Of a DNA stretch of 64,000 nt, positions 1-64,000 are shown one piece after another. Both the position numbers and the translations under genes were made by a program. The DNA is from Octadecabacter temperatus (GTDB taxonomy: Bacteria > Pseudomonadota > Alphaproteobacteria > Rhodobacterales > Rhodobacteraceae). Location of the stretch: contig NZ_CP012160.1 in assembly GCF_001187845.1 (NCBI RefSeq), positions 248,001-312,000 of the forward strand, written 5' to 3'. The notes under the pieces are model-generated. The model did no database searches and was not told where the DNA came from. It worked only from the letters and a program-made list of their open reading frames with translations. Position 1 is the stretch's first letter. Every line of letters starts with the position of its first letter.

Positions 1-9
1 TCGTTTAGC

Positions 10-306
10 ATGACCACCAAAGCAGAACACTACGACGTGATCCGCAAGCCGATCATCACCGAGAAAGCAACAATGGCGTCTGAAAACAACGCCGTCGTTT
101 TCGAAGTGGCAATCGACAGCAACAAGCCAATGATCAAAGAAGCTGTTGAAGCTCTCTTCGGTGTAAAGGTCAAAGCGGTCAACACTACGATCACTAAAGG
201 TAAGGTAAAGCGCTTCCGCGGCCAGCTTGGTACGCGTAAAGACGTCAAGAAAGCCTATGTGACGCTCGAAGAAGGCAACACAATCGACGTATCTACAGGT
301 CTTTAA
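10..306 (+). CDS. rplW: 50S ribosomal protein L23
   Basis: Complete 98-residue L23, a protein at the peptide exit tunnel that also docks trigger factor and SRP. The N-terminus ([14 protein letters not shown]) and the basic loop [20 protein letters not shown] are family hallmarks. Upstream rplD would lie outside the window; a TAG at 6-8 could be its stop. Unlike most S10 operons, rplB does not follow directly: a terminator comes 47 bases after the stop and rplB starts only at 4156. The last roughly 88 bases of this gene recur in degraded form three times downstream (1876-1945, 2569-2657, 2941-2982). Confidence 0.97.
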
Positions 307-352
307 ATAGATCGGGCCCGTAAGGGTTAAGATACACGGTTGAGAATTAGAA

Positions 353-386
353 AGGCCCCTTGCTGCAAAGCGAGGGGCCTTTTTTC
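353..386 (+). terminator. Rho-independent terminator after rplW
   Basis: AGGCCCCT and AGGGGCCT arms (353-360, 373-380) form a perfect 8-bp stem followed by six Ts. It closes the transcription unit in the middle of what is normally one S10 operon. The flank (TTGAGAATTAGAAAGGCC) resembles the flank of the terminator after the second rplW-end copy. Confidence 0.85.
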
Positions 387-487
387 TTTTGCAGGGATGT
401 ATCTGCAAAATCGTCAGGCAGCGGGACTGGGTAGCAATCAAAAGCACCCTCCCAATGTGTGGCTCCTCGGCAGCTAAACTGCAAAAC

Positions 488-518
488 GAAAAAGGCCCAC
501 GCTGTAATGCTGGGCCTT
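488..518 (-). terminator. Rho-independent terminator for the 59-residue minus-strand gene
   Basis: AAGGCCCA (492-499) and TGGGCCTT (511-518) pair; read on the minus strand the stem is followed by a run of five Ts and then CGTTTTG. It lies 43 bases past the stop of the small gene at 561-740. Confidence 0.7.
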
Positions 519-560
519 CTACACAATACTATTTGGGTGACCTTATTGGGTCAGGTCGGA

Positions 561-740
561 TTAGGCCGCAGAGCGATCGTTACTTTTCGCCATTTCGTCG
601 TACTGCTCAAACAACCGCTCGACAGCGACGGCATGCGGCTCAACTGAAACACGAGCATTGCGATGCCGGATGAGAGCCGAGATAAAGCCTCTAACATTCG
701 AGGTTCTTTCAGTGTTCAGTGTGTTGTTTCCAAACTTCAT
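561..740 (-). CDS. Small hypothetical protein (59 aa), member of a local paralogous pair
   Basis: ATG at 740 is preceded by a strong Shine-Dalgarno AGGGGG (747-752, spacer 6) and the frame runs 59 codons to TAA at 561, followed by a terminator. The product begins MKFGNNTLNT and ends EMAKSNDRSAA; it is charged, with no signal or membrane segment. Its middle and end share NVRG, a spaced R..R.S pattern, V(E/D)RLF and a C-terminal RSA with the 66-residue product at 1526-1726, so the two are probably homologous. Function unknown. The ribosome site, terminator and paralogy together argue that it is real despite its size. Confidence 0.6.
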   Translation of the reverse strand: MKFGNNTLNTERTSNVRGFISALIRHRNARVSVEPHAVAVERLFEQYDEMAKSNDRSAA

Positions 741-771
741 TACGCGCCCCCTCGGCTTACTTACAATTACT

Positions 772-812
772 GCCTCTAATTACATCAGAGGCCTCCCATA
801 CAAGTTAGAGGC
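772..812. repeat. Inverted repeat GCCTCTAA / TTAGAGGC
   Basis: Perfect 8-bp arms at 772-779 and 805-812 with 25 bases between; the loop also contains CAGAGGCC. AGCCTCTAA recurs at 687-695 inside the adjacent small gene. It lies just upstream of the 59-residue gene on the minus strand, so it could be an operator or part of a leader structure. Confidence 0.45.
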
Positions 813-1043
813 GAACTGACTAAGACACGAGAATTGACGCTGGGGAAACTGTCCCAAAGGACAGGATTCGGTTGTGAGATTGCCACCTACATTCTCTGTA
901 AGGGGAAAAGGCCTGAGAATCGCTCAGCGAATCCGTGGGTTACGCCGTGCATGGATCGTTGCGCGCAATGACAACAAGAAACCCAATGCGAGACGGAAGG
1001 CCTTTTCTGGGTCAGGCGATGGGTGTGCTGTTGAAACGAATGA

Positions 1044-1069
1044 GGCCCGCCGTATTGCTACGACGGGCC
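1044..1069 (-). terminator. Weak hairpin downstream of the 55-residue minus-strand frame
   Basis: GGCCCGCCG and CGACGGGCC pair with a single mismatch around TATTGCTA. On the minus strand the stem is followed by TCATTCG, not a T-run, so termination would be weak. Confidence 0.35.
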
Positions 1070-1135
1070 AACTGAGAGTGGAGTGCGCTTGTGATGTAAT
1101 CCTAACTGGGGGGCAAGGTGTCACGCCACGCGGCA

Positions 1136-1303
1136 CTAGGTCAATGGAACAGAGGCACCCGTCACATGTAGCTGCAAAATCTTGAGCGACTGGATCGGAG
1201 CCACATATCGGTGAGTTAAGCCGACATGCAGATTGGCACAGGGTTTTGAATCCGACATCAGAGCCTGCGACGATGTCTCCGCAGTATCTGAGTGATGGTT
1301 CAT
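1136..1303 (-). CDS. Small hypothetical protein (55 aa)
   Basis: ATG at 1303 has a perfect Shine-Dalgarno AGGAGG (1311-1316, spacer 7) and the frame runs to TAG at 1136. The product starts MNHHSDTAETSSQALMSDSK, has one cysteine and no clear membrane segment; I do not recognise it. A longer minus-strand frame over 924-1403 exists in another register but has no ribosome site. The ideal ribosome site is the main support; composition is not strongly coding-like. Confidence 0.4.
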   Translation of the reverse strand: MNHHSDTAETSSQALMSDSKPCANLHVGLTHRYVAPIQSLKILQLHVTGASVPLT

Positions 1304-1463
1304 GTGCTTTCCTCCTGAGCTTCTGTTCGATGAATGTTTCGCATGCGGAGACGACGAAGTCCTGTGGCAATAGAATAGCCGACCGCGCTTTGGTGTGGGT
1401 CACCTATACAATGGGGTAGGTCGTGCTTTTGCGCTGCGCCGGATTGTCCGTGCCCAAGACGCG

Positions 1464-1497
1464 AAAACTCAGCGCCTCATTGAGGAACGCTGAGTTT
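1464..1497 (-). terminator. Rho-independent terminator after the 66-residue gene
   Basis: AACTCAGCG (1466-1474) and CGCTGAGTT (1488-1496) form a 9-bp stem; on the minus strand it ends in TTTTC. It lies about 30 bases past the stop of the gene at 1526-1726. Confidence 0.7.
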
Positions 1498-1525
1498 CAG
1501 ACCGAAGTGGTAGATTTCGGAAGTG

Positions 1526-1726
1526 TTAGGCGGATCGACCCGCATTGAATGTAAAATCCAAATTGGAAAACAACCGGTCAACAACGTCGACGTCTTGGCT
1601 TAGGCGCGGTCCTCGATACGATGTGGACAACCCTCGGACATTGGCTCTGCGTGGCTGCTCGATACGTTGTGACAATGCAGCAATGCGGCCAGCGCGTGCT
1701 TTCATCAAAAGTGTTTGACCTTTCAT
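1526..1726 (-). CDS. Small hypothetical protein (66 aa), paralogue of the 59-residue protein
   Basis: ATG at 1726 follows GGGAGAA (1731-1737), a good Shine-Dalgarno, and the gene ends before a strong terminator. The product is basic in its first half (MKGQTLLMKARAGRIAALSQ) and acidic/hydrophobic later. NVRG, the R..R.S pattern, DVVDRLF and the final RSA match the protein at 561-740; the extra length is at the N-terminus. No known domain is recognised. It forms, with its paralogue, a pair of separately terminated one-gene units in the rplW insert. A small regulatory or antitoxin-like role is conceivable but nothing in the sequence proves it. Confidence 0.6.
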   Translation of the reverse strand: MKGQTLLMKARAGRIAALSQRIEQPRRANVRGLSTSYRGPRLSQDVDVVDRLFSNLDFTFNAGRSA

Positions 1727-1875
1727 TTTCTTCTCCCGTCTAAATCATAATGTACCTCTGTTATGACGGGCGAAGGAGCGGAGGTGGTGCTCTACAGCGG
1801 GTAGTTTACGAGGCGTTGGTGTAGCGACGCTATCCGAAGGGGTAGGTGTCGGAGCGCGGCCAGATCGGCATATCT

Positions 1876-1945
1876 AAAGTCGTGAAGACAGATTATGTTA
1901 CGCTTGTGGAAGGCAACATAGGCCGACGTTTCCACCGGACTGTAA
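1876..1945 (+). pseudogene. Heavily decayed copy of the rplW 3' end (copy 1)
   Basis: This stretch aligns with the last roughly 70 bases of rplW, keeping GTGAAGACAG, TATGTTACGCT, GGAAGGCAACATA, GACGTTTCCACCGG and a TGTAAGG end, with substitutions and a small insertion. It has no start or upstream part. A weak terminator follows, as after true rplW. Most diverged of the three copies, hence probably the oldest. Confidence 0.65.
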
Positions 1946-1967
1946 GGAATGCTTTTACATTTGTTTC

Positions 1968-1993
1968 AGAAAGCCTTTGGTTGTCGGGCTTTT
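1968..1993 (+). terminator. Terminator remnant after rplW-end copy 1
   Basis: AAAGCC (1970-1975) and GGGCTTTT (1986-1993) form a short stem with a T-rich end, in the same relative place as the terminators after rplW and copy 2. Confidence 0.5.
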
Positions 1994-2017
1994 GTCGTTT
2001 CTGATCTCTGGGGTGCC

Positions 2018-2491
2018 TTAGGCCGCGTAGGGCAGGGATGAGTGGTGCAGCACGACCTTCACATTGCCGTCCGCATCTTTCTTGTAGCCAAACGTCTTGT
2101 CCGCTTGCGTGACGTTGCCATCCTTGTCGGTGAAAAACGCCGAGCCCATCCACATGCCGACATCGCCTTCAATGAAACTGGCCGCTTCCTTATACTGAAC
2201 ATCGCGCCAAGGCCGTATCGCAAAGCCCGTGTCGTCGGGGTAGGTGTCATCATGTGCCACGAAATAGGACAACGCGCCCGCCTTGGTGGTGCGGAATGTC
2301 TGCGGCCCACCGCTGAGCGTGGGTTTGAACAAGACAGGGCCAAGGTCATAGCCATAGGCTTCATCTAAAACACCGTTTGCCACGGCCCGCGCGGCATCAA
2401 TGCCCCCGTCCTCAAAGGCTTTTGCGATGGCGAGCAGTTCATCACCCCAAGCGGTGCGTGCTGCGATAAGATCGTCTTGCGTCATTGGCAT
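2018..2491 (-). CDS. COG4337-family protein, putative metal-independent iota-class carbonic anhydrase
   Basis: 157 residues from ATG at 2491, chosen because GGGGA (2498-2502) is a good ribosome site; the open frame continues upstream only into the antisense of an rplW-end copy. The protein resembles a family often labelled phosphoribosyl-AMP cyclohydrolase in databases, with a SnoaL/CaMKII-association-like fold, and ends in HHSSLPYAA. COG4337 proteins from a cyanobacterium and a chlorarachniophyte alga were shown to be carbonic anhydrases without metal; the residues I recall for bicarbonate binding (Thr, Tyr, His, Ser) have counterparts T58, Y76, H149/H150 and S151/S152 with near-matching spacing. 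No signal peptide, so cytosolic. It is alone between two decayed rplW ends. Confidence 0.7.
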   Translation of the reverse strand: MPMTQDDLIAARTAWGDELLAIAKAFEDGGIDAARAVANGVLDEAYGYDLGPVLFKPTLSGGPQTFRTTKAGALSYFVAHDDTYPDDTGFAIRPWRDVQYKEAASFIEGDVGMWMGSAFFTDKDGNVTQADKTFGYKKDADGNVKVVLHHSSLPYAA

Positions 2492-2568
2492 GGCGTATCC
2501 CCGATATCCAAGTTGAGTTTTAGGCTTTACGCGTCTTAAGCAACGCCGCGCCTTATCGCAAGTGTTGA

Positions 2569-2657
2569 GCGGCCAACTCGGCACACGCAAAGACGTCAAG
2601 AAAGCCTATGTGACGCTCGAAGAAGGCAACACAATCGTCGTGAGCACCGGTCTGTAA
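2569..2657 (+). pseudogene. Copy of the rplW 3' end, well preserved (copy 2)
   Basis: Encodes the last 28 residues of L23 ([20 protein letters not shown] then TIVVSTGL and stop) with one amino-acid change (D to V). A block of about 51 bases in its middle (2588-2638) is identical to rplW, while the flanks differ mainly at third codon positions (CAG/CAA, CTT/CTC, GGT/GGC, ACG/ACA, CGT/CGC; TCT/AGC, ACA/ACC, CTT/CTG). That pattern means the flanks diverged under protein-level selection, so this is probably a displaced or imported functional gene end, not a simple recent duplication. There is no start codon. Confidence 0.8.
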
Positions 2658-2684
2658 GGACTGCGGTTACGTTTGAGAATTGAG

Positions 2685-2718
2685 AAGGCCTCGCAGTGTG
2701 AACTGTGGGGCCTTTTTT
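2685..2718 (+). terminator. Rho-independent terminator after rplW-end copy 2
   Basis: AAGGCC.. CGCAG (2685-2696) pairs with CTGTGGGGCCTT (2703-2714) and is followed by six Ts. The preceding TTTGAGAATTGAGAAGGCC matches the sequence before the rplW terminator, so the copied unit extends through the terminator. Confidence 0.8.
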
Positions 2719-2726
2719 GGTATGGC

Positions 2727-2882
2727 TTATTTGAGACCTTTAATCAGAACCCAACTGACCCCATACGCGATGACCGCAACTAGCGGCGTAATCATCAGCG
2801 CGGCACTCGCCCCCGAGTAAAGGACATAAAGAACCGTCGCAATGACAGCGTAAAAGATGGGCTCGCGTAGAAAAATAGACAT
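2727..2882 (-). CDS. Small predicted membrane peptide (51 aa)
   Basis: Frame from ATG at 2882 to TAA at 2727 encodes MSIFLREPIFYAVIATVLYV, a short polar turn (SGASA), then a second hydrophobic stretch ending WVLIKGLK. This predicts two membrane helices with the positive end inside. The ribosome site is weak (GAGCAG). It faces the terminator of copy 2, which is partly bidirectional. No family recognised; a two-helix holin-like or small-subunit protein is possible. Lies between rplW-end copies 2 and 3. Confidence 0.5.
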   Translation of the reverse strand: MSIFLREPIFYAVIATVLYVLYSGASAALMITPLVAVIAYGVSWVLIKGLK

Positions 2883-2940
2883 GGGCTGCTCGAGTTGTTT
2901 TCATAAGTTTGCACCGGATCCGTTAAACATTGCAACGCCC

Positions 2941-2982
2941 ACGGCACACGTAAAGACGTGAAGAAAGCCTGCGGGGCCTTTT
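2941..2982 (+). pseudogene. Short copy of the rplW 3' end fused to half a terminator (copy 3)
   Basis: CGGCACACGTAAAGACGTGA and AGAAAGCCT (2943-2970) match rplW near codons 74-82 with synonymous changes. The match then jumps directly to GCGGGGCCTTTT, the distal arm of the rplW/copy-2 terminator. The gene end between was deleted, leaving a recombination junction 30 bases before the HNH gene. Confidence 0.7.
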
Positions 2983-3012
2983 CAATTGAGTGAAACAGAG
3001 GGATCGTGAGTT

Positions 3013-3948
3013 ATGGAATATAGATATCACCGCATGGCTCCAAATACGCACGAATGGAGAAAGCCGAACTCTGGCCGCTTAGGGAAATCGCATGATTATC
3101 TTGGCGAAAACGGTTTCGGGCATGAAGACTGGAATTTCTCTAGAGATGTTTGGCAAGATGGGCGCTGCCACCTCTATCTACGCCAAAGGCCGAGTAAAAC
3201 GGATCGGTCAAAACGCTTCTGTATCGCGCTCGGTGATAGAACGGAGGCTGGCCATGTACTCGTAGGGTTTGCTGAGAACGTCGAATTTGGAATTAGCACG
3301 TTAGAGCGCCAAGTTTGGCTAAGGCGCGCAAGAAATATCTTGGATTTGAAAAAAGAAGATAGTCTGGCGGGAGTTTACAGCGCCTTGACTAATATAGACG
3401 ACATCGCTCGCGCACTAGAGGATGAGAACGAGGCGGCATGGGTCTCGGTTGCCCCAAATGATCTTTTGATTTTGGACACCCCGATATTAATTCCAAGTCA
3501 GGTTATCGGCTTGAATTACAAGCGCTATCAGCTCAACAAATTGACACGCACTCAATATGAAGCATTAAGATCGTTGACATCTTCGAGTTCGACGGTCGCC
3601 GAAGAACGAAGTTCAGATTTCCCAGAAGGAGGCATGGTTGAAAAGGTTCATCGTGTAAGAGAGCGGGACGGAGCCCTTATCCGAAAAGCAAAGGAAGGAT
3701 TTATTCATCGCGAAGGAGCGCTTTTCTGCGAAGCTTGTGGATGGCGACCTGATGCAGCATTTGGGGTTGCGTCACTTAAGGACACCATAATTGAGGCTCA
3801 CCATGACGTCCCTCTGTGCGCTCCAGAGCACACTGGAACTACAAAGGTCGGGGACTTGAAAATGCTTTGCCCTAATTGTCACCGAGCCATTCATCGGTTT
3901 AGGCCTTGGTTACTTGTGCATGAATTTAGAAAACGCTTCTTTTCATGA
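3013..3948 (+). CDS. HNH endonuclease with uncharacterised N-terminal domain
   Basis: 311 residues. The C-terminal third is an HNH nuclease: C239-x2-C242, E261-A-H263-H264, then C286-x2-C289-H290, a zinc-stabilised beta-beta-alpha-metal fold as in McrA-like enzymes, with GDLKMLCPNCHRAIH at 280-294. Residues 1 to about 200 (with GHEDWNFSRD near 36-45) match no domain I can name; in modification-dependent restriction enzymes this place holds a modified-base reader. The gene is visibly richer in A+T than the ribosomal genes around it, which suggests transfer. It sits alone between rplW-end copy 3 and rplB. A defence role is inference; a homing-type nuclease is the alternative. Confidence 0.75.
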   Translation: MEYRYHRMAPNTHEWRKPNSGRLGKSHDYLGENGFGHEDWNFSRDVWQDGRCHLYLRQRPSKTDRSKRFCIALGDRTEAGHVLVGFAENVEFGISTLERQVWLRRARNILDLKKEDSLAGVYSALTNIDDIARALEDENEAAWVSVAPNDLLILDTPILIPSQVIGLNYKRYQLNKLTRTQYEALRSLTSSSSTVAEERSSDFPEGGMVEKVHRVRERDGALIRKAKEGFIHREGALFCEACGWRPDAAFGVASLKDTIIEAHHDVPLCAPEHTGTTKVGDLKMLCPNCHRAIHRFRPWLLVHEFRKRFFS

Positions 3949-3993
3949 GATTGTTCTTAACTAACGTGGGCTAGTTCGTTGCTGTTGAAGCGC

Positions 3994-4022
3994 TTGACCT
4001 CTACCCCCATCCCCCCTATCAG
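3994..4022 (+). promoter_or_regulatory. Predicted sigma70 promoter before rplB
   Basis: TTGACC (3994-3999) and TATCAG (4017-4022) are separated by exactly 17 bases. It would restart transcription of rplB-rplP after the insert. The predicted start (around 4029) lies only a few bases before the hairpin at 4036-4057, so that hairpin would form at the very 5' end of the transcript. Confidence 0.55.
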
Positions 4023-4035
4023 ACCCCATCGGCAC

Positions 4036-4066
4036 AGCCCCAGATTCGTCTGGGGCTTTGTTGTTG
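4036..4066 (+). terminator. UUCG-capped hairpin between the HNH gene and rplB
   Basis: AGCCCCAGA (4036-4044), loop TTCG, TCTGGGGCT (4049-4057) make a 9-bp stem followed by TTGTTGTTG, an imperfect T-tract. It may end the HNH transcript, or, given the promoter just upstream, act as a 5' leader structure or attenuator for rplB. The sequence allows either. Confidence 0.65.
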
Positions 4067-4155
4067 TCTGCAGAGACATATCATCGGGCACCTACGGGGG
4101 CCTATAAACATCAGGGCCACGCGAGTGGTCCGCCAAGCAAACGGAAGTAGCAAAC

Positions 4156-4998
4156 ATGGCACTCAAGTCGTATAAACCGACGACGCCTGGCCAACGTGGG
4201 TTGGTGCTGATTGACCGTTCGGAGCTTTGGAAAGGTCGCCCAGTTAAGGCCCTCACAGAGGGTCTGACGAAATCGGGCGGACGGAACAACACCGGACGTA
4301 TCACATCACGTCGTCGTGGTGGTGGGGCAAAACGCCTTTACCGCATCGTAGATTTTAAACGTAACAAGCTCGACATGGAAGCTGTTGTAGCTCGGATCGA
4401 ATATGACCCGAACCGCACCGCATTCATCGCGCTCGTTCAGTACACAGATGGCGAGCAAGCCTACATCATCGCACCACAGCGTTTGGCTGTTGGCGATAAG
4501 GTCATTGCTTCTGCTAAGGCAGACATCAAGCCAGGCAACGCAATGCCGTTCTCTGGCATGCCAATCGGTACAATCATTCACAACATCGAAATGAAGCCAG
4601 GCAAAGGCGGCCAGATCGCCCGTGCAGCTGGAACCTACGCACAGTTCGTAGGTCGTGACGGTGGTTACGCTCAGATCCGTCTGAGCTCTGGTGAATTGCG
4701 CCTCGTGCGTCAGGAATGCATGGCCACCGTTGGTGCCGTGTCCAACCCTGACAACTCCAACCAGAACATGGGTAAAGCCGGACGTATGCGTCACTACGGT
4801 AAGCGCCCATCTGTTCGTGGTGTTGTTATGAACCCTGTCGATCACCCACACGGTGGTGGTGAGGGTCGTACATCCGGTGGTCGTCACCCGGTTACTCCTT
4901 GGGGTAAGCCAACAAAGGGTGCGAAAACTCGCAACAAGAACAAAGCGTCTAGCCGCCTGATTATCCGGTCGCGCCACGCCAAGAAGAAGGGTCGTTAA
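4156..4998 (+). CDS. rplB: 50S ribosomal protein L2
   Basis: 280 residues, full length. L2 helps form the peptidyl-transferase centre and joins the subunits. The characteristic end with [13 protein letters not shown] and the [11 protein letters not shown] segment is intact. First gene after the rplW insert; two bases separate it from rpsS, consistent with one transcript through rplP. Confidence 0.98.
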
Positions 4999-5000
4999 GA

Positions 5001-5279
5001 ATGGCTCGTTCAGTATGGAAAGGTCCATTCGTTGACAGCTACGTGCTTAAGAAAGCCGAAGTTGCCAAAGAATCCGGCCGCAATGACGTTATCAAGATTT
5101 GGTCCCGTCGTTCGACAATCTTGCCGCAGTTCGTTGGTTTGACATTCGGTGTCTACAACGGCCGTAAGCATATCCCAATCACGATCACCGAAGACATGAT
5201 CGGTCAGAAGTTTGGTGAGTACTCACCAACTCGGACTTATTATGGCCATGCGGCTGATAAAAAAGCGAAGCGGAAATAA
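5001..5279 (+). CDS. rpsS: 30S ribosomal protein S19
   Basis: 92 residues beginning [20 protein letters not shown], typical S19 of the 30S head next to S13. Ends KKAKRK. Tightly packed between rplB and rplV (2- and 3-base gaps). Confidence 0.98.
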
Positions 5280-5282
5280 GTC

Positions 5283-5663
5283 ATGAGCAAGGATAAGAAT
5301 CCCCGCCGCGTGGCAGACAACGAAGCACGTGCAAAACTGCGCATGCTGAAGACGTCCCCGCAGAAACTTAACCTGTTGGCCGGTATGATCCGCGGCAAAA
5401 AGGTGGACAAGGCCCTTACGGACCTGACGTTCTCCAAGAAGCGCATCGCGCTGGACGTGAAGAAATGCCTTCAGTCCGCTATTGCCAACGCAGAGAACAA
5501 CCACAACCTCGACGTCGATGAGCTCATCGTTGCTGAGGCCTATGTGGGCAAAAACTTGACAATGAAGCGTGGACGTCCTCGTGCACGTGGCCGTTTCGGT
5601 AAAATCGTCAAGCCGTTCGCTGAAATCACAATCCTGGTACGCCAAGTTGAGGAGCAAGCATAA
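5283..5663 (+). CDS. rplV: 50S ribosomal protein L22
   Basis: 126 residues; L22 lines the exit tunnel with a beta-hairpin, here around [15 protein letters not shown]. Start ATG at 5283 follows AAGTC with GGAAATAAG upstream. The stop overlaps the rpsC start by one base, suggesting translational coupling. Confidence 0.98.
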
Positions 5664-6379
5664 TGGGTAACAAAGTAAACCCGATCGGCATGCGTCTTCA
5701 GGTCAACCGCACCTGGGACAGCCGCTGGTACGCTGACACGAAAGACTACGGTAACCTTCTGCTCGAAGACCTTAAGATCAAGGACTTCATCAAGACAGAA
5801 TGTAAACAAGCCGGTGTTAGCCGTGTCATCATCGAGCGTCCGCACAAGAAGTGCCGCGTAACTATTCACACTGCACGTCCTGGCGTCATCATCGGTAAGA
5901 AAGGCGCGGACATCGAGACGCTTCGCCAAAAGCTTGCCGCGCTGACAGAATCTGAATTGCACCTCAACATCGTTGAAGTTCGCAAGCCAGAGCTGGACGC
6001 TGTCTTGGTTGGTGAGAGTATCTCTCAGCAGCTCGAGCGTCGTGTTTCTTTCCGTCGCGCTATGAAGCGTGCGGTACAGAACGCAATGCGTATGGGTGCC
6101 CTCGGTATCCGCGTTAACCTCGCTGGCCGTCTTGGCGGTGCAGAGATTGCGCGTACTGAATGGTATCGTGAGGGCCGTGTGCCACTCCACACCCTTCGTG
6201 CTGACATCGATTACGCGCACGTCGAAGCACAGACTGCTTATGGTATCATCGGGATCAAGACTTGGATCTTCAAAGGTGAAATCATGGAGCACGATCCGTC
6301 TGCACATGATCGTAAACTTCAAGAGCTTCAGGATGGTCCGCCCCCGCGCGGCGCACGTCCTGGTGGCCGTGATCGCTGA
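5663..6379 (+). CDS. rpsC: 30S ribosomal protein S3
   Basis: 238 residues beginning [23 protein letters not shown] domain with [10 protein letters not shown] (about residue 74) and the C-terminal S3 domain are complete. S3 sits at the mRNA entry and has helicase-related function. Start overlaps the rplV stop. Confidence 0.98.
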
Positions 6380-6391
6380 AAGGATTAAACA

Positions 6392-6805
6392 ATGCTTCAG
6401 CCAAAACGCACTAAATTCCGCAAGATGCACAAAGGCCGCATCAAGGGCGAAGCCAAAGGTGGCTCCGACCTGAACTTCGGCACATTTGGTCTCAAGGCGA
6501 CGACACCGGAACGTGTGACTGCACGTCAGATCGAGGCAGCACGCCGCGCGATGACACGTCACATGAAACGTCAAGGTCGTGTTTGGATCCGCATCTTCCC
6601 GGACGTACCTGTCACATCCAAGCCCGTCGAAGTTCGTATGGGTAAGGGTAAAGGTTCCGTTGATTATTGGGCATGTAAGGTCAAACCTGGCCGCATCATG
6701 TTCGAAATTGATGGTGTCTCCGAAGACATCGCCCGCGAAGCCCTGCGCCTCGCTGCGATGAAGTTGCCTGTGAAAACACGCACAGTTCTTCGCGAAGACT
6801 GGTGA
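6392..6805 (+). CDS. rplP: 50S ribosomal protein L16
   Basis: 137 residues beginning [21 protein letters not shown]82 in [13 protein letters not shown] corresponds to E. coli L16 Arg81, which is hydroxylated there by the 2-oxoglutarate oxygenase YcfD. Last gene of this transcription unit: a hairpin and a terminator follow, and rpmC is displaced to 9955. Confidence 0.98.
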
Positions 6806-6834
6806 TTCGCGATATTCGCATCTGCGAATTCGCG
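6806..6834 (+). repeat. Hairpin directly after rplP
   Basis: TTCGCGATATTCGCA pairs imperfectly with TGCGAATTCGCGG, so a long stem begins at the rplP stop. There is no T-run; it may protect the 3' end of the message ahead of the true terminator 60 bases on. Confidence 0.5.
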
Positions 6835-6894
6835 GAGTGGCGGTAAGCGATTGACCTAGTCAATTGCGGCGCCACACCGGTTCAAAGAATTAGA

Positions 6895-6927
6895 CCTCCG
6901 CCGAGAAATCGGCGGGGGTTTTCTTCT
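6895..6927 (+). terminator. Rho-independent terminator after rplP
   Basis: CCTCCGCCGA (6895-6904), GAAA loop, TCGGCGGGGG (6909-6918), then TTTTCTTCTT. Strong GNRA-capped stem; separates the rplB-rplP unit from what follows. Confidence 0.85.
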
Positions 6928-6980
6928 TCCGAACATCAACCTACCTTGGATCGCAGTGCTAGGGGCGTTGAAAACACAAC

Positions 6981-7334
6981 ATGTTTAGAATTTTCGTGAG
7001 CGTTACTTTGCTTTGGATTGGCGCGATGCCCGTTCTGGCACAGGATATACAAGTAAGGCTCGCGGATGCTGGAATTGCAGAGCATTCTCTGCACGGGACA
7101 GGCATTGAAATGCAGTTTGAAATTCGAGGAGCGCGGGTTCGAGATGTGCCCGATGAATTCCTAAAAGCGCTATGCGATCAGTTTTCGCCTGAGGTTGTAC
7201 CGCTTATTCTAGAACAAAACCCGCAGTTGGAGGCTGACTTTATTGGCGTTCGATTGAAGAGCGGTGGAATAATCGGGAGCTTTGTCTTCGAGGCATTCGG
7301 GTTCGAAGACTCTGGATGTGGTGCCGCAAAATAA
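6981..7334 (+). CDS. Hypothetical periplasmic protein (117 aa)
   Basis: N-terminus MFRIFVSVTLLWIGAMPVLA is a clear signal peptide with cleavage before QD. The mature part has two cysteines (in ALCDQF and SGCGAAK) that could form a disulfide, and the segment RLKSGGIIGSFVFEAFGFED. No family recognised. It lies alone on the plus strand between the rplP terminator and convergent minus-strand genes. Ribosome site is weak. Confidence 0.65.
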   Translation: MFRIFVSVTLLWIGAMPVLAQDIQVRLADAGIAEHSLHGTGIEMQFEIRGARVRDVPDEFLKALCDQFSPEVVPLILEQNPQLEADFIGVRLKSGGIIGSFVFEAFGFEDSGCGAAK

Positions 7335-7346
7335 ATCACAGACGCC

Positions 7347-8027
7347 TCAACCTCCCCAAATCCGCGCCATCCCGCCATCAAACGTTGCCCAGGTCATGGT
7401 CGCGGAATTACCTGCGTGCCCTTCGTAGTACGACCGCCCATTGGGGAGCGGTAATCCTGCCCATATCTGAGCTAGGTTATGCATGAACCTTCGCCTGCTT
7501 AGCTCACCCGCTTGGAACCGTGACAGCCCTGCGTCTTCCAGCAACACCAATGCCAGTGCGTCTTGCACGCCAGCAGTGAACGGGGTTTCTGGGCCGAACC
7601 CGCGAACATCAGCCACGCGCCGTAGCGTGCTCGGGATGAACTGGTAACGCCCGATCGCGTGCGGTTGGCCGGGGGTGTCGGCGATCCATTGATAGATTTC
7701 GCCCAGTGTCATGTCCGTGGGCCGATGCGCTGGCTTCACACGTGCGCCGTGTTGCACGGCATCGTATCCTGCGGACCCCGCTTCAGCGCGGGCGATGAGG
7801 CTGAGCAGGTGGTCGACAGGATCACTCCCCGTTCCGACCTTTGGCGCAACTTCCAAGCTCGGTTCGGGTCGGGGGGCGAAGAAGCCAATCTGCGGATCAG
7901 ATGCAAACAGGCTGGCGCGGGTGGCGATTTCGGGGGCGGCAGTTGCGCGTGGGAAGAGGGAGCTCAATTCCGCGCTGGCGGCCTGCGCCGAGCAGACCAT
8001 TATAGACACCAACCATATCCGAACCAT
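7347..8027 (-). CDS. Secreted lysozyme-like muramidase/transglycosylase
   Basis: 226 residues. Signal peptide MVRIWLVSIMVCSAQAASA, then a low-complexity linker (about 22-70), then a lysozyme-fold domain: the catalytic glutamate is probably in LIARAEAGSAGYDAV, followed by AIGRYQFIPSTL, the typical A.G.YQ(F/I) motif of phage lambda-type endolysins and lytic transglycosylases. It would cut peptidoglycan in the periplasm. The domain is full length to the end (MARIWGG). Neighbours are two oxygenases on the same strand, not a phage cassette. Confidence 0.7.
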   Translation of the reverse strand: MVRIWLVSIMVCSAQAASAELSSLFPRATAAPEIATRASLFASDPQIGFFAPRPEPSLEVAPKVGTGSDPVDHLLSLIARAEAGSAGYDAVQHGARVKPAHRPTDMTLGEIYQWIADTPGQPHAIGRYQFIPSTLRRVADVRGFGPETPFTAGVQDALALVLLEDAGLSRFQAGELSRRRFMHNLAQIWAGLPLPNGRSYYEGHAGNSATMTWATFDGGMARIWGG

Positions 8028-8103
8028 AAAACCGCACCCCTTCTGAGTTCAGGGCGGGTATGATGGTTAATCGTTGACGGTTGGTTTCAGGGGCGTTGGA
8101 AAA

Positions 8104-8712
8104 CTATTCCCATTTGTAATTAAAACTTACGGAAATCCGGTCGTCCTCGGACATGTTCATCGGGACTTCGTGGCGCAGCCAGCTTTCCCAGAGCAACACA
8201 TCGCCAACGGCGGGCTTCACGTAGACGAACTGCTTCAGCTCCTCGCGGCAGTCTTTCTTGCGCGACGGCGCGGCCATCATCATCTGTGCGCGCGGGTCTT
8301 CCAGCTTTAGCGCAGAGGCGCCCTCGGGCATTTTCACGTAGGTCGTGCCGGAAATGACGGAATGGGGGTGTATGTGGGACGTATGAATGCCGCCCTCGGG
8401 CAGGATGTTGATCCAGATATCTTCCAGCACCAGCTTGCGATCATCTAGATCGAACTCCAAATCCTCGGCAAACGCCGCGACATGGGCGTCGAGCGCATTG
8501 ACGACTTGCTGAAAGATCGGAAACCGCCACGGCAGATCGGTCAGCGAGGCATAGGACGTGTAGCCGGGGAAATCATTGGCCTCACACCACTCATTGCCTG
8601 CATCGTCATCCTCGGCAATGGAATAGCAAGACGCACGCAGCTCATCGGGGTCGATGGGGCCCAGCGTGGATTGATAAAGGCGGGTGGCGAAGAGGGATTT
8701 GATTTTGGTCAT
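8104..8712 (-). CDS. TIGR02466-family 2-oxoglutarate/Fe(II) oxygenase
   Basis: 202 residues from ATG at 8712, chosen over an upstream TTG because GAGAAG lies just before it. The double-stranded beta-helix motifs are visible: HTSHIHPHSVISGTTYVKMP (iron ligands), DPRAQMM, PAVGDVLLWESWLRHEVPMN (distal His) and RISVSFN (Arg for 2-oxoglutarate). Members are found in marine bacteria and cyanophages; substrates are unknown. Same strand as the second oxygenase upstream with a 28-base gap, so probably co-transcribed. Confidence 0.85.
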   Translation of the reverse strand: MTKIKSLFATRLYQSTLGPIDPDELRASCYSIAEDDDAGNEWCEANDFPGYTSYASLTDLPWRFPIFQQVVNALDAHVAAFAEDLEFDLDDRKLVLEDIWINILPEGGIHTSHIHPHSVISGTTYVKMPEGASALKLEDPRAQMMMAAPSRKKDCREELKQFVYVKPAVGDVLLWESWLRHEVPMNMSEDDRISVSFNYKWE

Positions 8713-8740
8713 ACTTCTCAATTAAGCCCTTCACGTAACT

Positions 8741-9745
8741 TCAACCATCCCCAAAATGTTCGATTTCAGCCTGGCCCGCAGCGCGCAGCTGTGCCGCGAC
8801 GTCTGACATGTCATCTGCCATGTCACTAAGGTTATCGGCCATTGCATCGGTGTCTGTGTGAAATGTGAAGCCTGCGATCTCAGCCGCAAGTCGTTCACGC
8901 ATCATCCATTGCCGGTGGCGCAAGTATTCCGCGCCAACAACATGCGTTGGATCGACCAGTGACAGTTGATCAAAGCGTGAGAAATCGGGAAAACGCACGT
9001 CGCGCGGGACATAACCGTTCACCATCGTAATCCGCTCGCCTGCTGCTTGAAGGCCTTTAGCGCGGTGCACAACCATATTGCCTTGCTGCAAGATCGCGTA
9101 CCCGGGGCCAGGCATATCGGGTGAAACAACTTTAGATTCGTCCAGCGGCTCACCCGCCTTTTTGCGCGCTAGGAATTCATCTTTGGTGCCGCGATAATAT
9201 TGAAACTCGCCACCCTCTACCGATTTAGGATCTGTGACAAACATTACGTAATCAATGCGCAGCGTATCTACGTGCCATTTGTCGACATTTTCACCAACAG
9301 TCTCTGGGTTGTAGTTCAGGTGTCCAAGCTGGTGCGGGATTGTGTGGGGCAACAGCGGAATACCGCAAATACCCGACATGAATTTCGTAACCTCTGGGTG
9401 CAGGCAAAGATCGCGTAGAAATTTGGACCGATAAGCGCCGCCGCGGACATTTCGAGCGATCCGCGCATTGGATGTGGTGAAAGCCTCAAGCAGGTGGGCA
9501 ACCTCTAACAATGCTGCAGCACCTTCGTCTGACAGAATGCGAAACACGGATGTTGCACCAAATGAGGTGGGGCAGGCGGCGATCTCGGTGTCAGAATAAC
9601 CGAGATCGGCAAGTGAATAGACTTCGGCTGGCGCTTCAAGCTGCAGGTGCTTGACTGGATCAAAAACAGGCTCATTCGTGAGTGCAGCAAATCCCTCAGG
9701 GAGCGTATCTGGGAACGGCATTTCTTGGGCGAGGTAAGTGGTCAT
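8741..9745 (-). CDS. Putative Fe(II)/2-oxoglutarate dioxygenase
   Basis: 334 residues from ATG at 9745 with AGGAGA upstream. The iron triad can be read as H and D in WHVDTLRIDYVMFV and the His of GNMVVHRAKGL; GERITMVNGYVPRD supplies the 2-oxoglutarate Arg, and GGEFQYYRG is a typical jelly-roll strand. An acidic C-terminal stretch with MADNLSDMADDMSDVAAQL predicts a short helix. Substrate unknown. First gene of a two-oxygenase unit placed inside the ribosomal cluster between rplP and rpmC. Confidence 0.7.
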   Translation of the reverse strand: MTTYLAQEMPFPDTLPEGFAALTNEPVFDPVKHLQLEAPAEVYSLADLGYSDTEIAACPTSFGATSVFRILSDEGAAALLEVAHLLEAFTTSNARIARNVRGGAYRSKFLRDLCLHPEVTKFMSGICGIPLLPHTIPHQLGHLNYNPETVGENVDKWHVDTLRIDYVMFVTDPKSVEGGEFQYYRGTKDEFLARKKAGEPLDESKVVSPDMPGPGYAILQQGNMVVHRAKGLQAAGERITMVNGYVPRDVRFPDFSRFDQLSLVDPTHVVGAEYLRHRQWMMRERLAAEIAGFTFHTDTDAMADNLSDMADDMSDVAAQLRAAGQAEIEHFGDG

Positions 9746-9833
9746 AGTCGCGTCTCCTGTGCTACTGTAGAGAAACAGGAATTTTTACCTGTGACAATTG
9801 AATTTGCGTTGCAAAACTCGTTGCTACAAGGGG

Positions 9834-9862
9834 TTGCCACACACCTAAACACCCCCTATACG
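9834..9862 (+). promoter_or_regulatory. Predicted sigma70 promoter for the rpmC-rpmD operon
   Basis: TTGCCA (9834-9839), 17-base spacer, TATACG (9857-9862). It lies about 90 bases before rpmC, immediately downstream of the divergent oxygenase genes, and would drive the spc block separately from rplB-rplP. Confidence 0.6.
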
Positions 9863-9954
9863 CCCCCAATCTACCCACTCCATCGGAGATTCGGGTTACG
9901 TTTGTGCGCTCTGTATGAACCGCTCGCCGATGATGTTGCAAAAGGAGTCGTCCA

Positions 9955-10164
9955 ATGGACGCGAAAGAACTACGGGATAAAACCCCGGATCAGCTTCGTG
10001 ATGAGCTGTCCAACCTGAAAAAAGAGTCCTTCAACCTGCGTTTTCAGCAGGCGACAGGCGCAATGGAAAACACAGCTCGTATGCGCACAGTTAAGCGTGA
10101 CGCAGCCCGTGTTAAAACCATCCTGAACGAAAAAGCGGCTGATGCCGCCAAGACGGAGGCTTAA
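9955..10164 (+). CDS. rpmC: 50S ribosomal protein L29
   Basis: 69 residues; [20 protein letters not shown] and [18 protein letters not shown] are diagnostic for this two-helix exit-tunnel protein. AAAGGAG ribosome site. Usually directly follows rplP; here 3.1 kb away. Confidence 0.97.
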
Positions 10165-10167
10165 TAG

Positions 10168-10398
10168 ATGCCTAAGCGTATCCTGACTGGTGTTGTCACA
10201 AGCAACCAGAACGAACAGACCGTAACTGTGTCCGTAGAACGTCGTTTCACGCACCCAGTTCTTAAGAAGACAATTCGTAAGTCCAAAAAATACCGGGCGC
10301 ACGATGAGGCCAACACATTCAACGTGGGCGACCAAGTCCGCATCCAAGAATGTGCGCCAAAGTCTAAAACCAAACGCTGGGAAGTGATCACTGCGTAA
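10168..10398 (+). CDS. rpsQ: 30S ribosomal protein S17
   Basis: 76 residues, starting [22 protein letters not shown]-fold protein that binds 16S rRNA early in assembly. Three bases after rpmC; 78 bases before rplN. Confidence 0.97.
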
Positions 10399-10476
10399 GC
10401 AGCCACAACCTATTTAACGAAACCCTAGGGGCCCGGTCAGAATCGGGGAAAACCCTATAGGTCGGGAGAAGTCTAA

Positions 10477-10845
10477 ATGATCCAGATGCAGACCAATCTT
10501 GATGTGGCTGACAACAGCGGCGCTCGCCGTGTTCAGTGTATCAAGGTCCTCGGCGGTTCCCACCGTCGTTACGCATCGGTCGGCGATATCATCGTCGTAT
10601 CGGTGAAAGAGGCCATTCCACGTGGTCGCGTAAAGAAAGGTGACGTCCGTAAGGCCGTCGTCGTACGCACACGTAAGGAAGTCCGTCGTGATGACGGTAC
10701 GGCAATTCGTTTTGACAGCAACGCTGCTGTCATCCTCAACACAAGCAACGAGCCTGTTGGCACCCGTATTTTCGGGCCAGTGGTTCGTGAGCTTCGCGCG
10801 AAGAACTTCATGAAGATCATCTCGCTCGCTCCGGAGGTGCTGTAA
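10477..10845 (+). CDS. rplN: 50S ribosomal protein L14
   Basis: 122 residues, starting [20 protein letters not shown], with [11 protein letters not shown] and the C-terminal [12 protein letters not shown]. Typical L14 length. GGGAGAAG precedes the start. Confidence 0.98.
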
Positions 10846-10846
10846 A

Positions 10847-11152
10847 ATGGCTGCTAAACTCCGCAAAGGTGACAAGGTCATCGTGCTTGCTGGCAAAGAC
10901 AAAGGCAAAACTGGCGAAATCTCGTCTGTTGACCCTAAGGCTGGCAAAGCAGTTGTAGACGGTGTGAACATTGCTGTTCGCCACGTTAAGCAATCCCAAA
11001 CAACGCAAGGTGGTCGTACACCTAAAGCGATGCCAATTCAGCTCAGCAACCTCGCGTTCGTTGACAAGAACGGCAAAGCGACACGCGTCGGTTTCAAAAT
11101 CGAAGGCGACAAAAAAGTTCGCGTCGCTAAGACAACAGGGGATGTGATCTAA
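10847..11152 (+). CDS. rplX: 50S ribosomal protein L24
   Basis: 101 residues with KOW motif ([20 protein letters not shown]). L24 initiates 50S assembly. One base after rplN; its stop overlaps the rplE start. Confidence 0.98.
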
Positions 11153-11715
11153 TGCTCGATACTGCAAACTACACACCTCGTTTCAAGGCGATGTACAACG
11201 ACACCATCCGCGCTGCGATGATGGAAGAGTTCAAGTACAAGAACGCTATGCAGACGCCACGTTTGGACAAAATTGTTCTGAACATCGGCTGTGGTTCCGA
11301 AGCTGTGAACGACACCAAGAAAGCTAAGTCAGCTCAGGAAGATCTGTCTGCGATTGCTGGTCAGTTGGCCGTTGTCACGAAAGCAAAGAAATCCATCGCT
11401 GGTTTCCGCGTTCGTGAAGACATGCCACTTGGCGCGAAGGTTACACTTCGTGGCGACCGTATGTTTGAATTCCTTGACCGTCTTACCACGATCGCCATGC
11501 CACGTATCCGCGACTTCCGCGGCATTTCTGGCAAGTCGTTCGATGGCCGTGGCAACTACGCTATGGGCATGAAGGAACACATCGTATTCCCGGAAATCAA
11601 CTTCGACAAAGTCGACGTTGCTTGGGGCATGGATATCGTCATCTGCACAACTGCAGAAAACGATGCAGAAGCAAAAGCGCTGTTGAAGCATTTCAACATG
11701 CCGTTCAACAGCTAA
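11152..11715 (+). CDS. rplE: 50S ribosomal protein L5
   Basis: 187 residues with [31 protein letters not shown] and the conserved NFDKVD; binds 5S rRNA. One-base overlap with rplX implies coupling. Confidence 0.98.
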
Positions 11716-11729
11716 AGGGGACAGATAGT

Positions 11730-12035
11730 ATGGCTAAGAAATCCATGATCGCCCGCGAAGTTAAGCGTGAGAAGCTCGTAAAAAAGTACGCAGCTAAGCG
11801 CGCAGAACTCAAAGCAATCGCAAATGATGACAGCAAGACAATGGAAGAGCGGTTCACTGCTCGTCTGAAGCTTGCCAAACTGCCACGCAACTCTGCGCCA
11901 GTTCGTTTGCACAACCGTTGCCAGCTCACAGGTCGTCCGCACGCGTACTACCGTAAGCTTAAGATCAGCCGGATCGCACTTCGGGACCTAGGTTCCAATG
12001 GCGAAATTCCCGGTATGGTCAAGTCTAGCTGGTAA
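11730..12035 (+). CDS. rpsN: 30S ribosomal protein S14 (zinc-independent form)
   Basis: 101 residues starting [21 protein letters not shown] longer frame begins inside rplE, but the ATG at 11730 after AAAGGGG is the conserved start. The long form with [20 protein letters not shown] lacks the zinc cysteines of the short paralogue. Confidence 0.97.
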
Positions 12036-12047
12036 GGAGCACATATT

Positions 12048-12440
12048 ATGAACGATCCTATCGGTGATATGCTGACACGCATCCGTAACGGCCAATTGCG
12101 CGGTAAGTCTGTGGTGGCAACACCCGCTTCCAAACTGCGCGGCTGGGTGCTCGAAGTCCTGGCGGACGAAGGTTACATTCGCGGCTTCGAAGCCACGACT
12201 GGCGCTGACGGCCACCCGGCATTCGACATCAGCCTCAAGTACTACGAGGGCGAAGCTGTAATTCGTGAAGTGAAGCGGGTTTCTACACCTGGCCGTCGCG
12301 TTTACATGGGCGCTAATGACATCCCACAGGTCCGTCAGGGCTTGGGTGTGTCGATTGTCTCCACCCCAAAGGGTGTGATGTCGGATGCAAACGCACGGGC
12401 GGCCAATGTTGGCGGCGAAGTGCTCTGCACCGTATTCTAA
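12048..12440 (+). CDS. rpsH: 30S ribosomal protein S8
   Basis: 130 residues starting [20 protein letters not shown]; ends with [11 protein letters not shown]. In E. coli S8 represses the spc operon by binding its message; whether that holds here is not visible. Confidence 0.98.
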
Positions 12441-12450
12441 GGAGAAAACG

Positions 12451-12981
12451 ATGTCTCGTATTGGTAAAAAACCGGTTGGACTTCCAGATGGCGTAACTGC
12501 ATCTGTGTCCGGCCAAACAGTAGAAGTTAAGGGGCCGAAAGGCACCCGCAGCTTCACAGCATCTGACGATGTCACATTGGCAGTTGAAGATGGCACCGTT
12601 TCTGTAACGCCGCGTGGCAAGTCCAAGCGTGCAAAGCAGCAGTGGGGCATGTCCCGTACACAGGTTCAGAACCTCGTGACGGGTGTGACGACTGGCTTCA
12701 AAAAAGAGCTTGAGATCAACGGCGTTGGTTACCGTGCTCAGATGCAGGGCAACACCCTGAAGCTGAACCTCGGTTACTCCCACGACGTGGACTTTGAAGT
12801 ACCTGCTGGCGTAACCGTCACAGCTCCAAAGCCAACGATCATCATCGTGGAAGGCAATGACCAACAACAAGTTGGCCAAGTTGCTGCAAACATCCGCGAA
12901 TGGCGCAAGCCTGAGCCTTACAAAGGCAAGGGCATCAAATATGTGGACGAGTATATCTTCCGCAAAGAAGGTAAGAGGTAA
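12451..12981 (+). CDS. rplF: 50S ribosomal protein L6
   Basis: 176 residues from ATG at 12451 (AAGGAG ribosome site); a longer in-frame start inside rpsH is ignored. [15 protein letters not shown] and the C-terminal [14 protein letters not shown] are diagnostic. Five bases before rplR. Confidence 0.98.
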
Positions 12982-12986
12982 GAACA

Positions 12987-13346
12987 ATGGCAAACACAAA
13001 ACGTCAATTGTTCATCAAACGCCGCCTGCGCGTTCGGAACAAACTTCGCAAGGTAAACGCAGGACGTCCGCGTCTTTCCGTGCACCGCTCCTCCAAGAAC
13101 ATCAGCGTACAGCTGATCGACGATGTGAACGGCGTAACGCTCGCTTCAGCGTCTTCTCTCGAGAAGTCCCTGGGCGTCGTTGGCAAGAACAACGTCGAAG
13201 CTGCTGCCAAAATCGGCACAGCAATCGCAGAACGAGCGAAGAAGGCCGGCGTGACCGAAGCCTACTTCGACCGTGGCGGTTTCTTGTTCCACGGCAAAGT
13301 GAAGGCCTTGGCCGAAGCTGCGCGTGAAGGTGGTTTGAAGATCTAA
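12987..13346 (+). CDS. rplR: 50S ribosomal protein L18
   Basis: 119 residues; basic N-terminus ([19 protein letters not shown]) binds 5S rRNA, and [20 protein letters not shown] closes the family pattern. A hairpin follows. Confidence 0.97.
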
Positions 13347-13355
13347 ACGACTTGA

Positions 13356-13385
13356 GAAGGGCTGCACGGCAACGTGTGGCCCTTC
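13356..13385 (+). repeat. Hairpin between rplR and rpsE
   Basis: GAAGGGC (13356-13362) pairs with GCCCTTC (13379-13385); an inner CACG/CGTG stem with loop GCAA extends it. No T-run follows, so it is more likely a processing or stability element than a terminator in this 114-base gap. Confidence 0.55.
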
Positions 13386-13460
13386 CGATGATCCAGGGGC
13401 ATTGCTCACTAGGATTGATATGAACGGCGCTGATGCGCCACCCAAATCAAGGAGGGCCAC

Positions 13461-14027
13461 ATGGCTCGTGAACAGAATAACCGTGGCGGCAACCGTCGCG
13501 AAGAAACACCAGAATTTCAGGATCGCCTTGTCGCGATCAACCGTGTGTCCAAGACCGTTAAGGGTGGTAAGCGCTTTGGTTTCGCCGCACTCGTAGTTGT
13601 CGGCGACCAAAAAGGCCGCGTCGGTTTCGGCAAAGGTAAAGCTAAGGAAGTTCCTGAAGCGATCCGTAAAGCCACTGAGCAAGCCAAGCGTCAGATGATC
13701 CGCGTGCAGCTTAAAGAAGGCCGCACATTGCACCACGACATGAACGGTCGCCACGGCGCTGGTCGCGTTGTTATGCGTACTGCTCCACAGGGTACTGGTA
13801 TTATCGCAGGTGGTCCAATGCGTGCTGTGTTCGAAATGCTCGGCATTCAGGACATCGTTGCGAAGTCCATCGGCTCGTCCAACCCATACAACATGATCCG
13901 CGCTACGATTGACGGCCTGAAGAAAGAGGCATCCCCTCGTTCTGTTGCTCAGCGTCGCGGTAAAAAAGTTGCTGACATCCTGCCTAAGCGCGACGACGCG
14001 CCAGCAGCTGAAGTTGAGGAGGCCTAA
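13461..14027 (+). CDS. rpsE: 30S ribosomal protein S5
   Basis: 188 residues from ATG after AAGGAGG. Double-stranded RNA-binding segment with [20 protein letters not shown] and C-terminal domain [20 protein letters not shown]. Two bases before rpmD. Confidence 0.98.
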
Positions 14028-14029
14028 TC

Positions 14030-14218
14030 ATGGCTAAAACTATCGTTGTAAAACAGATCGGTTCCCCGATCCGTCGCGCCGCAGACCAAAAGCAAACGCT
14101 TATCGGTCTTGGCTTGAACAAAATGCACAAAACACGTGAACTGGAAGATACACCTTCCATTCGCGGCATGGTCGAAAAGATCTCCCACATGGTGGAGATC
14201 ATCGAAGAGAAGGGCTAA
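14030..14218 (+). CDS. rpmD: 50S ribosomal protein L30
   Basis: 62 residues with [20 protein letters not shown] and [11 protein letters not shown]. Last gene of this unit; a terminator follows and rplO is displaced to 18675. Confidence 0.96.
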
Positions 14219-14241
14219 CGCTTAACTTCGAGACTGAATTG

Positions 14242-14274
14242 AAAGCGCTCCGCCTTGTGGCGGGGCGTTTTTTG
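14242..14274 (+). terminator. Rho-independent terminator after rpmD
   Basis: AAGCGCTCCGCC, loop TTGT, GGCGGGGCGTT with a run of Ts continuing to 14273. It marks the third interruption of the ribosomal cluster. Confidence 0.85.
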
Positions 14275-14315
14275 TTTAGCGTTACGAGAGATGATAAAAT
14301 AGCGGGAGAACGCTC

Positions 14316-14885
14316 ATGCAATTTAGACGAGTTCTCAAGTTTGGTCTCATCGGCTATTTTGCAATAATTCTGGGCGTCTTCTTTTTGCAACTCGCTGCTA
14401 TGAGATTTCCTGCCCTGCAACGCGGTATCTACACTGTTGCTCCTGCTCAGGTCGTTTTCTGGACACAAGGGATCTTTTTCGAGACGTCGGATTTCACAGC
14501 GGGCTACTTCTCACAGCCCCGACCTTTCATATCGCAGAAACCAATTGCAGGGCTTTCGGAAACTGACGTTTTTGTAGGAATCCTAAACAACGGGGAGGAC
14601 GAATCGCAAGTTGCCGCTTTGGTTGGGACCAACCTCGTTACTACCGAGACTATTTCATCGTTCTTGGATAGCGGGGCAGGCTTTGTAAGAATTGACTCAG
14701 CCGCATTGACCATTTCGCTTCGTGCGTTCCCGCTACAAGCGGAGAGGAGTACGATAGTTTTGGCCAATTCTCAGTCGGAAGAATTACCTGATGAAGCGAA
14801 CTGCAATGGCCGGGCCCTCTACGGACAAATATTCATGTTCGAAAGCATTGGTAATCTGGGTGATTGTTCGATTGAGCCAAACTAG
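14316..14885 (+). CDS. Hypothetical membrane-anchored protein (189 aa)
   Basis: One N-terminal hydrophobic helix (about residues 9-31, LIGYFAIILGVFFLQLAAM) preceded by QFRRVLK, so a signal anchor with the rest in the periplasm. The body is beta-rich with two cysteines (NCNGRALYG, GDCSIEPN) that could pair. GGGAGAA ribosome site. No family recognised. It stands alone between the rpmD terminator and the decayed ilvA fragment. Confidence 0.6.
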   Translation: MQFRRVLKFGLIGYFAIILGVFFLQLAAMRFPALQRGIYTVAPAQVVFWTQGIFFETSDFTAGYFSQPRPFISQKPIAGLSETDVFVGILNNGEDESQVAALVGTNLVTTETISSFLDSGAGFVRIDSAALTISLRAFPLQAERSTIVLANSQSEELPDEANCNGRALYGQIFMFESIGNLGDCSIEPN

Positions 14886-14952
14886 AATGACCCACTTTGT
14901 TGAATGACACTGAGGGCGTTCAAGCGGCGCGAAAACTTCGGATCACTTAATA

Positions 14953-15116
14953 ACCCTGACCCCCGGCCTGATCCAGCAGACCTAAGCCGTGATCAACGAC
15001 GCGACCATTTGTTCGCCGATCAACCACACCACGCGCTTTTCGATGCAACGGGGAGTCGATCAGCACCTCAAGATCGAGCACCTACGGCAAACCAATACGC
15101 TTCATTTCGGGGGAAG
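14953..15116 (+). pseudogene. Decayed fragment of a second ilvA 5' end
   Basis: Translated in one frame, this stretch gives TLTPGLIQQT, then an in-frame TAA where intact IlvA has Tyr, then a continuation with DATI, TRFSMQ, LKIEHL and TN at the same spacing as residues 5-58 of the intact IlvA at 16146. More than half of about 53 aligned residues agree. No start codon or later part remains. It is in the same orientation as intact ilvA and lies on the other side of ppk2. Confidence 0.75.
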
Positions 15117-15189
15117 TTTTCTATTCTAGTCCTAGTTTGATCTGAGTCAGAGACGTGTTTCCGCTAACTTGATTAACCGTATGTGAACA

Positions 15190-15219
15190 AAAGAGGCATC
15201 ACATAAAGAGGCATCACAT
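15190..15219 (+). repeat. Perfect 15-bp tandem repeat over the ppk2 ribosome-binding site
   Basis: AAAGAGGCATCACAT occurs twice head to tail (15190-15204 and 15205-15219). Each copy carries an AGAGG Shine-Dalgarno; the second ends in the AT of the ppk2 start codon. Confidence 0.85.
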
Positions 15220-16078
15220 GACGGATACAACGAACGGCGCGACGCTCATCGGCTTTGAAAAAGGCAAGTACCCATACTCAGATCGCATGAAGCGAGGCGA
15301 GTATGAGAAACAGAAAGCCGACCTTCAGGCCGAGCTCCTTAAGGTCCAACACTGGGCCGCCGAGACGGGTCAGCGGTTTGTGATGCTGTTTGAAGGTCGC
15401 GATGCGGCTGGTAAGGGCGGTGCGATCAAGCGGTTCACCGAACACATGAACCCGCGAAACGCCCGCGTTGTCGCGCTGAACAAACCCACAGACGAAGAGC
15501 GCGGGCAGTGGTTCTTCCAGCGATACATCAAACACCTCCCCAGCTCCGGTGAAATCGTGCTCTATGACCGTTCTTGGTACAACCGTGCCGGCGTTGAGCG
15601 GGTCATGGGGTTCTGCGAGCCGCATGAATATCTCGAATTCATGCGCCAGACGCCAGAATTTGAACGCATGCTCACACGATCCGGCGTCAAACTTTATAAG
15701 TACTGGTTCTCGGTCACTCAGGAGGAACAAGCGAAACGCTTTAAGTCACGTGAAACTGACCCATTGAAGCGCTGGAAGCTGAGCCCGATCGACAAAGCGA
15801 GCCTTGATAAATGGGAAGACTATACTGAAGCGAAAGAGGCGATGTTCTTTTACACAGACACCGCCGATGCGCCTTGGACCGTGATCAAGTCTGACGACAA
15901 GAAACGTGCCCGCCTTGCTTGCATGCGCCACTTCCTGGCCAACCTGGACTACCCTGAAAAGGACCACGACATTGTGGGTCAGCCGGATGGCAAAATTGTC
16001 GGGCAAGCAAGCCATGTGCTGCATCAAACGGACCACATTCTGGCGACATCATTGCATCCGGATCAAAAGCGCGGCTGA
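15218..16078 (+). CDS. ppk2: Polyphosphate kinase 2, class I-like
   Basis: 286 residues. PPK2 transfers phosphate between polyphosphate and nucleotides (class I mainly makes ATP/GTP from diphosphates). Walker A GRDAAGKGG (60-68), the lid-proximal arginines in KRFTEHMNPRNAR, and the Walker B-type segment YDRSWYNRAGVERVMGF (116-132) are intact; length fits the single-domain class. Translation starts in the second copy of a duplicated ribosome site. It is followed by ilvA on the same strand after 67 bases. Nucleotide preference cannot be read from sequence. Confidence 0.92.
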   Translation: MTDTTNGATLIGFEKGKYPYSDRMKRGEYEKQKADLQAELLKVQHWAAETGQRFVMLFEGRDAAGKGGAIKRFTEHMNPRNARVVALNKPTDEERGQWFFQRYIKHLPSSGEIVLYDRSWYNRAGVERVMGFCEPHEYLEFMRQTPEFERMLTRSGVKLYKYWFSVTQEEQAKRFKSRETDPLKRWKLSPIDKASLDKWEDYTEAKEAMFFYTDTADAPWTVIKSDDKKRARLACMRHFLANLDYPEKDHDIVGQPDGKIVGQASHVLHQTDHILATSLHPDQKRG

Positions 16079-16145
16079 CGCGCGTTGACAGGGGCAGGGT
16101 GACAACCGAAAGTCCACGGACCGTTTCGCAAAAGGATGCGCCAAA

Positions 16146-17366
16146 ATGGCCCGTGTGACCCTGACCCCTGAGCTGATCCAGCAAACCTACAGCGCGATCC
16201 GCGATGCGACTATTCGCACGCCGACCATCCATGCGACGCGTTTGTCGATGCAGCTTGGGATTGATCTGTACCTCAAGCTTGAGAACCTCCAGCACACCAA
16301 CGCGTTCAAGGCCCGTGGAGCCTTGGCAAAGCTGCTGACGCTGACGGAAGCGCAAAAACAAGCGGGTGTGATTGCATGTAGCGCTGGGAACCACGCGCAG
16401 GGTGTGGCCTATCACGCGACTCGCCTTGGCATTGCCAGCACAATCGTTATGCCTGAAGGCACGCCCTTCAATAAGGTCAAACGCACTGAAGATTTTGGTG
16501 CGACGGTAATCCAGCACGGCACGGATTTTGACGACTCTGTGCAATTTACGCTCGACCTTGCGGCGAAGGATGGGCTGACGTTCATTCATCCGTTCGATGA
16601 TCCGGTGGTGGCTGCAGGGCAGGGGACCGTCGCGCTTGAAATGCTCGAGGACCAGCCGGACCTTGATGTCATCGTTGTTCCTGTTGGCGGTGGTGGGTTG
16701 ATTGCGGGGATGGCTGTCGCGGCGAAGTCCGTGAAGCCAGATGTTCAGATCATTGGCGCGCAGGCGGAAATTTTTGATGCCGTGAAATCCGCAGTCGACG
16801 GGACCCCGAACCATTTCGCGGGCGCGACCCTTGCGGAAGGGATCGCCGTAAAGGCACCAGCCGCCGCCAATGTTGAGATCATCAAATCCTTGGTGGATCG
16901 AATTGATGTGGCGAGTGAGGCAGAAATTGAAGACGCGGTGTTTGATCTGTTGTCAGCTGAGAAATTGGTTGCCGAAGGTGCCCCCGGGGCAGGGCTGGCT
17001 GTGATCAAGAACAATCTTGCGGCATATGCGGGCAAAAAGGTTGGTCTTGTGATCTGTGGCGGGAATATCGACAGTCGCTTATTGTCGACTCTCATCCTAC
17101 GCGGTTTGGTGCGCGATGGCCGCATCACCCGCCTAACATTTGAAATCGATGACACTCCGGGTCAGTTGGCGGACATTTCGCGCATCATCGGTGAAACGGG
17201 CGCCAACGTCGTTGAAGTTATCCACCAACGCATGATGCAATCGGTGTCGTTGAAACAGGCGGAGCTGGACGTGGTGATCGAAGCACGTGACATCGGGCAC
17301 GTCGAGGCCATCGTCGCCACCCTTCGCGGGCAGGGGTTCAAGGTGCGGACGGATAGCGGCGTTTAG
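16146..17366 (+). CDS. ilvA: Threonine ammonia-lyase (threonine dehydratase)
   Basis: 406 residues. PLP enzyme converting threonine to 2-oxobutyrate, first step to isoleucine. The PLP lysine is K55 in TNAFKARGAL; the PLP-phosphate loop is SAGNHAQG; GGGGLIAG is also present. The C-terminal part (about 325-400, TFEIDDTPGQLADISRIIGE) is a single ACT domain, as in the short, possibly catabolic type. Its stop overlaps the convergent acyltransferase by 4 bases. A decayed copy of its 5' end lies 1.2 kb upstream. Confidence 0.93.
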   Translation: MARVTLTPELIQQTYSAIRDATIRTPTIHATRLSMQLGIDLYLKLENLQHTNAFKARGALAKLLTLTEAQKQAGVIACSAGNHAQGVAYHATRLGIASTIVMPEGTPFNKVKRTEDFGATVIQHGTDFDDSVQFTLDLAAKDGLTFIHPFDDPVVAAGQGTVALEMLEDQPDLDVIVVPVGGGGLIAGMAVAAKSVKPDVQIIGAQAEIFDAVKSAVDGTPNHFAGATLAEGIAVKAPAAANVEIIKSLVDRIDVASEAEIEDAVFDLLSAEKLVAEGAPGAGLAVIKNNLAAYAGKKVGLVICGGNIDSRLLSTLILRGLVRDGRITRLTFEIDDTPGQLADISRIIGETGANVVEVIHQRMMQSVSLKQAELDVVIEARDIGHVEAIVATLRGQGFKVRTDSGV

Positions 17367-18466
17367 GGCTTAGCAAACCTAAGACGAAGCCACCGCGCTG
17401 CAGGTTTTTCAAAATATCGGTTTGTAAGATAGGCCACGCCAATACTGGCAGCCAAAAACGCAGGCAAAGCCCAGTAAGTCCCTGCAAAACTGCGATCGCC
17501 ACCGAACGCGACGTCCACGATGATCAACACGAAGATCTGAAGCGGAATGTGGACCAGATAAAGACTGTAACTGATATCGCCCAAAAACCGCACGACGCTG
17601 CCGGTTCTGCTGACGTGGTTTTCTAGCATTGCCATTGCTAGAACCACGCTACAGCAGGCCGAAATCAGAAAGGCATTGTGTTGTTGGTTCACAAACCCAA
17701 ACCACCCAAACGCAATCAGCCCGACTAAAAGAAGCCCGACCTTTGAGGATTGCCCGCCAAAGGCGCGAAAGGCGGCAAAACATGCGGAACCAGCGAAAAA
17801 GAATACCGCACACACAAACACCCATTGTCCGATAATGAATGCTTCGGGCCGAACTGTTAGGGCGGCGTAGGACGCGGCGGATAACAGTAAACTCATGATC
17901 AACGGATTGCGCTTTGTAAGTGGAAGCGTTGCGAAAAACAGAATGTAGACGAAAATCTCGGCAGAGACCGACCAGATTGGGGCGTTGAAACTGTTCCCGT
18001 CTGATAGGTTTAAACTGGTATCCAGCATGAAAACCTGAAGAACAAAGTGTTTTAGGTCGTTGTTACCCACAATTTGCCAATGCCCAGTGCCCTTTAGGCT
18101 GATGATCTGCAGAGCCGCGACGATAATCAGCGTTACGAAATGCAGCGGGTACAGTCGTGCAAACCGCGCGACTGCAAACTGCCTGAAATCCGTGCCTCGT
18201 GACCAATAGACATGGGCGAATACAAAACCTGAAATGACCCAGAACAGCCGAACAGCTTCTTCTCCGTATAGATAGATGGGCCAGAGGAATGTTGTGTAAG
18301 GCACGCTTTCAACGGCGACGGGTATAACCGGAACGTCCGCACTCGGCATATAGAAACGGGTATAGTGAAAAACGGCGATGCAAATCGCAGCAATACCGCG
18401 TAATGCGTCTATCCACCCGAAATAGGTCGGCACCTTTCGGTCTTGTGTTGAATGTAACGGTATCAA
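17363..18466 (-). CDS. Membrane acyltransferase (acyltransferase-3/OafA family)
   Basis: 367 residues with about ten hydrophobic helices. The N-terminal motif WIDALRGIAAICIAVFHYTR contains the conserved Arg and His of the family, which moves acyl groups (often O-acetyl) to surface sugars across the inner membrane. Typical later motifs (ISYSLYLVHIP near 300, RYFEKPAARWLR at the end) are intact. Convergent with ilvA, divergent from rplO. Substrate cannot be told. Confidence 0.85.
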   Translation of the reverse strand: MIPLHSTQDRKVPTYFGWIDALRGIAAICIAVFHYTRFYMPSADVPVIPVAVESVPYTTFLWPIYLYGEEAVRLFWVISGFVFAHVYWSRGTDFRQFAVARFARLYPLHFVTLIIVAALQIISLKGTGHWQIVGNNDLKHFVLQVFMLDTSLNLSDGNSFNAPIWSVSAEIFVYILFFATLPLTKRNPLIMSLLLSAASYAALTVRPEAFIIGQWVFVCAVFFFAGSACFAAFRAFGGQSSKVGLLLVGLIAFGWFGFVNQQHNAFLISACCSVVLAMAMLENHVSRTGSVVRFLGDISYSLYLVHIPLQIFVLIIVDVAFGGDRSFAGTYWALPAFLAASIGVAYLTNRYFEKPAARWLRLRFAKP

Positions 18467-18552
18467 AAACGGTACTGACCAATGCTAGGGAGATCGCCTT
18501 CAACGTGTCAGAGAAAGAGCGTTTTTGCTAGTTCGTTTCTGGGTTGCAATGC

Positions 18553-18581
18553 TTGACCGGCAAACCGCGCAGGTCTATACG
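18553..18581 (+). promoter_or_regulatory. Predicted sigma70 promoter for rplO-secY-adk
   Basis: TTGACC (18553-18558), exact 17-base spacer, TATACG (18576-18581), about 95 bases before rplO. Very similar to the rpmC promoter (same TATACG). Confidence 0.65.
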
Positions 18582-18674
18582 CCGCCAGTGGTCACATTTG
18601 TGTCCACTGATTCACATTAACGCCGCGTGCCTATTCCGTCGCTGGGATAGGTCTTCCGGCAAGGAGACAGCGAC

Positions 18675-19148
18675 ATGGTTAAGCTAAACGAACTTCACGA
18701 CAATCCAGGCGCAACGAAACCACGCAAGCGCGTTGGTCGTGGCCCGGGTTCCGGCACCGGTAAAATGGGTGGCCGTGGTATCAAAGGTCAAAAATCCCGT
18801 TCCGGTGTTGCTATTGGCGGCTACGAGGGCGGCCAAATGCCTTTGTACCAACGTCTGCCAAAGCGCGGCTTCAACAAGCCGAACCGCAAGAAATTTGCAG
18901 TTGTGAACCTTGGTCTGATCCAAAAGTTCATCGACGAAAAGAAACTCGACGGTAAAGTGATCACTGAAGATTCACTCGTTGCGTCCGGTCTTATCCGCCG
19001 CAAGCTCGACGGTATTCGCGTTCTTGCTAAGGGCGAAATCACAACAAAAGTTAGCATTGAAGTCACTGGTGCATCCGCTGGTGCGGTTGCTGCAGTTGAG
19101 AAAGCTGGCGGAAAATTGACCGTTAAGGCACCTGCTGCGGCGGAATAA
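18675..19148 (+). CDS. rplO: 50S ribosomal protein L15
   Basis: 157 residues starting [20 protein letters not shown] with the glycine-rich basic stretch [26 protein letters not shown] ribosome site. A hairpin separates it from secY. Confidence 0.98.
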
Positions 19149-19195
19149 CACCTTGTGAGGGGCGGCAACGCCCACTACATCGTTAATCGACTTAG

Positions 19196-19232
19196 ACGCC
19201 GCCGCTTGGTCACCCTTGCTGGCGGCGTTTTC
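19196..19232 (+). terminator. Hairpin with T-tail between rplO and secY
   Basis: ACGCCGCC (19196-19203) and GGCGGCGT (19221-19228) with TTTTC. A partial terminator or attenuator that would lower secY/adk relative to rplO. Confidence 0.6.
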
Positions 19233-19283
19233 ATAATTAGATCGAGCCCGCGTGGTTCACCCGAATAGATAGGCAACAAATCA

Positions 19284-20642
19284 ATGGCATCAGCAGCAGA
19301 GCAAATGGCCGCGAACACAAGCTGGAGCGCCTTTGGCCAAGCCAAAGAACTGCGTCAGCGCATCTTGTTCACGCTCGGTCTTCTCATTGTTTACCGCATC
19401 GGGACATATATTCCGGTTCCTGGCATCGACGCTGACCAGCTCCGCGCCTTCATGGATGAGGCGGCTGCGGGTATCGGTGGTATCCTGTCTATGTTCACGG
19501 GGGGTGCGTTGTCCCGCATGGGCATCTTTGCGCTCGGCATTATGCCCTACATCTCGGCGTCCATTATCGTGCAGTTGCTTGGCGCGATGTGGGAACCGCT
19601 GAAGAACCTCAAGAAAGAGGGCGAAGTCGGCCGCAAGAAGTTGAACCAATACACCCGTTACGGCACCGTGGTGCTGGCGACGTTCCAAGCGTTCGGGATG
19701 GCAAAGTCCCTTGAAGCAGGTGGGCTCGTCACCGATCCTGGCCTGTATTTCCAGGTCGCTTGCGTAATTACGCTTGTTGGCGGCACGATGTTCCTGATGT
19801 GGCTGGGTGAGCAAATCACTGCACGCGGCATTGGTAACGGTATTTCACTGATCATCTTCGTTGGTATTATTGCCGAAGTTCCAGCCGCACTGGCAGGCTT
19901 CCTTGCCCAAGGTCAGGAAACAAACAACTGGGGTCTTATCCTTGGGGTGTTTGCGATGGTCATCGCGATCCTTGCATTCGTTGTCTTCATGGAGCGCTCG
20001 CTGCGTAAGATCCACATTCAATACCCGCGCCGTCAGGTCGGCATGAAGGTGTTTGATGGCGGGTCTTCCCACCTGCCGATCAAGGTTAACCCAGCCGGTG
20101 TTATCCCAGCGATCTTTGCTTCCGCGTTGCTGCTGTTGCCGACGACATTGTCTACGTTCTCTGGCGGTGAGGCATCTGGCCCGATCATGTCCACGATCCT
20201 TGCGTACTTTGGCCCCGGCCAGCCGCTATACTTCGTGTTCTTCACAGCGATGATCGTGTTCTTCACGTACTTCTACACACGTGAAGTTGCGTTCAAGACG
20301 GATGAAGTTGCCGACAACCTGAAAAACCAGAATGGTTTCGTTCCGGGTATTCGCCCAGGTAAGCGTACGCAGGAATACCTTGATTACGTTGTGACACGTA
20401 TCTTGGTGCTTGGTTCCGGTTACCTTGCTCTCGTTTGTTTGCTACCTGAAATCCTGCGTAGCCAGTTTTCCATCCCGTTCTACTTTGGTGGTACTTCGGT
20501 GCTGATTATTGTGAGCGTTGGTATGGATACGATCCAACAAATCCAAAGCCATCTGCTTGCCCACCAGTACGAAGGCCTTATCGAAAAATCCCAACTGCGC
20601 GGTAAGCGTGGTGGCAAGAAGCGGAGTCCTCAGCGCAAATGA
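19284..20642 (+). CDS. secY: Preprotein translocase subunit SecY
   Basis: 452 residues, ten predicted transmembrane helices; the channel of the Sec translocon. Conserved parts include YIPVPGID near 45 and the cytosolic loop with [14 protein letters not shown] [20 protein letters not shown] at the C-terminus. Stop overlaps adk by 4 bases. Confidence 0.97.
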
Positions 20643-21220
20643 TCAATATTATTCTTCTCGGACCACCCGGAGCCGGCAAAGGCACTCAAGCACAAAAGCT
20701 CGTTGATGAACGTGGCATGGTGCAGTTGAGTACTGGTGACATGCTGCGCGCGGCACGTACATCCGGCACTGAAATGGGCAACATGGTTGCTGGTGTTATG
20801 GACCGTGGAGAATTGGTTACTGATGAGATCGTCATCGGATTGATCCGCGAACAGCTTGAAGCAGGTGGCGATCACGGTGGCTTCATCTTTGATGGCTTCC
20901 CACGCACTTTGGCACAGGCTGATGCATTGGGCGCGCTGCTTGAGGAAGTTGACCAGACGCTAGAACACGCAATTGAACTCGCTGTGAATGATGACGTTCT
21001 CGTTGAGCGCATCTTGGGTCGCGCTGCTGACGCTGTTGCAGCTGGTGGAACAGCGCGTGCGGACGACAACGAAGAGTCGCTCAAGATTCGTCTCATGGCC
21101 TACTACAAACAGACATCCCCGCTGATCGGTTATTACCACGCAAAGGGCAAATTGCGGTCTGTTGATGGTCTGGGAACGATGGACGGCGTCGCTGCCGAGA
21201 TTGCTGGCGTTCTGGGATAA
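20639..21220 (+). CDS. adk: Adenylate kinase
   Basis: 193 residues. P-loop GPPGAGKGT at the N-terminus, STGDMLRAA, and [11 protein letters not shown]. Interconverts ATP+AMP and 2 ADP. The LID is the short form ([20 protein letters not shown]) without zinc cysteines, as usual in alphaproteobacteria. Last gene of the rplO unit. Confidence 0.96.
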
Positions 21221-21232
21221 ATCTCACAGGGG

Positions 21233-21261
21233 TTGACGCACTCTCTTAACCCTCCTAAACA
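21233..21261 (+). promoter_or_regulatory. Predicted sigma70 promoter for rpsM-rpsK-rpoA-rplQ
   Basis: TTGACG (21233-21238), 17-base spacer, TAAACA (21256-21261), starting 12 bases after the adk stop, with a 145-base leader to rpsM. Confidence 0.5.
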
Positions 21262-21406
21262 GCGCCGTTCCCACAAGGAACGCGCCTGAGTCGCTCTTAG
21301 GCGAAACACCTCGATATGACTTAAGGTCGGCAGCAATACGCTCCGGCCTTACGTTGTGAAAAAAGGGTCTGGAATGACGGACCCGCAACGAAAAGGAATT
21401 GCACAC

Positions 21407-21775
21407 GTGGCACGTATTGCCGGCGTAAACATCCCGACTGCAAAGCGGGCTGTTATTGCCTTAACCTACATCACCGGAATCGGTAACACCTCCGCAAAAG
21501 CTATTTGCGAAGCCGTTAAGATCGACCTCACACGTCGCGTTAACGAATTGTCCGACGCCGAAGTTCTCGCGATCCGCGAGCACATTGACGCAAACTACAC
21601 AGTAGAAGGCGACCTGCGCCGCGAAGTTCAGATGAACATCAAGCGCGCTATGGATCTCGGTTCTTACCGTGGCCTGCGTCACCGTCGTAACCTGCCCGTT
21701 CGCGGTCAGCGTACATCCACAAACGCACGTACTCGCAAAGGCCCTGCAAAGGCCATTGCTGGTAAGAAGAAATAA
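21407..21775 (+). CDS. rpsM: 30S ribosomal protein S13
   Basis: 122 residues from GTG at 21407, chosen because [15 protein letters not shown] is the universal S13 N-terminus and AAAGGAA precedes it; an upstream in-frame ATG at 21356 would add 17 non-conserved residues. The basic C-terminal tail is complete. Confidence 0.96.
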
Positions 21776-21790
21776 GGGAGGGCTAAACTG

Positions 21791-22180
21791 ATGGCACGCG
21801 AACCTAAACGCACCAAGAAGAAGGTCTCCAAGAACATCGCCGCTGGCGTTGCTCACGTGAATTCTTCGTTCAACAACACAAAAATCCTGATTTCCGACGT
21901 ACAGGGCAACGCGATCTCTTGGTCGTCTGCTGGTACAATGGGCTTCAAGGGCTCACGTAAGTCCACACCTTATGCAGCACAGATGGCTGCTGAAGATGCG
22001 GCTAAGAAAGCACAAGAACACGGCGTTAAGACGCTGGAAGTCGAAGTGCAGGGTCCTGGCTCCGGTCGTGAATCCGCATTGCGCGCATTGGCTGCTGTTG
22101 GTCTCAACATCACATCTATCCGTGACGTTACACCAATGGCGCACAACGGCTGCCGCCCACCAAAGCGTCGCCGCGTCTAA
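21791..22180 (+). CDS. rpsK: 30S ribosomal protein S11
   Basis: 129 residues with [20 protein letters not shown] and the C-terminal [12 protein letters not shown]. Platform protein of the 30S subunit. AGGGAGGGC ribosome site region before the start. Confidence 0.98.
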
Positions 22181-22194
22181 ACTATCCTAACGCC

Positions 22195-22224
22195 TTGGGG
22201 TTCGCAGTTCGTCTGCGGCCCCAA
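22195..22224 (+). repeat. Hairpin between rpsK and rpoA
   Basis: TTGGGG (22195-22200) pairs with CCCCAA (22219-22224), with an inner CGCAG/CTGCG stem. The following TCCGTCATTTT is only weakly T-rich, so it may attenuate or mark a processing site before rpoA. Confidence 0.55.
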
Positions 22225-22290
22225 TCCGTCATTTTAACCTCGGGCGTTTGCCTTTTTGGACATGAAAGGCAGACAAGAATGGAGGGACAC

Positions 22291-23307
22291 ATGATCCACA
22301 AGAACTGGGCTGAGTTGATTAAGCCAACTCAATTGGAAGTTAAGCCAGGCAACGATCCTGCGCGTCAGGCAACAGTGATTGCCGAACCGCTTGAGCGTGG
22401 CTTTGGTCTGACACTTGGTAACGCACTGCGCCGCATTTTGATGAGCTCCCTTCAGGGTGCTGCCATCACTGCTGTTCAGATCGACAACGTGCTGCACGAA
22501 TTCTCCAGCATCTCTGGTGTTCGCGAAGACGTCACTGACGTTGTTCTGAACCTCAAGGGCGTTGCGATCCGTATGGAAGTTGAAGGCCCGAAGCGTTTGC
22601 AAGTGCAAGCTAAGGGTCCTGGCGTTGTTACTGCTGGTGACATCTCTGAATCCGCGGGCATCGAAATCCTGAACAAAGACCACATCATCTGTCACCTCGA
22701 CGATGGCGCTGACTTGTACATGGAACTGACTGTAAACACCGGTAACGGCTATGTTGCAGCAGACAAGAACAAGCCAGAAGATGCGCCAATCGGCATGATG
22801 GCGATTGATGCGATCTACTCACCTGTCAAGAAAGTCTCTTATGACGTTCAGCCGACACGTGAAGGTCAGGTTCTGGACTATGACAAGCTGACCATGAAGG
22901 TCGAAACAGACGGTTCTATCACGCCGGACGACGCTGTAGCATTCGCTGCACGCATCCTGCAGGACCAGCTGTCCATCTTCGTGAACTTCGATGAGCCTGA
23001 GTCCGCACAAGCTGCGAACGACGACGATGGCCTCGAGTTCAATCCGCTTCTGTTGAAGAAGGTTGATGAGCTTGAGCTTTCTGTTCGTTCCGCGAACTGC
23101 CTGAAGAACGACAATATAGTGTATATCGGCGATCTCATTCAGAAGACCGAAGCAGAAATGCTACGTACACCGAACTTTGGCCGTAAGTCTTTGAACGAAA
23201 TCAAAGAAGTACTGTCAGGGATGGGTCTGCACCTCGGCATGGACGTTGAGGACTGGCCACCGGACAACATCGAAGATCTTGCGAAGAAATTCGAAGACTC
23301 CTTCTAA
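22291..23307 (+). CDS. rpoA: RNA polymerase alpha subunit
   Basis: 338 residues from ATG at 22291 (GGAGGGAC ribosome site); a longer frame starting in the rpsK-rpoA gap is not used. The N-terminal assembly domain ([20 protein letters not shown]) and C-terminal DNA-binding domain ([16 protein letters not shown]) are both intact, the latter contacting UP elements and activators. Confidence 0.98.
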
Positions 23308-23318
23308 AGAATACGGCT

Positions 23319-23338
23319 GGGGGGCTACATGGCCCCCC
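23319..23338 (+). repeat. G/C-rich hairpin after rpoA
   Basis: GGGGGGC, short loop, GGCCCCCC immediately after the rpoA stop. No T-run, so transcription into rplQ is probably only slowed. Confidence 0.5.
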
Positions 23339-23440
23339 GCTAACGACCTTGGTCACATGACCCAATGAGAGTACTCGACACGCATCGGGTGCCAGACAAA
23401 GCAAAACAGCCCGTAGAGGGCACATTATTGGAGAAGACAC

Positions 23441-23860
23441 ATGCGTCACGCAAAAGGTTACCGCCGCCTAAACCGTACTCACGAACACCGTAAGGCTTTG
23501 TGGGCTAACATGGCTGGCTCGCTCATCGAACATGAGCAAATCAAAACAACGTTGCCTAAGGCAAAAGAACTGCGCCCAATCATCGAAAAGATGATCACAT
23601 TGGCGAAACGCGGCGATCTGCACGCACGTCGTCAGGCAAACGCACAGTTGAAGCAAGACAAGTATGTCGCGAAATTGTTCGACATCTTGGGCCCACGCTA
23701 CAAAGACCGCCAAGGTGGTTACGTGCGCGTTATGAAGGCCGGCTTCCGCTACGGTGACATGGCGCCAATGGCGATCATCGAATTCGTAGACCGCGACGTT
23801 GACGCAAAAGGCGCAGGCGACAAAGCCCGCGTTGCTGCTGAAGAAGCCGCAGAAGCGTAA
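23441..23860 (+). CDS. rplQ: 50S ribosomal protein L17
   Basis: 139 residues starting [20 protein letters not shown]. Ends in an alanine-rich acidic tail (AAEEAAEA) common in this group. Last gene of the ribosomal cluster, closed by a terminator. Confidence 0.98.
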
Positions 23861-23878
23861 GCGACCCAAATAGATTTA

Positions 23879-23912
23879 GCGAAGGCCCGTCTGTTTCAGG
23901 CGGGCCTTTCGC
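23879..23912 (+). terminator. Terminator after rplQ
   Basis: GCGAAGGCCCG and CGGGCCTTTCGC form an 11-bp stem with one bulge. The T-tract is short (TTT within the stem, then GTTGT). Ends the alpha operon. Confidence 0.65.
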
Positions 23913-23947
23913 GTTGTACCACTTGGTTTAGGAGCCTACGTTGCAGC

Positions 23948-25255
23948 ATGGCTGATCTTTTCGACACCGGAGCATCCGTTCCCGAAACTGCACCGCGCCC
24001 GTTGGCTGACCGCCTGCGTCCGCGCAATTTGGGTGAGGTGATCGGCCAAGAGCAGGTTCTCGGCCCTGAGGCTCCGCTCGGCGTGATGCTGGCTTCCGGA
24101 TCATTGTCGTCGCTCATCTTTTGGGGGCCGCCCGGTGTTGGAAAAACGACAATCGCGCGATTGCTCGCGGATGAAACCGATCTGCACTTCATCCAGATCA
24201 GCGCGATTTTTACGGGTGTGCCTGAGCTTCGCAAAGTATTCGAGGCCGCTAAGATACGCCGTCAAAACGGTAAGGGTACATTGCTGTTCGTCGACGAGAT
24301 CCACCGTTTTAATAAAGCTCAGCAAGACGGGTTTCTGCCCCACATGGAGGACGGCACCATTTTGCTTGTCGGCGCCACCACGGAAAACCCAAGCTTTGAG
24401 CTGAACGCTGCGGTTTTGTCACGCTCGCAGGTATTGGTCCTCGAGCGCTTGTCTCTGGCGGACCTTGAACGCATGGCGCAACGCGCCGAGGCTGAGCTTG
24501 ACCGTAAGCTGCCATTGGATGGTCCCGCGCGTGAAAATCTGTTGGAAATGGCGGACGGGGACGGGCGCGCGCTTTTGAACCTGATTGAACAGGTCGCGGC
24601 GTGGAAGGTGGACGGCAAGCTCGACACCGATGCCCTGACGACCCGTCTGATGAAACGCGCAGCGCGTTACGACAAGTCAGGTGACGAGCATTACAACCTT
24701 ATCTCCGCCCTTCATAAGTCTGTGCGCGGGTCCGACCCAGATGCAGCGCTTTACTGGTTTGCGCGGATGCTGAAGGGCGGCGAAGACCCACGTTTTCTTG
24801 CGCGACGGATTACGCGCATGGCTGTTGAAGATATCGGATTGGCTGACCCACAGGCGCAACATGTTTGCCTGCAAGCTTGGCAAACCTACGAACGTCTGGG
24901 CAGCCCTGAAGGGGAACTCGCCCTTGCGCAGGCGCTGACGTATCTCGCTCTCGCCCCGAAATCCAACGCTGTTTATGTCGCGTATAAGGCGGCGATGAAT
25001 GCGGCGACGCAAACGGGGTCGGAACCGCCGCCCAAACATATCCTTAATGCGCCAACGTCTCTGATGAAGGACATCGGATATGGGGATGGCTATGCCTATG
25101 ACCATGACGCTGAAGACGGGTTCAGCGGTGCCAACTACTTCCCCGATGGCATGAAACGTGGCGTCTATTACCTGCCTGTTGATCGCGGGTTTGAACGTGA
25201 TTTAAAGAAGCGCGTGGATTATTTCGCCAAGCTACGTGACAAGCGCAACGGTTGA
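23948..25255 (+). CDS. rarA: Replication-associated recombination protein RarA (MgsA)
   Basis: 435 residues. AAA+ ATPase related to clamp loaders, acting at stalled forks. Walker A GPPGVGKTT (about 60), Walker B LFVDEIHRFNKAQQD, sensor GATTENPSFELN, and the C-terminal tetramerisation region (LAPKSNAVYVAYKAAM) are all present. Starts 36 bases after the rplQ terminator and runs into crcB. Confidence 0.95.
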   Translation: MADLFDTGASVPETAPRPLADRLRPRNLGEVIGQEQVLGPEAPLGVMLASGSLSSLIFWGPPGVGKTTIARLLADETDLHFIQISAIFTGVPELRKVFEAAKIRRQNGKGTLLFVDEIHRFNKAQQDGFLPHMEDGTILLVGATTENPSFELNAAVLSRSQVLVLERLSLADLERMAQRAEAELDRKLPLDGPARENLLEMADGDGRALLNLIEQVAAWKVDGKLDTDALTTRLMKRAARYDKSGDEHYNLISALHKSVRGSDPDAALYWFARMLKGGEDPRFLARRITRMAVEDIGLADPQAQHVCLQAWQTYERLGSPEGELALAQALTYLALAPKSNAVYVAYKAAMNAATQTGSEPPPKHILNAPTSLMKDIGYGDGYAYDHDAEDGFSGANYFPDGMKRGVYYLPVDRGFERDLKKRVDYFAKLRDKRNG

Positions 25256-25285
25256 CTCTGTGCGTTGAGCGCATATGACGCCCCG

Positions 25286-25660
25286 ATGATACCAACTGTC
25301 CTTCAAGTCGCCCTTGGCGGTGCCATCGGTGCCGCAGCCCGCTACGGCGTGGGCGTGGCCTTGTTCCGTCCGGGCGGTGGTTTCCCGCTTGGTGTCTTGG
25401 CTGTGAACATCATTGGTTCGTTCTTGATGGGTGTCGCTGTCGTCTATCTGGGGCAAAAGATGCTGAGCCACCTTAACCCGTTTTTGATGACGGGTATCTT
25501 GGGCGGCTTCACAACGTTCTCGGCATTTTCGCTCGAGGCCTATACCCTGTTTGAGCGTGGCGAGGTTGGCCAAGCGGCAACCTACGTTATCCTATCCGTC
25601 GTTCTATCCATCGCGGCACTCGTCGCGGGAATTTTAATCATGCGAGGAGTGCTGGCATGA
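25286..25660 (+). CDS. crcB: Fluoride channel CrcB/Fluc
   Basis: 124 residues from ATG at 25286; an upstream TTG at 25265 gives a longer but unconserved start. Four membrane helices with GGAIGAAARYG and the pore motif GGFTTFSAFSLE. Exports fluoride as a dual-topology dimer. No fluoride riboswitch is obvious upstream. Overlaps rluC by 4 bases. Confidence 0.93.
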   Translation: MIPTVLQVALGGAIGAAARYGVGVALFRPGGGFPLGVLAVNIIGSFLMGVAVVYLGQKMLSHLNPFLMTGILGGFTTFSAFSLEAYTLFERGEVGQAATYVILSVVLSIAALVAGILIMRGVLA

Positions 25661-26700
25661 GCCGTGTTCAAATTCTGACTGTCGGCCCCGATGAGGGCGA
25701 CCAGCGCCTTGATCGCTGGATGAAGCGACGTTTCCCCCACCTTCAGCAGGGTGGCATCGAGAAGATGTGCCGCAAGGGTGAAATCCGTGTTGAAGGCGGA
25801 CGGGTGAAATCCAACACGCGGGTCGAAGTTGGGCAAAGCGTGCGTATTCCACCGCTGCCAGATGCCGACCAAGTCGAAAGCCGTCCACGCGATATGAAGA
25901 AGGCTGATATCGAACTGATCCAAGGCTGCGTGATCTACAAAGATGACCACGTCATCGCGTTGAACAAGCCCGCCGGCCTGCCAACGCAGGGTGGCAGCAA
26001 ACAGTTGCGCCATGTCGATGGTTTCGCTGAAGCGCTGAAGTTTGGGTACGATGAAAAACCCCGTCTTGTTCACCGTTTGGACAAAGATACCTCTGGCGTT
26101 CTGATCCTTGCGCGCACGCGCATGGCTGCAAAATCACTGACCGAAGCCTTCCGTCACCGCAACACCGAAAAGATTTACTGGGCCCTTGTCGCGGGCGTGC
26201 CGATCCCGAAACTTGGTTCGATCAAGTACGGCCTCGTTAAACAAGGCGGACATGGTGCGAAGGGTGACAACGAACGCATGAAATGCGTTCACCCCAAAGA
26301 TGTCGACAAAACCTTCGGCGCGAAACGTGCGCATACGGATTATACCGTTCTGACCTCATTGGCTGACCGCACAGCATGGGTTGCGATGACGCCAGTAACA
26401 GGCCGCACGCACCAGCTTCGCGCGCACATGGCTGAGATCGGGCATCCAATTATCGGGGACGGCAAATACGGCTCAGCGGCGGTGCAGGACAACCCTGGCG
26501 ATGGCTGGGGTGCCGGTATGGGCGAAGAAATCGGCCGTAAGCTTCACCTGCACGCGCGGTCTTTGCGGATCGAACACCCTGAGACGGGTAAAGAGCTTTG
26601 GATCAAAGCGTCCTTGCCGCCGCACATGGAAAAATCATGGAATTTCTTCGGCTGGGCCGAATCCCATGCGCCGGACAATCCATTTGAAGGGCTATTGTGA
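25657..26700 (+). CDS. rluC: RluC-type 23S rRNA pseudouridine synthase
   Basis: 347 residues: N-terminal S4 domain (about 15-65), then the RluA-type catalytic domain with HRLDKDTSG (139-147), D142 being the catalytic Asp. Family enzymes modify 23S rRNA positions such as 955/2504/2580. Translationally coupled to crcB (ATGA overlap); Atp12 follows after 9 bases. Confidence 0.9.
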   Translation: MSRVQILTVGPDEGDQRLDRWMKRRFPHLQQGGIEKMCRKGEIRVEGGRVKSNTRVEVGQSVRIPPLPDADQVESRPRDMKKADIELIQGCVIYKDDHVIALNKPAGLPTQGGSKQLRHVDGFAEALKFGYDEKPRLVHRLDKDTSGVLILARTRMAAKSLTEAFRHRNTEKIYWALVAGVPIPKLGSIKYGLVKQGGHGAKGDNERMKCVHPKDVDKTFGAKRAHTDYTVLTSLADRTAWVAMTPVTGRTHQLRAHMAEIGHPIIGDGKYGSAAVQDNPGDGWGAGMGEEIGRKLHLHARSLRIEHPETGKELWIKASLPPHMEKSWNFFGWAESHAPDNPFEGLL

Positions 26701-26709
26701 GCAACGGAC

Positions 26710-27432
26710 ATGAGTAACTGGGTCGCGAAACGGTTTTGGACAGATGTGAATGTCGTTGAGCAAGAGGGTGGCTTTGCTGTCCAGCTCGACACGCGTCCGG
26801 TTAAAACGCCGGCAAAAGCACCGCTTGTGGTGCCAAGCCGCGAAATGGGCGAGGCGGTGGCGGAGGAATGGCGCGCTGTTGTCGAGAAAATCGACCCGAG
26901 CGTGATGTCATTTACCCGATCAGCCAACGCTGCGATCGATAAGGTTTCCGTGCAATTCAACGAAGTCGCAGAGATGCTCGCGGCATATGGTGGAAGTGAT
27001 TTGCTGTGTTACCGCGCCGACTCGCCACAAAAGTTGGTCGCGCGGCAGGCGAACGGATGGGATCCGTTGATAGATTGGGCAGACAAGATCTTTGGTGGGC
27101 GGTTAGTGCCGACGCAGGGGATTATGCCAATCACGCAGAATGAAACTGCCTTGGAAGCGCTCACGACGCCACTTTTTTCAGCGTCACCGTTCGAATTGGC
27201 TGCCTTGCATGATTTGATAGCGATGTCCGGTTCTTTGGTAATTGCCCTAGCAGTGACGCAACGTCGTTTAACTGCATCTGACGCTTGGGATTTGTCCCGA
27301 ATCGACGAAAAATGGCAGGAAGAGCAATGGGGTGTCGATGATGATGCGACACAAGTTGCTGAAATCAAACGAACAGCTTTCTTTCACGCAGCAGATTTCT
27401 ACCAAATGGCGAACATAGACGCTCGCAGGTAA
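26710..27432 (+). CDS. ATP12 family F1-ATPase assembly chaperone
   Basis: 240 residues matching ATP12, the chaperone for the F1 alpha subunit, conserved in mitochondria and alphaproteobacteria. Recognisable parts are RFWTDVNVVEQEGGFAVQLD, TPAKAPLVVPS, AEEWRAV and the C-terminal DEKWQEEQWGVDDDA. Probably co-transcribed with rluC. Confidence 0.9.
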   Translation: MSNWVAKRFWTDVNVVEQEGGFAVQLDTRPVKTPAKAPLVVPSREMGEAVAEEWRAVVEKIDPSVMSFTRSANAAIDKVSVQFNEVAEMLAAYGGSDLLCYRADSPQKLVARQANGWDPLIDWADKIFGGRLVPTQGIMPITQNETALEALTTPLFSASPFELAALHDLIAMSGSLVIALAVTQRRLTASDAWDLSRIDEKWQEEQWGVDDDATQVAEIKRTAFFHAADFYQMANIDARR

Positions 27433-27633
27433 ATCGACCGTGATTTTGCGATAGACTTTCCGATTGTCCTGTTGTTTTTGGTGGGAATTGTCAGGCGGCC
27501 CCTTGACGTCTTTGCAGGAATCCCCGCACTCTCCATCTATTGCGCAGGCTTGCCCGCGTGTATCGCCCCTGTCCAACTGGGCAGAACAAAAAATCTCTGT
27601 GGCTCACGCAGGGAAACTCAGGAAGGTATATAA

Positions 27634-28650
27634 ATGAAAAATTCAGTACTCCTCGGCGCACTGACCGTTGCTGGTCTTGCTGCTGGCGCAGCTGCTGCTG
27701 GCACGCTTGACGATGTTAAAGCGCGCGGCACATTGAACTGCGGCGTGACGACTGGTCTCGTTGGTTTTGCTGCTCCAGACGCCAATGGCGTATGGGAAGG
27801 TTTTGACGTTGGCGTATGTCGCGCTGTTGCGGCTGCTGTTCTCGGCGACCCAATGGCTGTGGAATTCGTTCCAACAACTGGTCAGACTCGCTTCACAGCG
27901 CTCGCATCTGGCGAAATCGACTTCCTCGCACGTAACACAACGTGGACATTCTCCCGTGACGTCGACCTGAAGTTCGAATTCACAGGCGTTAACTACTATG
28001 ACGGCCAAGGCTTCATGGTTCCACGTGACCTCGGCGTTTCTTCCGCTAAGGATCTCGACGGCGCGACTGTTTGCATTCAGACAGGTACAACAACAGAGCT
28101 GAACTTGGCGGACTTCTTCCGTTCCAACAACATCTCCTATGAGCCAGTGCCTATCGAAACGAACGCAGAAGCTCAGCAGCAGTACCTTGCTGGCGCATGT
28201 GACGTTTACACAACTGACGCATCCGGCCTTGCTGCGACACGCGCAACGTTCGAAGCACCTGGCGACCACGTTCTGCTGCCAGAAATCATCTCCAAAGAGC
28301 CACTCGGTCCACTTGTTCGCCACGGCGACAACGAATGGGCTGACGTGACACGTTGGACATTGAACGCTTTGATCACAGCTGAAGAGCTCGGCGTGACATC
28401 TGCAAACATCGCAGAACTGTCTGCTGGCACCAACAACCCAGAGATCAACCGTCTCTTGGGCACTGAAGGTGAACTGGGCGCGATGCTCGGCCTCGAAGCT
28501 GACTGGGCTAAGAACGCTATCATGGCGGGCGGCAACTACGGTGAGCTGTTTGAAAAGAACATTGGTGAGAACACACCAATCGGTCTTGCACGTGGCCTGA
28601 ACGCCATGTGGACTGAAGGTGGTCTGATCTACTCCCCACCATTCCGCTAA
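27634..28650 (+). CDS. aapJ: General L-amino acid ABC transporter, periplasmic binding protein
   Basis: 338 residues with a signal peptide (MKNSVLLGALTVAGLAAGAA, cleavage before GTLDDVK). The ligand domain begins RGTLNCGVTTGLVGFAAPDA, typical of AapJ/BztA, which bind several L-amino acids (glutamate, aspartate, glutamine, asparagine, others). GGAAGG ribosome site. A stable hairpin follows, then the permease and ATPase genes. Confidence 0.94.
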   Translation: MKNSVLLGALTVAGLAAGAAAAGTLDDVKARGTLNCGVTTGLVGFAAPDANGVWEGFDVGVCRAVAAAVLGDPMAVEFVPTTGQTRFTALASGEIDFLARNTTWTFSRDVDLKFEFTGVNYYDGQGFMVPRDLGVSSAKDLDGATVCIQTGTTTELNLADFFRSNNISYEPVPIETNAEAQQQYLAGACDVYTTDASGLAATRATFEAPGDHVLLPEIISKEPLGPLVRHGDNEWADVTRWTLNALITAEELGVTSANIAELSAGTNNPEINRLLGTEGELGAMLGLEADWAKNAIMAGGNYGELFEKNIGENTPIGLARGLNAMWTEGGLIYSPPFR

Positions 28651-28662
28651 ACACTACTTAGC

Positions 28663-28692
28663 AAAGGGCGCGATCTTCGGATCGCGCCCTTT
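28663..28692 (+). terminator. UUCG hairpin between aapJ and aapQ
   Basis: AAAGGGCGCGATC, loop TTCG, GATCGCGCCCTTT: a perfect 13-bp stem ending in TTTC. Such elements commonly leave the binding-protein message more abundant than the membrane components. Confidence 0.75.
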
Positions 28693-28794
28693 CACCTATG
28701 CCTTTCGCATACATAGACGATATCAATTAAAATCCTGTTTAACGCGCAGTCGGATCAACCGGCGCGGAGATGAATAGGGCCAGGGAGTTCAGGG

Positions 28795-30027
28795 ATGACG
28801 ACGCTTACGGATCCACCGAAGGCCAGCTTTCGGCTTAGCCAACTTATCTATGATACGCGCTACCGCTCGATCACCATTCAGGTGATTGCGATGATCTTGG
28901 TGGTGCTGGGGCTATACTGGCTCGTCAATAATACCATCCAAAACTTGTCCGCATTGGGCAAAGATTTCAATTTCGGGTTTCTGACGCAGCCAGCAGGTTA
29001 CGACATTAACCAGCGACTGATCGAGTACACCTCTCAGTCCACGCACTTTCGCGCTGCCATTGTCGGCATCCTGAACACTCTTCTCGTCGCATTCCTCGGG
29101 TGTATCTTGGCGACGATCATCGGCGTCTTCGTTGGTGTACTACGCCTTTCAAAGAACTGGGTCGTTAGCCGACTGATGTCCGTTTACGTCGAAGGCTTCC
29201 GCAACGTACCGCTGTTGCTTTGGATTATCGCAATCTTCGCGATCATGACCGAGAGCATGCCACAGCCTCGTGATTTCAAGGTCGGTGGTGATGCCGCCAT
29301 GATCTTGGGCGACAGTGTCGCGGTGACAAACCGTGGTGTTTATGTGCCTGGCGTCGTGTTCGAAAACGGGCTCCTTGGGGCTCCATTGTTGAACTGGCTA
29401 CTTGTTGCAGCCGTTCTGATTGCCAGCCTGTTCGTGATCCGAATTGTTCGCAGACGCGCTGATGCAACCCAAGAAAGCACGGGTATTCGCCCAACCACTT
29501 GGTACCAGCAGCTCGCGCTTCTTATCGTACCCACTGGAGCCTTGTTGTTCCTGATGGGCGCACATCTGCAGATCCCATACATCAAGGGTTTCAACTTCAC
29601 AGACGGTGTGCACCTTCGTAACTCGCTTATCGCGCTTTGGATTGCTCTGTCGCTTTATACTGGTGCCTTCATCGCTGAGATCGTGCGCTCTGGTATCCTT
29701 GCGATTTCCAAAGGACAGTCAGAAGCCGCAGCCGCGCTGGGCCTGCGTCCAAGCCGCACGATGAACCTCGTTATTCTGCCTCAGGCGATGCGGGTCATCA
29801 TTCCGCCGCTGATTTCCCAGTACCTCAACCTGACCAAGAACTCGTCACTGGCGATTGCTGTTGGTTACATGGATGTTCGCGCGACATTGGGTGGCATCAC
29901 GATCAACCAAACAGGTCGAGAGCTGGAAGGTATCCTTTTGATGGCTGCGTTCTACTTGCTGCTAAGCCTAACGATTTCGGGCGTGATGAACGTCTACAAC
30001 AACCGCACTCAGCTGCAGGAGCGTTGA
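28795..30027 (+). CDS. aapQ: General L-amino acid ABC transporter permease
   Basis: 410 residues, about eight membrane helices. The N-terminal part includes YDINQRLIEYTSQSTHFRAA; the C-terminal core carries the EAA loop (ISKGQSEAAAALGLRPSRTM) that contacts the ATPase AapP. Length normal for AapQ/BztB. One base before aapM. Confidence 0.94.
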   Translation: MTTLTDPPKASFRLSQLIYDTRYRSITIQVIAMILVVLGLYWLVNNTIQNLSALGKDFNFGFLTQPAGYDINQRLIEYTSQSTHFRAAIVGILNTLLVAFLGCILATIIGVFVGVLRLSKNWVVSRLMSVYVEGFRNVPLLLWIIAIFAIMTESMPQPRDFKVGGDAAMILGDSVAVTNRGVYVPGVVFENGLLGAPLLNWLLVAAVLIASLFVIRIVRRRADATQESTGIRPTTWYQQLALLIVPTGALLFLMGAHLQIPYIKGFNFTDGVHLRNSLIALWIALSLYTGAFIAEIVRSGILAISKGQSEAAAALGLRPSRTMNLVILPQAMRVIIPPLISQYLNLTKNSSLAIAVGYMDVRATLGGITINQTGRELEGILLMAAFYLLLSLTISGVMNVYNNRTQLQER

Positions 30028-30028
30028 T

Positions 30029-32398
30029 ATGACCGATACAAACACACACGGCGTCGGTTACGTTCGCGGCGAAATGTTGCCTGAAAAGTCACCACCTGTC
30101 GGCCAAAAGGGCGCAATCAAGTGGATGCGTGAAAACCTGTTCTCCAGCTGGCTGAACATCGCTTTGACGGTAATTTCATTGTACGTTGTCTACCTCGCAC
30201 TGGCGCTGGTCCTTCCTTGGGCATTTGGTGGCGTCTGGAACGCTGGCTCCCTTACGGAGTGCCGCGAAGTCTTGTTCTCGTTCTACAAGGACAGTCATGA
30301 CGGCGCGTGTTGGGCCGTGATCGAAGATCGCTGGTTGCAACTTTTGTTCGGTTTCTACCCACCTGAAGAATACTGGCGTCCTGTCTTGGCCTTCGTTCTT
30401 TTGTTCGTTGCCCTCGCACCAGTCCTGTTTGCGGAAAAAGTACCGGGACAGATGATGTGGTTCTCGCTCGCTTACCCATTCCTTGCGGTTTGGCTGATCT
30501 GGGGCGGTTCCTTCTGGACACCATTGTTCGTTGCGTTTGGTTTCGTTGTTGGTTTCATCGCGCTCAAGTTTCTTAGCAAGATCACCGGCCCTATCGTCGC
30601 GAACCTTCTTGCGCTGGCGGCAGCATTGATATGGTGGGGCGCAATTATGAGCCCGCTTAGCGATGGTTTGCATAAAGCAATCGGTGCTGGGCGTTTGGAT
30701 GCGACCTTATCAACGCTTGAAACACGCACTGCGGAACTGCCGGCCGAAATCGCCGCACTCGAAGCTGAGGGCGAAGAGAAAACCGCAGAGATCGCAGTTG
30801 CACTCGAAGAGAAGAACGCGACCGTCATTGAAATGGCTGGTATCCGCGTTGGTGAATTTGCGATCGAACAGCAGATTGAACCCAAAACTGCAGCGTTCGA
30901 TCAACTGAATGCTGCTCAAGAAAGCATTTCTGACCTTTCAGACATCTTGGCCGAGTGGGGTGGCGCACCGACTGCGGCATCTGATAGCGAAGCGGCAGTT
31001 GCCGAAGCGGAACGTGCGGCATCTTCTGCCGACACTCTGGTTGGCAATATCGGGTCTTTGCTGACTGGCGCTTTGTCTGATCTTGAAGAAGACACAGCCG
31101 ACCTCAACGAAGTGTCCGAGATTATGGTCGCGAGCGCTGCCGAAAAAGATGCGTCCATTTTGGATGATGTAGCTTCAATGGTCGACAAAGCAGAGCTTAT
31201 CGAACCGCTCGCAGGTCTTATTGAACGTGCTGAAGGTGTATCAACTGCCACATCAGTTTCAGATTTGGGCGCTTTGCGTGCAGACGTTGAAACCGCGATG
31301 GCTGGGCTTTCTGCAAACATCGCTTCGCTCGATACCATTCGAGAGAAAATCGTGGCGACGAATGTGGCTGGTCTTGAAGAGCCTCAAGCAAGACTGTTGA
31401 GCCAAATGCAAGGCCTGACGGCGCTGCGTAACGATGAATCCAACATCTCACAGGCAGCGTTCCGCGCGTCTACAGAATCGTCGGAATCTGGGAGCTTCAT
31501 GAGTGCGCTTACCTCACTTGAGGAACGTGAAGCGTCGTTGCCAGAGTTGCGTGCATCCGTTGATACGGCCCGTGAAGCGCTGCCACGCGCATATCGCAAT
31601 ATGATTAACGTGAACCAACTCCCCGAAGATGCGTCTCGCGAAGACCGTGCAGCGTTGGCGGATTACATTGAGGCCAATAGCCAAGAATTGAGCGTCGCAG
31701 GTTCTGTCCGCGAAACATACGCTGAACTTGGGCGCGTTGGATTGAAGCCTGTTGCTAGCCGTGAGATCGGGGGCTTCACCCTCGCGATCATCATTGGTGT
31801 CGCTGGTATCGTTCTTTCATTGCCGCTTGGTATCTTACTTGCGCTAGGACGTCAGTCGCACCTGTTCTTCGTGAACAAGGTTTGCGTGACCTTCATTGAA
31901 GTCATTCGCGGCGTGCCGTTGATCGTTTGGTTGATTACTGCGTCCTTGCTTTTGAACTACTTCCTGCCGCCAGGATCGAACTTCGATCTGATGTTGCGGG
32001 TTATTATCATGGTTACACTGTTTGCGTCGGCCTATATCGCGGAAGTTATTCGCGGTGGCCTCGCAGCGTTGCCAACTGGTCAGTATGAAGGCGCAGACTC
32101 GCTGGGTCTGTCTTACTGGCAGTCCATGCAACTGATCGTGCTGCCCCAAGCGATGAAAATCTCTATTCCGGGCATCGTGAACACGTTTATCGGCCTGTTC
32201 AAAGACACTGTTTTGGTGGTTTTCATCGGCCTGTTTGACCCTATTGGCCTTGCCGGTGCGATCCGCGCCGACACAGACTGGAACGGTATCTATTGGGAAC
32301 TTTTCGTCTTCATCGGCGTGATCTTCTTCATCTTCTGCTTCAGCATGGGCCGCTATTCCCTATATCTCGAGAAAAAGCTTCAACGTGAGCACCGTTAA
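30029..32398 (+). CDS. aapM: General L-amino acid ABC transporter permease with large periplasmic insertion
   Basis: 789 residues, against roughly 380-440 for usual AapM/BztC. Residues 1-210 hold about five membrane helices and 578-789 the normal permease core with EAA loop ([20 protein letters not shown]). Between them, about 220-575 is an Ala/Glu/Ser-rich, heptad-like helical region (for example [20 protein letters not shown]), predicted periplasmic from the helix count. No frameshift or stop interrupts it, and the flanking membrane parts read normally. Its role is unknown; it could contact AapJ or the cell wall. Confidence 0.9.
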
Positions 32399-32409
32399 GG
32401 AGACCATCA

Positions 32410-33201
32410 ATGTCTGACACAACAACAGAACGCGCGATCAATCGCGAAGCGATGAAAGTCTCTGACGAGGTTGCCATCCAGATCAGCGACATGAACAAGT
32501 GGTACGGAACGTTCCACGTTCTGCGCGACATCAACCTCACGGTGAACCGTGGCGAACGTATCGTGGTTTGCGGACCATCTGGTTCTGGTAAATCCACGCT
32601 GATCCGTTGCATCAACCGTTTGGAAGAACACCAAGCAGGCACGATCATGGTGGACGGCACTGAGCTGTCCTCTGACCTCAAGAATATCGACAAGATCCGC
32701 TCAGAGGTTGGCATGTGTTTTCAGCACTTCAACCTGTTCCCGCATCTGACCATTCTTGAAAACTGTACGTTGGCGCCGATTTGGGTTCGTAAGACACCTA
32801 AGAAAGAAGCCGAAGAAACGGCGATGCATTTCCTTGAAAAAGTGAAAATCCCTGAACAGGCAGATAAGTACCCTGGTCAATTGTCTGGTGGTCAACAGCA
32901 GCGTGTGGCGATCGCCCGTTCGCTTTGCATGAAGCCACGCATCATGTTGTTTGACGAACCGACGTCTGCGCTTGACCCTGAGATGATCAAGGAAGTTCTC
33001 GACACCATGATCGAGCTTGCTGAAGAAGGCATGACAATGATCTGCGTAACGCACGAAATGGGCTTTGCCCGTCAGGTTGCGAACCGCGTTATCTTTATGG
33101 ATGCTGGTCAGATTGTTGAGCAGAACGAACCAGAAGAGTTCTTCAACAACCCACAATCTGAGCGCACACAACTGTTCCTCAGCCAGATCCTAGGCCACTA
33201 A
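32410..33201 (+). CDS. aapP: General L-amino acid ABC transporter ATPase
   Basis: 263 residues. Walker [11 protein letters not shown]-loop [10 protein letters not shown], signature [14 protein letters not shown], Walker [14 protein letters not shown]-loop VTHEMGF. Powers AapQM. Its stop overlaps the convergent phosphatase gene by 4 bases. Confidence 0.95.
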
Positions 33202-33698
33202 GCTAGGTCTTTCGGAACCACAAAGTCGACAACTTGGCCGGAGCGGGAAACTGCTTCGGCCCAGTTGTTTATAGGGAAGTCGCAAACTAGCGTCGCGCAG
33301 GTTGGGTAGTCTAAGAACCGACGGTGATCGGGCTTTTGCGCGACAATCTCTTCGGCGAAAAACGCGATTCCGGGATTATGTGCGACAAGCGCAACTGTGT
33401 CCCCGTTGGCCTTTTTCAGCATACGCATCAGCGTAGCTGGCGGCGCGTGATACATGTTGTCTTTGAAGGTGATCGATGGGGCAGTCCCGAGTGCCGCGAC
33501 GAGCCGTTCAGTTGTTTCCATCGTGCGCGCAGCGTCACTGCTGTAGATCGTGTCTGGCAGATAGCCTTTCGACTTTAGCCAGCCGCCGATGGCAGTGACC
33601 GCCTCCTGTCCTCGAGCGTTCAATGTGCGTGCATGGTCATCGAATGGGGCTTCCCAGCTCGACTTGGCGTGGCGGATCAGGATCAATCGTTTGGTCAT
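33198..33698 (-). CDS. SixA-like histidine phosphatase
   Basis: 166 residues from ATG at 33698; the longer frame upstream overlaps the ferredoxin gene and is not conserved. [11 protein letters not shown] holds the catalytic phospho-acceptor His of the histidine-phosphatase family, and [11 protein letters not shown] the second His. SixA acts on phosphohistidine in phosphorelay or PTS proteins; other small-molecule substrates are possible. Start overlaps the preceding gene's stop (ATGA). Confidence 0.85.
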
Positions 33699-34309
33699 GA
33701 CGGGTGGAAGGCCTCCATATGAAATGTGGTTTGCGCGGGGTCGCGGCGGTAGGTTTGGCTGACAGGGCAAGACATGCGCACGCGGCACGCTGCGCGACAG
33801 GTTTCATCGACGTCCATATGCGCCTTGCAGCGCTCTACGTCGTATCCATCAGGGCCGAGGGCCGATACAGGGCAGGCGGTTAGGCAGGGCTTGTCTGTGC
33901 AGCTGTTACAGGGGCTTGTCGCAGGGTTTGGCAGGTCAATCACCTCGTCAAAGACTAACGCCCCACGGTAGGACACCAAAAGCCCCGCGTCCTTGTGCAC
34001 AAGCAACCCGACGGGACTGGTCCAAACCTCACCGCTGCGCAGCGCCCATGCAATGAACGGGTGGTAGGGCGGCCCGCCAAATGGAAAAACAGCCTTTGCG
34101 TTTAAATCATCCGCCAGCGAAGAAATCGTCGCGCAAGACCAATTGTCGAGGGGATCGTCGCCTTTGAAATCTGGGCGATCGGTCACAAACGACCAGAATC
34201 CAGGTTCAAGCGGGCCAAGCAGGATCGTTGTCTTGCCGTCTTCGTGAAAACCGCTAAGCGCGGTGAGGTGCAGCGCCTTGGCCGCTGCGTTAACCTCGTC
34301 CAGCGTCAC
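33695..34309 (-). CDS. Ferredoxin-like 4Fe-4S protein
   Basis: 204 residues. The C-terminal third has cysteine clusters, [15 protein letters not shown] and later Cys residues in [13 protein letters not shown] and MSCPV, enough for one or two 4Fe-4S clusters. The N-terminal 120 residues resemble the front part of epoxyqueuosine reductase QueG-like proteins, but the cobalamin part of QueG is not evident. Electron partner unknown. Four-base overlaps link it to argB and the phosphatase. Confidence 0.7.
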
Positions 34310-35172
34310 TTTGCGGCCCGAATGATCGACCCCGCGCCGTGTTCTGTGAACAGCTCAAGCAGACACGCATTTGGCGCACGTCCATCCAGAATGACAGCGG
34401 CCCGAACACCATTTGAGATCGCATCAAGGCAAGTCTGCGTCTTGGGGATCATACCCCCCGCAATCACGCCAGAAGCTGTCAGCTCAGAAATCTGTTCTGG
34501 CGTAAGTTCGGTCAGCACGTTGCCGTCGCCGTCTTTCACACCCGACACGTCCGTCAGTAACAAAAGGCGGTCAGCATTCAACGCAGACGCATAGGCGCCA
34601 GCTGCTGTGTCGCCATTCACATTCAACGTTTCACCGTCGCGACCTGCGCCAAGCGGGGCGATCACCGGAATTGTGTTGTCGTCAAACAATGTCTTTAGGA
34701 CTTTGGTATCGATCTCGGCCGGCGTGCCAACCAAGCCAAGTTCCGGCGCGTCCTGATCACACGTCATCAGGTTCGCATCCTTGCCAGACAACCCGACGGC
34801 ACGACCACCCTGCCGGTTGATCGCGTTCACGATCCATTTGTTCACACGACCCGACAGAACCATCTCAACGACTTCAACAGTCGCCTTATCCGTCACGCGT
34901 TTGCCGTTCACAAAGTCTGACTTGATGTCGAGCTTCTCGAGCATCTCATTGATCATCGGCCCGCCGCCGTGGACGATCACGGGGTTCACGCCAACTTGCT
35001 GCATCAGCACCACATCGCGGGCAAAGTTCTCCATTTCCGCATCGGAGGACATCGCATGGCCACCAAGTTTGATGACAACAACTGCATCATTGTAGCGTTG
35101 CAGATAGGGCAGCGCCGCGCTGAGTGTGGCGGCTGTGGCGATCCAATCGCGGTTCATATCTTGCTTTCTCAT
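34306..35172 (-). CDS. argB: Acetylglutamate kinase
   Basis: 288 residues from ATG at 35172 (TAGGA ribosome site; a second ATG at 35157 is possible). Second step of arginine synthesis. [10 protein letters not shown] and [15 protein letters not shown] bind ATP/acetylglutamate; [19 protein letters not shown] is near the C-terminus. The N-terminal helix present here is the one that allows arginine-sensitive hexamers. Confidence 0.95.
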
Positions 35173-35198
35173 GGCTGTCCTATGGGTGTCGTTTTGGA

Positions 35199-35849
35199 TC
35201 AGTCTAACCCAGCGATGATCGCACGCAACTTTTCAATGCCTTCACCCTTTTCAGACGAGGTAATGACCAATTCAGGGTAAGCTGACGGAAACTTTTGCAG
35301 CTTCTCGCGCACTTGGATCATCACCTTGTCCAAGTCACCTTTTTTCAACTTGTCGGTCTTGGTCATCACGCATTGAAAGATCACGGCTGCACTGGACAGC
35401 AGGGCCATGATCTCTTCGTCGACAGGTTTGATACCATGACGCGCATCGACCAGCACAAAGGCACGGCGCAACGTCACGCGGCCGCGCAGGTAGTTCTTCA
35501 GCAACCGCTGCCACTTTTCCACGACAGCAACTGGCGCGTTGGCATAGCCATAGCCTGGAAGATCGACGAGGTAGTGGCTTTCACCAACCGTAAAGTAGTT
35601 AATTTCCTGCGTGCGGCCCGGTGTGTTTGATGCACGCGCGAGGCCCTTACGGCCAGTCAGCGCGTTGATGAGTGTCGATTTACCAACGTTGGAACGGCCG
35701 GCAAAACACACCTCGGGGCGGTCCGCCTCTGGCATGCCGTCCATCGCAACGACGCCTTTGACGAATTCGGTTTCACCCGCAAACATGATGCGCCCTGCTT
35801 CGCGCGTCGCATCATCAGGCTCTTCTGCTTCAGGAAATGGTAGCTGCAT
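35199..35849 (-). CDS. engB: Ribosome biogenesis GTPase EngB (YsxC/YihA)
   Basis: 216 residues with G1 [10 protein letters not shown]3 DLPGYGYA and G4 TKTDKL. Acts in 50S assembly. Overlaps the MOSC gene stop/start by one base, part of the argB-engB-MOSC-yidC run. Confidence 0.94.
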
Positions 35850-36592
35850 TAGAGCACCTCTGCTTGGTCGCCGAGTGCGACATGACCATCTTTGGTTACG
35901 ACAGCATAGATGCCGAAGTACTGATGGCCGAATGTTGATTTCAATGTGCCGAGTGTATCCGCGTCGCGTTCCCCTGTCACAGGGTTAGACGCGGTGTGCA
36001 TACAGCGTTTGATCGGTTCGCGAATTTCCAGCTCGGCTGAGCCGATGCGGATCGTTTTGCCGATCCATTCGAGTTCCTCAAACGGTTGTGGCCCGTCCAG
36101 CCAGATGTTTCCGCGCCACCGTTCAAGTTCAAGCGGCGTTCCAATCGCAGTTTCTACTGCGGCATGGCTGGAACGGGTCATGATCGAGACCGAAGGGTAG
36201 TCTGAGTCAGTCATGCCGCGCCCATCTGCAGCGACGATACCTGTCGGCACAGCGCGATCGGCGGGGCAAAGCGGGGCGACCCATTTAAGAAACGTGTCCG
36301 CATCCTCATTCGGGTCGAATGTGATTGAACCGATGTCCTGATGGCGCAATGTGATTTGCCCACTCGCATTATCAAGTTCAGCCCAGATACCGGCCAGTTT
36401 GGGCGTCCGCGTGCCAATCATAAAGTTTTGGCAACGCGCCCAACCAGATCCGTCATATTTGGAAACATCATGGGTGACGGCCCAATGGCGATCCCACGGC
36501 AGGCATTTGCCCGTTTGCAGGTCCACAGCCGCGAGTGTTTCGCGACCGTGGCTTTTAATCGGGTGCCGCCAAAGCTCAGCGACCGTACCCAT
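35849..36592 (-). CDS. MOSC domain-containing protein
   Basis: 247 residues: an N-terminal MOSC beta-barrel (ELWRHPIKSHGRETLAAVDL) and the MOSC domain with the conserved cysteine in EPIKRCMHTASNP, used to bind sulfur or molybdenum cofactor in relatives such as the mARC/YcbX enzymes. Electron partner unknown; the nearby ferredoxin-like protein is a candidate by position only. One-base overlap with yidC. Confidence 0.85.
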   Translation of the reverse strand: MGTVAELWRHPIKSHGRETLAAVDLQTGKCLPWDRHWAVTHDVSKYDGSGWARCQNFMIGTRTPKLAGIWAELDNASGQITLRHQDIGSITFDPNEDADTFLKWVAPLCPADRAVPTGIVAADGRGMTDSDYPSVSIMTRSSHAAVETAIGTPLELERWRGNIWLDGPQPFEELEWIGKTIRIGSAELEIREPIKRCMHTASNPVTGERDADTLGTLKSTFGHQYFGIYAVVTKDGHVALGDQAEVL

Positions 36593-38370
36593 TACTCAGT
36601 GTCCGCTTTGTTACGCCCGAGAATGTTGCCGAAAACATCAGGTTTGAAACCCTGACTGCGCATGATCGCGTACTGCTGGATGAACGTGATCGTGTTGTTC
36701 GCGATCCAGTACAGAACAAGGCCACTGGCAAAGCTACCGAGCATGAACATGAAGACCCAAGGCATCCACGCAAAGATCATCTTCTGCGTCGCGTCTGTGG
36801 GGGCCGGGTTCAGCTTCTGCTGCAGCCACATGGAAATACCAAGAACGATTGGCATGATCCCGATGAAAACCAACGACAAGAAGGACTCTGGACCCGGTGC
36901 ATCCCATGGGAACAGGCCAAACAGGTTGAACAAAGATGAGGAGTCAGGCGCGCTCAGGTCGTTGACCCAACCGAGCCAAGGTGCGTGGCGCAATTCGATT
37001 GTTACAAAGATAACCTTGTAGAGCGAGAAGAAGATCGGGATCTGCATCAAGATCGGCAAACAGCCGGATGCAGGGTTCACCTTGTTCTCCTTATAAAGTG
37101 CCATCATGCCCTTCTGGAGTTTTTCACGGTCATCGCCCGCGTCCTCCTTCATCTTAGCCATTTGCGGCTGCAACTCACGCATCTTCGCCATTGAGACGTA
37201 GGATTTATATGCAAGAGGAAGCAGCAGTGCCTTGATGATCAGCGTAAGGCCGATGATGGCCCAACCCATGTTGCCTATCAGCCCGTTGAGCCAGTGAAGA
37301 ACTGCGAAAATTGGTTTCGTGAGGAAGAAGAACCAACCCCAGTCGATGCTGTCGAGGAAACGATCAATGCCAAGGTCATTTTGGTATCCGCGAATGACTT
37401 CCCATTCCTGCGCACCCGCAAAGAACTGCGTGTTCGCACTGGCAGATGCACCAGCCGCAACCGTAACCATCGGATAGACAGTTTCGACTTGGTAGATGTC
37501 ATTGCCGAATTTCGCCGTTGATCGGAAATCCCGACCTGGTGTCGGGATCAGTGCCGTCATCCAGTACTGGTCTGAAAAACCGATCCAACCGTTTTCTTCA
37601 ACTTCGATCCGGCCTTCGTCAGTCGTGAGGTCGGGCATGTCATCATAGTTGATTTCTTCCATCGACCCATCAGACATCCGCACAACACCTTCGTGCTGAA
37701 TGAAGAAGCCGATTTGCTCTGGCTCGCCGTGGCGCGCAACCAACCCGTAAGGGCGCAGCGCGACTTCGTTGCCTGTCGTGTTTTCAACGGATTGCTCGAC
37801 AGTGAACAAAAAGTGTTCATCGACAGAGAATGTCTTGCGGAAGATCAATCCAGCGCCGTTGTCCCAAACGAGGGTTACGTCGTTGCCTTCGGAAAGCGTA
37901 TCACCGCTTTCGATCTGCCATTCCGTGGACGCAGATGGAACCTGATCAGCCGTTGCCCCAACCGCTGCGACCCAACCATGGGACGCATAATATGGGTGGT
38001 CAGTGCCGATCGGCGCGAGGAGGCGTACAAGTTCTTCGTCCGCGAGAGTTTCGTGATAGGACTTCAAGGAGAGGTCATCAATGCGGCCACCAGTCAGGGA
38101 CAGGGAACCAATCAGGCTCGCGCTGTCGATGGTGACACGCGGGGCGTTCGCGATGACTTCTTCTGGTGCAGCAGGCGCCAAGATGGCCGTTTCACCCACT
38201 TGCGCTGGAACGTCTGCATCAACGCTGAGCGTTCCACCATCCGTCGCTGTGATTTCAGCTGTTGGTGCGGGCTCTTCTGGCTCTGGTGGTGGAAACAACA
38301 CGAACCATACCAGAATCACGAGGAAGCTGAGTGCTGTTGCGAGGATTAGGTTCTTGTTCTGGTCGTCCAT
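36592..38370 (-). CDS. yidC: Membrane protein insertase YidC
   Basis: 592 residues. N-terminal anchor (LILATALSFLVILVWFVLFP), a large periplasmic beta domain (about 60-330) and the C-terminal five-helix insertase core with GWAIIGLTLIIKALLLPLAY and GCLPILMQIPIFFSLYKVI. Gram-negative type. In many relatives it follows yidD directly; here the mde cluster and ttcA lie between. Confidence 0.96.
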   Translation of the reverse strand: MDDQNKNLILATALSFLVILVWFVLFPPPEPEEPAPTAEITATDGGTLSVDADVPAQVGETAILAPAAPEEVIANAPRVTIDSASLIGSLSLTGGRIDDLSLKSYHETLADEELVRLLAPIGTDHPYYASHGWVAAVGATADQVPSASTEWQIESGDTLSEGNDVTLVWDNGAGLIFRKTFSVDEHFLFTVEQSVENTTGNEVALRPYGLVARHGEPEQIGFFIQHEGVVRMSDGSMEEINYDDMPDLTTDEGRIEVEENGWIGFSDQYWMTALIPTPGRDFRSTAKFGNDIYQVETVYPMVTVAAGASASANTQFFAGAQEWEVIRGYQNDLGIDRFLDSIDWGWFFFLTKPIFAVLHWLNGLIGNMGWAIIGLTLIIKALLLPLAYKSYVSMAKMRELQPQMAKMKEDAGDDREKLQKGMMALYKENKVNPASGCLPILMQIPIFFSLYKVIFVTIELRHAPWLGWVNDLSAPDSSSLFNLFGLFPWDAPGPESFLSLVFIGIMPIVLGISMWLQQKLNPAPTDATQKMIFAWMPWVFMFMLGSFASGLVLYWIANNTITFIQQYAIMRSQGFKPDVFGNILGRNKADTE

Positions 38371-38491
38371 GTAAGTCGCCTGAAACTGCTGTTGAAATAT
38401 CCAGCAGGTTCAACAGGTCACAGAGGCAAAGGTCAAGCGCTTTTGCCCTGTTTTTGTGGACTATAGGCCGCTTTGTCACGCGGTAGGGTGC

Positions 38492-39349
38492 TTAGTCGTT
38501 GTTCTCGTTCGGGCCTATCCGGCGCTGCAATCCCTTAAAGTCGAAGATTGACGGATCCAAAAGGTGGGATGGGCGTGTGTTTGTGAGCGCGCCAAACATC
38601 TGCTGGCGACGCCCCGGTGTGTTTGTTTCCCACTGATCCAGCATGGCTTTGATCTGTTGGCGCTGCAGCCCGTCTTGAGATCCGCAAAGGTCGCATGGAA
38701 TGATCGGGTAGCCCATCGCACTGGCGAATTTCTCGCAATCCGCCTCTGCGACATGGGCGAGCGGGCGGTAGACGAACAAATCGCCTTCTTCGTTCAACAA
38801 TTTTGGTGGCATCGTCGCGAGGCGCGAGCCGTGGAACATGTTCATCATGAATGTTTCAAGGATGTCGTCGCGGTGATGGCCCAAGACCACAGCGCTACAG
38901 CCTTCTTCACGGGCAATACGATAGAGGTTTCCGCGCCGCAAACGCGAACAAAGCGCACACATCGTGCGACCAGCAGGCACCTTATCGACGACAATCGAAT
39001 AGGTGTCTTGGTACTCGATACGGTGCGGAACTTGCATATCATTCAAGAACTTAGGCAGCACGGTCGCGGGAAAGTTGGGTTGTCCTTGGTCGAGATTACA
39101 GGCCAGTAAATCAACAGGTAAAAGGCCACGCCACTGCAATTCATGCAGGACCGCAAGCAGCGTGTAACTGTCCTTGCCACCCGACATACAAACAAGCCAT
39201 TTCGCACGCTTTCCAGCCGAATCGACCATGCCGTAAGCATCAATCGCCTCACGCGTGTTCTGGATAAGCCGCTTGCGGAGTTTCTTGAACTCGGTTGTTT
39301 TTGGTGCGCCGTAAAACAGCGGGTGAATGTCATCTGGTTCATCAAGCAT
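38492..39349 (-). CDS. ttcA: tRNA 2-thiocytidine synthetase TtcA
   Basis: 285 residues. PP-loop SGGKDS (56-61) activates C32 of tRNA with ATP; C131 and C134 (CALC) with the Cys of PCDLCGS further on are the iron-sulfur ligands. Length and order fit TtcA. Upstream lies a hairpin and an 11-bp-phased repeat array that may be its control region. Confidence 0.93.
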
Positions 39350-39372
39350 GGGATTGAATTACAGGTGCGCGG

Positions 39373-39391
39373 TTCGCCCCACAAGTGGGCG
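39373..39391. repeat. Hairpin in the ttcA 5' region
   Basis: TTCGCC and GTGGGCGAA arms around CAA form a roughly 9-bp stem with one bulged C, between the ttcA start (39349) and the repeat array. It could be in the ttcA leader RNA. Confidence 0.5.
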
Positions 39392-39398
39392 AAATGCC

Positions 39399-39440
39399 CG
39401 TATATAAAGCGTATATAAACTGTATATATTCCGTATATAC
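39399..39440. repeat. Four direct repeats of TATATAC with an 11-bp period
   Basis: On the minus strand TATATAC recurs four times, each followed by four variable bases (plus-strand GTATATA beginning at 39400, 39411, 39422 and 39433). Identical phasing, about one helical turn, places all units on one face of the DNA. It lies 50-91 bases upstream of ttcA. Operator array, curved DNA, or stacked -10-like elements are the options. Confidence 0.8.
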
Positions 39441-39450
39441 ATGTGTATGA

Positions 39451-39477
39451 TTTTGACGCGCCCTCAAACCGTCAAAA
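39451..39477 (-). terminator. Hairpin between mdeB and ttcA
   Basis: TTTTGACG (39451-39458) and CGTCAAAA (39470-39477) form an 8-bp stem; the As and Ts at its base give a T-rich 3' side in either direction. Possible mdeB terminator, about 100 bases after its stop. Confidence 0.5.
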
Positions 39478-39580
39478 TGAGCCACCGTTGTTGCGTTTAT
39501 GAAGGTCGGCTTTGAGCCCATTGTGACCAATGCTGCAACACTCACGAACGGCCGCTCTGGAGCAATCTCCTTGGCTTTGC

Positions 39581-41956
39581 CTACCCGACGCTTCTGATGT
39601 GTGGGATCTGCCTACCAAGTGACAACTCGCTGGCGGAACTGACCAACGCGTCGGCGTCGAGCCGAAAGTGCCTGTATAAGTCAGCGATAGAGCCCGTTTG
39701 CCCAAAATGTTCGACCCCGTGCGAGATCGTTTTATGCCCCCAGACGCCACCCATCCATGACAGCGTAGCTGGATGGCCGTCGATAACGGTGATCAGGACG
39801 CAGTTTCGTGGCAAGCCTTGCAGTATAGTTTCAATGTGCGAGGCGGCAGCTTTGTTGCCGTTTGTTCGCGCCCTCTGTGCGGCCGTCCAGCCAGCGTTCA
39901 AGCGGTCAGCCGACGTCACGGCCAATACACCGACGTCCCTGCGGCCTTCGCCGATCGTGCCCGCTGCTTTTATAGCTTCTGGGGCAACTGCGCCTTGGTA
40001 CGCGATGACCACTTCGCAGTTTGGACCAGGTTCGCGTAGCCAGTAAGCCCCATCGATTGCACCCTGTTTAAAGGCATCATCGACACGCTTGCCAGGTTGT
40101 TCGATCGGGTTGGTGGTCAGGCGCAGATACACCGATCCTCCTGTTTCGTCCCTCAGCCATGTGCGTTCGTCAGGGTCGCTTTCGCCATCTTTTTGCAAGT
40201 GGTTGAACGACCATTCCATGATCACGGCCAACTCGTCGGCAAATGCTGGTTCGAACGCGGCAAGGCCGTCTTGGGACATTCCAATCAACGGAGACGCTAT
40301 GGATTGGTGTGCGCCACCCTCATAAGACAGCGTGACGCCCGACGGCGTGCCGACGATCATAAATCGCGCGTCTTGATAGCAGGCGTAGTTCAGGGCGTCC
40401 AAGCCGCGAGACACGAACGGGTCATAAACGGTGCCGATGGGAATAAGCCGTTTGCCAAACACCGAATGCGATAGGCCAGCCGCCGCCAAAAGCAAGAACA
40501 GGTTCATCTCTGCAATACCCAGTTCGATATGTTGGCCTTCTGGCGTGAACTCCCATTTTGCGGTCGAGGGGATGTTTTCGTTTTTGAAGGTGTCTTCTTG
40601 GTGGTCTCGCGCGAACAATTTGCGACGATTCACCCACGGACCAAGGTTCGTCGTGCCGGTTACATCAGGCGATGTTGTTACGATGCGTTCGGCGAATTTG
40701 TTGTCACATTTGGACAGGCTATCGAGTATCTTGCCAAACGCCATCTGCGTCGAGATTTCACGATCTGACGTCAGCTCGATCTTGGGGACGTCAATAACAT
40801 CGTCAATGAAGCGACGCGGGCCTTTGGTGAAGAACGGTGTCTTTTTTAACTCGATTTCAAAGGCGGTGGGGTCAGCAATGGTTGCGAACTTGTCCCACTC
40901 TTGGCCTTGCGGCACGCCCATATGATCTTGCCAATCACCCATCTGCGTCTTGTTCATCAAGCCGCCGTGGTTGTCTTTGTGGCCTGCAATCGGTGTGCCC
41001 CATCCTTTGATGGTATATGCAAGAAAACAAACGGGGCGATCATGGTCGATGGCGGCAAATGTATCGGCCATCGTTTGCACACAGTTGCCGCCTAGGTTTT
41101 CCATCAACTCGGCAAGTTCTACATCGGTGCGCCGTTCTATCAATGCGGTGACATCGCCCTGATCGCCGAGCGCATCCATGAGACGCTCGCGCCAAATGGC
41201 ACCGCCCATGAACGTCAGCGCAGAGTACAGTTGGTTCGGGCAATCATCGATCCATTGACGCAATTTATCGCCGCCAATTTCCTCAAAGGCGGCGCGTTGT
41301 AGGTGGCCGTACTTGACACGGACAACATCCCAGCCGAAGGCGTCAAAAATCTGCTCAATTCGCTTGAACAGGCCCTCACGCACAACGCCATCAAGCGATT
41401 GGCGGTTATAATCAATGATCCACCAGCAGTTGCGCAGATCGTTCTTCCAGCCCTCTTGCAAGGCCTCGTAGATGTTGCCCTCGTCCAGTTCCGCATCGCC
41501 CACCAGCGCGATCATCCGACCCATTTTTTGATCGCCACCCCAAGATTTGGCTTGGATGTAATCTTGCACAATTGACGCAAACGACGTGACCGCGACGCCC
41601 AGACCAACCGACCCTGTGGAAAAATCGACATCGTCAATATCTTTAGTGCGCGACGGATAACTTTGCACGCCGCCGTAACCGCGAAAGTTCTCCATCCTCT
41701 CGCGTGTTTGATTGCCCATCAGATACTGTATCGCGTGGAAAATCGGTGAGGCATGCGGTTTGACCGCGACGCGATCTTCGGGCCGCAACGACTGGAAATA
41801 CAGCGCCGTCATGATCGACACCATCGACGCAGATGATGCCTGATGCCCACCGACTTTGATCCCATCCGCTTTGGGGCGAATGTGATTGGCATTGTGGATC
41901 ATCCAGTGGGACAGCCACAAAAGACGTTGTTCAATTGTCTTGAGATGTGCGGACAT
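39581..41956 (-). CDS. mdeB: AceE-like 2-oxoacid dehydrogenase E1, probable 2-oxobutyrate decarboxylating enzyme
   Basis: 791 residues, transketolase-like fold as in homodimeric pyruvate dehydrogenase E1. The thiamine diphosphate motif runs from GDAELDEGNIYEAL to IIDYNRQSLDG; the pyrimidine domain contains LGIAEMNLFLLLAAAGLSHS. It lies 12 bases after methionine gamma-lyase. In Pseudomonas putida the same pair, mdeA-mdeB with the Lrp-type mdeR, degrades methionine, and MdeB acts on 2-oxobutyrate; I assign it on that synteny. No E2 or E3 gene for it is adjacent, though a lipoamide-dehydrogenase-like protein is at 45630. Confidence 0.82.
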   Translation of the reverse strand: MSAHLKTIEQRLLWLSHWMIHNANHIRPKADGIKVGGHQASSASMVSIMTALYFQSLRPEDRVAVKPHASPIFHAIQYLMGNQTRERMENFRGYGGVQSYPSRTKDIDDVDFSTGSVGLGVAVTSFASIVQDYIQAKSWGGDQKMGRMIALVGDAELDEGNIYEALQEGWKNDLRNCWWIIDYNRQSLDGVVREGLFKRIEQIFDAFGWDVVRVKYGHLQRAAFEEIGGDKLRQWIDDCPNQLYSALTFMGGAIWRERLMDALGDQGDVTALIERRTDVELAELMENLGGNCVQTMADTFAAIDHDRPVCFLAYTIKGWGTPIAGHKDNHGGLMNKTQMGDWQDHMGVPQGQEWDKFATIADPTAFEIELKKTPFFTKGPRRFIDDVIDVPKIELTSDREISTQMAFGKILDSLSKCDNKFAERIVTTSPDVTGTTNLGPWVNRRKLFARDHQEDTFKNENIPSTAKWEFTPEGQHIELGIAEMNLFLLLAAAGLSHSVFGKRLIPIGTVYDPFVSRGLDALNYACYQDARFMIVGTPSGVTLSYEGGAHQSIASPLIGMSQDGLAAFEPAFADELAVIMEWSFNHLQKDGESDPDERTWLRDETGGSVYLRLTTNPIEQPGKRVDDAFKQGAIDGAYWLREPGPNCEVVIAYQGAVAPEAIKAAGTIGEGRRDVGVLAVTSADRLNAGWTAAQRARTNGNKAAASHIETILQGLPRNCVLITVIDGHPATLSWMGGVWGHKTISHGVEHFGQTGSIADLYRHFRLDADALVSSASELSLGRQIPHIRSVG

Positions 41957-41968
41957 ATCGACGTTCCT

Positions 41969-43174
41969 TTAGGCGGCGTTTTTAATCGAAGACTTCGGCA
42001 TGGCCTGCGCGAGATCCATAAGAATGTCGTCCACACCCTCAAGGCCAATCGACAGCCGCACGAGGCCTTCGCTGATGCCGTGTTCGGCCAGTTCTTCTGT
42101 GGTATAGGTTGAATGCGTCATGCTGGCAGGGTGCTGCACCAAGGTCTCGGCATCGCCTAACGAAACCGCGCGCGAGATTAGTTCCAGCCTGTTCATCATT
42201 TCAATGCCAGCCTGTTTGCCACCCGTCAGTTCAAAGGCAATCATACCGCCAAACTGGGACATCTGTTGTTGGGCCAGTTCGTGTTGCTCAAAGCTCTCCA
42301 GTCCCGGATACCAGACCTTTTGAACGGTGGGGGAAGCTTCAAGCATTTGCGCGACCGTTGCTGCACTGCTGCAGTGACGATCCATGCGCAGCTCAAGCGT
42401 TTTGAGGCCGCGCAAGATCAACATCGCGTTGAAGGGCGCAATCACCGCACCGGTCATATCCTTCATCCCCTGAAGTCGAATGTCCGCGACCATTTCCGCC
42501 GACCCCACCAAAAGGCCCGCCACAACATCGCCGTGCCCGCCAAGATATTTCGTTGCTGAATGCAAAACGATATCGGCGCCATGTTTGATCGGCTGCGTCA
42601 GATACGGCGTGGCATAGGTGTTGTCGACAACAACATGTGCGCCGCCCGCGTGGGCAATGTCGGCAACAGCAGCAATATCAACCAAGCGCATGTTCGGGTT
42701 GGCGGGCGTTTCAAAATAGACAACTTTGGTCCTGTTAGACATCGCCGCTTTTAGGTTTTCGGGCTGTGTCAGATCAACATGAGTGACTGTAACGCCAAAC
42801 TTTGCCAAGCCATGGTGCATGAATGAAAACGTGCAGCCATACAGCGTTTTGTCCAAGATTATTTCATCACCCGGCGCGATGAGCGTCCATAAAGTTGCAG
42901 TGATCGCCCCCATGCCCGACGCCAATGCAAGCCCTGCCTCGGCACCTTCCAACACGGCGATGCGACGTTCCAAAAGATCATTCGTCGGGTTCGAGATGCG
43001 GGAATAGATATGTCCTGTTTGCTCTCCTGCAAACATATTTCCACCTGCCTCAGCCGTTTCAAAAACGAAGGTCGATGTCAGGTGCAAAGGCGGCGTCAAT
43101 GCCCCCTCATTGTCCATCGGGTTATATCCATGATGGATTGCCATGGTTGAAAAGCTGTTTGGGTGATTACGCAT
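41969..43174 (-). CDS. mdeA: Methionine gamma-lyase
   Basis: 401 residues. PLP enzyme splitting methionine to methanethiol, ammonia and 2-oxobutyrate. The PLP lysine is K209 in HSATKYLGGHGD. C114 in LYGCTFSF matches the active-site Cys116 of P. putida methionine gamma-lyase, where cystathionine enzymes have Gly or Pro; this favours methionine gamma-lyase over MetB/MetC/MetZ. GGAGG-like ribosome site before the start. Divergent from mdeR. Confidence 0.88.
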   Translation of the reverse strand: MRNHPNSFSTMAIHHGYNPMDNEGALTPPLHLTSTFVFETAEAGGNMFAGEQTGHIYSRISNPTNDLLERRIAVLEGAEAGLALASGMGAITATLWTLIAPGDEIILDKTLYGCTFSFMHHGLAKFGVTVTHVDLTQPENLKAAMSNRTKVVYFETPANPNMRLVDIAAVADIAHAGGAHVVVDNTYATPYLTQPIKHGADIVLHSATKYLGGHGDVVAGLLVGSAEMVADIRLQGMKDMTGAVIAPFNAMLILRGLKTLELRMDRHCSSAATVAQMLEASPTVQKVWYPGLESFEQHELAQQQMSQFGGMIAFELTGGKQAGIEMMNRLELISRAVSLGDAETLVQHPASMTHSTYTTEELAEHGISEGLVRLSIGLEGVDDILMDLAQAMPKSSIKNAA

Positions 43175-43231
43175 GTAGAGCCTCCGTGAGTGTTTCCAGA
43201 GTAATTTAGAACAGGCTCATGGCTTACGGAT

Positions 43232-43266
43232 TGCTAATGATGCGTCATTTAGGTAAGAAATTAGCA
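43232..43266. promoter_or_regulatory. Nested dyads in the mdeA-mdeR intergenic region
   Basis: AATGA-TGCG-TCATT (43236-43249) is a perfect short dyad, and TGCTAAT (43232-43238) is inverted as ATTAGCA (43260-43266). They lie between the two divergent starts and are the best candidates for MdeR binding. Confidence 0.5.
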
Positions 43267-43288
43267 GATTATGCTACGAGGTTCAATA

Positions 43289-43747
43289 ATGGACGCCAAA
43301 GATCGCCAGATCATTCGGGCATTGCAACGCAATAGTCGGATCACGAATCAAGATCTCGCCGCGGAGGTAAACTTGTCTCCGTCGCCCTGCCTGCGTCGCG
43401 TGAAGCTGCTTGAACAAAGCGGTGCACTCAAAGGCTATACGGCTGACATCGACGCGGAGGCTTATGGGCTACCCGTGATAGTCTTCGTTCGGGTCAGCCT
43501 GACAGGGCATACCGAGACGATCGTGCAACAGTTTGAGCAGCAGATCAGTCGGCTGGATCAAGTTCTTGAGTGCTTTGTGATGACTGGCATGTCGGATTAT
43601 CTTTTGCGTGTAGTCGTCGCGGACCTTGCTGACTACGAAAACTTCGTGCGCAAACGCCTGCATCCGATTGGCGGCATCGGTTCAATCGACAGCAGCTTCG
43701 TTTACGGAGTGGTCAAGAAAACAGGCGTATTTCCACTGCTTGATTGA
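43289..43747 (+). CDS. mdeR: Lrp/AsnC family regulator of methionine catabolism
   Basis: 152 residues from ATG at 43289 (ACGAGG six bases before; another ATG at 43271 is in frame). N-terminal helix-turn-helix with DAKDRQIIRALQRNSRITNQ and SPSPCLRRVKLLE, then the RAM ligand domain (VFVRVSLTGHTE to SFVYGVVKKTG). Divergent placement next to mdeA and the P. putida precedent suggest it activates mdeAB in response to methionine. Confidence 0.85.
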   Translation: MDAKDRQIIRALQRNSRITNQDLAAEVNLSPSPCLRRVKLLEQSGALKGYTADIDAEAYGLPVIVFVRVSLTGHTETIVQQFEQQISRLDQVLECFVMTGMSDYLLRVVVADLADYENFVRKRLHPIGGIGSIDSSFVYGVVKKTGVFPLLD

Positions 43748-43843
43748 TGCTAATTTTGGCCTGTCGTGAGACGGGCAGTATCGAAAGCGGAAGTTGGCGA
43801 AACAGAAGGCAACTGCTGCTTTGTCCGCGAAGCGGACCTTCAC

Positions 43844-44065
43844 CTAATCCGGTACGTTGTCGATGCCCGAGCCGCCCCACGGGTGGCAGCGCATCACGCG
43901 GCGGACGGATAGGATCGTTCCTTTGATGCCGCCGTGTTTGCGCAGGGCTTCCATGATGTAGGCGCTGCAGGTTGGGTGGTATCGACAGCCGTGGCCGACC
44001 CAAGGGCTGAACACGAGGCGGTAGAACCGGATTGGCAGGGACAGCACAAAGGCGAGGGGGGTCAT
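43844..44065 (-). CDS. yidD: Membrane protein insertion efficiency factor YidD
   Basis: 73 residues. An amphipathic N-terminal helix and [10 protein letters not shown] with a later cysteine-flanked [13 protein letters not shown] are diagnostic. Assists YidC. Overlaps rnpA by 4 bases. Confidence 0.93.
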
Positions 44066-44451
44066 GACAGTTTCCCGATCGCTTTGGCGAAGTCTGCGCG
44101 CATCGCTTCAAACTCGCGCGTGGCGGTGACTTCTTTTTTGCCGATGAGAACGTAGTCGTGGCCGGCTTTAGCCAAGGCTGGCAGGTCGAGCCGTGCAATT
44201 TCACGCAGGCGACGCTTGGCGCGGTTACGGGCGACTGCGTTGCCGACTTTCTTGGAGCAGGTGAAGCCAATGCGTACCGCGGGATCATCGTCGTCGCGAT
44301 TGCGCATCTGAACGGTCAGGCTTGGGGAGGTTTGGTAGTGCGCCTTGGACGCCGCCACAAAATCGGCCCGTTTTTTCATAACAGTTAGACGTGCAAAAAC
44401 CGCCGCAGGCTGTGCTGTGGCGGTTTCAAACTTTTCATCACCCGAAGTCAT
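44062..44451 (-). CDS. rnpA: Ribonuclease P protein component
   Basis: 129 residues with [20 protein letters not shown], the RNR motif that binds the RNase P RNA. A short upstream extension ([20 protein letters not shown]) is not conserved; translation may begin at [10 protein letters not shown]. Between rpmH and yidD as in most bacteria. Confidence 0.93.
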
Positions 44452-44466
44452 AGACTTCGTACGCGA

Positions 44467-44601
44467 TTATGCGCTGAGTTCTGCGCGACCCTTCGCACGA
44501 CGTGCGTTCAGGATCTTACGGCCAGCTTTGGTGGCCATACGTGCGCGGAAACCGTGGCGGTTCTTGCGAACACGGTTGGAAGGCTGAAATGTACGCTTCA
44601 T
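44467..44601 (-). CDS. rpmH: 50S ribosomal protein L34
   Basis: 44 residues, [20 protein letters not shown] to RAELSA, unmistakable L34. First gene of the rpmH-rnpA-yidD operon, with a near-consensus promoter 67 bases upstream. Confidence 0.97.
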
Positions 44602-44667
44602 TGCGTCTCTCCGGTCTATGGGCAAACCCGTGAAAGGATTCGAACCCTGTTTAATCTCGAAGCCCAG

Positions 44668-44696
44668 CTAATAGGAGGGGGTTGGGCGTCTGTCAA
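44668..44696 (-). promoter_or_regulatory. Strong sigma70 promoter for rpmH-rnpA-yidD
   Basis: On the minus strand TTGACA (44691-44696), 17-base spacer, TATTAG (44668-44673). The -35 box is perfect. Confidence 0.7.
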
Positions 44697-44892
44697 CGCG
44701 ATCTGGCGTGAATTTCTGCAACAATGACGAAATCCCACCTGCGAAATGTTACAGTCTTCACGACTTTTGCAACAAAACCACACGAAAACGGAGTTTGCCA
44801 TCAATGAGCCGTGATGCAGTTGTACTTGGGGTACCGAAATTAATGCCTCTCGTCCATCTAGAGTGCAACAAGACACACTAAGGATCAGAGAC

Positions 44893-45627
44893 GTGACCGA
44901 TATGACCGAAGCAACCCAACCTAATGCGCTGATAAAGCGCCTGCCGATCATTGTGATCGGCGTTGTCGCCGTTCTTGGCGCTTATTTCCTACGTGATTAC
45001 CTGACGTTTGACGCACTGGCAGAGAATCGGGAGGCGTTGATTGCGTTTCGTGATGCGAACTACCTGCTGACTGTGTTGGTGTTTATCGCGATTTATACGG
45101 TGGCAGTGGCGTTTAGCCTTCCGGGGGCGCTGATTCTGACGTTGTCTGGTGGCTTCCTGTTCTCAACTTTCCCGGGTTTCCTATTTAACGTAACGGGCGC
45201 CACCATCGGCGCGACGGCAATCTTCCTCGCGGCACGTTGGGGTTTTGGCAAGCAACTGGGCGCTAAGCTGGAAGGATCTGACGGTATCGTCAAAAAGATC
45301 AAAGACGGAATCGACGAAAACCAATGGTCAATGTTGTTCCTGATCCGCCTTGTGCCAGCCGTTCCATTCTTCCTTGCCAACCTGATCCCATCTTTCCTTG
45401 AGGTTCCTTTGCGCCGCTTTGTGATCTCAACGTTCTTCGGCATCATTCCGGGGTCCATCGTTTACACATCTGTGGGCGCTGGGCTGGGTGAAGTTTTTGC
45501 AAACGGCGAGACACCGAACCTCGGCATCATTTTTGAGCCGCACATTCTTTTGCCAATCATCGGCTTGTGTGTGCTGGCTGTTCTTCCAATTCTCATTAAA
45601 GCCCTACGCGGCAAGAAAGGCCTGTAA
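44893..45627 (+). CDS. TVP38/TMEM64 family membrane protein
   Basis: 244 residues from GTG at 44893 (AGGA eight bases before; ATG at 44902 is an alternative). Four or more membrane helices; the family core FSLPGALILTLSGGFLFSTF, then GATAIFLAARWGFGKQL and RLVPAVPFFLANLIPSFLEV. DedA-related proteins of this type are linked to lipid transport. Two bases before the disulfide oxidoreductase, a pairing common in proteobacteria. Confidence 0.88.
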   Translation: MTDMTEATQPNALIKRLPIIVIGVVAVLGAYFLRDYLTFDALAENREALIAFRDANYLLTVLVFIAIYTVAVAFSLPGALILTLSGGFLFSTFPGFLFNVTGATIGATAIFLAARWGFGKQLGAKLEGSDGIVKKIKDGIDENQWSMLFLIRLVPAVPFFLANLIPSFLEVPLRRFVISTFFGIIPGSIVYTSVGAGLGEVFANGETPNLGIIFEPHILLPIIGLCVLAVLPILIKALRGKKGL

Positions 45628-45629
45628 TC

Positions 45630-47048
45630 ATGGACCGTATTAAAACAGACGTTTGTATTATTGGCGCAGGGTCCGGCGGGTTGTCTATCGCTGCAGGTGC
45701 GTCCCAGATGGGGGCATCTGTTGTCCTGCTCGAAGGTCACAAGATGGGCGGCGATTGCCTGAACTACGGTTGTGTTCCGTCCAAGGCGCTGATCGCCGCA
45801 GGTAAGCAGGCCTATGCGATGGCCAATACTGGTGATCTTGGTGTCACCGCGGTGAAACCAAAGATCGATTACGCCGCTGCCAAAGACCACGTGCGCAAAG
45901 TAATCGAGACGATTGAACCTGTAGATAGCCAAGAGCGGTTTGAAGGTTTCGGCATCAACGTTATTCGTGAGTTTGGCGTCTTCATCAGCCCGACCGAAGT
46001 GCAAGCTGGCGACACAATCATCGAAGCACGCCGTTTTATCGTCGCAACAGGATCTGGCCCCTTTGTGCCGCCGATCCCAGGTTTGGAAGACGTCGACGTT
46101 TACACAAACGAGAACATCTTTGATCTCCGCGAACGCCCTGATCACCTGATCGTCGTTGGCGGCGGGCCAATCGGTATGGAAATGGCGCAGGCGCATTTGC
46201 GTCTTGGGTCTAAAGTGACCGTCATTGAGGGCGCCAAAGCGATGGGCAAGGATGACCCTGAAATGGCGGCTGTCGTGCTCGATAAGCTTCGCGCTGAAGG
46301 CGTTGAGATTATTGAGGAAGCACAGGCTACTAAGATAAGCGGATCCAAAGGTAACGTGACTGTCCATACACCAAAGGGTGATTTCACGGGCTCGCATCTG
46401 TTGATGGCTGTTGGCCGGAAGGTGAATGTCGAAAAGCTCGACCTTGATAAGGCGAACGTTAAGTGGGGCCGTGGTGGTGTTGAGGTGGGTGCAAACCTGC
46501 GCTCTGTCTCCAACAAAAAGGTCTACGCGGTTGGTGATGCCGCGGGTGGTCTGCAGTTTACACATGTTGCCGGCTATCACGCGGGTGTTGTGATCAAGTC
46601 CATGCTGTTTGGGCTGCCATCCAAACAGCGCACGGATCACATTCCTTGGGCGACATACACTGACCCAGAATTGGCGCAAGTCGGCCTGACAGAGGCACAA
46701 GCCAAAGAAAAATTCGGTGAGCGGTTGGAAGTCGTGCGGTTCCCATACCACGAGAATGACCGCGCCATCGCAGAAGGCAAAACAACGGGTCTTATCAAGG
46801 TGATGATCGTTAAGGGCAAACCAGTCGGGGCCTCAATCGCGGGTGCTATGGCGGGCGAGTTGATCAGCATGTGGGCGATGGCTATCGCGAATAAAATGAA
46901 AATGTCGCAGATCGCTGCAACTGTTTTACCTTATCCAACCGTATCTGAGATTAACAAACGTGCTGCGGGTGCCTATTTTAGCCCGAAGCTATTTGAAAGC
47001 AGCAAGGTCAAAGCGATCGTTGGCTTTGTGCAACGCTGGCTGCCATAA
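45630..47048 (+). CDS. FAD/NAD(P)-dependent pyridine nucleotide-disulfide oxidoreductase
   Basis: 472 residues. FAD site CIIGAGSGGLSIAAG, redox-active disulfide GGDCLNYGCVPSK, NAD site VVGGGPIGMEMAQAHL, and a dimerisation domain (PWATYTDPELAQVGLTEAQA). Resembles mercuric reductase and dihydrolipoamide dehydrogenase but lacks the C-terminal cysteine pair of MerA, so mercury reduction is unlikely. Paired with the TVP38 gene; substrate unknown. Confidence 0.85.
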   Translation: MDRIKTDVCIIGAGSGGLSIAAGASQMGASVVLLEGHKMGGDCLNYGCVPSKALIAAGKQAYAMANTGDLGVTAVKPKIDYAAAKDHVRKVIETIEPVDSQERFEGFGINVIREFGVFISPTEVQAGDTIIEARRFIVATGSGPFVPPIPGLEDVDVYTNENIFDLRERPDHLIVVGGGPIGMEMAQAHLRLGSKVTVIEGAKAMGKDDPEMAAVVLDKLRAEGVEIIEEAQATKISGSKGNVTVHTPKGDFTGSHLLMAVGRKVNVEKLDLDKANVKWGRGGVEVGANLRSVSNKKVYAVGDAAGGLQFTHVAGYHAGVVIKSMLFGLPSKQRTDHIPWATYTDPELAQVGLTEAQAKEKFGERLEVVRFPYHENDRAIAEGKTTGLIKVMIVKGKPVGASIAGAMAGELISMWAMAIANKMKMSQIAATVLPYPTVSEINKRAAGAYFSPKLFESSKVKAIVGFVQRWLP

Positions 47049-47078
47049 AGCGGCTTAACTAGTAGAACGGACGGTATA

Positions 47079-48479
47079 ATGCTCAACTCCCTTTCAGGGC
47101 GCTTCTTGATCCTCACGACGGTTTTCGTGCTGATTGCAGAGCTGTTGATCTTTGTGCCGTCCGTGGCGCGTTTCCGCGAAGACTATTTCCTTAATCATCT
47201 CGAACGCGCGCAGATTGCATCCCTGTCGTTGCTTGCGGAAGACATGATTTCGCCGGAACTTGAGGCAGAGCTTCTGGAGAACGCGGGTGTCTATAACGTG
47301 GTGCTACGCCGCGATGAAGTGCGCCAGCTGATCCTATCGTCACCGATCCCAACACCGATCCACAAAACCTTTGATATGCGCGACCCGTCAGCATGGATGC
47401 TGATCAAGGACGCGATGATGCGCATCGGTGATTCCGAAGAACGGGTGATCCGCGTGATCGGTAACCCTGTTCAGGATGGCGGGTTACTTATCGAGATCAC
47501 ATTGCCAACGAAGCCATTGCGTGCGGCCTTAATCGAGTACGGGATTAACATCCTGATCCTGTCTGCCGTGATTTCAATTATTACGGCCAGTTTGCTGTTC
47601 CTCGCAGTGCGCCGCTTCATCGTGAAACCCATGCGCGGTGTTGTCGATCATATGCAGGCCTATGCAAAGGCCCCCGAAGACGCACGACGCATCATTATGC
47701 CCACCGCTGGGATTACAGAGCTGCGCGAAGCGGAAGACGCGCTGGCGTCTATGCAAACGCAACTCACTGGCGCGTTGAAACAAAAAGAACGACTTGCCCA
47801 GCTTGGCGGGGCCGTCAGCAAGATCAGTCATGATCTGCGAAATATCCTGACATCGGCCGTACTGTTCACGGACCGCATCGAATCCTCAGAAGATCCGACT
47901 GTGCGCCGCCTCGCGCCCAAGCTCGTCAATTCCATTACCCGCGCGGTAAACCTGTGTGAAAGTACGCTGGCGTTTGGGCGTGTCGATGAACCAACCCCGC
48001 GTCTAGAGCGGGTGTCGCTGGCCGAAATCGTTGATGATGTTGTTTCCGGCGAACGGCTGGCTGTGGGCGAGTTTGATCTGTCCTTCGCGGAAGACATTCC
48101 CGCCGGATTGAGCGTACGCGCTGACGGTGAGCAACTTTACCGCGTGATCGGAAATCTTGTGCGTAACGCACGCCAAGCCATCGTCGCCACAGGCAAAGCC
48201 GGAGAAATTGCGATTTCCGCCGACGAGGATGACGACGTCTGGACGATTGCTTTAGCCGATACCGGCCCCGGACTGCCCCTCAAAGCCCGAGAACATTTGT
48301 TCGAAGCCTTTCAGGGCGGCACGACTCGCGGTGGGTCCGGGCTGGGTCTTGCGATTGCCGCTGAGTTGGTGCGCGGACATGGCGGGCGCCTCGATCTTGA
48401 GCGAACAGACGAGACCGGAACGCGCTTCGTTATTACCCTGCCAAAATCCAACCTGACACTTTCCCCGCAGATCGGTTAG
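47079..48479 (+). CDS. Membrane sensor histidine kinase
   Basis: 466 residues. Two membrane helices (about 9-28 and 150-180) flank a periplasmic sensor domain, then HAMP, a coiled stretch, the phospho-acceptor in SKISHDLRNILTSAV and an HATPase domain with NLVRNARQAI (N box), ADTGPGLP (G1) and GGSGLGLAI (G2). No response regulator is adjacent, so it is an orphan kinase. 30 bases after the oxidoreductase, possibly the same transcript. Confidence 0.9.
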   Translation: MLNSLSGRFLILTTVFVLIAELLIFVPSVARFREDYFLNHLERAQIASLSLLAEDMISPELEAELLENAGVYNVVLRRDEVRQLILSSPIPTPIHKTFDMRDPSAWMLIKDAMMRIGDSEERVIRVIGNPVQDGGLLIEITLPTKPLRAALIEYGINILILSAVISIITASLLFLAVRRFIVKPMRGVVDHMQAYAKAPEDARRIIMPTAGITELREAEDALASMQTQLTGALKQKERLAQLGGAVSKISHDLRNILTSAVLFTDRIESSEDPTVRRLAPKLVNSITRAVNLCESTLAFGRVDEPTPRLERVSLAEIVDDVVSGERLAVGEFDLSFAEDIPAGLSVRADGEQLYRVIGNLVRNARQAIVATGKAGEIAISADEDDDVWTIALADTGPGLPLKAREHLFEAFQGGTTRGGSGLGLAIAAELVRGHGGRLDLERTDETGTRFVITLPKSNLTLSPQIG

Positions 48480-48525
48480 TTTGCCTCTTGCATTGCCACG
48501 ACAAGGCCGCTAAATCGCCCGTAAT

Positions 48526-48602
48526 GCACCCGTAGCTCAGCTGGATAGAGTACCTGACTACGAATCAGGGGGTCAGAGGTTCGAATCCTCTCGGGTGCAC
48601 CA
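48526..48602 (+). tRNA. tRNA-Arg (anticodon ACG)
   Basis: Full cloverleaf of 77 bases including encoded CCA. Acceptor GCACCCG pairs with CGGGTGC; D arm has TAGCTCAGCTGG; anticodon stem CCTGA/TCAGG around CTACGAA; T arm GAGGTTCGAATCCTC. The anticodon ACG (A34 becomes inosine) reads CGN arginine codons. No integrase or displaced copy is seen next to it. Confidence 0.97.
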
Positions 48603-48637
48603 CTACCATATTTTTAACGATAAAAGACGCGCCGAAG

Positions 48638-49657
48638 TTAGGGTGCGGCGGTGCTTTCGCGAACGACAAGCGAGACCGGAAGAACGGCAGCTTGTTTCGC
48701 ATGCGTTTGATCTGGGGCCATGATCCGCGTCATCAACAGTTCCGCTGCGGTTTCACCAATCACGAGACGGTCTTGCTTGATGGTTGTTACCGGTGGAATG
48801 AATTGCTCGGCCAAGTCGATGTCATCAAAGCCCATCACTGATACGTCGTGCGGGACTTTGAAGTCATGCCGCGACAGTTCGGCAATAAACCCCATCGCCA
48901 ATTGATCGGACGCACAAAAGACTGCGGTTGGGCGGTCCTTCATTGCGATCCATGCTTGCGCAGCTTCGCAACCGGCCGCGAGTGAGAAGTCACCGGAAAT
49001 GATCCATTCGGGGTTAGACGCGAGTTCGAGCTTTGCGATCTCTGCAATAAACTCATCCTTACGCGTGCTTGATAGGACGTTCCCTTCAGGGCCTGTGACG
49101 TGGGCAATTTTTCGATGCCCAAGGTCAAACAAATGGTTCACGGCAGCGCGTGTCCCGTGCCTATTTTCGCATCGAACCGACGTAAAATTGGCACCGTCGA
49201 CCCATTCACAAGCAAAAAGGATACGATCGGCTTGTGGCGCGTTTTCTAGCATTTGCACAACGTCCGCATCCAAGCCACCATCAAGAATGATCATCCCATC
49301 TGCACGGGCGTCGTCCAGGTAATCGATCAGACGTTCACCGCTGTCATGCACCTGTTTCGTGCTGGCGATAAGCATCGAATATCCTTGCTTAGACAGGTGA
49401 CGAGAGATGCCTTCAAGAATGGTAGAGAAGAAGGGGTTGGCCAGATCCGGAAGCAAAACCAGAACCGAATGCGAACGCTGCGTGCGCAGGTTTCGCGCAG
49501 CACGATTAATTCGATATCCCGTAACTTTGACGGCCTCAGATACACGTCGCCGAGTCGATTCGGACACGACATCAGGGTTCGAAAGCGTACGAGAAACCGT
49601 CGCCGTCGAAACTTTTGCAACCCGTGCAACATCCTGAAGTGTCGAGGTTTTCGCCAA
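48638..49657 (-). CDS. LacI family transcriptional regulator of the sugar locus
   Basis: 339 residues. N-terminal helix-turn-helix and hinge (LQDVARVAKVSTATVSRTL), then a periplasmic-binding-like sugar domain (VLVLLPDLANPFFSTILEGI). Divergent from the ABC operon, with two LacI-type operators between. It probably represses the operon and itself until a sugar ligand binds. Confidence 0.92.
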   Translation of the reverse strand: MAKTSTLQDVARVAKVSTATVSRTLSNPDVVSESTRRRVSEAVKVTGYRINRAARNLRTQRSHSVLVLLPDLANPFFSTILEGISRHLSKQGYSMLIASTKQVHDSGERLIDYLDDARADGMIILDGGLDADVVQMLENAPQADRILFACEWVDGANFTSVRCENRHGTRAAVNHLFDLGHRKIAHVTGPEGNVLSSTRKDEFIAEIAKLELASNPEWIISGDFSLAAGCEAAQAWIAMKDRPTAVFCASDQLAMGFIAELSRHDFKVPHDVSVMGFDDIDLAEQFIPPVTTIKQDRLVIGETAAELLMTRIMAPDQTHAKQAAVLPVSLVVRESTAAP

Positions 49658-49685
49658 TGTTTTGTCCTATGCAGATCAAATTCTG

Positions 49686-49699
49686 TGCAATCGATTACA
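49686..49699. promoter_or_regulatory. LacI-type operator, distal site
   Basis: TGCAATCGATTACA fits the LacI-family consensus TGnAAnCGnTTnCA with central CG. It lies between the regulator start and the -35 box of the transporter promoter. Confidence 0.75.
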
Positions 49700-49706
49700 T
49701 ATTTAG

Positions 49707-49736
49707 TTGACACAAACATCAATACCGCACCAGAAT
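49707..49736 (+). promoter_or_regulatory. Predicted promoter of the sugar ABC operon
   Basis: TTGACA (49707-49712) with CAGAAT (49731-49736) after 18 bases. It lies between the two operators, the second overlapping the start site, a classic repression layout. Confidence 0.55.
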
Positions 49737-49749
49737 GTAATCGATTGCA
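49736..49749. promoter_or_regulatory. LacI-type operator, proximal site
   Basis: TGTAATCGATTGCA is the exact reverse complement of the distal operator. The centres are 50 bp apart. It overlaps the expected transcription start. Confidence 0.75.
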
Positions 49750-49813
49750 GGCAGGGATAACGCGCCGCGATCGCAATTCTTGGCGGGGAACCCGCATTTT
49801 CTGGGAGGAAAAA

Positions 49814-51043
49814 ATGTCTACAACTTTGAAGTCACTGATGATCGGTACGGCGCTTACGGCTGCCACCGCGTCACACGCAATCGAACTGGAAATCACACAC
49901 TGGTGGACCTCCGGTGGTGAAGCAGCTGCGGTTGCCAAATTCGCCGAGGCATGGAATGCCACAGGTAACACATGGGTCGACGGCGCGATCGCCGGCTCTG
50001 GCGGCACAGCGCGCCCCATTATTATTTCCCGCATCATTGGTGGCGATCCGATGGGCGCAACACAAATGAACCACGGTCGCCAGGCAGAGGAACTGATCGA
50101 AGCAGGCCTGCTTCTTGATCTCACTGACGTTGCCGAAGCAGGTGGCTGGGCTGATATCGTGAATCCATCTTCCCTTTTGGACGCTTGTACGCTGGACGGC
50201 AAAATCTACTGTGTACCAGTAAACATCCATTCCGCGCAGTGGATTTGGTTGTCCCATGCGGCCTATGAAAACGCTGGCCTTGATGTGCCAGCAGATTGGC
50301 ACGAATTCGTAGCGTCCGCTCCTGCACTAGAAGAAGCCGGTACTTTGCCACTCGCAATGGGTCAGCAGGGTTGGCAGCAGAACATCGCCTTCGGTGCGAT
50401 CACACTTGCGGTTGCGGGTCAGGATGCTTGGGACGAAGTGAACATCAACAAAAACGCTGATGCGGCACGCGGTCCAGAATACACAGCAGCATTCGAAGCG
50501 GTCGCAGCAGCGCGCGCTTTCGCAGCTGACTCCAATGTTCAAGATTGGAACCTTGCGACTAACATGGTCATCACTGGCGAAGCTGGTGCGCAGATCATGG
50601 GTGACTGGGCGCAGGGTGAATTCGCTGTTGCCGAACAGGTTGAAGGCGAAGATTACTCCTGCCTTCCAGGTCTTGGCCTGAACCCTGTCATCGACACGGG
50701 TGGTGATGCTTTCTACTTCCCAGTGAATGACGATCCAGAAATCACAGCAGCACAAAAAGAACTTGCCGCATTGTTGATCTCCCCAGAGGCGCAGGTTTCT
50801 TTCAACCTTGCAAAAGGATCTTTGCCAGTCCGCGGTGACATCGACTTGTCTTCCGCAAACGGTTGCATGCAGAAGGGCCTCGAAATCCTTGCAAATGGTG
50901 GCGTTCTGCCATCTGGCGACATTTCCTTCTCTCAGGATACAACGCTTCAGATCGAAGATCTGATGGCTCAGTTCTGGTCTAGCGATATGTCTGCTGCGGA
51001 TGCTCAGGCGGCCTATGCTGACATCATCGAAAACGCTGACTAA
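49814..51043 (+). CDS. Sugar ABC transporter, periplasmic binding protein
   Basis: 409 residues from ATG at 49814 after GGGAGGAA; the frame is open far upstream but only this start gives a signal peptide (MSTTLKSLMIGTALTAATAS, cleavage after HA). LEITHWWTSGGEAAAVAKFA is typical of CUT1 sugar-binding proteins of the glucose/mannose (GtsA-like) group. First gene of the operon; a hairpin follows. Confidence 0.9.
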   Translation: MSTTLKSLMIGTALTAATASHAIELEITHWWTSGGEAAAVAKFAEAWNATGNTWVDGAIAGSGGTARPIIISRIIGGDPMGATQMNHGRQAEELIEAGLLLDLTDVAEAGGWADIVNPSSLLDACTLDGKIYCVPVNIHSAQWIWLSHAAYENAGLDVPADWHEFVASAPALEEAGTLPLAMGQQGWQQNIAFGAITLAVAGQDAWDEVNINKNADAARGPEYTAAFEAVAAARAFAADSNVQDWNLATNMVITGEAGAQIMGDWAQGEFAVAEQVEGEDYSCLPGLGLNPVIDTGGDAFYFPVNDDPEITAAQKELAALLISPEAQVSFNLAKGSLPVRGDIDLSSANGCMQKGLEILANGGVLPSGDISFSQDTTLQIEDLMAQFWSSDMSAADAQAAYADIIENAD

Positions 51044-51058
51044 GCGTTGAACTGATCC

Positions 51059-51084
51059 GGTCCGGCGGCCTATGCTGCCGGACC
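51059..51084 (+). repeat. Hairpin between binding-protein and permease genes
   Basis: GGTCCGGC (51059-51066) and GCCGGACC (51077-51084) form a perfect 8-bp stem without a T-run. Placed like the aapJ-aapQ hairpin, it likely protects the upstream message. Confidence 0.65.
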
Positions 51085-51124
51085 ACCTTAACTTCTCACA
51101 TTTCATTGATTTGGAGCCGACACG

Positions 51125-52042
51125 ATGACCGTGGCCTCGGACCCCCCCTCTCATACTGCAAAGCGCCCTAGAAAACTGTTCAAGAATTGGATGGCGAAGC
51201 TGGCGTCCTTGCCGATGATCCTTACGGCGCTCGTCGTTTTTGTGGGCGGCACCGCCTGGACCGTCACATATTCTTTCACGGGTTCGCGTATGCTGCCCAA
51301 GACGAACTGGGTTGGCTTTGATCAATACGAACGTCTGTGGAATACCGACCGCTGGATCATTTCGATCAAGAACCTAGGAATCTACGGCGGTTGTTCGATG
51401 GTCCTGACGTTGGTTCTGGGGTTCAGCCTCGCGGCATGTCTCGACCGGAAAATCCGCTTCGAAAGTGCTTTCCGTTCGATTTTCCTATATCCCTTTGCTT
51501 TGTCTTTTGTGGTGACCGGCCTTGCGTGGCAGTGGATTTTGAACCCTGACTTTGGCTTACAAAGCGTTGTGCGCGGTTGGGGCTGGGAAAGCTTCACGTT
51601 TAACCCGCTCAACGATCCGAACACCGTAATTTACGGCCTACTGATCGCAGGTTTATGGCAAGGGACGGGGCTGATCATGTGCATCATGCTTGCCGGCCTG
51701 CGCGGCATTGATGAAGACATCTGGAAAGCTGCACGGGTCGACGGGATTGGCACGATCAAGACCTACGTCATGGTGATAATTCCAATGATGCGCCCAGTCT
51801 TTATCACCGCACTTGTGTTGATCGCATCCGGCATCATCAAACTATACGATCTGGTCGTTGCACAAACCGGAGGCGGGCCAGGCCTGAGCTCCGAAGTGCC
51901 TGCCAAATACGTGATCGAATATATGTTCCGCGCCCAAAACTTGGGCCAAGGCTTCGCGGCCTCAACAATGATGTTGTGCTCTGTTGTGATCATCCTGATC
52001 CCTTGGGCTTACCTCGAATTCGGAGGCAAGAAACGTGGCTGA
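51125..52042 (+). CDS. Sugar ABC transporter permease 1
   Basis: 305 residues, six membrane helices, MalF-type without the large periplasmic loop. EAA loop: EDIWKAARVDGIGTIKTYVM. The stop overlaps permease 2 by 8 bases. Confidence 0.92.
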   Translation: MTVASDPPSHTAKRPRKLFKNWMAKLASLPMILTALVVFVGGTAWTVTYSFTGSRMLPKTNWVGFDQYERLWNTDRWIISIKNLGIYGGCSMVLTLVLGFSLAACLDRKIRFESAFRSIFLYPFALSFVVTGLAWQWILNPDFGLQSVVRGWGWESFTFNPLNDPNTVIYGLLIAGLWQGTGLIMCIMLAGLRGIDEDIWKAARVDGIGTIKTYVMVIIPMMRPVFITALVLIASGIIKLYDLVVAQTGGGPGLSSEVPAKYVIEYMFRAQNLGQGFAASTMMLCSVVIILIPWAYLEFGGKKRG

Positions 52043-52940
52043 TATGACAACAAACACATCCGTAGAACCACGCGGACCAAAGCCCAAGAAGGCTTTCACA
52101 CGTGGCAACATTTTCCTTTATGGCACGCTCATCGTGGTTTCGATGTACTACCTGCTGCCTCTTTATGTGATGATCGTCACGTCCCTAAAGGGCATGCCGG
52201 AAATCCGTATGGGCAACGTGTTTGGCCCGCCGATGGAGATCACATTTGAGCCGTGGGTGAAGGCATGGGCAGAAGCCTGTACCGGCATCAACTGTGACGG
52301 GCTATCACGCGGTTTTGGTAACTCAGTCCGAATTTTGATCCCGTCGATTGTGCTGTCCATCGCGATTGCATCGGTCAATGGCTACGCGCTGAGCAACTGG
52401 AAGTTCAAAGGGTCTGAGACCTTCTTCACGATCTTGATTATCGGTGCCTTCATTCCGTATCAGACGATGCTTTATCCCATCGTAATCATGCTGCGTGAAA
52501 TCGGGCTGATGGGGTCGATCTGGGGGCTTGTGCTTGTACACACAGTCTTCGGGATGCCAATTCTGACACTGTTGTTTCGCAACTACTTCACGTCCATCCC
52601 AGAAGAGTTGTTCAAAGCAGCGCGTGTTGATGGTGCCGGCTTTTGGCAGATCTATTTCCAGATCATGCTGCCGATGGCCCTGCCGATCTTTGTCGTCGCG
52701 ATCATTTTGCAGGTTACGGGCATCTGGAACGACTTCCTGTTTGGCGTGATCTACACCAAGCCCGCGACGTATCCGATGACGGTGCAGCTCAATAACATCG
52801 TGAACTCGGTGCAGGGCATCAAAGAATACAACGTTAACATGGCCGCGACCCTACTGACGGGTCTGGTTCCTCTCATCATCTATTTTGCCTCCGGCAAACT
52901 CTTTGTTCGCGGCATCGCCGCTGGCGCAGTTAAAGGCTGA
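52035..52940 (+). CDS. Sugar ABC transporter permease 2
   Basis: 301 residues, six membrane helices, MalG-type. EAA loop: EELFKAARVDGAGFWQIYFQ. The periplasmic loop carries two cysteines (EACTGINCDGLS) that could bridge. Seven bases before the ATPase gene. Confidence 0.92.
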   Translation: MADMTTNTSVEPRGPKPKKAFTRGNIFLYGTLIVVSMYYLLPLYVMIVTSLKGMPEIRMGNVFGPPMEITFEPWVKAWAEACTGINCDGLSRGFGNSVRILIPSIVLSIAIASVNGYALSNWKFKGSETFFTILIIGAFIPYQTMLYPIVIMLREIGLMGSIWGLVLVHTVFGMPILTLLFRNYFTSIPEELFKAARVDGAGFWQIYFQIMLPMALPIFVVAIILQVTGIWNDFLFGVIYTKPATYPMTVQLNNIVNSVQGIKEYNVNMAATLLTGLVPLIIYFASGKLFVRGIAAGAVKG

Positions 52941-52947
52941 TACACTC

Positions 52948-54027
<1,080 letters not shown>

Positions 54028-54043
54028 TTCTGGAACGAGACTC

Positions 54044-54808
54044 ATGACACCAGCACTCCAACTTTATTCAATGCGCGACTGCGCAGATCAAATCGCGCTA
54101 TTGGCGCAACTACCCGCCCTTGGGATCACCAAAGTAGAAGGCTATGGCGGCGTTTACGGCGACCCTGCTGCCTACCGCGCGGCAATGGATGCCAACGGGA
54201 TTTCCATGCCATCCGGCCACATGGGACTGGACGATATTGAAGCCGACTTTGATGCCACGATGAACATCGTGACAGCGCTCGGGATAACGCGGGTTTTCGC
54301 GCCGTTCCTTGATGAAAAAGATCGCCCCGACACCAAGCAAGGCTGGGCCGACCTGGGCGCGCGGTTGAATGCTGCGGGCAAGAAATATGCGGAACACGGT
54401 ATCTCGTTTGGGTGGCACAACCACGACTTCGAATTCGTCGCGCTTGCGGATGGCAGCGTGCCAATGGACGTATTGCTAGAGTCCGCGCCAGATATCGCAT
54501 GGGAAGCCGATCTTGCATGGGTCGTACGTGGCGGGCGTGACCCGATCGAATACATCCAGCGATACGCGGACCGTCTGTCTGCCATTCATGTCAAAGATAT
54601 CGCTACAGCTGGCACCAATCTGGATGAAGATGGCTGGGCCGACCTTGGGGCAGGCACGATGGATTGGGCCGCCCTATTGCAGGCCTGCCGCAACGCGTCG
54701 AGTGATCTGATCTTCGCCTTAGAACACGACAAGCCGAGCGATCCGGTTGGCTACGCAACGCGTTCAGCGGCGGCCTTCAAAATCCTGTGGGAGAACACGC
54801 ATGACTGA
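54044..54808 (+). CDS. Sugar phosphate isomerase/epimerase-like TIM barrel enzyme (254 aa)
   Basis: From ATG at 54044 after GGAACGAGA. Xylose-isomerase-like barrel (AP endonuclease 2 superfamily) with metal-site motifs FGWHNHDFEF, WEADLAWV, AIHVKDI and FALEHDKP. Relatives include inosose dehydratases, 3-ketoglycoside-processing enzymes and epimerases. Its stop overlaps the dehydrogenase start by 8 bases, so they probably act in sequence. Substrate not determinable from sequence. Confidence 0.85.
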   Translation: MTPALQLYSMRDCADQIALLAQLPALGITKVEGYGGVYGDPAAYRAAMDANGISMPSGHMGLDDIEADFDATMNIVTALGITRVFAPFLDEKDRPDTKQGWADLGARLNAAGKKYAEHGISFGWHNHDFEFVALADGSVPMDVLLESAPDIAWEADLAWVVRGGRDPIEYIQRYADRLSAIHVKDIATAGTNLDEDGWADLGAGTMDWAALLQACRNASSDLIFALEHDKPSDPVGYATRSAAAFKILWENTHD

Positions 54809-55922
54809 TACGCTTGGTGTTGGCATCATTGGATGCGGGAACATTTCGGCGGCGTATTTACAGCTCGCTCCGATGTTCAAAGGCTATGACATCGTCGCCG
54901 TGGCTGATATTAATATGGAGAACGCGAAAGACCGTGCGGCCGAATTTGGCGTACGTGCTGAAACGGTCGAAGGTCTGCTTGCCGCGACTGATGTTGATCT
55001 GGTTATCAACCTTACGATCCCAGCGGCCCATGTTGACGTGTCCCGTGCCATTCTAGAAGCGGGCAAACACGTCTATTCTGAAAAGCCGTTTGTTCTAAGC
55101 CTTGCTGAGGCACAAGAACTTGGCGATTTGGCGAAGGCCAACAATCTGCGGATTGGATCGGCACCTGACACATTCATGGGCGGCAGCCACCAGTTGGCCC
55201 GCAATTTGATTGATAATGGCGCGGTCGGAAATGTCATGTCTGGTGCGGCTGTTGTCATGTCCAGCGGTATGGAAGATTGGCACCCGAACCCTGATTTCTT
55301 CTTTCAGAAGGGTGGCGGTCCGATCCTCGATCTTGGCCCATACTACATTTGCAATCTCGTGCAACTCCTCGGTCCCGTCAAAAAGGTCACGAGCTTTACG
55401 GGCATGGCCAGCGAAACGCGTACAATCGCCAATGGTCCACGCAATGGTGAAACCGTTCCGGTCGAAACGCCAACGACGATCCATTCTGTACTGTCTTTTG
55501 AATCTGGCGCGATCATCACACTGCTTGCCAGCTGGGATGTCTGGGCGAGCAATCACCCGATCATGGAGCTTTACGGCACGGAAGGGACGATGAACCTGCC
55601 TGACCCGAACTTCTTTGGTGGTGAGTTGACAGTGACCGAGCGCGGCGGCGATCCGATTGAGAAATCATGGGACCACCCGTTTAGTGTTCCGAATTTCGAA
55701 GAGACCCAAGCCAACTATCGCGGCGCGGGTTTGGCGGACATGGCTTTGGCAATTTCTGAAGGCCGTCCACATCGCTGCAACGATGAATTCGCAACCCATG
55801 TGGTCGAAGTCATGACTGCGATCCTTGAAGCAGGGGACGACAACGTCGTCATGACAATGAAAACAACCTGTAGCAAGCCCGACGTGCTAGGCCCCGATGC
55901 GGCCCGCGCACTATTGGCATAG
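54801..55922 (+). CDS. Gfo/Idh/MocA family oxidoreductase 1
   Basis: 373 residues from ATG at 54801. N-terminal Rossmann fold VGIIGCGNISAAYLQ, the family EKP motif (YSEKPFVL) and a C-terminal alpha/beta domain. NAD(P)-dependent sugar or polyol dehydrogenase. Embedded in the transporter operon. Confidence 0.9.
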   Translation: MTDTLGVGIIGCGNISAAYLQLAPMFKGYDIVAVADINMENAKDRAAEFGVRAETVEGLLAATDVDLVINLTIPAAHVDVSRAILEAGKHVYSEKPFVLSLAEAQELGDLAKANNLRIGSAPDTFMGGSHQLARNLIDNGAVGNVMSGAAVVMSSGMEDWHPNPDFFFQKGGGPILDLGPYYICNLVQLLGPVKKVTSFTGMASETRTIANGPRNGETVPVETPTTIHSVLSFESGAIITLLASWDVWASNHPIMELYGTEGTMNLPDPNFFGGELTVTERGGDPIEKSWDHPFSVPNFEETQANYRGAGLADMALAISEGRPHRCNDEFATHVVEVMTAILEAGDDNVVMTMKTTCSKPDVLGPDAARALLA

Positions 55923-55943
55923 TCTCTAATTACGGAGAGTAAG

Positions 55944-56999
55944 ATGACGAGTTCTATTAAAGGCCCCGCGCTGTTTCTCGCCCAGTTTCTGGGGGATGAA
56001 GCGCCGTTCAATTCCTTACCCGCGATTGTCGAATGGGCTGCGGGCTTGGGGTATAAAGGCGTGCAAATTCCGTCTTGGGATGCGCGGGTCTTTGATCTGG
56101 AAAAGGCGGCGTCTAGCAAGGCCTATTGTGATGAAATCAAAGAGATTTGCGCCAAACACGACGTGACCATCACAGAGCTTTCGTGTCATCTGCAAGGCCA
56201 GTTGATCGCGGTTAATCCGGCCTATGACACGGCATTTGATGCGTTCGCACCAGAACACTTGCATGGCAATCCTGACGCGCGTCAGGCATGGGCCGTGGAT
56301 CAGGTAATCAAGGTTGCGCAGGCGTCAAAGAACCTTGGCCTCAAGGGGGCCGTGGGCTTCACTGGATCGCTGGCGTTTCCCTATGTTTACCCATGGCCGC
56401 AGCGGCCAGCAGGTTTGATCGAGGAGGCGTTCGGCGAACTAGCGCGCCGTTGGAAGCCGATCTTGGATATCTATGACGAAGCTGGCGTTGATTTAGGCTT
56501 TGAAATTCACCCCGGTGAAGACGTGTTTGACGGCACCACGTTTGAGCGTTTCCTTGCGGCCCTCGATAACCATCCCCGTTGTAAGATCACCTATGATCCA
56601 TCGCACTTCTTGCTGCAGCAAATGGACTATCTCGCGTTTATCGACATCTACCATGACCGCATCAGCGCCTTTCACGTAAAGGACGCCGAGTTCAACCCAA
56701 CGGGTAAGCAGGGTGTCTATTCTGGCTATGCGGATTGGACAGATCGCGCGGGTCGTTTCCGCTCGCTCGGGGATGGTCAGGTTGATTTCAAAGGCATCTT
56801 TTCGAAGCTCACTCAATATGGGTTCGACGGTTGGGCGGTGCTCGAATGGGAATGCTGCCTAAAGCATCCAGAACAGGGTGCCGCAGAGGGTGCGCCGTTT
56901 ATTGCCGATCACTTGATCCGACAGACTGAGCGGGCGTTTGATGATTTCGCGGGTGGTAAGTCCGACCCAGTTGCCCTTCGTAAAATGATGGGGTTCTAG
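55944..56999 (+). CDS. Sugar phosphate isomerase/epimerase-like TIM barrel enzyme 2 (351 aa)
   Basis: Longer than the first (351 against 254). Same superfamily: LGFEIHPGEDVFDG, ITYDPSHFLLQQMD, AFHVKDAEFN and WAVLEWECC supply the likely metal ligands (Glu, Asp/His, His, Glu). The added segments are typical of a separate subfamily found with Gfo/Idh genes. One base before the second dehydrogenase. Confidence 0.87.
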   Translation: MTSSIKGPALFLAQFLGDEAPFNSLPAIVEWAAGLGYKGVQIPSWDARVFDLEKAASSKAYCDEIKEICAKHDVTITELSCHLQGQLIAVNPAYDTAFDAFAPEHLHGNPDARQAWAVDQVIKVAQASKNLGLKGAVGFTGSLAFPYVYPWPQRPAGLIEEAFGELARRWKPILDIYDEAGVDLGFEIHPGEDVFDGTTFERFLAALDNHPRCKITYDPSHFLLQQMDYLAFIDIYHDRISAFHVKDAEFNPTGKQGVYSGYADWTDRAGRFRSLGDGQVDFKGIFSKLTQYGFDGWAVLEWECCLKHPEQGAAEGAPFIADHLIRQTERAFDDFAGGKSDPVALRKMMGF

Positions 57000-57000
57000 G

Positions 57001-58119
57001 ATGGCTCCTCTGAAGCTCGGCATGGTTGGCGGTGGTCAAGGCGCGTTCATTGGGGGCGTACATCGCATGGCGTCACGTCTTGATGGGTGCTTCGATTTGG
57101 TCGCGGGGGCCTTTTCGTCGGACCCAACGCGCGCCCACGCGTCTGCCGCTGAGCTTGGGATCGCATCGGATCGCTCATACGCGGACTTTGTTGAAATGGC
57201 GAAAGCTGAAGCCGCCCGAGATGACGGAATAGATGCGGTGTCGATCGTGACACCGAACCACCTGCACGGGCCAATCGCCGAAGCCTTTCTGGCGCAAGAC
57301 ATCTCAGTCATCTGCGACAAACCAATGACGGCGACGTTAGCGCAGGCTGAAAGCCTCGTGGCGGCGGCCGAAGCGTCCAAAGGGCATTTCTTTCTGACGC
57401 ACAACTATACCGGCTACCCGATGATCCGTCAGGCGCGCCAGATGGTCGCCGAAGGCGCATTAGGTGAAATCCGAACTGTCGAAGCAAACTACTTGCAAGA
57501 CTGGCTGAGCGTTGCCCCGGATGAGGACAACAAACAGGCCAAATGGAGGTTGGATGCAGCCCAATCTGGCGGCGGTGCAATTGGCGACATTGGCACGCAT
57601 GCCCATAACCTCGCATGTTTTGTGTTGGGTCAACGCGTGACATCGCTCAGCGCCACGCTCACATCCCATTTCGCAGGGCGCATGGTTGATGATGATGCGC
57701 GGATTACGTTGGAGTTTGAGGGTCGCGCAAAGGGTCACATTTGGGCCAGCCAAGTCGCGATAGGCAATGAGAATAATCTGACCTTGGCCGTGTATGGCAG
57801 CAAAGGGTCACTGCGCTGGGCGCAAGAGAACCCAAACGTTCTTTGTTTCAGTGAATTGGGAAAAGCACCGCAAATGATGACCCGAGGCGGGGCAGGGGTG
57901 AGCGTGGCTGCGGTGGGTGTTACGCGGATTCCGGCGGGCCATCCGGAGGGCTACTTAGAGGCTTTTGCGACGCTGTATAAAGAAGCTGCTCAGGTCATGA
58001 GTTCGCAAGATGGTTCTCACGCGACCATTAGCATTCAAGACGGTCTTGATGGGGTTCGCTTCGTGGACGCATGCCAACGATCATCGCGTGGCGCGTCTGC
58101 GTGGATCGAACTTGGCTAG
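57001..58119 (+). CDS. Gfo/Idh/MocA family oxidoreductase 2
   Basis: 372 residues. Rossmann start LGMVGGGQGAFIGGVHRMAS, DKPM in place of EKP (the lysine kept), and GGGAIGDIGTHAHNLACFVL at the substrate domain. Not a close copy of the first dehydrogenase, so a different substrate or step is likely. Last gene of the sugar operon. Confidence 0.9.
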   Translation: MAPLKLGMVGGGQGAFIGGVHRMASRLDGCFDLVAGAFSSDPTRAHASAAELGIASDRSYADFVEMAKAEAARDDGIDAVSIVTPNHLHGPIAEAFLAQDISVICDKPMTATLAQAESLVAAAEASKGHFFLTHNYTGYPMIRQARQMVAEGALGEIRTVEANYLQDWLSVAPDEDNKQAKWRLDAAQSGGGAIGDIGTHAHNLACFVLGQRVTSLSATLTSHFAGRMVDDDARITLEFEGRAKGHIWASQVAIGNENNLTLAVYGSKGSLRWAQENPNVLCFSELGKAPQMMTRGGAGVSVAAVGVTRIPAGHPEGYLEAFATLYKEAAQVMSSQDGSHATISIQDGLDGVRFVDACQRSSRGASAWIELG

Positions 58120-58195
58120 GCCAAACGGTCAAAGTGCTTTCGGAACGTGACCAGACGCATTAGGCATCGGTATCTTCGATAGTCTGGGGCATGAC

Positions 58196-58741
58196 ATGGC
58201 GCAAAAAGCTACGATCTACAAAGTTGAACTCTCTGTTTCTGATATGGATCGCCATTATTATGAGACGCACAAGCTGACAGTTGCAAAACATCCATCAGAA
58301 ACGGATGAGCGGTTGATGGTGCGTGTCCTTGCCTTTGCCCTGAATGCGCACGAGCATTTGGAGATGACAAAGGGTCTTTCAACGGATGATGAGCCCGACA
58401 TTTGGCAAAAAAGCCTGAGCGGTGAGTTGGACCTTTGGGTCGCGCTAGGTTTGCCGAGCGAGAAAATCGTGCGCCAGTCCTGCGGCAAAGCCGACAAAGT
58501 GGTCATCTACAGTTACGGTGGGCGGACCGCAGATATGTGGTGGGAAAAGATCAAAAACAGCACCACCCGTTTCGACAACCTACAGGTCATGAATTTGCCG
58601 GAAAACGAGACCCGTGATCTTGGTGCAATGGCAGGTCGTTCAATGAAGTTGCAGGTGAACATTCAAGACGGCGAAGTCATGGTAAGTGTTGATGACAGCA
58701 TGGTCTACGTGACGCCGATTGAATGGAAAAGTGCTGGGTAG
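58196..58741 (+). CDS. yaeQ: YaeQ family protein
   Basis: 181 residues matching YaeQ, a compact protein with a PD-(D/E)XK nuclease-like fold and no proven reaction. ATIYKVELSVSDMDRHYYET, ERLMVRVLAFAL and CGKADKVVIYSYGGR are conserved. Monocistronic or with the exonuclease that overlaps its end. Confidence 0.9.
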   Translation: MAQKATIYKVELSVSDMDRHYYETHKLTVAKHPSETDERLMVRVLAFALNAHEHLEMTKGLSTDDEPDIWQKSLSGELDLWVALGLPSEKIVRQSCGKADKVVIYSYGGRTADMWWEKIKNSTTRFDNLQVMNLPENETRDLGAMAGRSMKLQVNIQDGEVMVSVDDSMVYVTPIEWKSAG

Positions 58742-59343
58742 ATAGGGATGTGTTGAACAAATTTGGACATCTCACAACGTTGCCGGCTGGCCCCTTTCGT
58801 TTCATTGCGCTCGACGTCGAAACGGCAGGAAAAACGATCGGTGGGATATGCCAGATCGGGCTTGGTTTTGTCAGCAACACAGGTGACGTTCAGACCTATT
58901 CCGTATTGATCGACCCTGAAGAACCGTTTGAGCCATTCAACACCGAGCTGCATGGGATTTCGGCACAGTCCGTGGAGGGGGCCGGGACATTTCCGACGGT
59001 CTTTGGTGCACTGTTTGAGTTGTTGAACGCGCATTCCCTCGTGCAGCACAGTACGTTTGACGAAAAGGCGCTTACCGCGGCGTGTACCCGTTACGGCGTG
59101 CCGATGATCACGTCACATTGGACCAACAGCGTCACTGTTGCGCGTCAGGCTTGGCCTGAATTGAAAGGCGCGGGTGGGCATGGGCTTGCGAACTTAAAGA
59201 AACACCTTGGGCTTGAATTCCATCACCACGACGCGGGCGAGGATGCGCGTGCGGCGGCCACGGTTGTTTTGAAGGCAGAGGAAATCTTGGGGGCAGGGTT
59301 CTCTCATCTCAAAATCAATCGCCAATTGAAGTTTAAGTTTTGA
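58723..59343 (+). CDS. DnaQ-like 3'-5' exonuclease
   Basis: 206 residues in the longest ATG form. DEDDh exonuclease domain: ALDVETAG (first Asp and Glu), HNTFDEK-type segment QHSTFDEKAL, and HHHDAGEDARAAA with the catalytic His and Asp near the end. The start is uncertain: ATG 58723 overlaps yaeQ by 19 bases and has no ribosome site, while GTG 58750 or TTG 58753 lie after TAGGGA. No BRCT domain is present, unlike some longer relatives. Confidence 0.85.
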   Translation: MEKCWVDRDVLNKFGHLTTLPAGPFRFIALDVETAGKTIGGICQIGLGFVSNTGDVQTYSVLIDPEEPFEPFNTELHGISAQSVEGAGTFPTVFGALFELLNAHSLVQHSTFDEKALTAACTRYGVPMITSHWTNSVTVARQAWPELKGAGGHGLANLKKHLGLEFHHHDAGEDARAAATVVLKAEEILGAGFSHLKINRQLKFKF

Positions 59344-59488
59344 AGATGGCGTGAAGTGAGGGATGGCGGCCCTTCTTTGCTTGCGGTGCGATCAGGTAAT
59401 ACGAAAACAACATTCGTTGATCCGAACTGGCGAAACCACATCGATCACATGAGTTCGGCTTGCAAATGGCTTTCGGAATGAATTACGA

Positions 59489-59534
59489 AAAAAGGGCGGC
59501 GATTTGAATAGGTCCAAATCTCACCGCCCTTTGC
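59489..59534. terminator. Bidirectional terminator after the exonuclease
   Basis: AAAGGGCGG (59491-59499) pairs with CCGCCCTTT (59524-59532), with GATTT/AAATC extending inward. The minus-strand side has six Ts, so it probably also serves the outer-membrane remnant on that strand. Confidence 0.75.
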
Positions 59535-59557
59535 ACTCGTTACAACAGTATCGTGCC

Positions 59558-59893
59558 TTAGAACGGCATCGATATCCCTATCTGCAGACTCCAGCTTTCA
59601 AAATCATCATCACCCAAGCCCGCGTAATCTGTGCCCGCAGTATTGGGGGGCCGTTTTCAGAGAGGTAAGTCCGTCCAAGATCCGCCAGACCGTGCTGCCC
59701 TTCGTATTCGGGTACTAAGTTTGCGGCGATGCCGCTTCCCTCAGTATGAGACCGAACACCTGCAACACCATCGGTCATAGACAACGCGCCGTGTTCATCA
59801 TTCAAAGCTTTCTCTACTCGTCGGCAATGCCTGTGCCCCTTGCGTCGCGCTTGCAGCCGTTGCTGCTGCGAGGAGGGTTCTACGTATTCTCAT
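59558..59893 (-). pseudogene. Remnant of an outer-membrane beta-barrel protein gene
   Basis: On the minus strand ATG at 59893 opens a signal peptide (MRIRRTLLAAATAASATQGA, then QA) that stops after 31 codons (SFE, then TGA). In another frame the same strand ends with FESWSLQIGISMPF and TAA at 59558, a typical last beta-strand of an outer-membrane barrel with terminal Phe. Only about 110 codons separate start and end, so most of the barrel is gone and at least one frameshift remains. Original family uncertain (porin-like or MipA-like). Confidence 0.6.
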
Positions 59894-60199
59894 TCCCGTG
59901 TCTCTCGTGCTTTTCACTGCCAGCCAACCCGATGCCTGAAAATGCCCACATCTTTAGGCGCGGGCCCGTTGCGGGGCTTGCCATTGTGTGCGTTCGAACT
60001 GTGCTATTGGCCTGCTGGAATGCTCGATTATTGTTGGCCTAATTGTAAGAGGCACAGACGCGTTTCGACAATCACCCGAACGGGTGAAATCGGACGAACT
60101 TTGAATAAAAAGTGTTTGGTTGCGCGAAATTGCGAAGGCGATCTGAAGCCCACAAAACCGATGTTCGCTGCGCCCCTTGTCGGCTGTCCGGTGACAGCG
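59894..60199. other. Intergenic stretch with one palindrome
   Basis: No supported gene. TCACCCG-AA-CGGGTGA (60072-60087) is a perfect dyad and possible operator. The part at 60130-60200 (with GAAGCCCACAAAACCGATGT) looks like the dispersed non-coding spacer sequence often seen in roseobacters; that is recollection, not shown here. Confidence 0.4.
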
Positions 60200-61072
60200 T
60201 TAAGGCGCTTCCAATTTGCCCAGCACCAGTGGCAACGGCTTTGAAATATAGGGCAGGTATGAATCGATCTGATAAATCGGTGCGCCGATGCGTTCGGCGA
60301 AGACATCCAGAAAACCGGGCGATTTCACCAGTGAGTCTTTGCAATGTATTAAGGCGACGCGCGGGCGGATGTTGGTGTTGTCCGGCGCATAGGCCCAATC
60401 GAAATTCGAAAAGCTTGAATCGCGCCACATGCCTTCGGCGTTGAAGTCGATCAGATCTCGAAAATTGCGGTCATGTGCTTGGATGCCATCTGCATCCTCG
60501 ATTTCAGACAAATCTACCCCCAAGAGCGGATGGATACCTGAATAGGGATCGGCATTTCGCACTAAGCTGCGCATTGCAATGCCCAAGATCAGTTTGATGG
60601 TTTTGGGCGCATAAAGGCAGGCCAGTCCATAGGTCTTCATTTTCCCGACGAACCCAGAAACATCTTTGTGGGACAAGATCACGAGTTCCGTGGAGTCCTC
60701 TTTGATGACACGAAGCAAAAGGGCTTTGTCATGCGTGTCCGACGCTAGCCATGACCTAAGTTTCTAAATGTCGTCAATGCTGATTTGGTCTAGGAGTGCG
60801 GCCTCTACTTCGACCTTTCGTTCAAAGCGCCGATGTACAAACGCGTCTGTTTCCTGATAATCAGTTTACTTGATTTCGCCGAGCAAACGCCAAACTTGGT
60901 CAGCATGACGGTCGATTTTTGGGGCAACAACTTGATTGTCGCCGTCATCTAGCCACGACATTAACATTTCGATCATGGTTTCAAGATGATTTGGGTTTGT
61001 TAGGCATTCGTAGAAAGAGAGCAGGACATGTTCAACTTGTGGCTTCATGTCGGAATTTTCGTCATTACGCAT
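60200..61072 (-). pseudogene. Unrecognised gene interrupted by two in-frame stop codons
   Basis: One minus-strand frame runs from ATG 61072 (MRNDENSDMKPQVEHVLLSF) to TAA at 60200 with only two internal stops, TAA at 60866-60868 and TAG at 60764-60766. All three pieces read like protein; the join around the second stop is ISIDDI, stop, KLRSWLASDTHDKALLLRVI. About 290 codons in register with just two stops is improbable by chance, so this is most simply one gene broken by point mutations, or two or three short genes in the same frame. No known domain recognised; the last part contains RPRVALIHCKDSLVKSPGFL. Confidence 0.5.
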
Positions 61073-61115
61073 CTTCCCCAACCCTTAGCCAGCTTAGACT
61101 TGCGTGTTGAAATCG

Positions 61116-62270
61116 TCAATATTCTAGTCTGAGCGTGTCTTTCGCCGCGTCTCTAAACGCCTTTGGTGTCATACCCGTTTCCCGCTTGAACGCTTTGTAA
61201 AATGTTGAGCGCGAGTTGAAGCCGACATCGAGTGACACTGTTAACGTCGATGCGCGGCCCTCTCGTATCATTGGCTTGGCAGCCTCAATCCGGTGGCGCG
61301 CGATATAGTCGAAGAACGTTGACCCGATTTGTTCGTTGAGCGTCTGGGAAACCTGATTGGGCAGGGCACCTGCATGGCGTGAAAGTTTTTGCAAAGACAG
61401 GTTCGGGTCAAGATACAGAGCATCCTTCTCCATTGCAGATGTGATGCGCGACGCCAGTTGCTGCGCATGGGCTTCGGTCAAGGCCGATCTCGCATATTTC
61501 TCCTCGGAGGTTTCATCTGGTTCCTCAGGTGCCTCGGCTTCCGTTTCGGGAGGGGCAATTGATGCGAAGGCCATCACGAACAACAACAGGCACGCCGTTA
61601 GGCCGTAAACGAGTTCTTCGAAAACGGCCTGATCTAACCCCGTGTTCTCGGCGACAGAGGTGAATGCAGTGACTGCCCAAAGCGTGACGAGGGAAATCAC
61701 AAACCAGTCTAGCCACCTCAATTCACGGTCATCCAGATTCGAATAGAGTGTGCGTAGTTTAGTTCGGTACGCGCGCAATCTTCGCAACGTCGCGACGAGA
61801 TAAACACAAGACGAAACCAACCAACAAAAGATCAAGACGAACGTTGCTAGAACCAGCGTGGAAAGCACATAGCCCGCAGGCAATTTACCCTCAATGAACA
61901 TAGCAGTTTTGGCGCTGGCTGGCTGCAACCAATAGCCAAACATCACGAAACTGCCCGCGATCGGTAAGATCAAGTCTCGCCATCGCATGGTCGAAGGTTC
62001 GAGTTCAGTCGTCTTTGCAACCACGTAATAGAAGACCGCTGGTGGCAGAATAAGAAGCAAAACCAAAACGATTGGAAGGTAAAAACCGTACATCGAGAAG
62101 GCGAACGTAAAGACGAGTGGTGTCGAAACCATGCCGCCAAACACTCCAAAAACCAATGTAAGATAATACCGAACAAGCCCGTCTTGCGTACCGCGTAACG
62201 CAGACATTACGCCTGCAAGTGCGAGCCCCAAGCAGGCGGCAGAGAGGGCAATGGTTCCATCAGTATGCAT
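61116..62270 (-). CDS. Membrane-anchored AraC family regulator
   Basis: 384 residues from ATG at 62270 (an upstream TTG at 62312 is in frame but unlikely). Six or seven membrane helices over about 1-245, an acidic linker (PPETEAEAPEEPDETSEEKY), then a C-terminal AraC DNA-binding domain (LSLQKLSRHAGALPNQVSQT to STFYKAFKRETGMTPKAFRD). It would sense a membrane or external signal and act on nearby DNA. Divergent from the DUF2306-like gene, its likely target. Confidence 0.87.
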   Translation of the reverse strand: MHTDGTIALSAACLGLALAGVMSALRGTQDGLVRYYLTLVFGVFGGMVSTPLVFTFAFSMYGFYLPIVLVLLLILPPAVFYYVVAKTTELEPSTMRWRDLILPIAGSFVMFGYWLQPASAKTAMFIEGKLPAGYVLSTLVLATFVLIFCWLVSSCVYLVATLRRLRAYRTKLRTLYSNLDDRELRWLDWFVISLVTLWAVTAFTSVAENTGLDQAVFEELVYGLTACLLLFVMAFASIAPPETEAEAPEEPDETSEEKYARSALTEAHAQQLASRITSAMEKDALYLDPNLSLQKLSRHAGALPNQVSQTLNEQIGSTFFDYIARHRIEAAKPMIREGRASTLTVSLDVGFNSRSTFYKAFKRETGMTPKAFRDAAKDTLRLEY

Positions 62271-62442
62271 TCCGATTGATAGGCTTAATCCGCGCCCCGC
62301 TTCAACGCTCAAAAGCGCGTCACAAAATGACGAATGATTTGTACGCGCCGTCCCGCGCGGACGACACAGCGATTTTTTCGTTCCAAACAGAGTTCAGATT
62401 TCACTGCCAACAAACGTTTGGCCACAACGGAAGAGAGCTCCA

Positions 62443-63138
62443 ATGTTTACTTTTGTCACGCTTACCACAATCGCCCACGTCGCATCCGGCGCAATCGCCG
62501 TATTAATGGGGGCCATCGCACTTGCCGTCCGAAAAGGCGCAACGAACCACGTCAACGCAGGCCGCGTGTTTACCATTATGATGGGCCTTTCGTCATTTCT
62601 CGGGGCAATACTCGGGCTGGTCAAATTCGAGACCTTCTTCATCACATTTCATGCAGGTGTCCTTGGGGTAACCCTTGTGCTGAGCGGGTGGTTGCTCGCA
62701 CGGCGGCCTACCAAGCATCGCGGTACGATGTTCGTTTCAATTGCAGGTGTGAACCTTTTGAACACGGCAGGTCTGATCGCAGCCGGATCTTGTGCGCTGA
62801 CCTTACCAGAGCAAACCTTGCGTGGATTTGCTGCTGCTGACTACTTCTTTCTAGCAGGCATGGCAGGCGTCGCGCTTATCAACGACATTGTCGCCCTCCT
62901 GAAGAAGTCCCTGTCCAACAAGCACCGGATCGCTCAGCACGTTTGGCGCATGTGTCTCGGGTTTTTCATTGCTGCAGGGTCTGCTTTCACGGGACCAGGT
63001 GCAAAGGCATTCCCAGAGTTGGTGCGTAACAGTGGCGTTCTTTCACTGCCCGAACTGACAATCATGCTGCTTATGCTGTTTTGGCTCTTCCGCGTCTTGC
63101 GTGGGAAGGGGCCCCAAAAACACGTGCCGCAGGTCTGA
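62443..63138 (+). CDS. DUF2306-like multispanning membrane protein
   Basis: 231 residues, about seven membrane helices. The N-terminal pattern AHVASGAIAVLMGAIALAVR, RKG..NHV..GR.F is typical of DUF2306 proteins, with conserved histidines that could bind metal or haem. GGAAGAG ribosome site. Divergent from the AraC regulator; mipA-like gene follows 91 bases on. Confidence 0.75.
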   Translation: MFTFVTLTTIAHVASGAIAVLMGAIALAVRKGATNHVNAGRVFTIMMGLSSFLGAILGLVKFETFFITFHAGVLGVTLVLSGWLLARRPTKHRGTMFVSIAGVNLLNTAGLIAAGSCALTLPEQTLRGFAAADYFFLAGMAGVALINDIVALLKKSLSNKHRIAQHVWRMCLGFFIAAGSAFTGPGAKAFPELVRNSGVLSLPELTIMLLMLFWLFRVLRGKGPQKHVPQV

Positions 63139-63229
63139 TGCCAAATAACATCACGTCGCTCCAACCAGAGCGGACACTCCAACAGTTTTCCAACACCGCG
63201 CAAGCACGCGCCTGAAGAAAGAGAATACT

Positions 63230-64000
63230 ATGAAAACGATCACGACATTTACCGCAACTCTGGTGCTAACTCTCCCCGCCAGCGTTTTCGCGCAAGACCG
63301 GTCCGAAGACACCTTTGCCGGGCACGATATTTTCTTTACCGTGTCGGGTGGCGTTATCTCTGCGCCGTCCTTCCTTGGTAGCAGCGAAACGTCGGTCTAC
63401 GCGATCCCGAACATCTCGGTCGCCATCGGGGATCGCCTGAATATCTCATTGCTCGAAGGGATCGAATATGATGTCTATAAAGAAGGCAACCTGACCGCGG
63501 GCGCGATTTTGACATATGATTTTGGCCGCGAAGATACCCCGTCAGACCATTCGCTGTTGCTATCCGATGTCGCAAGTTCAGAGATCACTGGGTTGGGAGG
63601 TATTGAAGAAACGGCCGAATTCGGGGGCTATATCGAATACACCTATGGAAACCTGCAAACCTCGGTTGAGGTGCGCAAAGGTGTTGATGGTGGTCACTCC
63701 GGTCTCGTTGGCGATGTTGACGTCACCTACAACGCCCCCGTCGAAATCCTTGGCAGGCAGTCCGTCATCTCATTCGGCTCGACGGCCAGTTTCTCGGATG
63801 ATAGCTATGCGAGCACGTTCTTTGATGTCTCTGCTGCACAATCGGCAGCATCCGGAATTAGTGAGTACGACGCCAACGGCGGTATCATTTCATACGGCTT
63901 GCACGCATCTGCCTATGTGCCTTTGAACGAGCACATCGCCCTTGTTGGCTTTGCCAAGTATGACCATCTCGCCGGAGACGTGCGCGATTCATCGATCGTG
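63230..64000 (+). CDS. MipA/OmpV family outer-membrane protein (partial, cut by window end)
   Basis: ATG at 63230; 257 codons are in the window with no stop. Signal peptide MKTITTFTATLVLTLPASVF with cleavage after AQ-like AFAQ region, then the MipA pattern: FFTVSGGVISAPSFLGSSET, VYAIPNISVAIGDRLNIS, and alternating beta strands. MipA scaffolds murein enzymes in E. coli; homologues are general barrel proteins. Possibly co-regulated with the membrane protein upstream. Confidence 0.85.
   Translation, partial: MKTITTFTATLVLTLPASVFAQDRSEDTFAGHDIFFTVSGGVISAPSFLGSSETSVYAIPNISVAIGDRLNISLLEGIEYDVYKEGNLTAGAILTYDFGREDTPSDHSLLLSDVASSEITGLGGIEETAEFGGYIEYTYGNLQTSVEVRKGVDGGHSGLVGDVDVTYNAPVEILGRQSVISFGSTASFSDDSYASTFFDVSAAQSAASGISEYDANGGIISYGLHASAYVPLNEHIALVGFAKYDHLAGDVRDSSIV

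Follow-up and report, generated by a model that had tools for sequence, protein, structure and literature searches.

Displaced rplW 3' ends and variable cargo between rplW and rplB in the S10 operon of Octadecabacter temperatus and related Rhodobacteraceae

Organization of the rplW-rplB interval

Few gene orders are as well conserved among bacteria as that of the S10 operon. In the window, a 64,000-nucleotide stretch of the Octadecabacter temperatus genome (contig NZ_CP012160.1, positions 248,001 to 312,000), the rplW and rplB genes of this operon are separated by a gap of 3.85 kb, which is split into blocks of cargo by three remnants of rplW lying on the same strand (Table 1). The initial annotation, made from the sequence of the window, had recognized three partial rplW 3' ends behind the intact gene, and all of them are present on the plus strand, albeit with some revision of their extents. 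Copy 1, placed by it at 1876-1945, retains its end but begins earlier, at about 1855, and is 72.5% identical to the resident rplW over 91 nt. Copy 2, previously given as 2569-2657, is recovered almost unchanged, with 86.5% identity over 89 nt, while copy 3, thought to extend to 2982, is clear over its first part alone. The block of perfect identity reported for copy 2 exists, but measures 49 nt rather than about 51: nt 229-277 of rplW (window 238-286) pair with 2589-2637. A run of this length has a probability of 0.0003 if the 12 mismatches among the 89 nt are randomly placed, and of 0.0007 if they are restricted to sites variable in the genus. The proposed gradation of decay along the copies is not seen, copy 2 being better preserved than copy 1. 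Likewise, the idea that the copies mostly carry their own terminator survives in part: an imperfect hairpin with a T run is discernible by eye behind copy 2 and none is visible behind copy 3, and the plus-strand terminator scan of the region listed the structures behind rplW and before the L2 leader alone.

Table 1. Features between and including rplW and rplB in the window
Feature	Position	Strand	Evidence
Intact rplW (ribosomal protein L23)	10-306	+	PF00276, 112 bits
Intrinsic terminator behind rplW	349-384	+	16 pairs, T run
Cargo block A, with small minus-strand ORFs 561-740, 1136-1303, 1526-1726	307-1854		ORF list
w1 (copy 1), displaced rplW 3' end	1855-1945	+	Alignment to rplW
Cargo gene c2, 157 aa, putative COG4337	2018-2491	-	ORF
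w2 (copy 2), displaced rplW 3' end with 49-nt identical block	2568-2657	+	
w2 tail, native to the genus in type; imperfect hairpin plus T run (by eye)	2686-2718	+	
Small hydrophobic peptide ORF, 51 aa	2727-2882	-	ORF only
w3 (copy 3), rplW remnant	2941-2970	+	89% to own rplW, 96% to L117, 28 nt
HNH-endonuclease-like protein, 311 aa	3013-3948	+	PF01844, 20.6 bits (cut-off 21.4), E 5e-4
Promoter-like sequence before rplB: TTGACC, 16 nt, CTATCA	3994-4021	+	Motif
Stem-loop with T-rich tail, 5' of L2 leader	4036-4057	+	Terminator scan
L2-Alphaproteobacteria ribosomal protein leader	4086-4153	+	RF03142
rplB (ribosomal protein L2), right border of the hotspot	4156-4998	+	ORF, junction-survey query

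Pfam searches returned no match for the ORFs of block A (to E 1) or for the 51-aa peptide, and nothing below E 0.03 for c2; the HNH-like protein scores slightly under the family cut-off. The leader upstream of rplB scores above its gathering cut-off (54.8 bits against 37.8), and a scan of 11 other loci recovered it in 8. The stem-loop preceding it, which has similar sequences before rplB in other Octadecabacter genomes, may be attenuator-like.

Variation of the interval across the family

Among 98 related loci, the 81 spanning both genes have rplW-rplB intervals ranging from 114 to 8122 bp. The interval exceeds 300 bp in 73 of these, and the other 8 are short junctions, in line with the direct rplW-rplB joins that the initial annotation had suggested looking for among relatives. 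Twenty genomes drawn from other families within the class all have the two genes 2-31 bp apart. Complete intervals are mostly 1-5 kb with few genes, and 118 of the 170 cargo ORFs of at least 100 aa occur in a single genome. The survey hence bears out the claim of a cargo hotspot within the S10 operon whose content varies by genome. Across the family this cargo includes defence genes of CBASS-type, reverse-transcriptase and OLD/Gabija-like kinds; transposase domains (rve, DDE_3 and IS110) are few and appear as cargo among the Pfam families listed (25 of 34 for A1, 25 of 46 for A2). Closer to the window, block A is partly shared with O. algicola (L038; 72% over 855 columns) and was not found in the sister genome G001, and c2, present in 4 of 19 Octadecabacter genomes, adjoins rplW in all four.

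A terminator-like hairpin lies within 130 nt behind rplW in 88 of 90 long or open intervals, as against 21 of 90 single mononucleotide shuffles. With one stem mismatch permitted, hairpins at this distance likewise follow 18 of the 26 displaced copies in the whole set of genomes; single shuffles gave 6 of 26. The promoter-like motif before rplB, which was picked after inspecting these same sequences, occurs in 23 of 73 long intervals (3.4 expected from shuffles) and in none of the 8 short ones; with this frequency it was dropped as a family-wide feature. Since a terminator-like hairpin follows rplW, and rplB is preceded by a leader of its own, together with a promoter-like site in some members of the family, inserts need not break the operon.

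Distribution of displaced rplW ends

Partial rplW ends were detected at 26 places in 15 of the 98 genomes, all on the plus strand, over 310 kb of interval or open stretch. This is more than chance would give, as the 536 kb lying beyond rplB in 81 genomes yielded a single marginal place, on the minus strand. Of the 26, 25 belong to complete long intervals (14 of the 73); two further plus-strand interval places (L077 and L094), each matched by just one query, were excluded. The places are not independent, as some are shared by descent, such as those of L094 and L102, or w2 and its orthologous copy in L032, of which L038 has a decayed version. Most displaced ends extend to the stop codon, and their 5' edges fall between nt 163 and 233 of rplW, with 25 of 26 at nt 193-233 and one at 163. 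A narrow 5'-edge zone of this kind is also expected from a fixed recombination site.

By BLAST, 83 of the 98 genomes are without a displaced end, so the displacement step is visible in a minority. In a protein-level search of 296 family genomes, a second rplW match was found in 4 of the 283 having rplW (G000, G215, G315 and G347, the last three being unconfirmed matches), and ends recognizable at this level are accordingly rare across the family.

The 51 variable rplP-rpmC intervals (140 kb) yielded no 3' ends of rplP, which argues against a wholly generic process; the only rplP matches there were two weak ones to inner parts of the gene. None of these was accepted, nor were two weak places of rpmC and two of rplW in the same intervals. 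Parts of other genes in the rplW-rplB interval (rplB at 3 places, rplP at 2 and rplD at 3) were similarly rejected.

Borders of the cargo and affinities of the tails

An unbroken 880-column alignment equates w1 with the intact, functional rplW end of the sister genome G001, and the w1 junction is the one formed in G001/L032 by the intact rplW end and cargo c2. In the Ruegeria group, cargo blocks recur in different orders, mostly with rplW ends (w) between them: rplW/c3-c13/w in L090, rplW/c0/w/c3-c14 in L101 and L085, rplW/c1/w/c3-c14 in L089, and rplW/c63/w/c0/w in L094 and L102; L082 has shuffled blocks with no recognizable rplW end between them. Both sets of comparisons substantiate the earlier proposal that cargo borders fall at rplW ends.

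The accompanying expectation that the displaced ends would be closest to other genera is not borne out as a rule: 4 of 7 Octadecabacter tails are genus-native and 13 of 15 tails of the Ruegeria group score higher inside the group (of the others, one is equal and one lower). Scores of 38.5-48.5 against the intact tail of L040 were obtained for the displaced tails of w2, L032, L034 (the second one) and L044, as compared with 23.5-28.5 for tails from outside the genus; for w2, L040 is best in the genus at 38.5 and the best outside reaches 27.5. Of the remaining Octadecabacter tails, two have decayed too far for placement and one, the first of L034, has its higher score outside the genus; the two displaced tails of L128, a loosely grouped genome, also score higher outside. 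These three of seven Octadecabacter tails and both of L128, being without native affinity, count against the hotspot model. The functional rplW tails of present-day L034 and L044 score higher outside the genus, and import thus shows more in the functional end.

L034 and L038, chosen from the 40 closest pairs shown, differ in 4.5% of synonymous codons in the flanking genes and have no cargo DNA in common; their rplW genes differ synonymously at 3 of 60 sites in codons 1-66 and at 9 of 30 in codons 69-98. The corresponding figures for L077 and L087 are 0 of 64 and 6 of 30. In both pairs the 3' third of rplW looks as though it had been replaced. The divergence ratio of the 3' third to the 5' part of rplW is 1.55-1.73 in close pairs and 1.15-1.18 in distant ones, but rplP is raised too, with values of 1.88 and 1.21. 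Synonymous identity reveals no conserved DNA core in rplW, the share of identical codons being 0.54-0.59 in the 3' third and 0.53-0.77 in the rest of the gene. A codon-class switch at Ser95 was discarded as proof of replacement: it ranks top of 36 conserved serines with 17 steps, and the next have 15 and 14.

Possible mechanisms of insertion

Taken together, the sequence comparisons make it reasonably probable that the insertion hotspot at the rplW-rplB junction works without an integrase and owes its activity to homologous recombination with imported rplW-linked DNA. They support joint replacement of the rplW 3' end and its adjoining cargo, with the older end and its tail staying downstream. 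Incoming DNA, consisting of an rplW 3' end and cargo, would recombine in the last third of rplW, and its other end would make an ectopic junction at the old rplW end or close by; the outcome would be a functional hybrid rplW, and a displaced older end bordering the next block. With such direct repeats in place, whole blocks could be gained or lost through crossovers that pair rplW with a remnant, or a remnant on incoming DNA with one on resident DNA. Persistence would favour remnants of about 70-105 nt, since with longer direct repeats the insert would be lost by deletion. The DNA may be supplied by a gene transfer agent or by transformation. Counting against this reading, no vector was identified in the records searched: none of the best 15 of 57 plasmid records with rplW is from Rhodobacteraceae, none of 14 phage records exceeds 60% identity, and no viral contig with an rplW end was found.

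Homologous recombination, the second of two readings offered by the initial annotation, fits better than its first, a site-specific integration like that into tRNA 3' ends: the older end does appear to have been pushed downstream, but no fixed core is apparent and the 5' edges scatter. A related, rather unlikely explanation is that a site-specific recombinase acting in trans inserts cargo circles at the rplW 3' end, the remnants being attR-like and the blocks integron-like. This would suit the single strand, narrow 5'-edge zone and frequent extension to the stop codon of the displaced ends, and their occurrence for rplW and not for rplP; in the aligned Ruegeria copies, moreover, the cargo stop codons precede the remnant by about 10-25 nt (judged by eye), a spacing like that of compact cassettes. 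However, the edges occupy several points, synonymous identity is not raised in the rplW 3' third, and the 49-nt identical block with its diverged flanks resembles a recombination tract. Nor was a tyrosine recombinase found in the intervals: a home-made profile for this type, run without a positive control, matched none of 6208 peptides from the intervals and open stretches of 98 genomes, no PF00589 place listed for the Octadecabacter genomes lies within the interval, and no IntI-type integrase was found next to the blocks. The initial annotation was therefore right that no integrase, at least of the tyrosine type, is visible at the site.

Such results also bear on the distinctly improbable view that the remnants are scars of integrase-bearing elements which entered at rplW and have since lost the integrase, comparable to the CIMEs at tRNA-island sites. 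The displaced and stacked ends do resemble accreted islands, and integrases abound at other sites of Octadecabacter genomes, 2-60 of them in each of 19, yet the complete intervals are mostly small and gene-poor and the sole trace of an integrase in them is a 20-residue BLAST match in L035. Least probable is that the rplW end was simply duplicated on the spot and that unrelated insertions came later, the displaced ends having no tie to cargo uptake. The copies of L092 and L090, with 98.5% identity over 133 nt and 98.7% over 75 nt to their own rplW, could be self-duplications, but this explanation sits poorly with the four Octadecabacter displaced tails that fit L040 above any outside tail, the functional tails of L034 and L044 that fit the genus no better than outside, the same cargo blocks recurring in varied order with rplW-end borders, and the w1 junction, which is a functional end in G001.

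Returning to homologous recombination, a bolder version is conceivable, if doubtful: Rhodobacteraceae might possess a recombinase-free cassette system, in which the rplW 3' end (about 70-105 nt of coding sequence) and its terminator serve as a mobile homology site travelling with cargo, including anti-phage defence genes, with RecA alone inserting, stacking, reordering and removing blocks behind a self-regenerating essential gene.

Relationship to known systems and significance

Islands at tRNA or protein-gene 3' ends, such as ICE sites, are comparable in that incoming DNA regenerates the gene end, displaces the old one in the same orientation and accretes serially; a displaced end in direct orientation and a retained functional rplW are both found here, but with no integrase detected and intervals of mostly 1-5 kb. 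Chromosomal integron arrays similarly have modular blocks reordered between strains with a repeat between them, whereas here no tyrosine integrase was found at the site and part of a ribosomal protein gene makes up the repeat. Integrase-free hotspots, with high turnover between conserved neighbours and recombination proposed at flanking core genes, have been described (2017, PMC5635113). As far as the available part of that account goes, they share with the present case gene turnover between core genes with no (tyrosine) integrase found; they differ in that the present one lies inside a ribosomal protein operon and is compared across genera of one family, and in that double exchange at the flanks is replaced by displaced ends of the left core gene delimiting the blocks. 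Merodiploids formed by alternative repeat pairing in transformation (Johnston et al. 2013, PMC3784515) likewise combine imported DNA and a repeat into a duplication by unequal crossing over; in the portion of that work available, these are tandem duplications of about 100-900 kb, while here the gene end alone is duplicated. Nothing on an rplW-rplB hotspot was found in the papers searched, which covered few subscription journals; integrase-free hotspots are thus already known, and an operon-internal version delimited by gene ends did not appear in those papers.

The S10 operon is a common marker region in phylogeny, and one of its junctions now emerges as an entry point for foreign genes in much of the family. 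As the remnants record successive insertions, the order of uptake in the absence of an integrase could be studied directly, and since its 3' third may be of foreign origin, rplW calls for caution in phylogenies built on ribosomal proteins.

Organization of the rplW-rplB interval

Our preferred reading of the rplW-rplB interval is that of an integrase-free hotspot, at which homologous recombination in rplW pushes the older gene end downstream as a block border. In the window, three displaced rplW 3' ends (w1, w2 and w3) part the cargo into block A, comprising small minus-strand ORFs, the c2 gene, an ORF for a 51-residue hydrophobic peptide, and an HNH-like protein. Two of the block A ORFs (561-740 and 1526-1726) resemble paralogues with a common V-[DE]-R-L-F stretch and short repeats, and possibly represent a tandem small-protein family. 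By eye, a 15-20 nt stretch resembling an older native rplW end (of the GGCCTGTAAGGGTTAGG type) lies at most ~10 nt past the rplW stop in L035 (genome G005), L038 (O. algicola) and the window (307-330); it is perhaps a displaced end free of cargo.

Features between rplW and rplB in the window
Feature	Position	Strand	Remark
rplW	10-306	+	opens the window
rplW terminator	349-384		behind rplW
w1, rplW 3' end remnant	1855-1945	+	
c2 gene	2018-2491		
w2, rplW 3' end remnant	2568-2657	+	
w3, rplW 3' end remnant	2941-2970	+	
HNH-like protein	3013-3948		PF01844, just below cut-off
Promoter-like site	3994-4021		upstream of rplB
Stem-loop	4036-4057		upstream of rplB
L2-Alphaproteobacteria leader (RF03142, known)	4086-4153		upstream of rplB
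rplB	start 4156		

Enrichment of rplW remnants

A search with rplW from 98 non-redundant genomes (named loci nearly all from Rhodobacteraceae; one, L086, labelled Nocardioides) covered the rplW-rplB intervals of these genomes, or the open stretch in the 17 for which no rplB lies in the stretch covered behind rplW (310 kb in all). Partial copies were recovered at 26 places, not all independent, in 15 genomes, every one on the plus strand and exclusive of two further plus-strand places matched by one query each, whereas a control, the 536 kb that follow rplB in 81 genomes, gave one marginal minus-strand match. The 5' edges of the remnants fall at rplW nt 163-233, with 25 of the 26 within 193-233, and the majority extend to the stop codon. 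Within w2, a run of 49 nt is identical to rplW (P = 0.0003 with its 12 mismatches placed at random). The two most identical remnants are those of L092, also the longest (133 nt matched, 98.5%), and L090 (98.7% over 75 nt). Separately, one genus member carries an internal rplW fragment (residues 18-50, 76%; G014:C1:3924573-3924671) distant from its rplW gene.

Variable junctions in the ribosomal operon

Between rplC and rplR, 16 junctions were compared, with 15 to 98 loci for each, and only two are variable: rplW-rplB (over 300 bp in 73 of 81 loci; median ~1970) and rplP-rpmC (longer than 300 bp in 51 of 53); the remainder are at most 169 bp. In other families of the class the rplW-rplB distance is 2-31 bp in all 20 picked genomes, while among 20 further family members, mostly selected for diverged rplW, it is 33-166 bp in 16 and 611-1620 bp in three, the remaining one lacking rplB in the stretch. 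Hence, long intervals are confined to part of the family. Of 90 long or open intervals, 88 have a terminator-like hairpin no more than 130 nt from rplW, as against 21 of 90 single shuffles; an Rfam scan of three short-interval loci recovered the L2 leader in L103, with L046 and L061 below threshold. We conjecture that the junction may have opened stepwise, from direct neighbours, through a stem-loop and leader, to a terminator following rplW plus an rplB start of its own.

Among the 17 loci without rplB in the stretch covered (L050/L097, L072, L074, L091, L108, L109, L115, L125 and others), the contig or stretch ends in some, and several have ordinary-looking chromosomal genes there instead, as though a rearrangement at this junction had split the operon. 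In the window, the S10 operon is interrupted a second time at rplP-rpmC (6806-9954; 3.1 kb), a junction that across the loci measured holds a conserved minus-strand gene (38 of 51) and variable cargo. A third interruption of the ribosomal cluster, at ~14219-19280 before secY (19284), contains ORFs among the ribosomal genes that by eye are polyphosphate kinase 2-like (15218-16078) and threonine ammonia-lyase-like (16146-17366).

Displacement events in Octadecabacter

The window's sister G001 (locus L032; 10% synonymous differences in ribosomal genes) aligns in one piece, at 84% over its positions 208-1085, with window positions 1846-2708 (numbered from the first base of rplW), which span w1, c2, and w2 with its tail. 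The aligned stretch of G001 starts inside its intact rplW; therefore, the displaced w1 of the window corresponds to the working rplW end of G001. L038 differs from the window at 21% of synonymous positions, yet it is the one that shares block A; it has kept a decayed w2 and mostly lost w1. Block A was either deleted in G001 through recombination between rplW and w1 or acquired by the window lineage, and in both scenarios the border falls within the rplW end. The flanking genes of L034 and L038 diverge at 4.5% of synonymous codons, and the two have no cargo DNA in common; between their rplW genes, 3 of 60 synonymous codons differ within codons 1-66 versus 9 of 30 within codons 69-98. This pair was picked among the 40 closest shown, and many pairs lack such a step.

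Tail scores, comparing the sequence at the rplW end with intact tails, place four of the seven displaced Octadecabacter tails (window w2, L032, the second of L034, and L044) with the intact tail of L040 (38.5-48.5 versus 23.5-28.5 for the best outside the genus), while those of w1 and w3 are too decayed for placement. The first displaced tail of L034 (25.0 inside, 32.0 outside) scores as expected for an end imported earlier. The rplW tails now in place in L034 (27.5 inside, 32.0 outside) and L044 (33.5 and 36.0) are without genus affinity, that of L032 is even (38.5 and 37.5), and the window's own is common to L038 (score 56).

Block shuffling in the Ruegeria group

Of 15 displaced tails in the Ruegeria group, 13 score higher inside it. 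Separately from these 15, both displaced tails of L128 score higher outside. The same cargo blocks reappear in differing settings.

Order of cargo clusters (c) and displaced rplW ends (w)
Loci	Order
L090	rplW, c3-c13, w
L101, L085	rplW, c0, w, c3-c14
L089	rplW, c1, w, c3-c14
L094, L102	rplW, c63, w, c0, w
L078, L080	rplW, c53, w, c1, w, c0
L082	c1, c3-c13, c0 (no recognisable rplW ends between blocks)

By eye, the cargo stop codon of c0 and c1 lies ~10-25 nt ahead of the remnant. In L089, L072, L073 and L077 the c1 reading frame apparently has an rplW tail fused in, resembling an illegitimate join in which nothing was displaced.

Cargo and the search for an integrase

ORFs of at least 100 aa found in a single genome make up 118 of 170 at rplW-rplB versus 79 of 166 at rplP-rpmC. 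A Pfam and PADLOC scan covered 135 of the 156 cargo ORFs of at least 110 aa in complete intervals; the matches listed include defence-type proteins (an AbiP2-like reverse transcriptase, a CBASS-type cyclase, two OLD/GajA-like ATPases, and AIPR and SIR2_2 domains) as well as fatty acid desaturase, aldose epimerase, YceI and MarR genes. Within the genus, c2 is present in 4 of 19 genomes and adjoins rplW in all four; outside it, c2 is present in 4 of 72 genomes searched and, in the one placed (G035), lies on a different contig from rplW.

Tyrosine recombinases are present in all 19 genus genomes, and none among the matches listed lies in their rplW-rplB intervals (for G014, as far as its interval can be traced). 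An uncalibrated profile of 20 genus integrases gave no match among 6208 six-frame peptides from the intervals or open stretches of the 98 genomes; BLAST gave a single 20-residue match, in L035. A few transposases occur as cargo.

Mechanism and relationship to known systems

These observations support the view that the rplW end is replaced along with its cargo and an older end displaced, and that blocks are gained, lost and reordered with borders at rplW ends. RecA-type recombination would drive this replacement, displacement and block turnover, and the incoming DNA may arrive via gene transfer agents, which are common in Rhodobacterales, or via transformation; a DprA gene is present, which proves nothing given how widespread it is. 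That the remnants span a narrow range of lengths does not have to imply a fixed site, because an insert between longer direct repeats would be deleted and shorter remnants would escape detection.

Several results count against the preferred reading. No rplP 3' end was found in 51 rplP-rpmC intervals, with only two weak inner-rplP matches, versus 25 rplW ends among the 73 complete rplW-rplB intervals, spread over 14 of them, although the conserved resident gene makes rplP-rpmC an imperfect control. BLAST detects no displaced end in 83 of the 98 genomes (L038 has one by synteny only; L077 is marginal), and a protein search finds a second rplW match in 4 of 283 family genomes. Further, the excess divergence of the 3' third is shared by rplP, no carrier molecule was seen among the plasmid, phage and viral records listed, and Ser95 stands out only weakly in codon-class switching.

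Displaced gene ends are a hallmark of integrase islands at tRNA genes. The rplW-rplB locus acts somewhat like both such islands and integrons, but these have an integrase, and none was found here in searches for the tyrosine type, which places the locus outside both classes. Oliveira et al. 2017 (PMC5635113) describe hotspots that lack an integrase and recombine at the core genes on either side, and Johnston et al. 2013 (PMC3784515) describe duplication via alternative repeat pairing during transformation. Since searches of open-licence papers listed none recognisable as treating the rplW-rplB locus, we class it as a new form of integrase-free hotspot.
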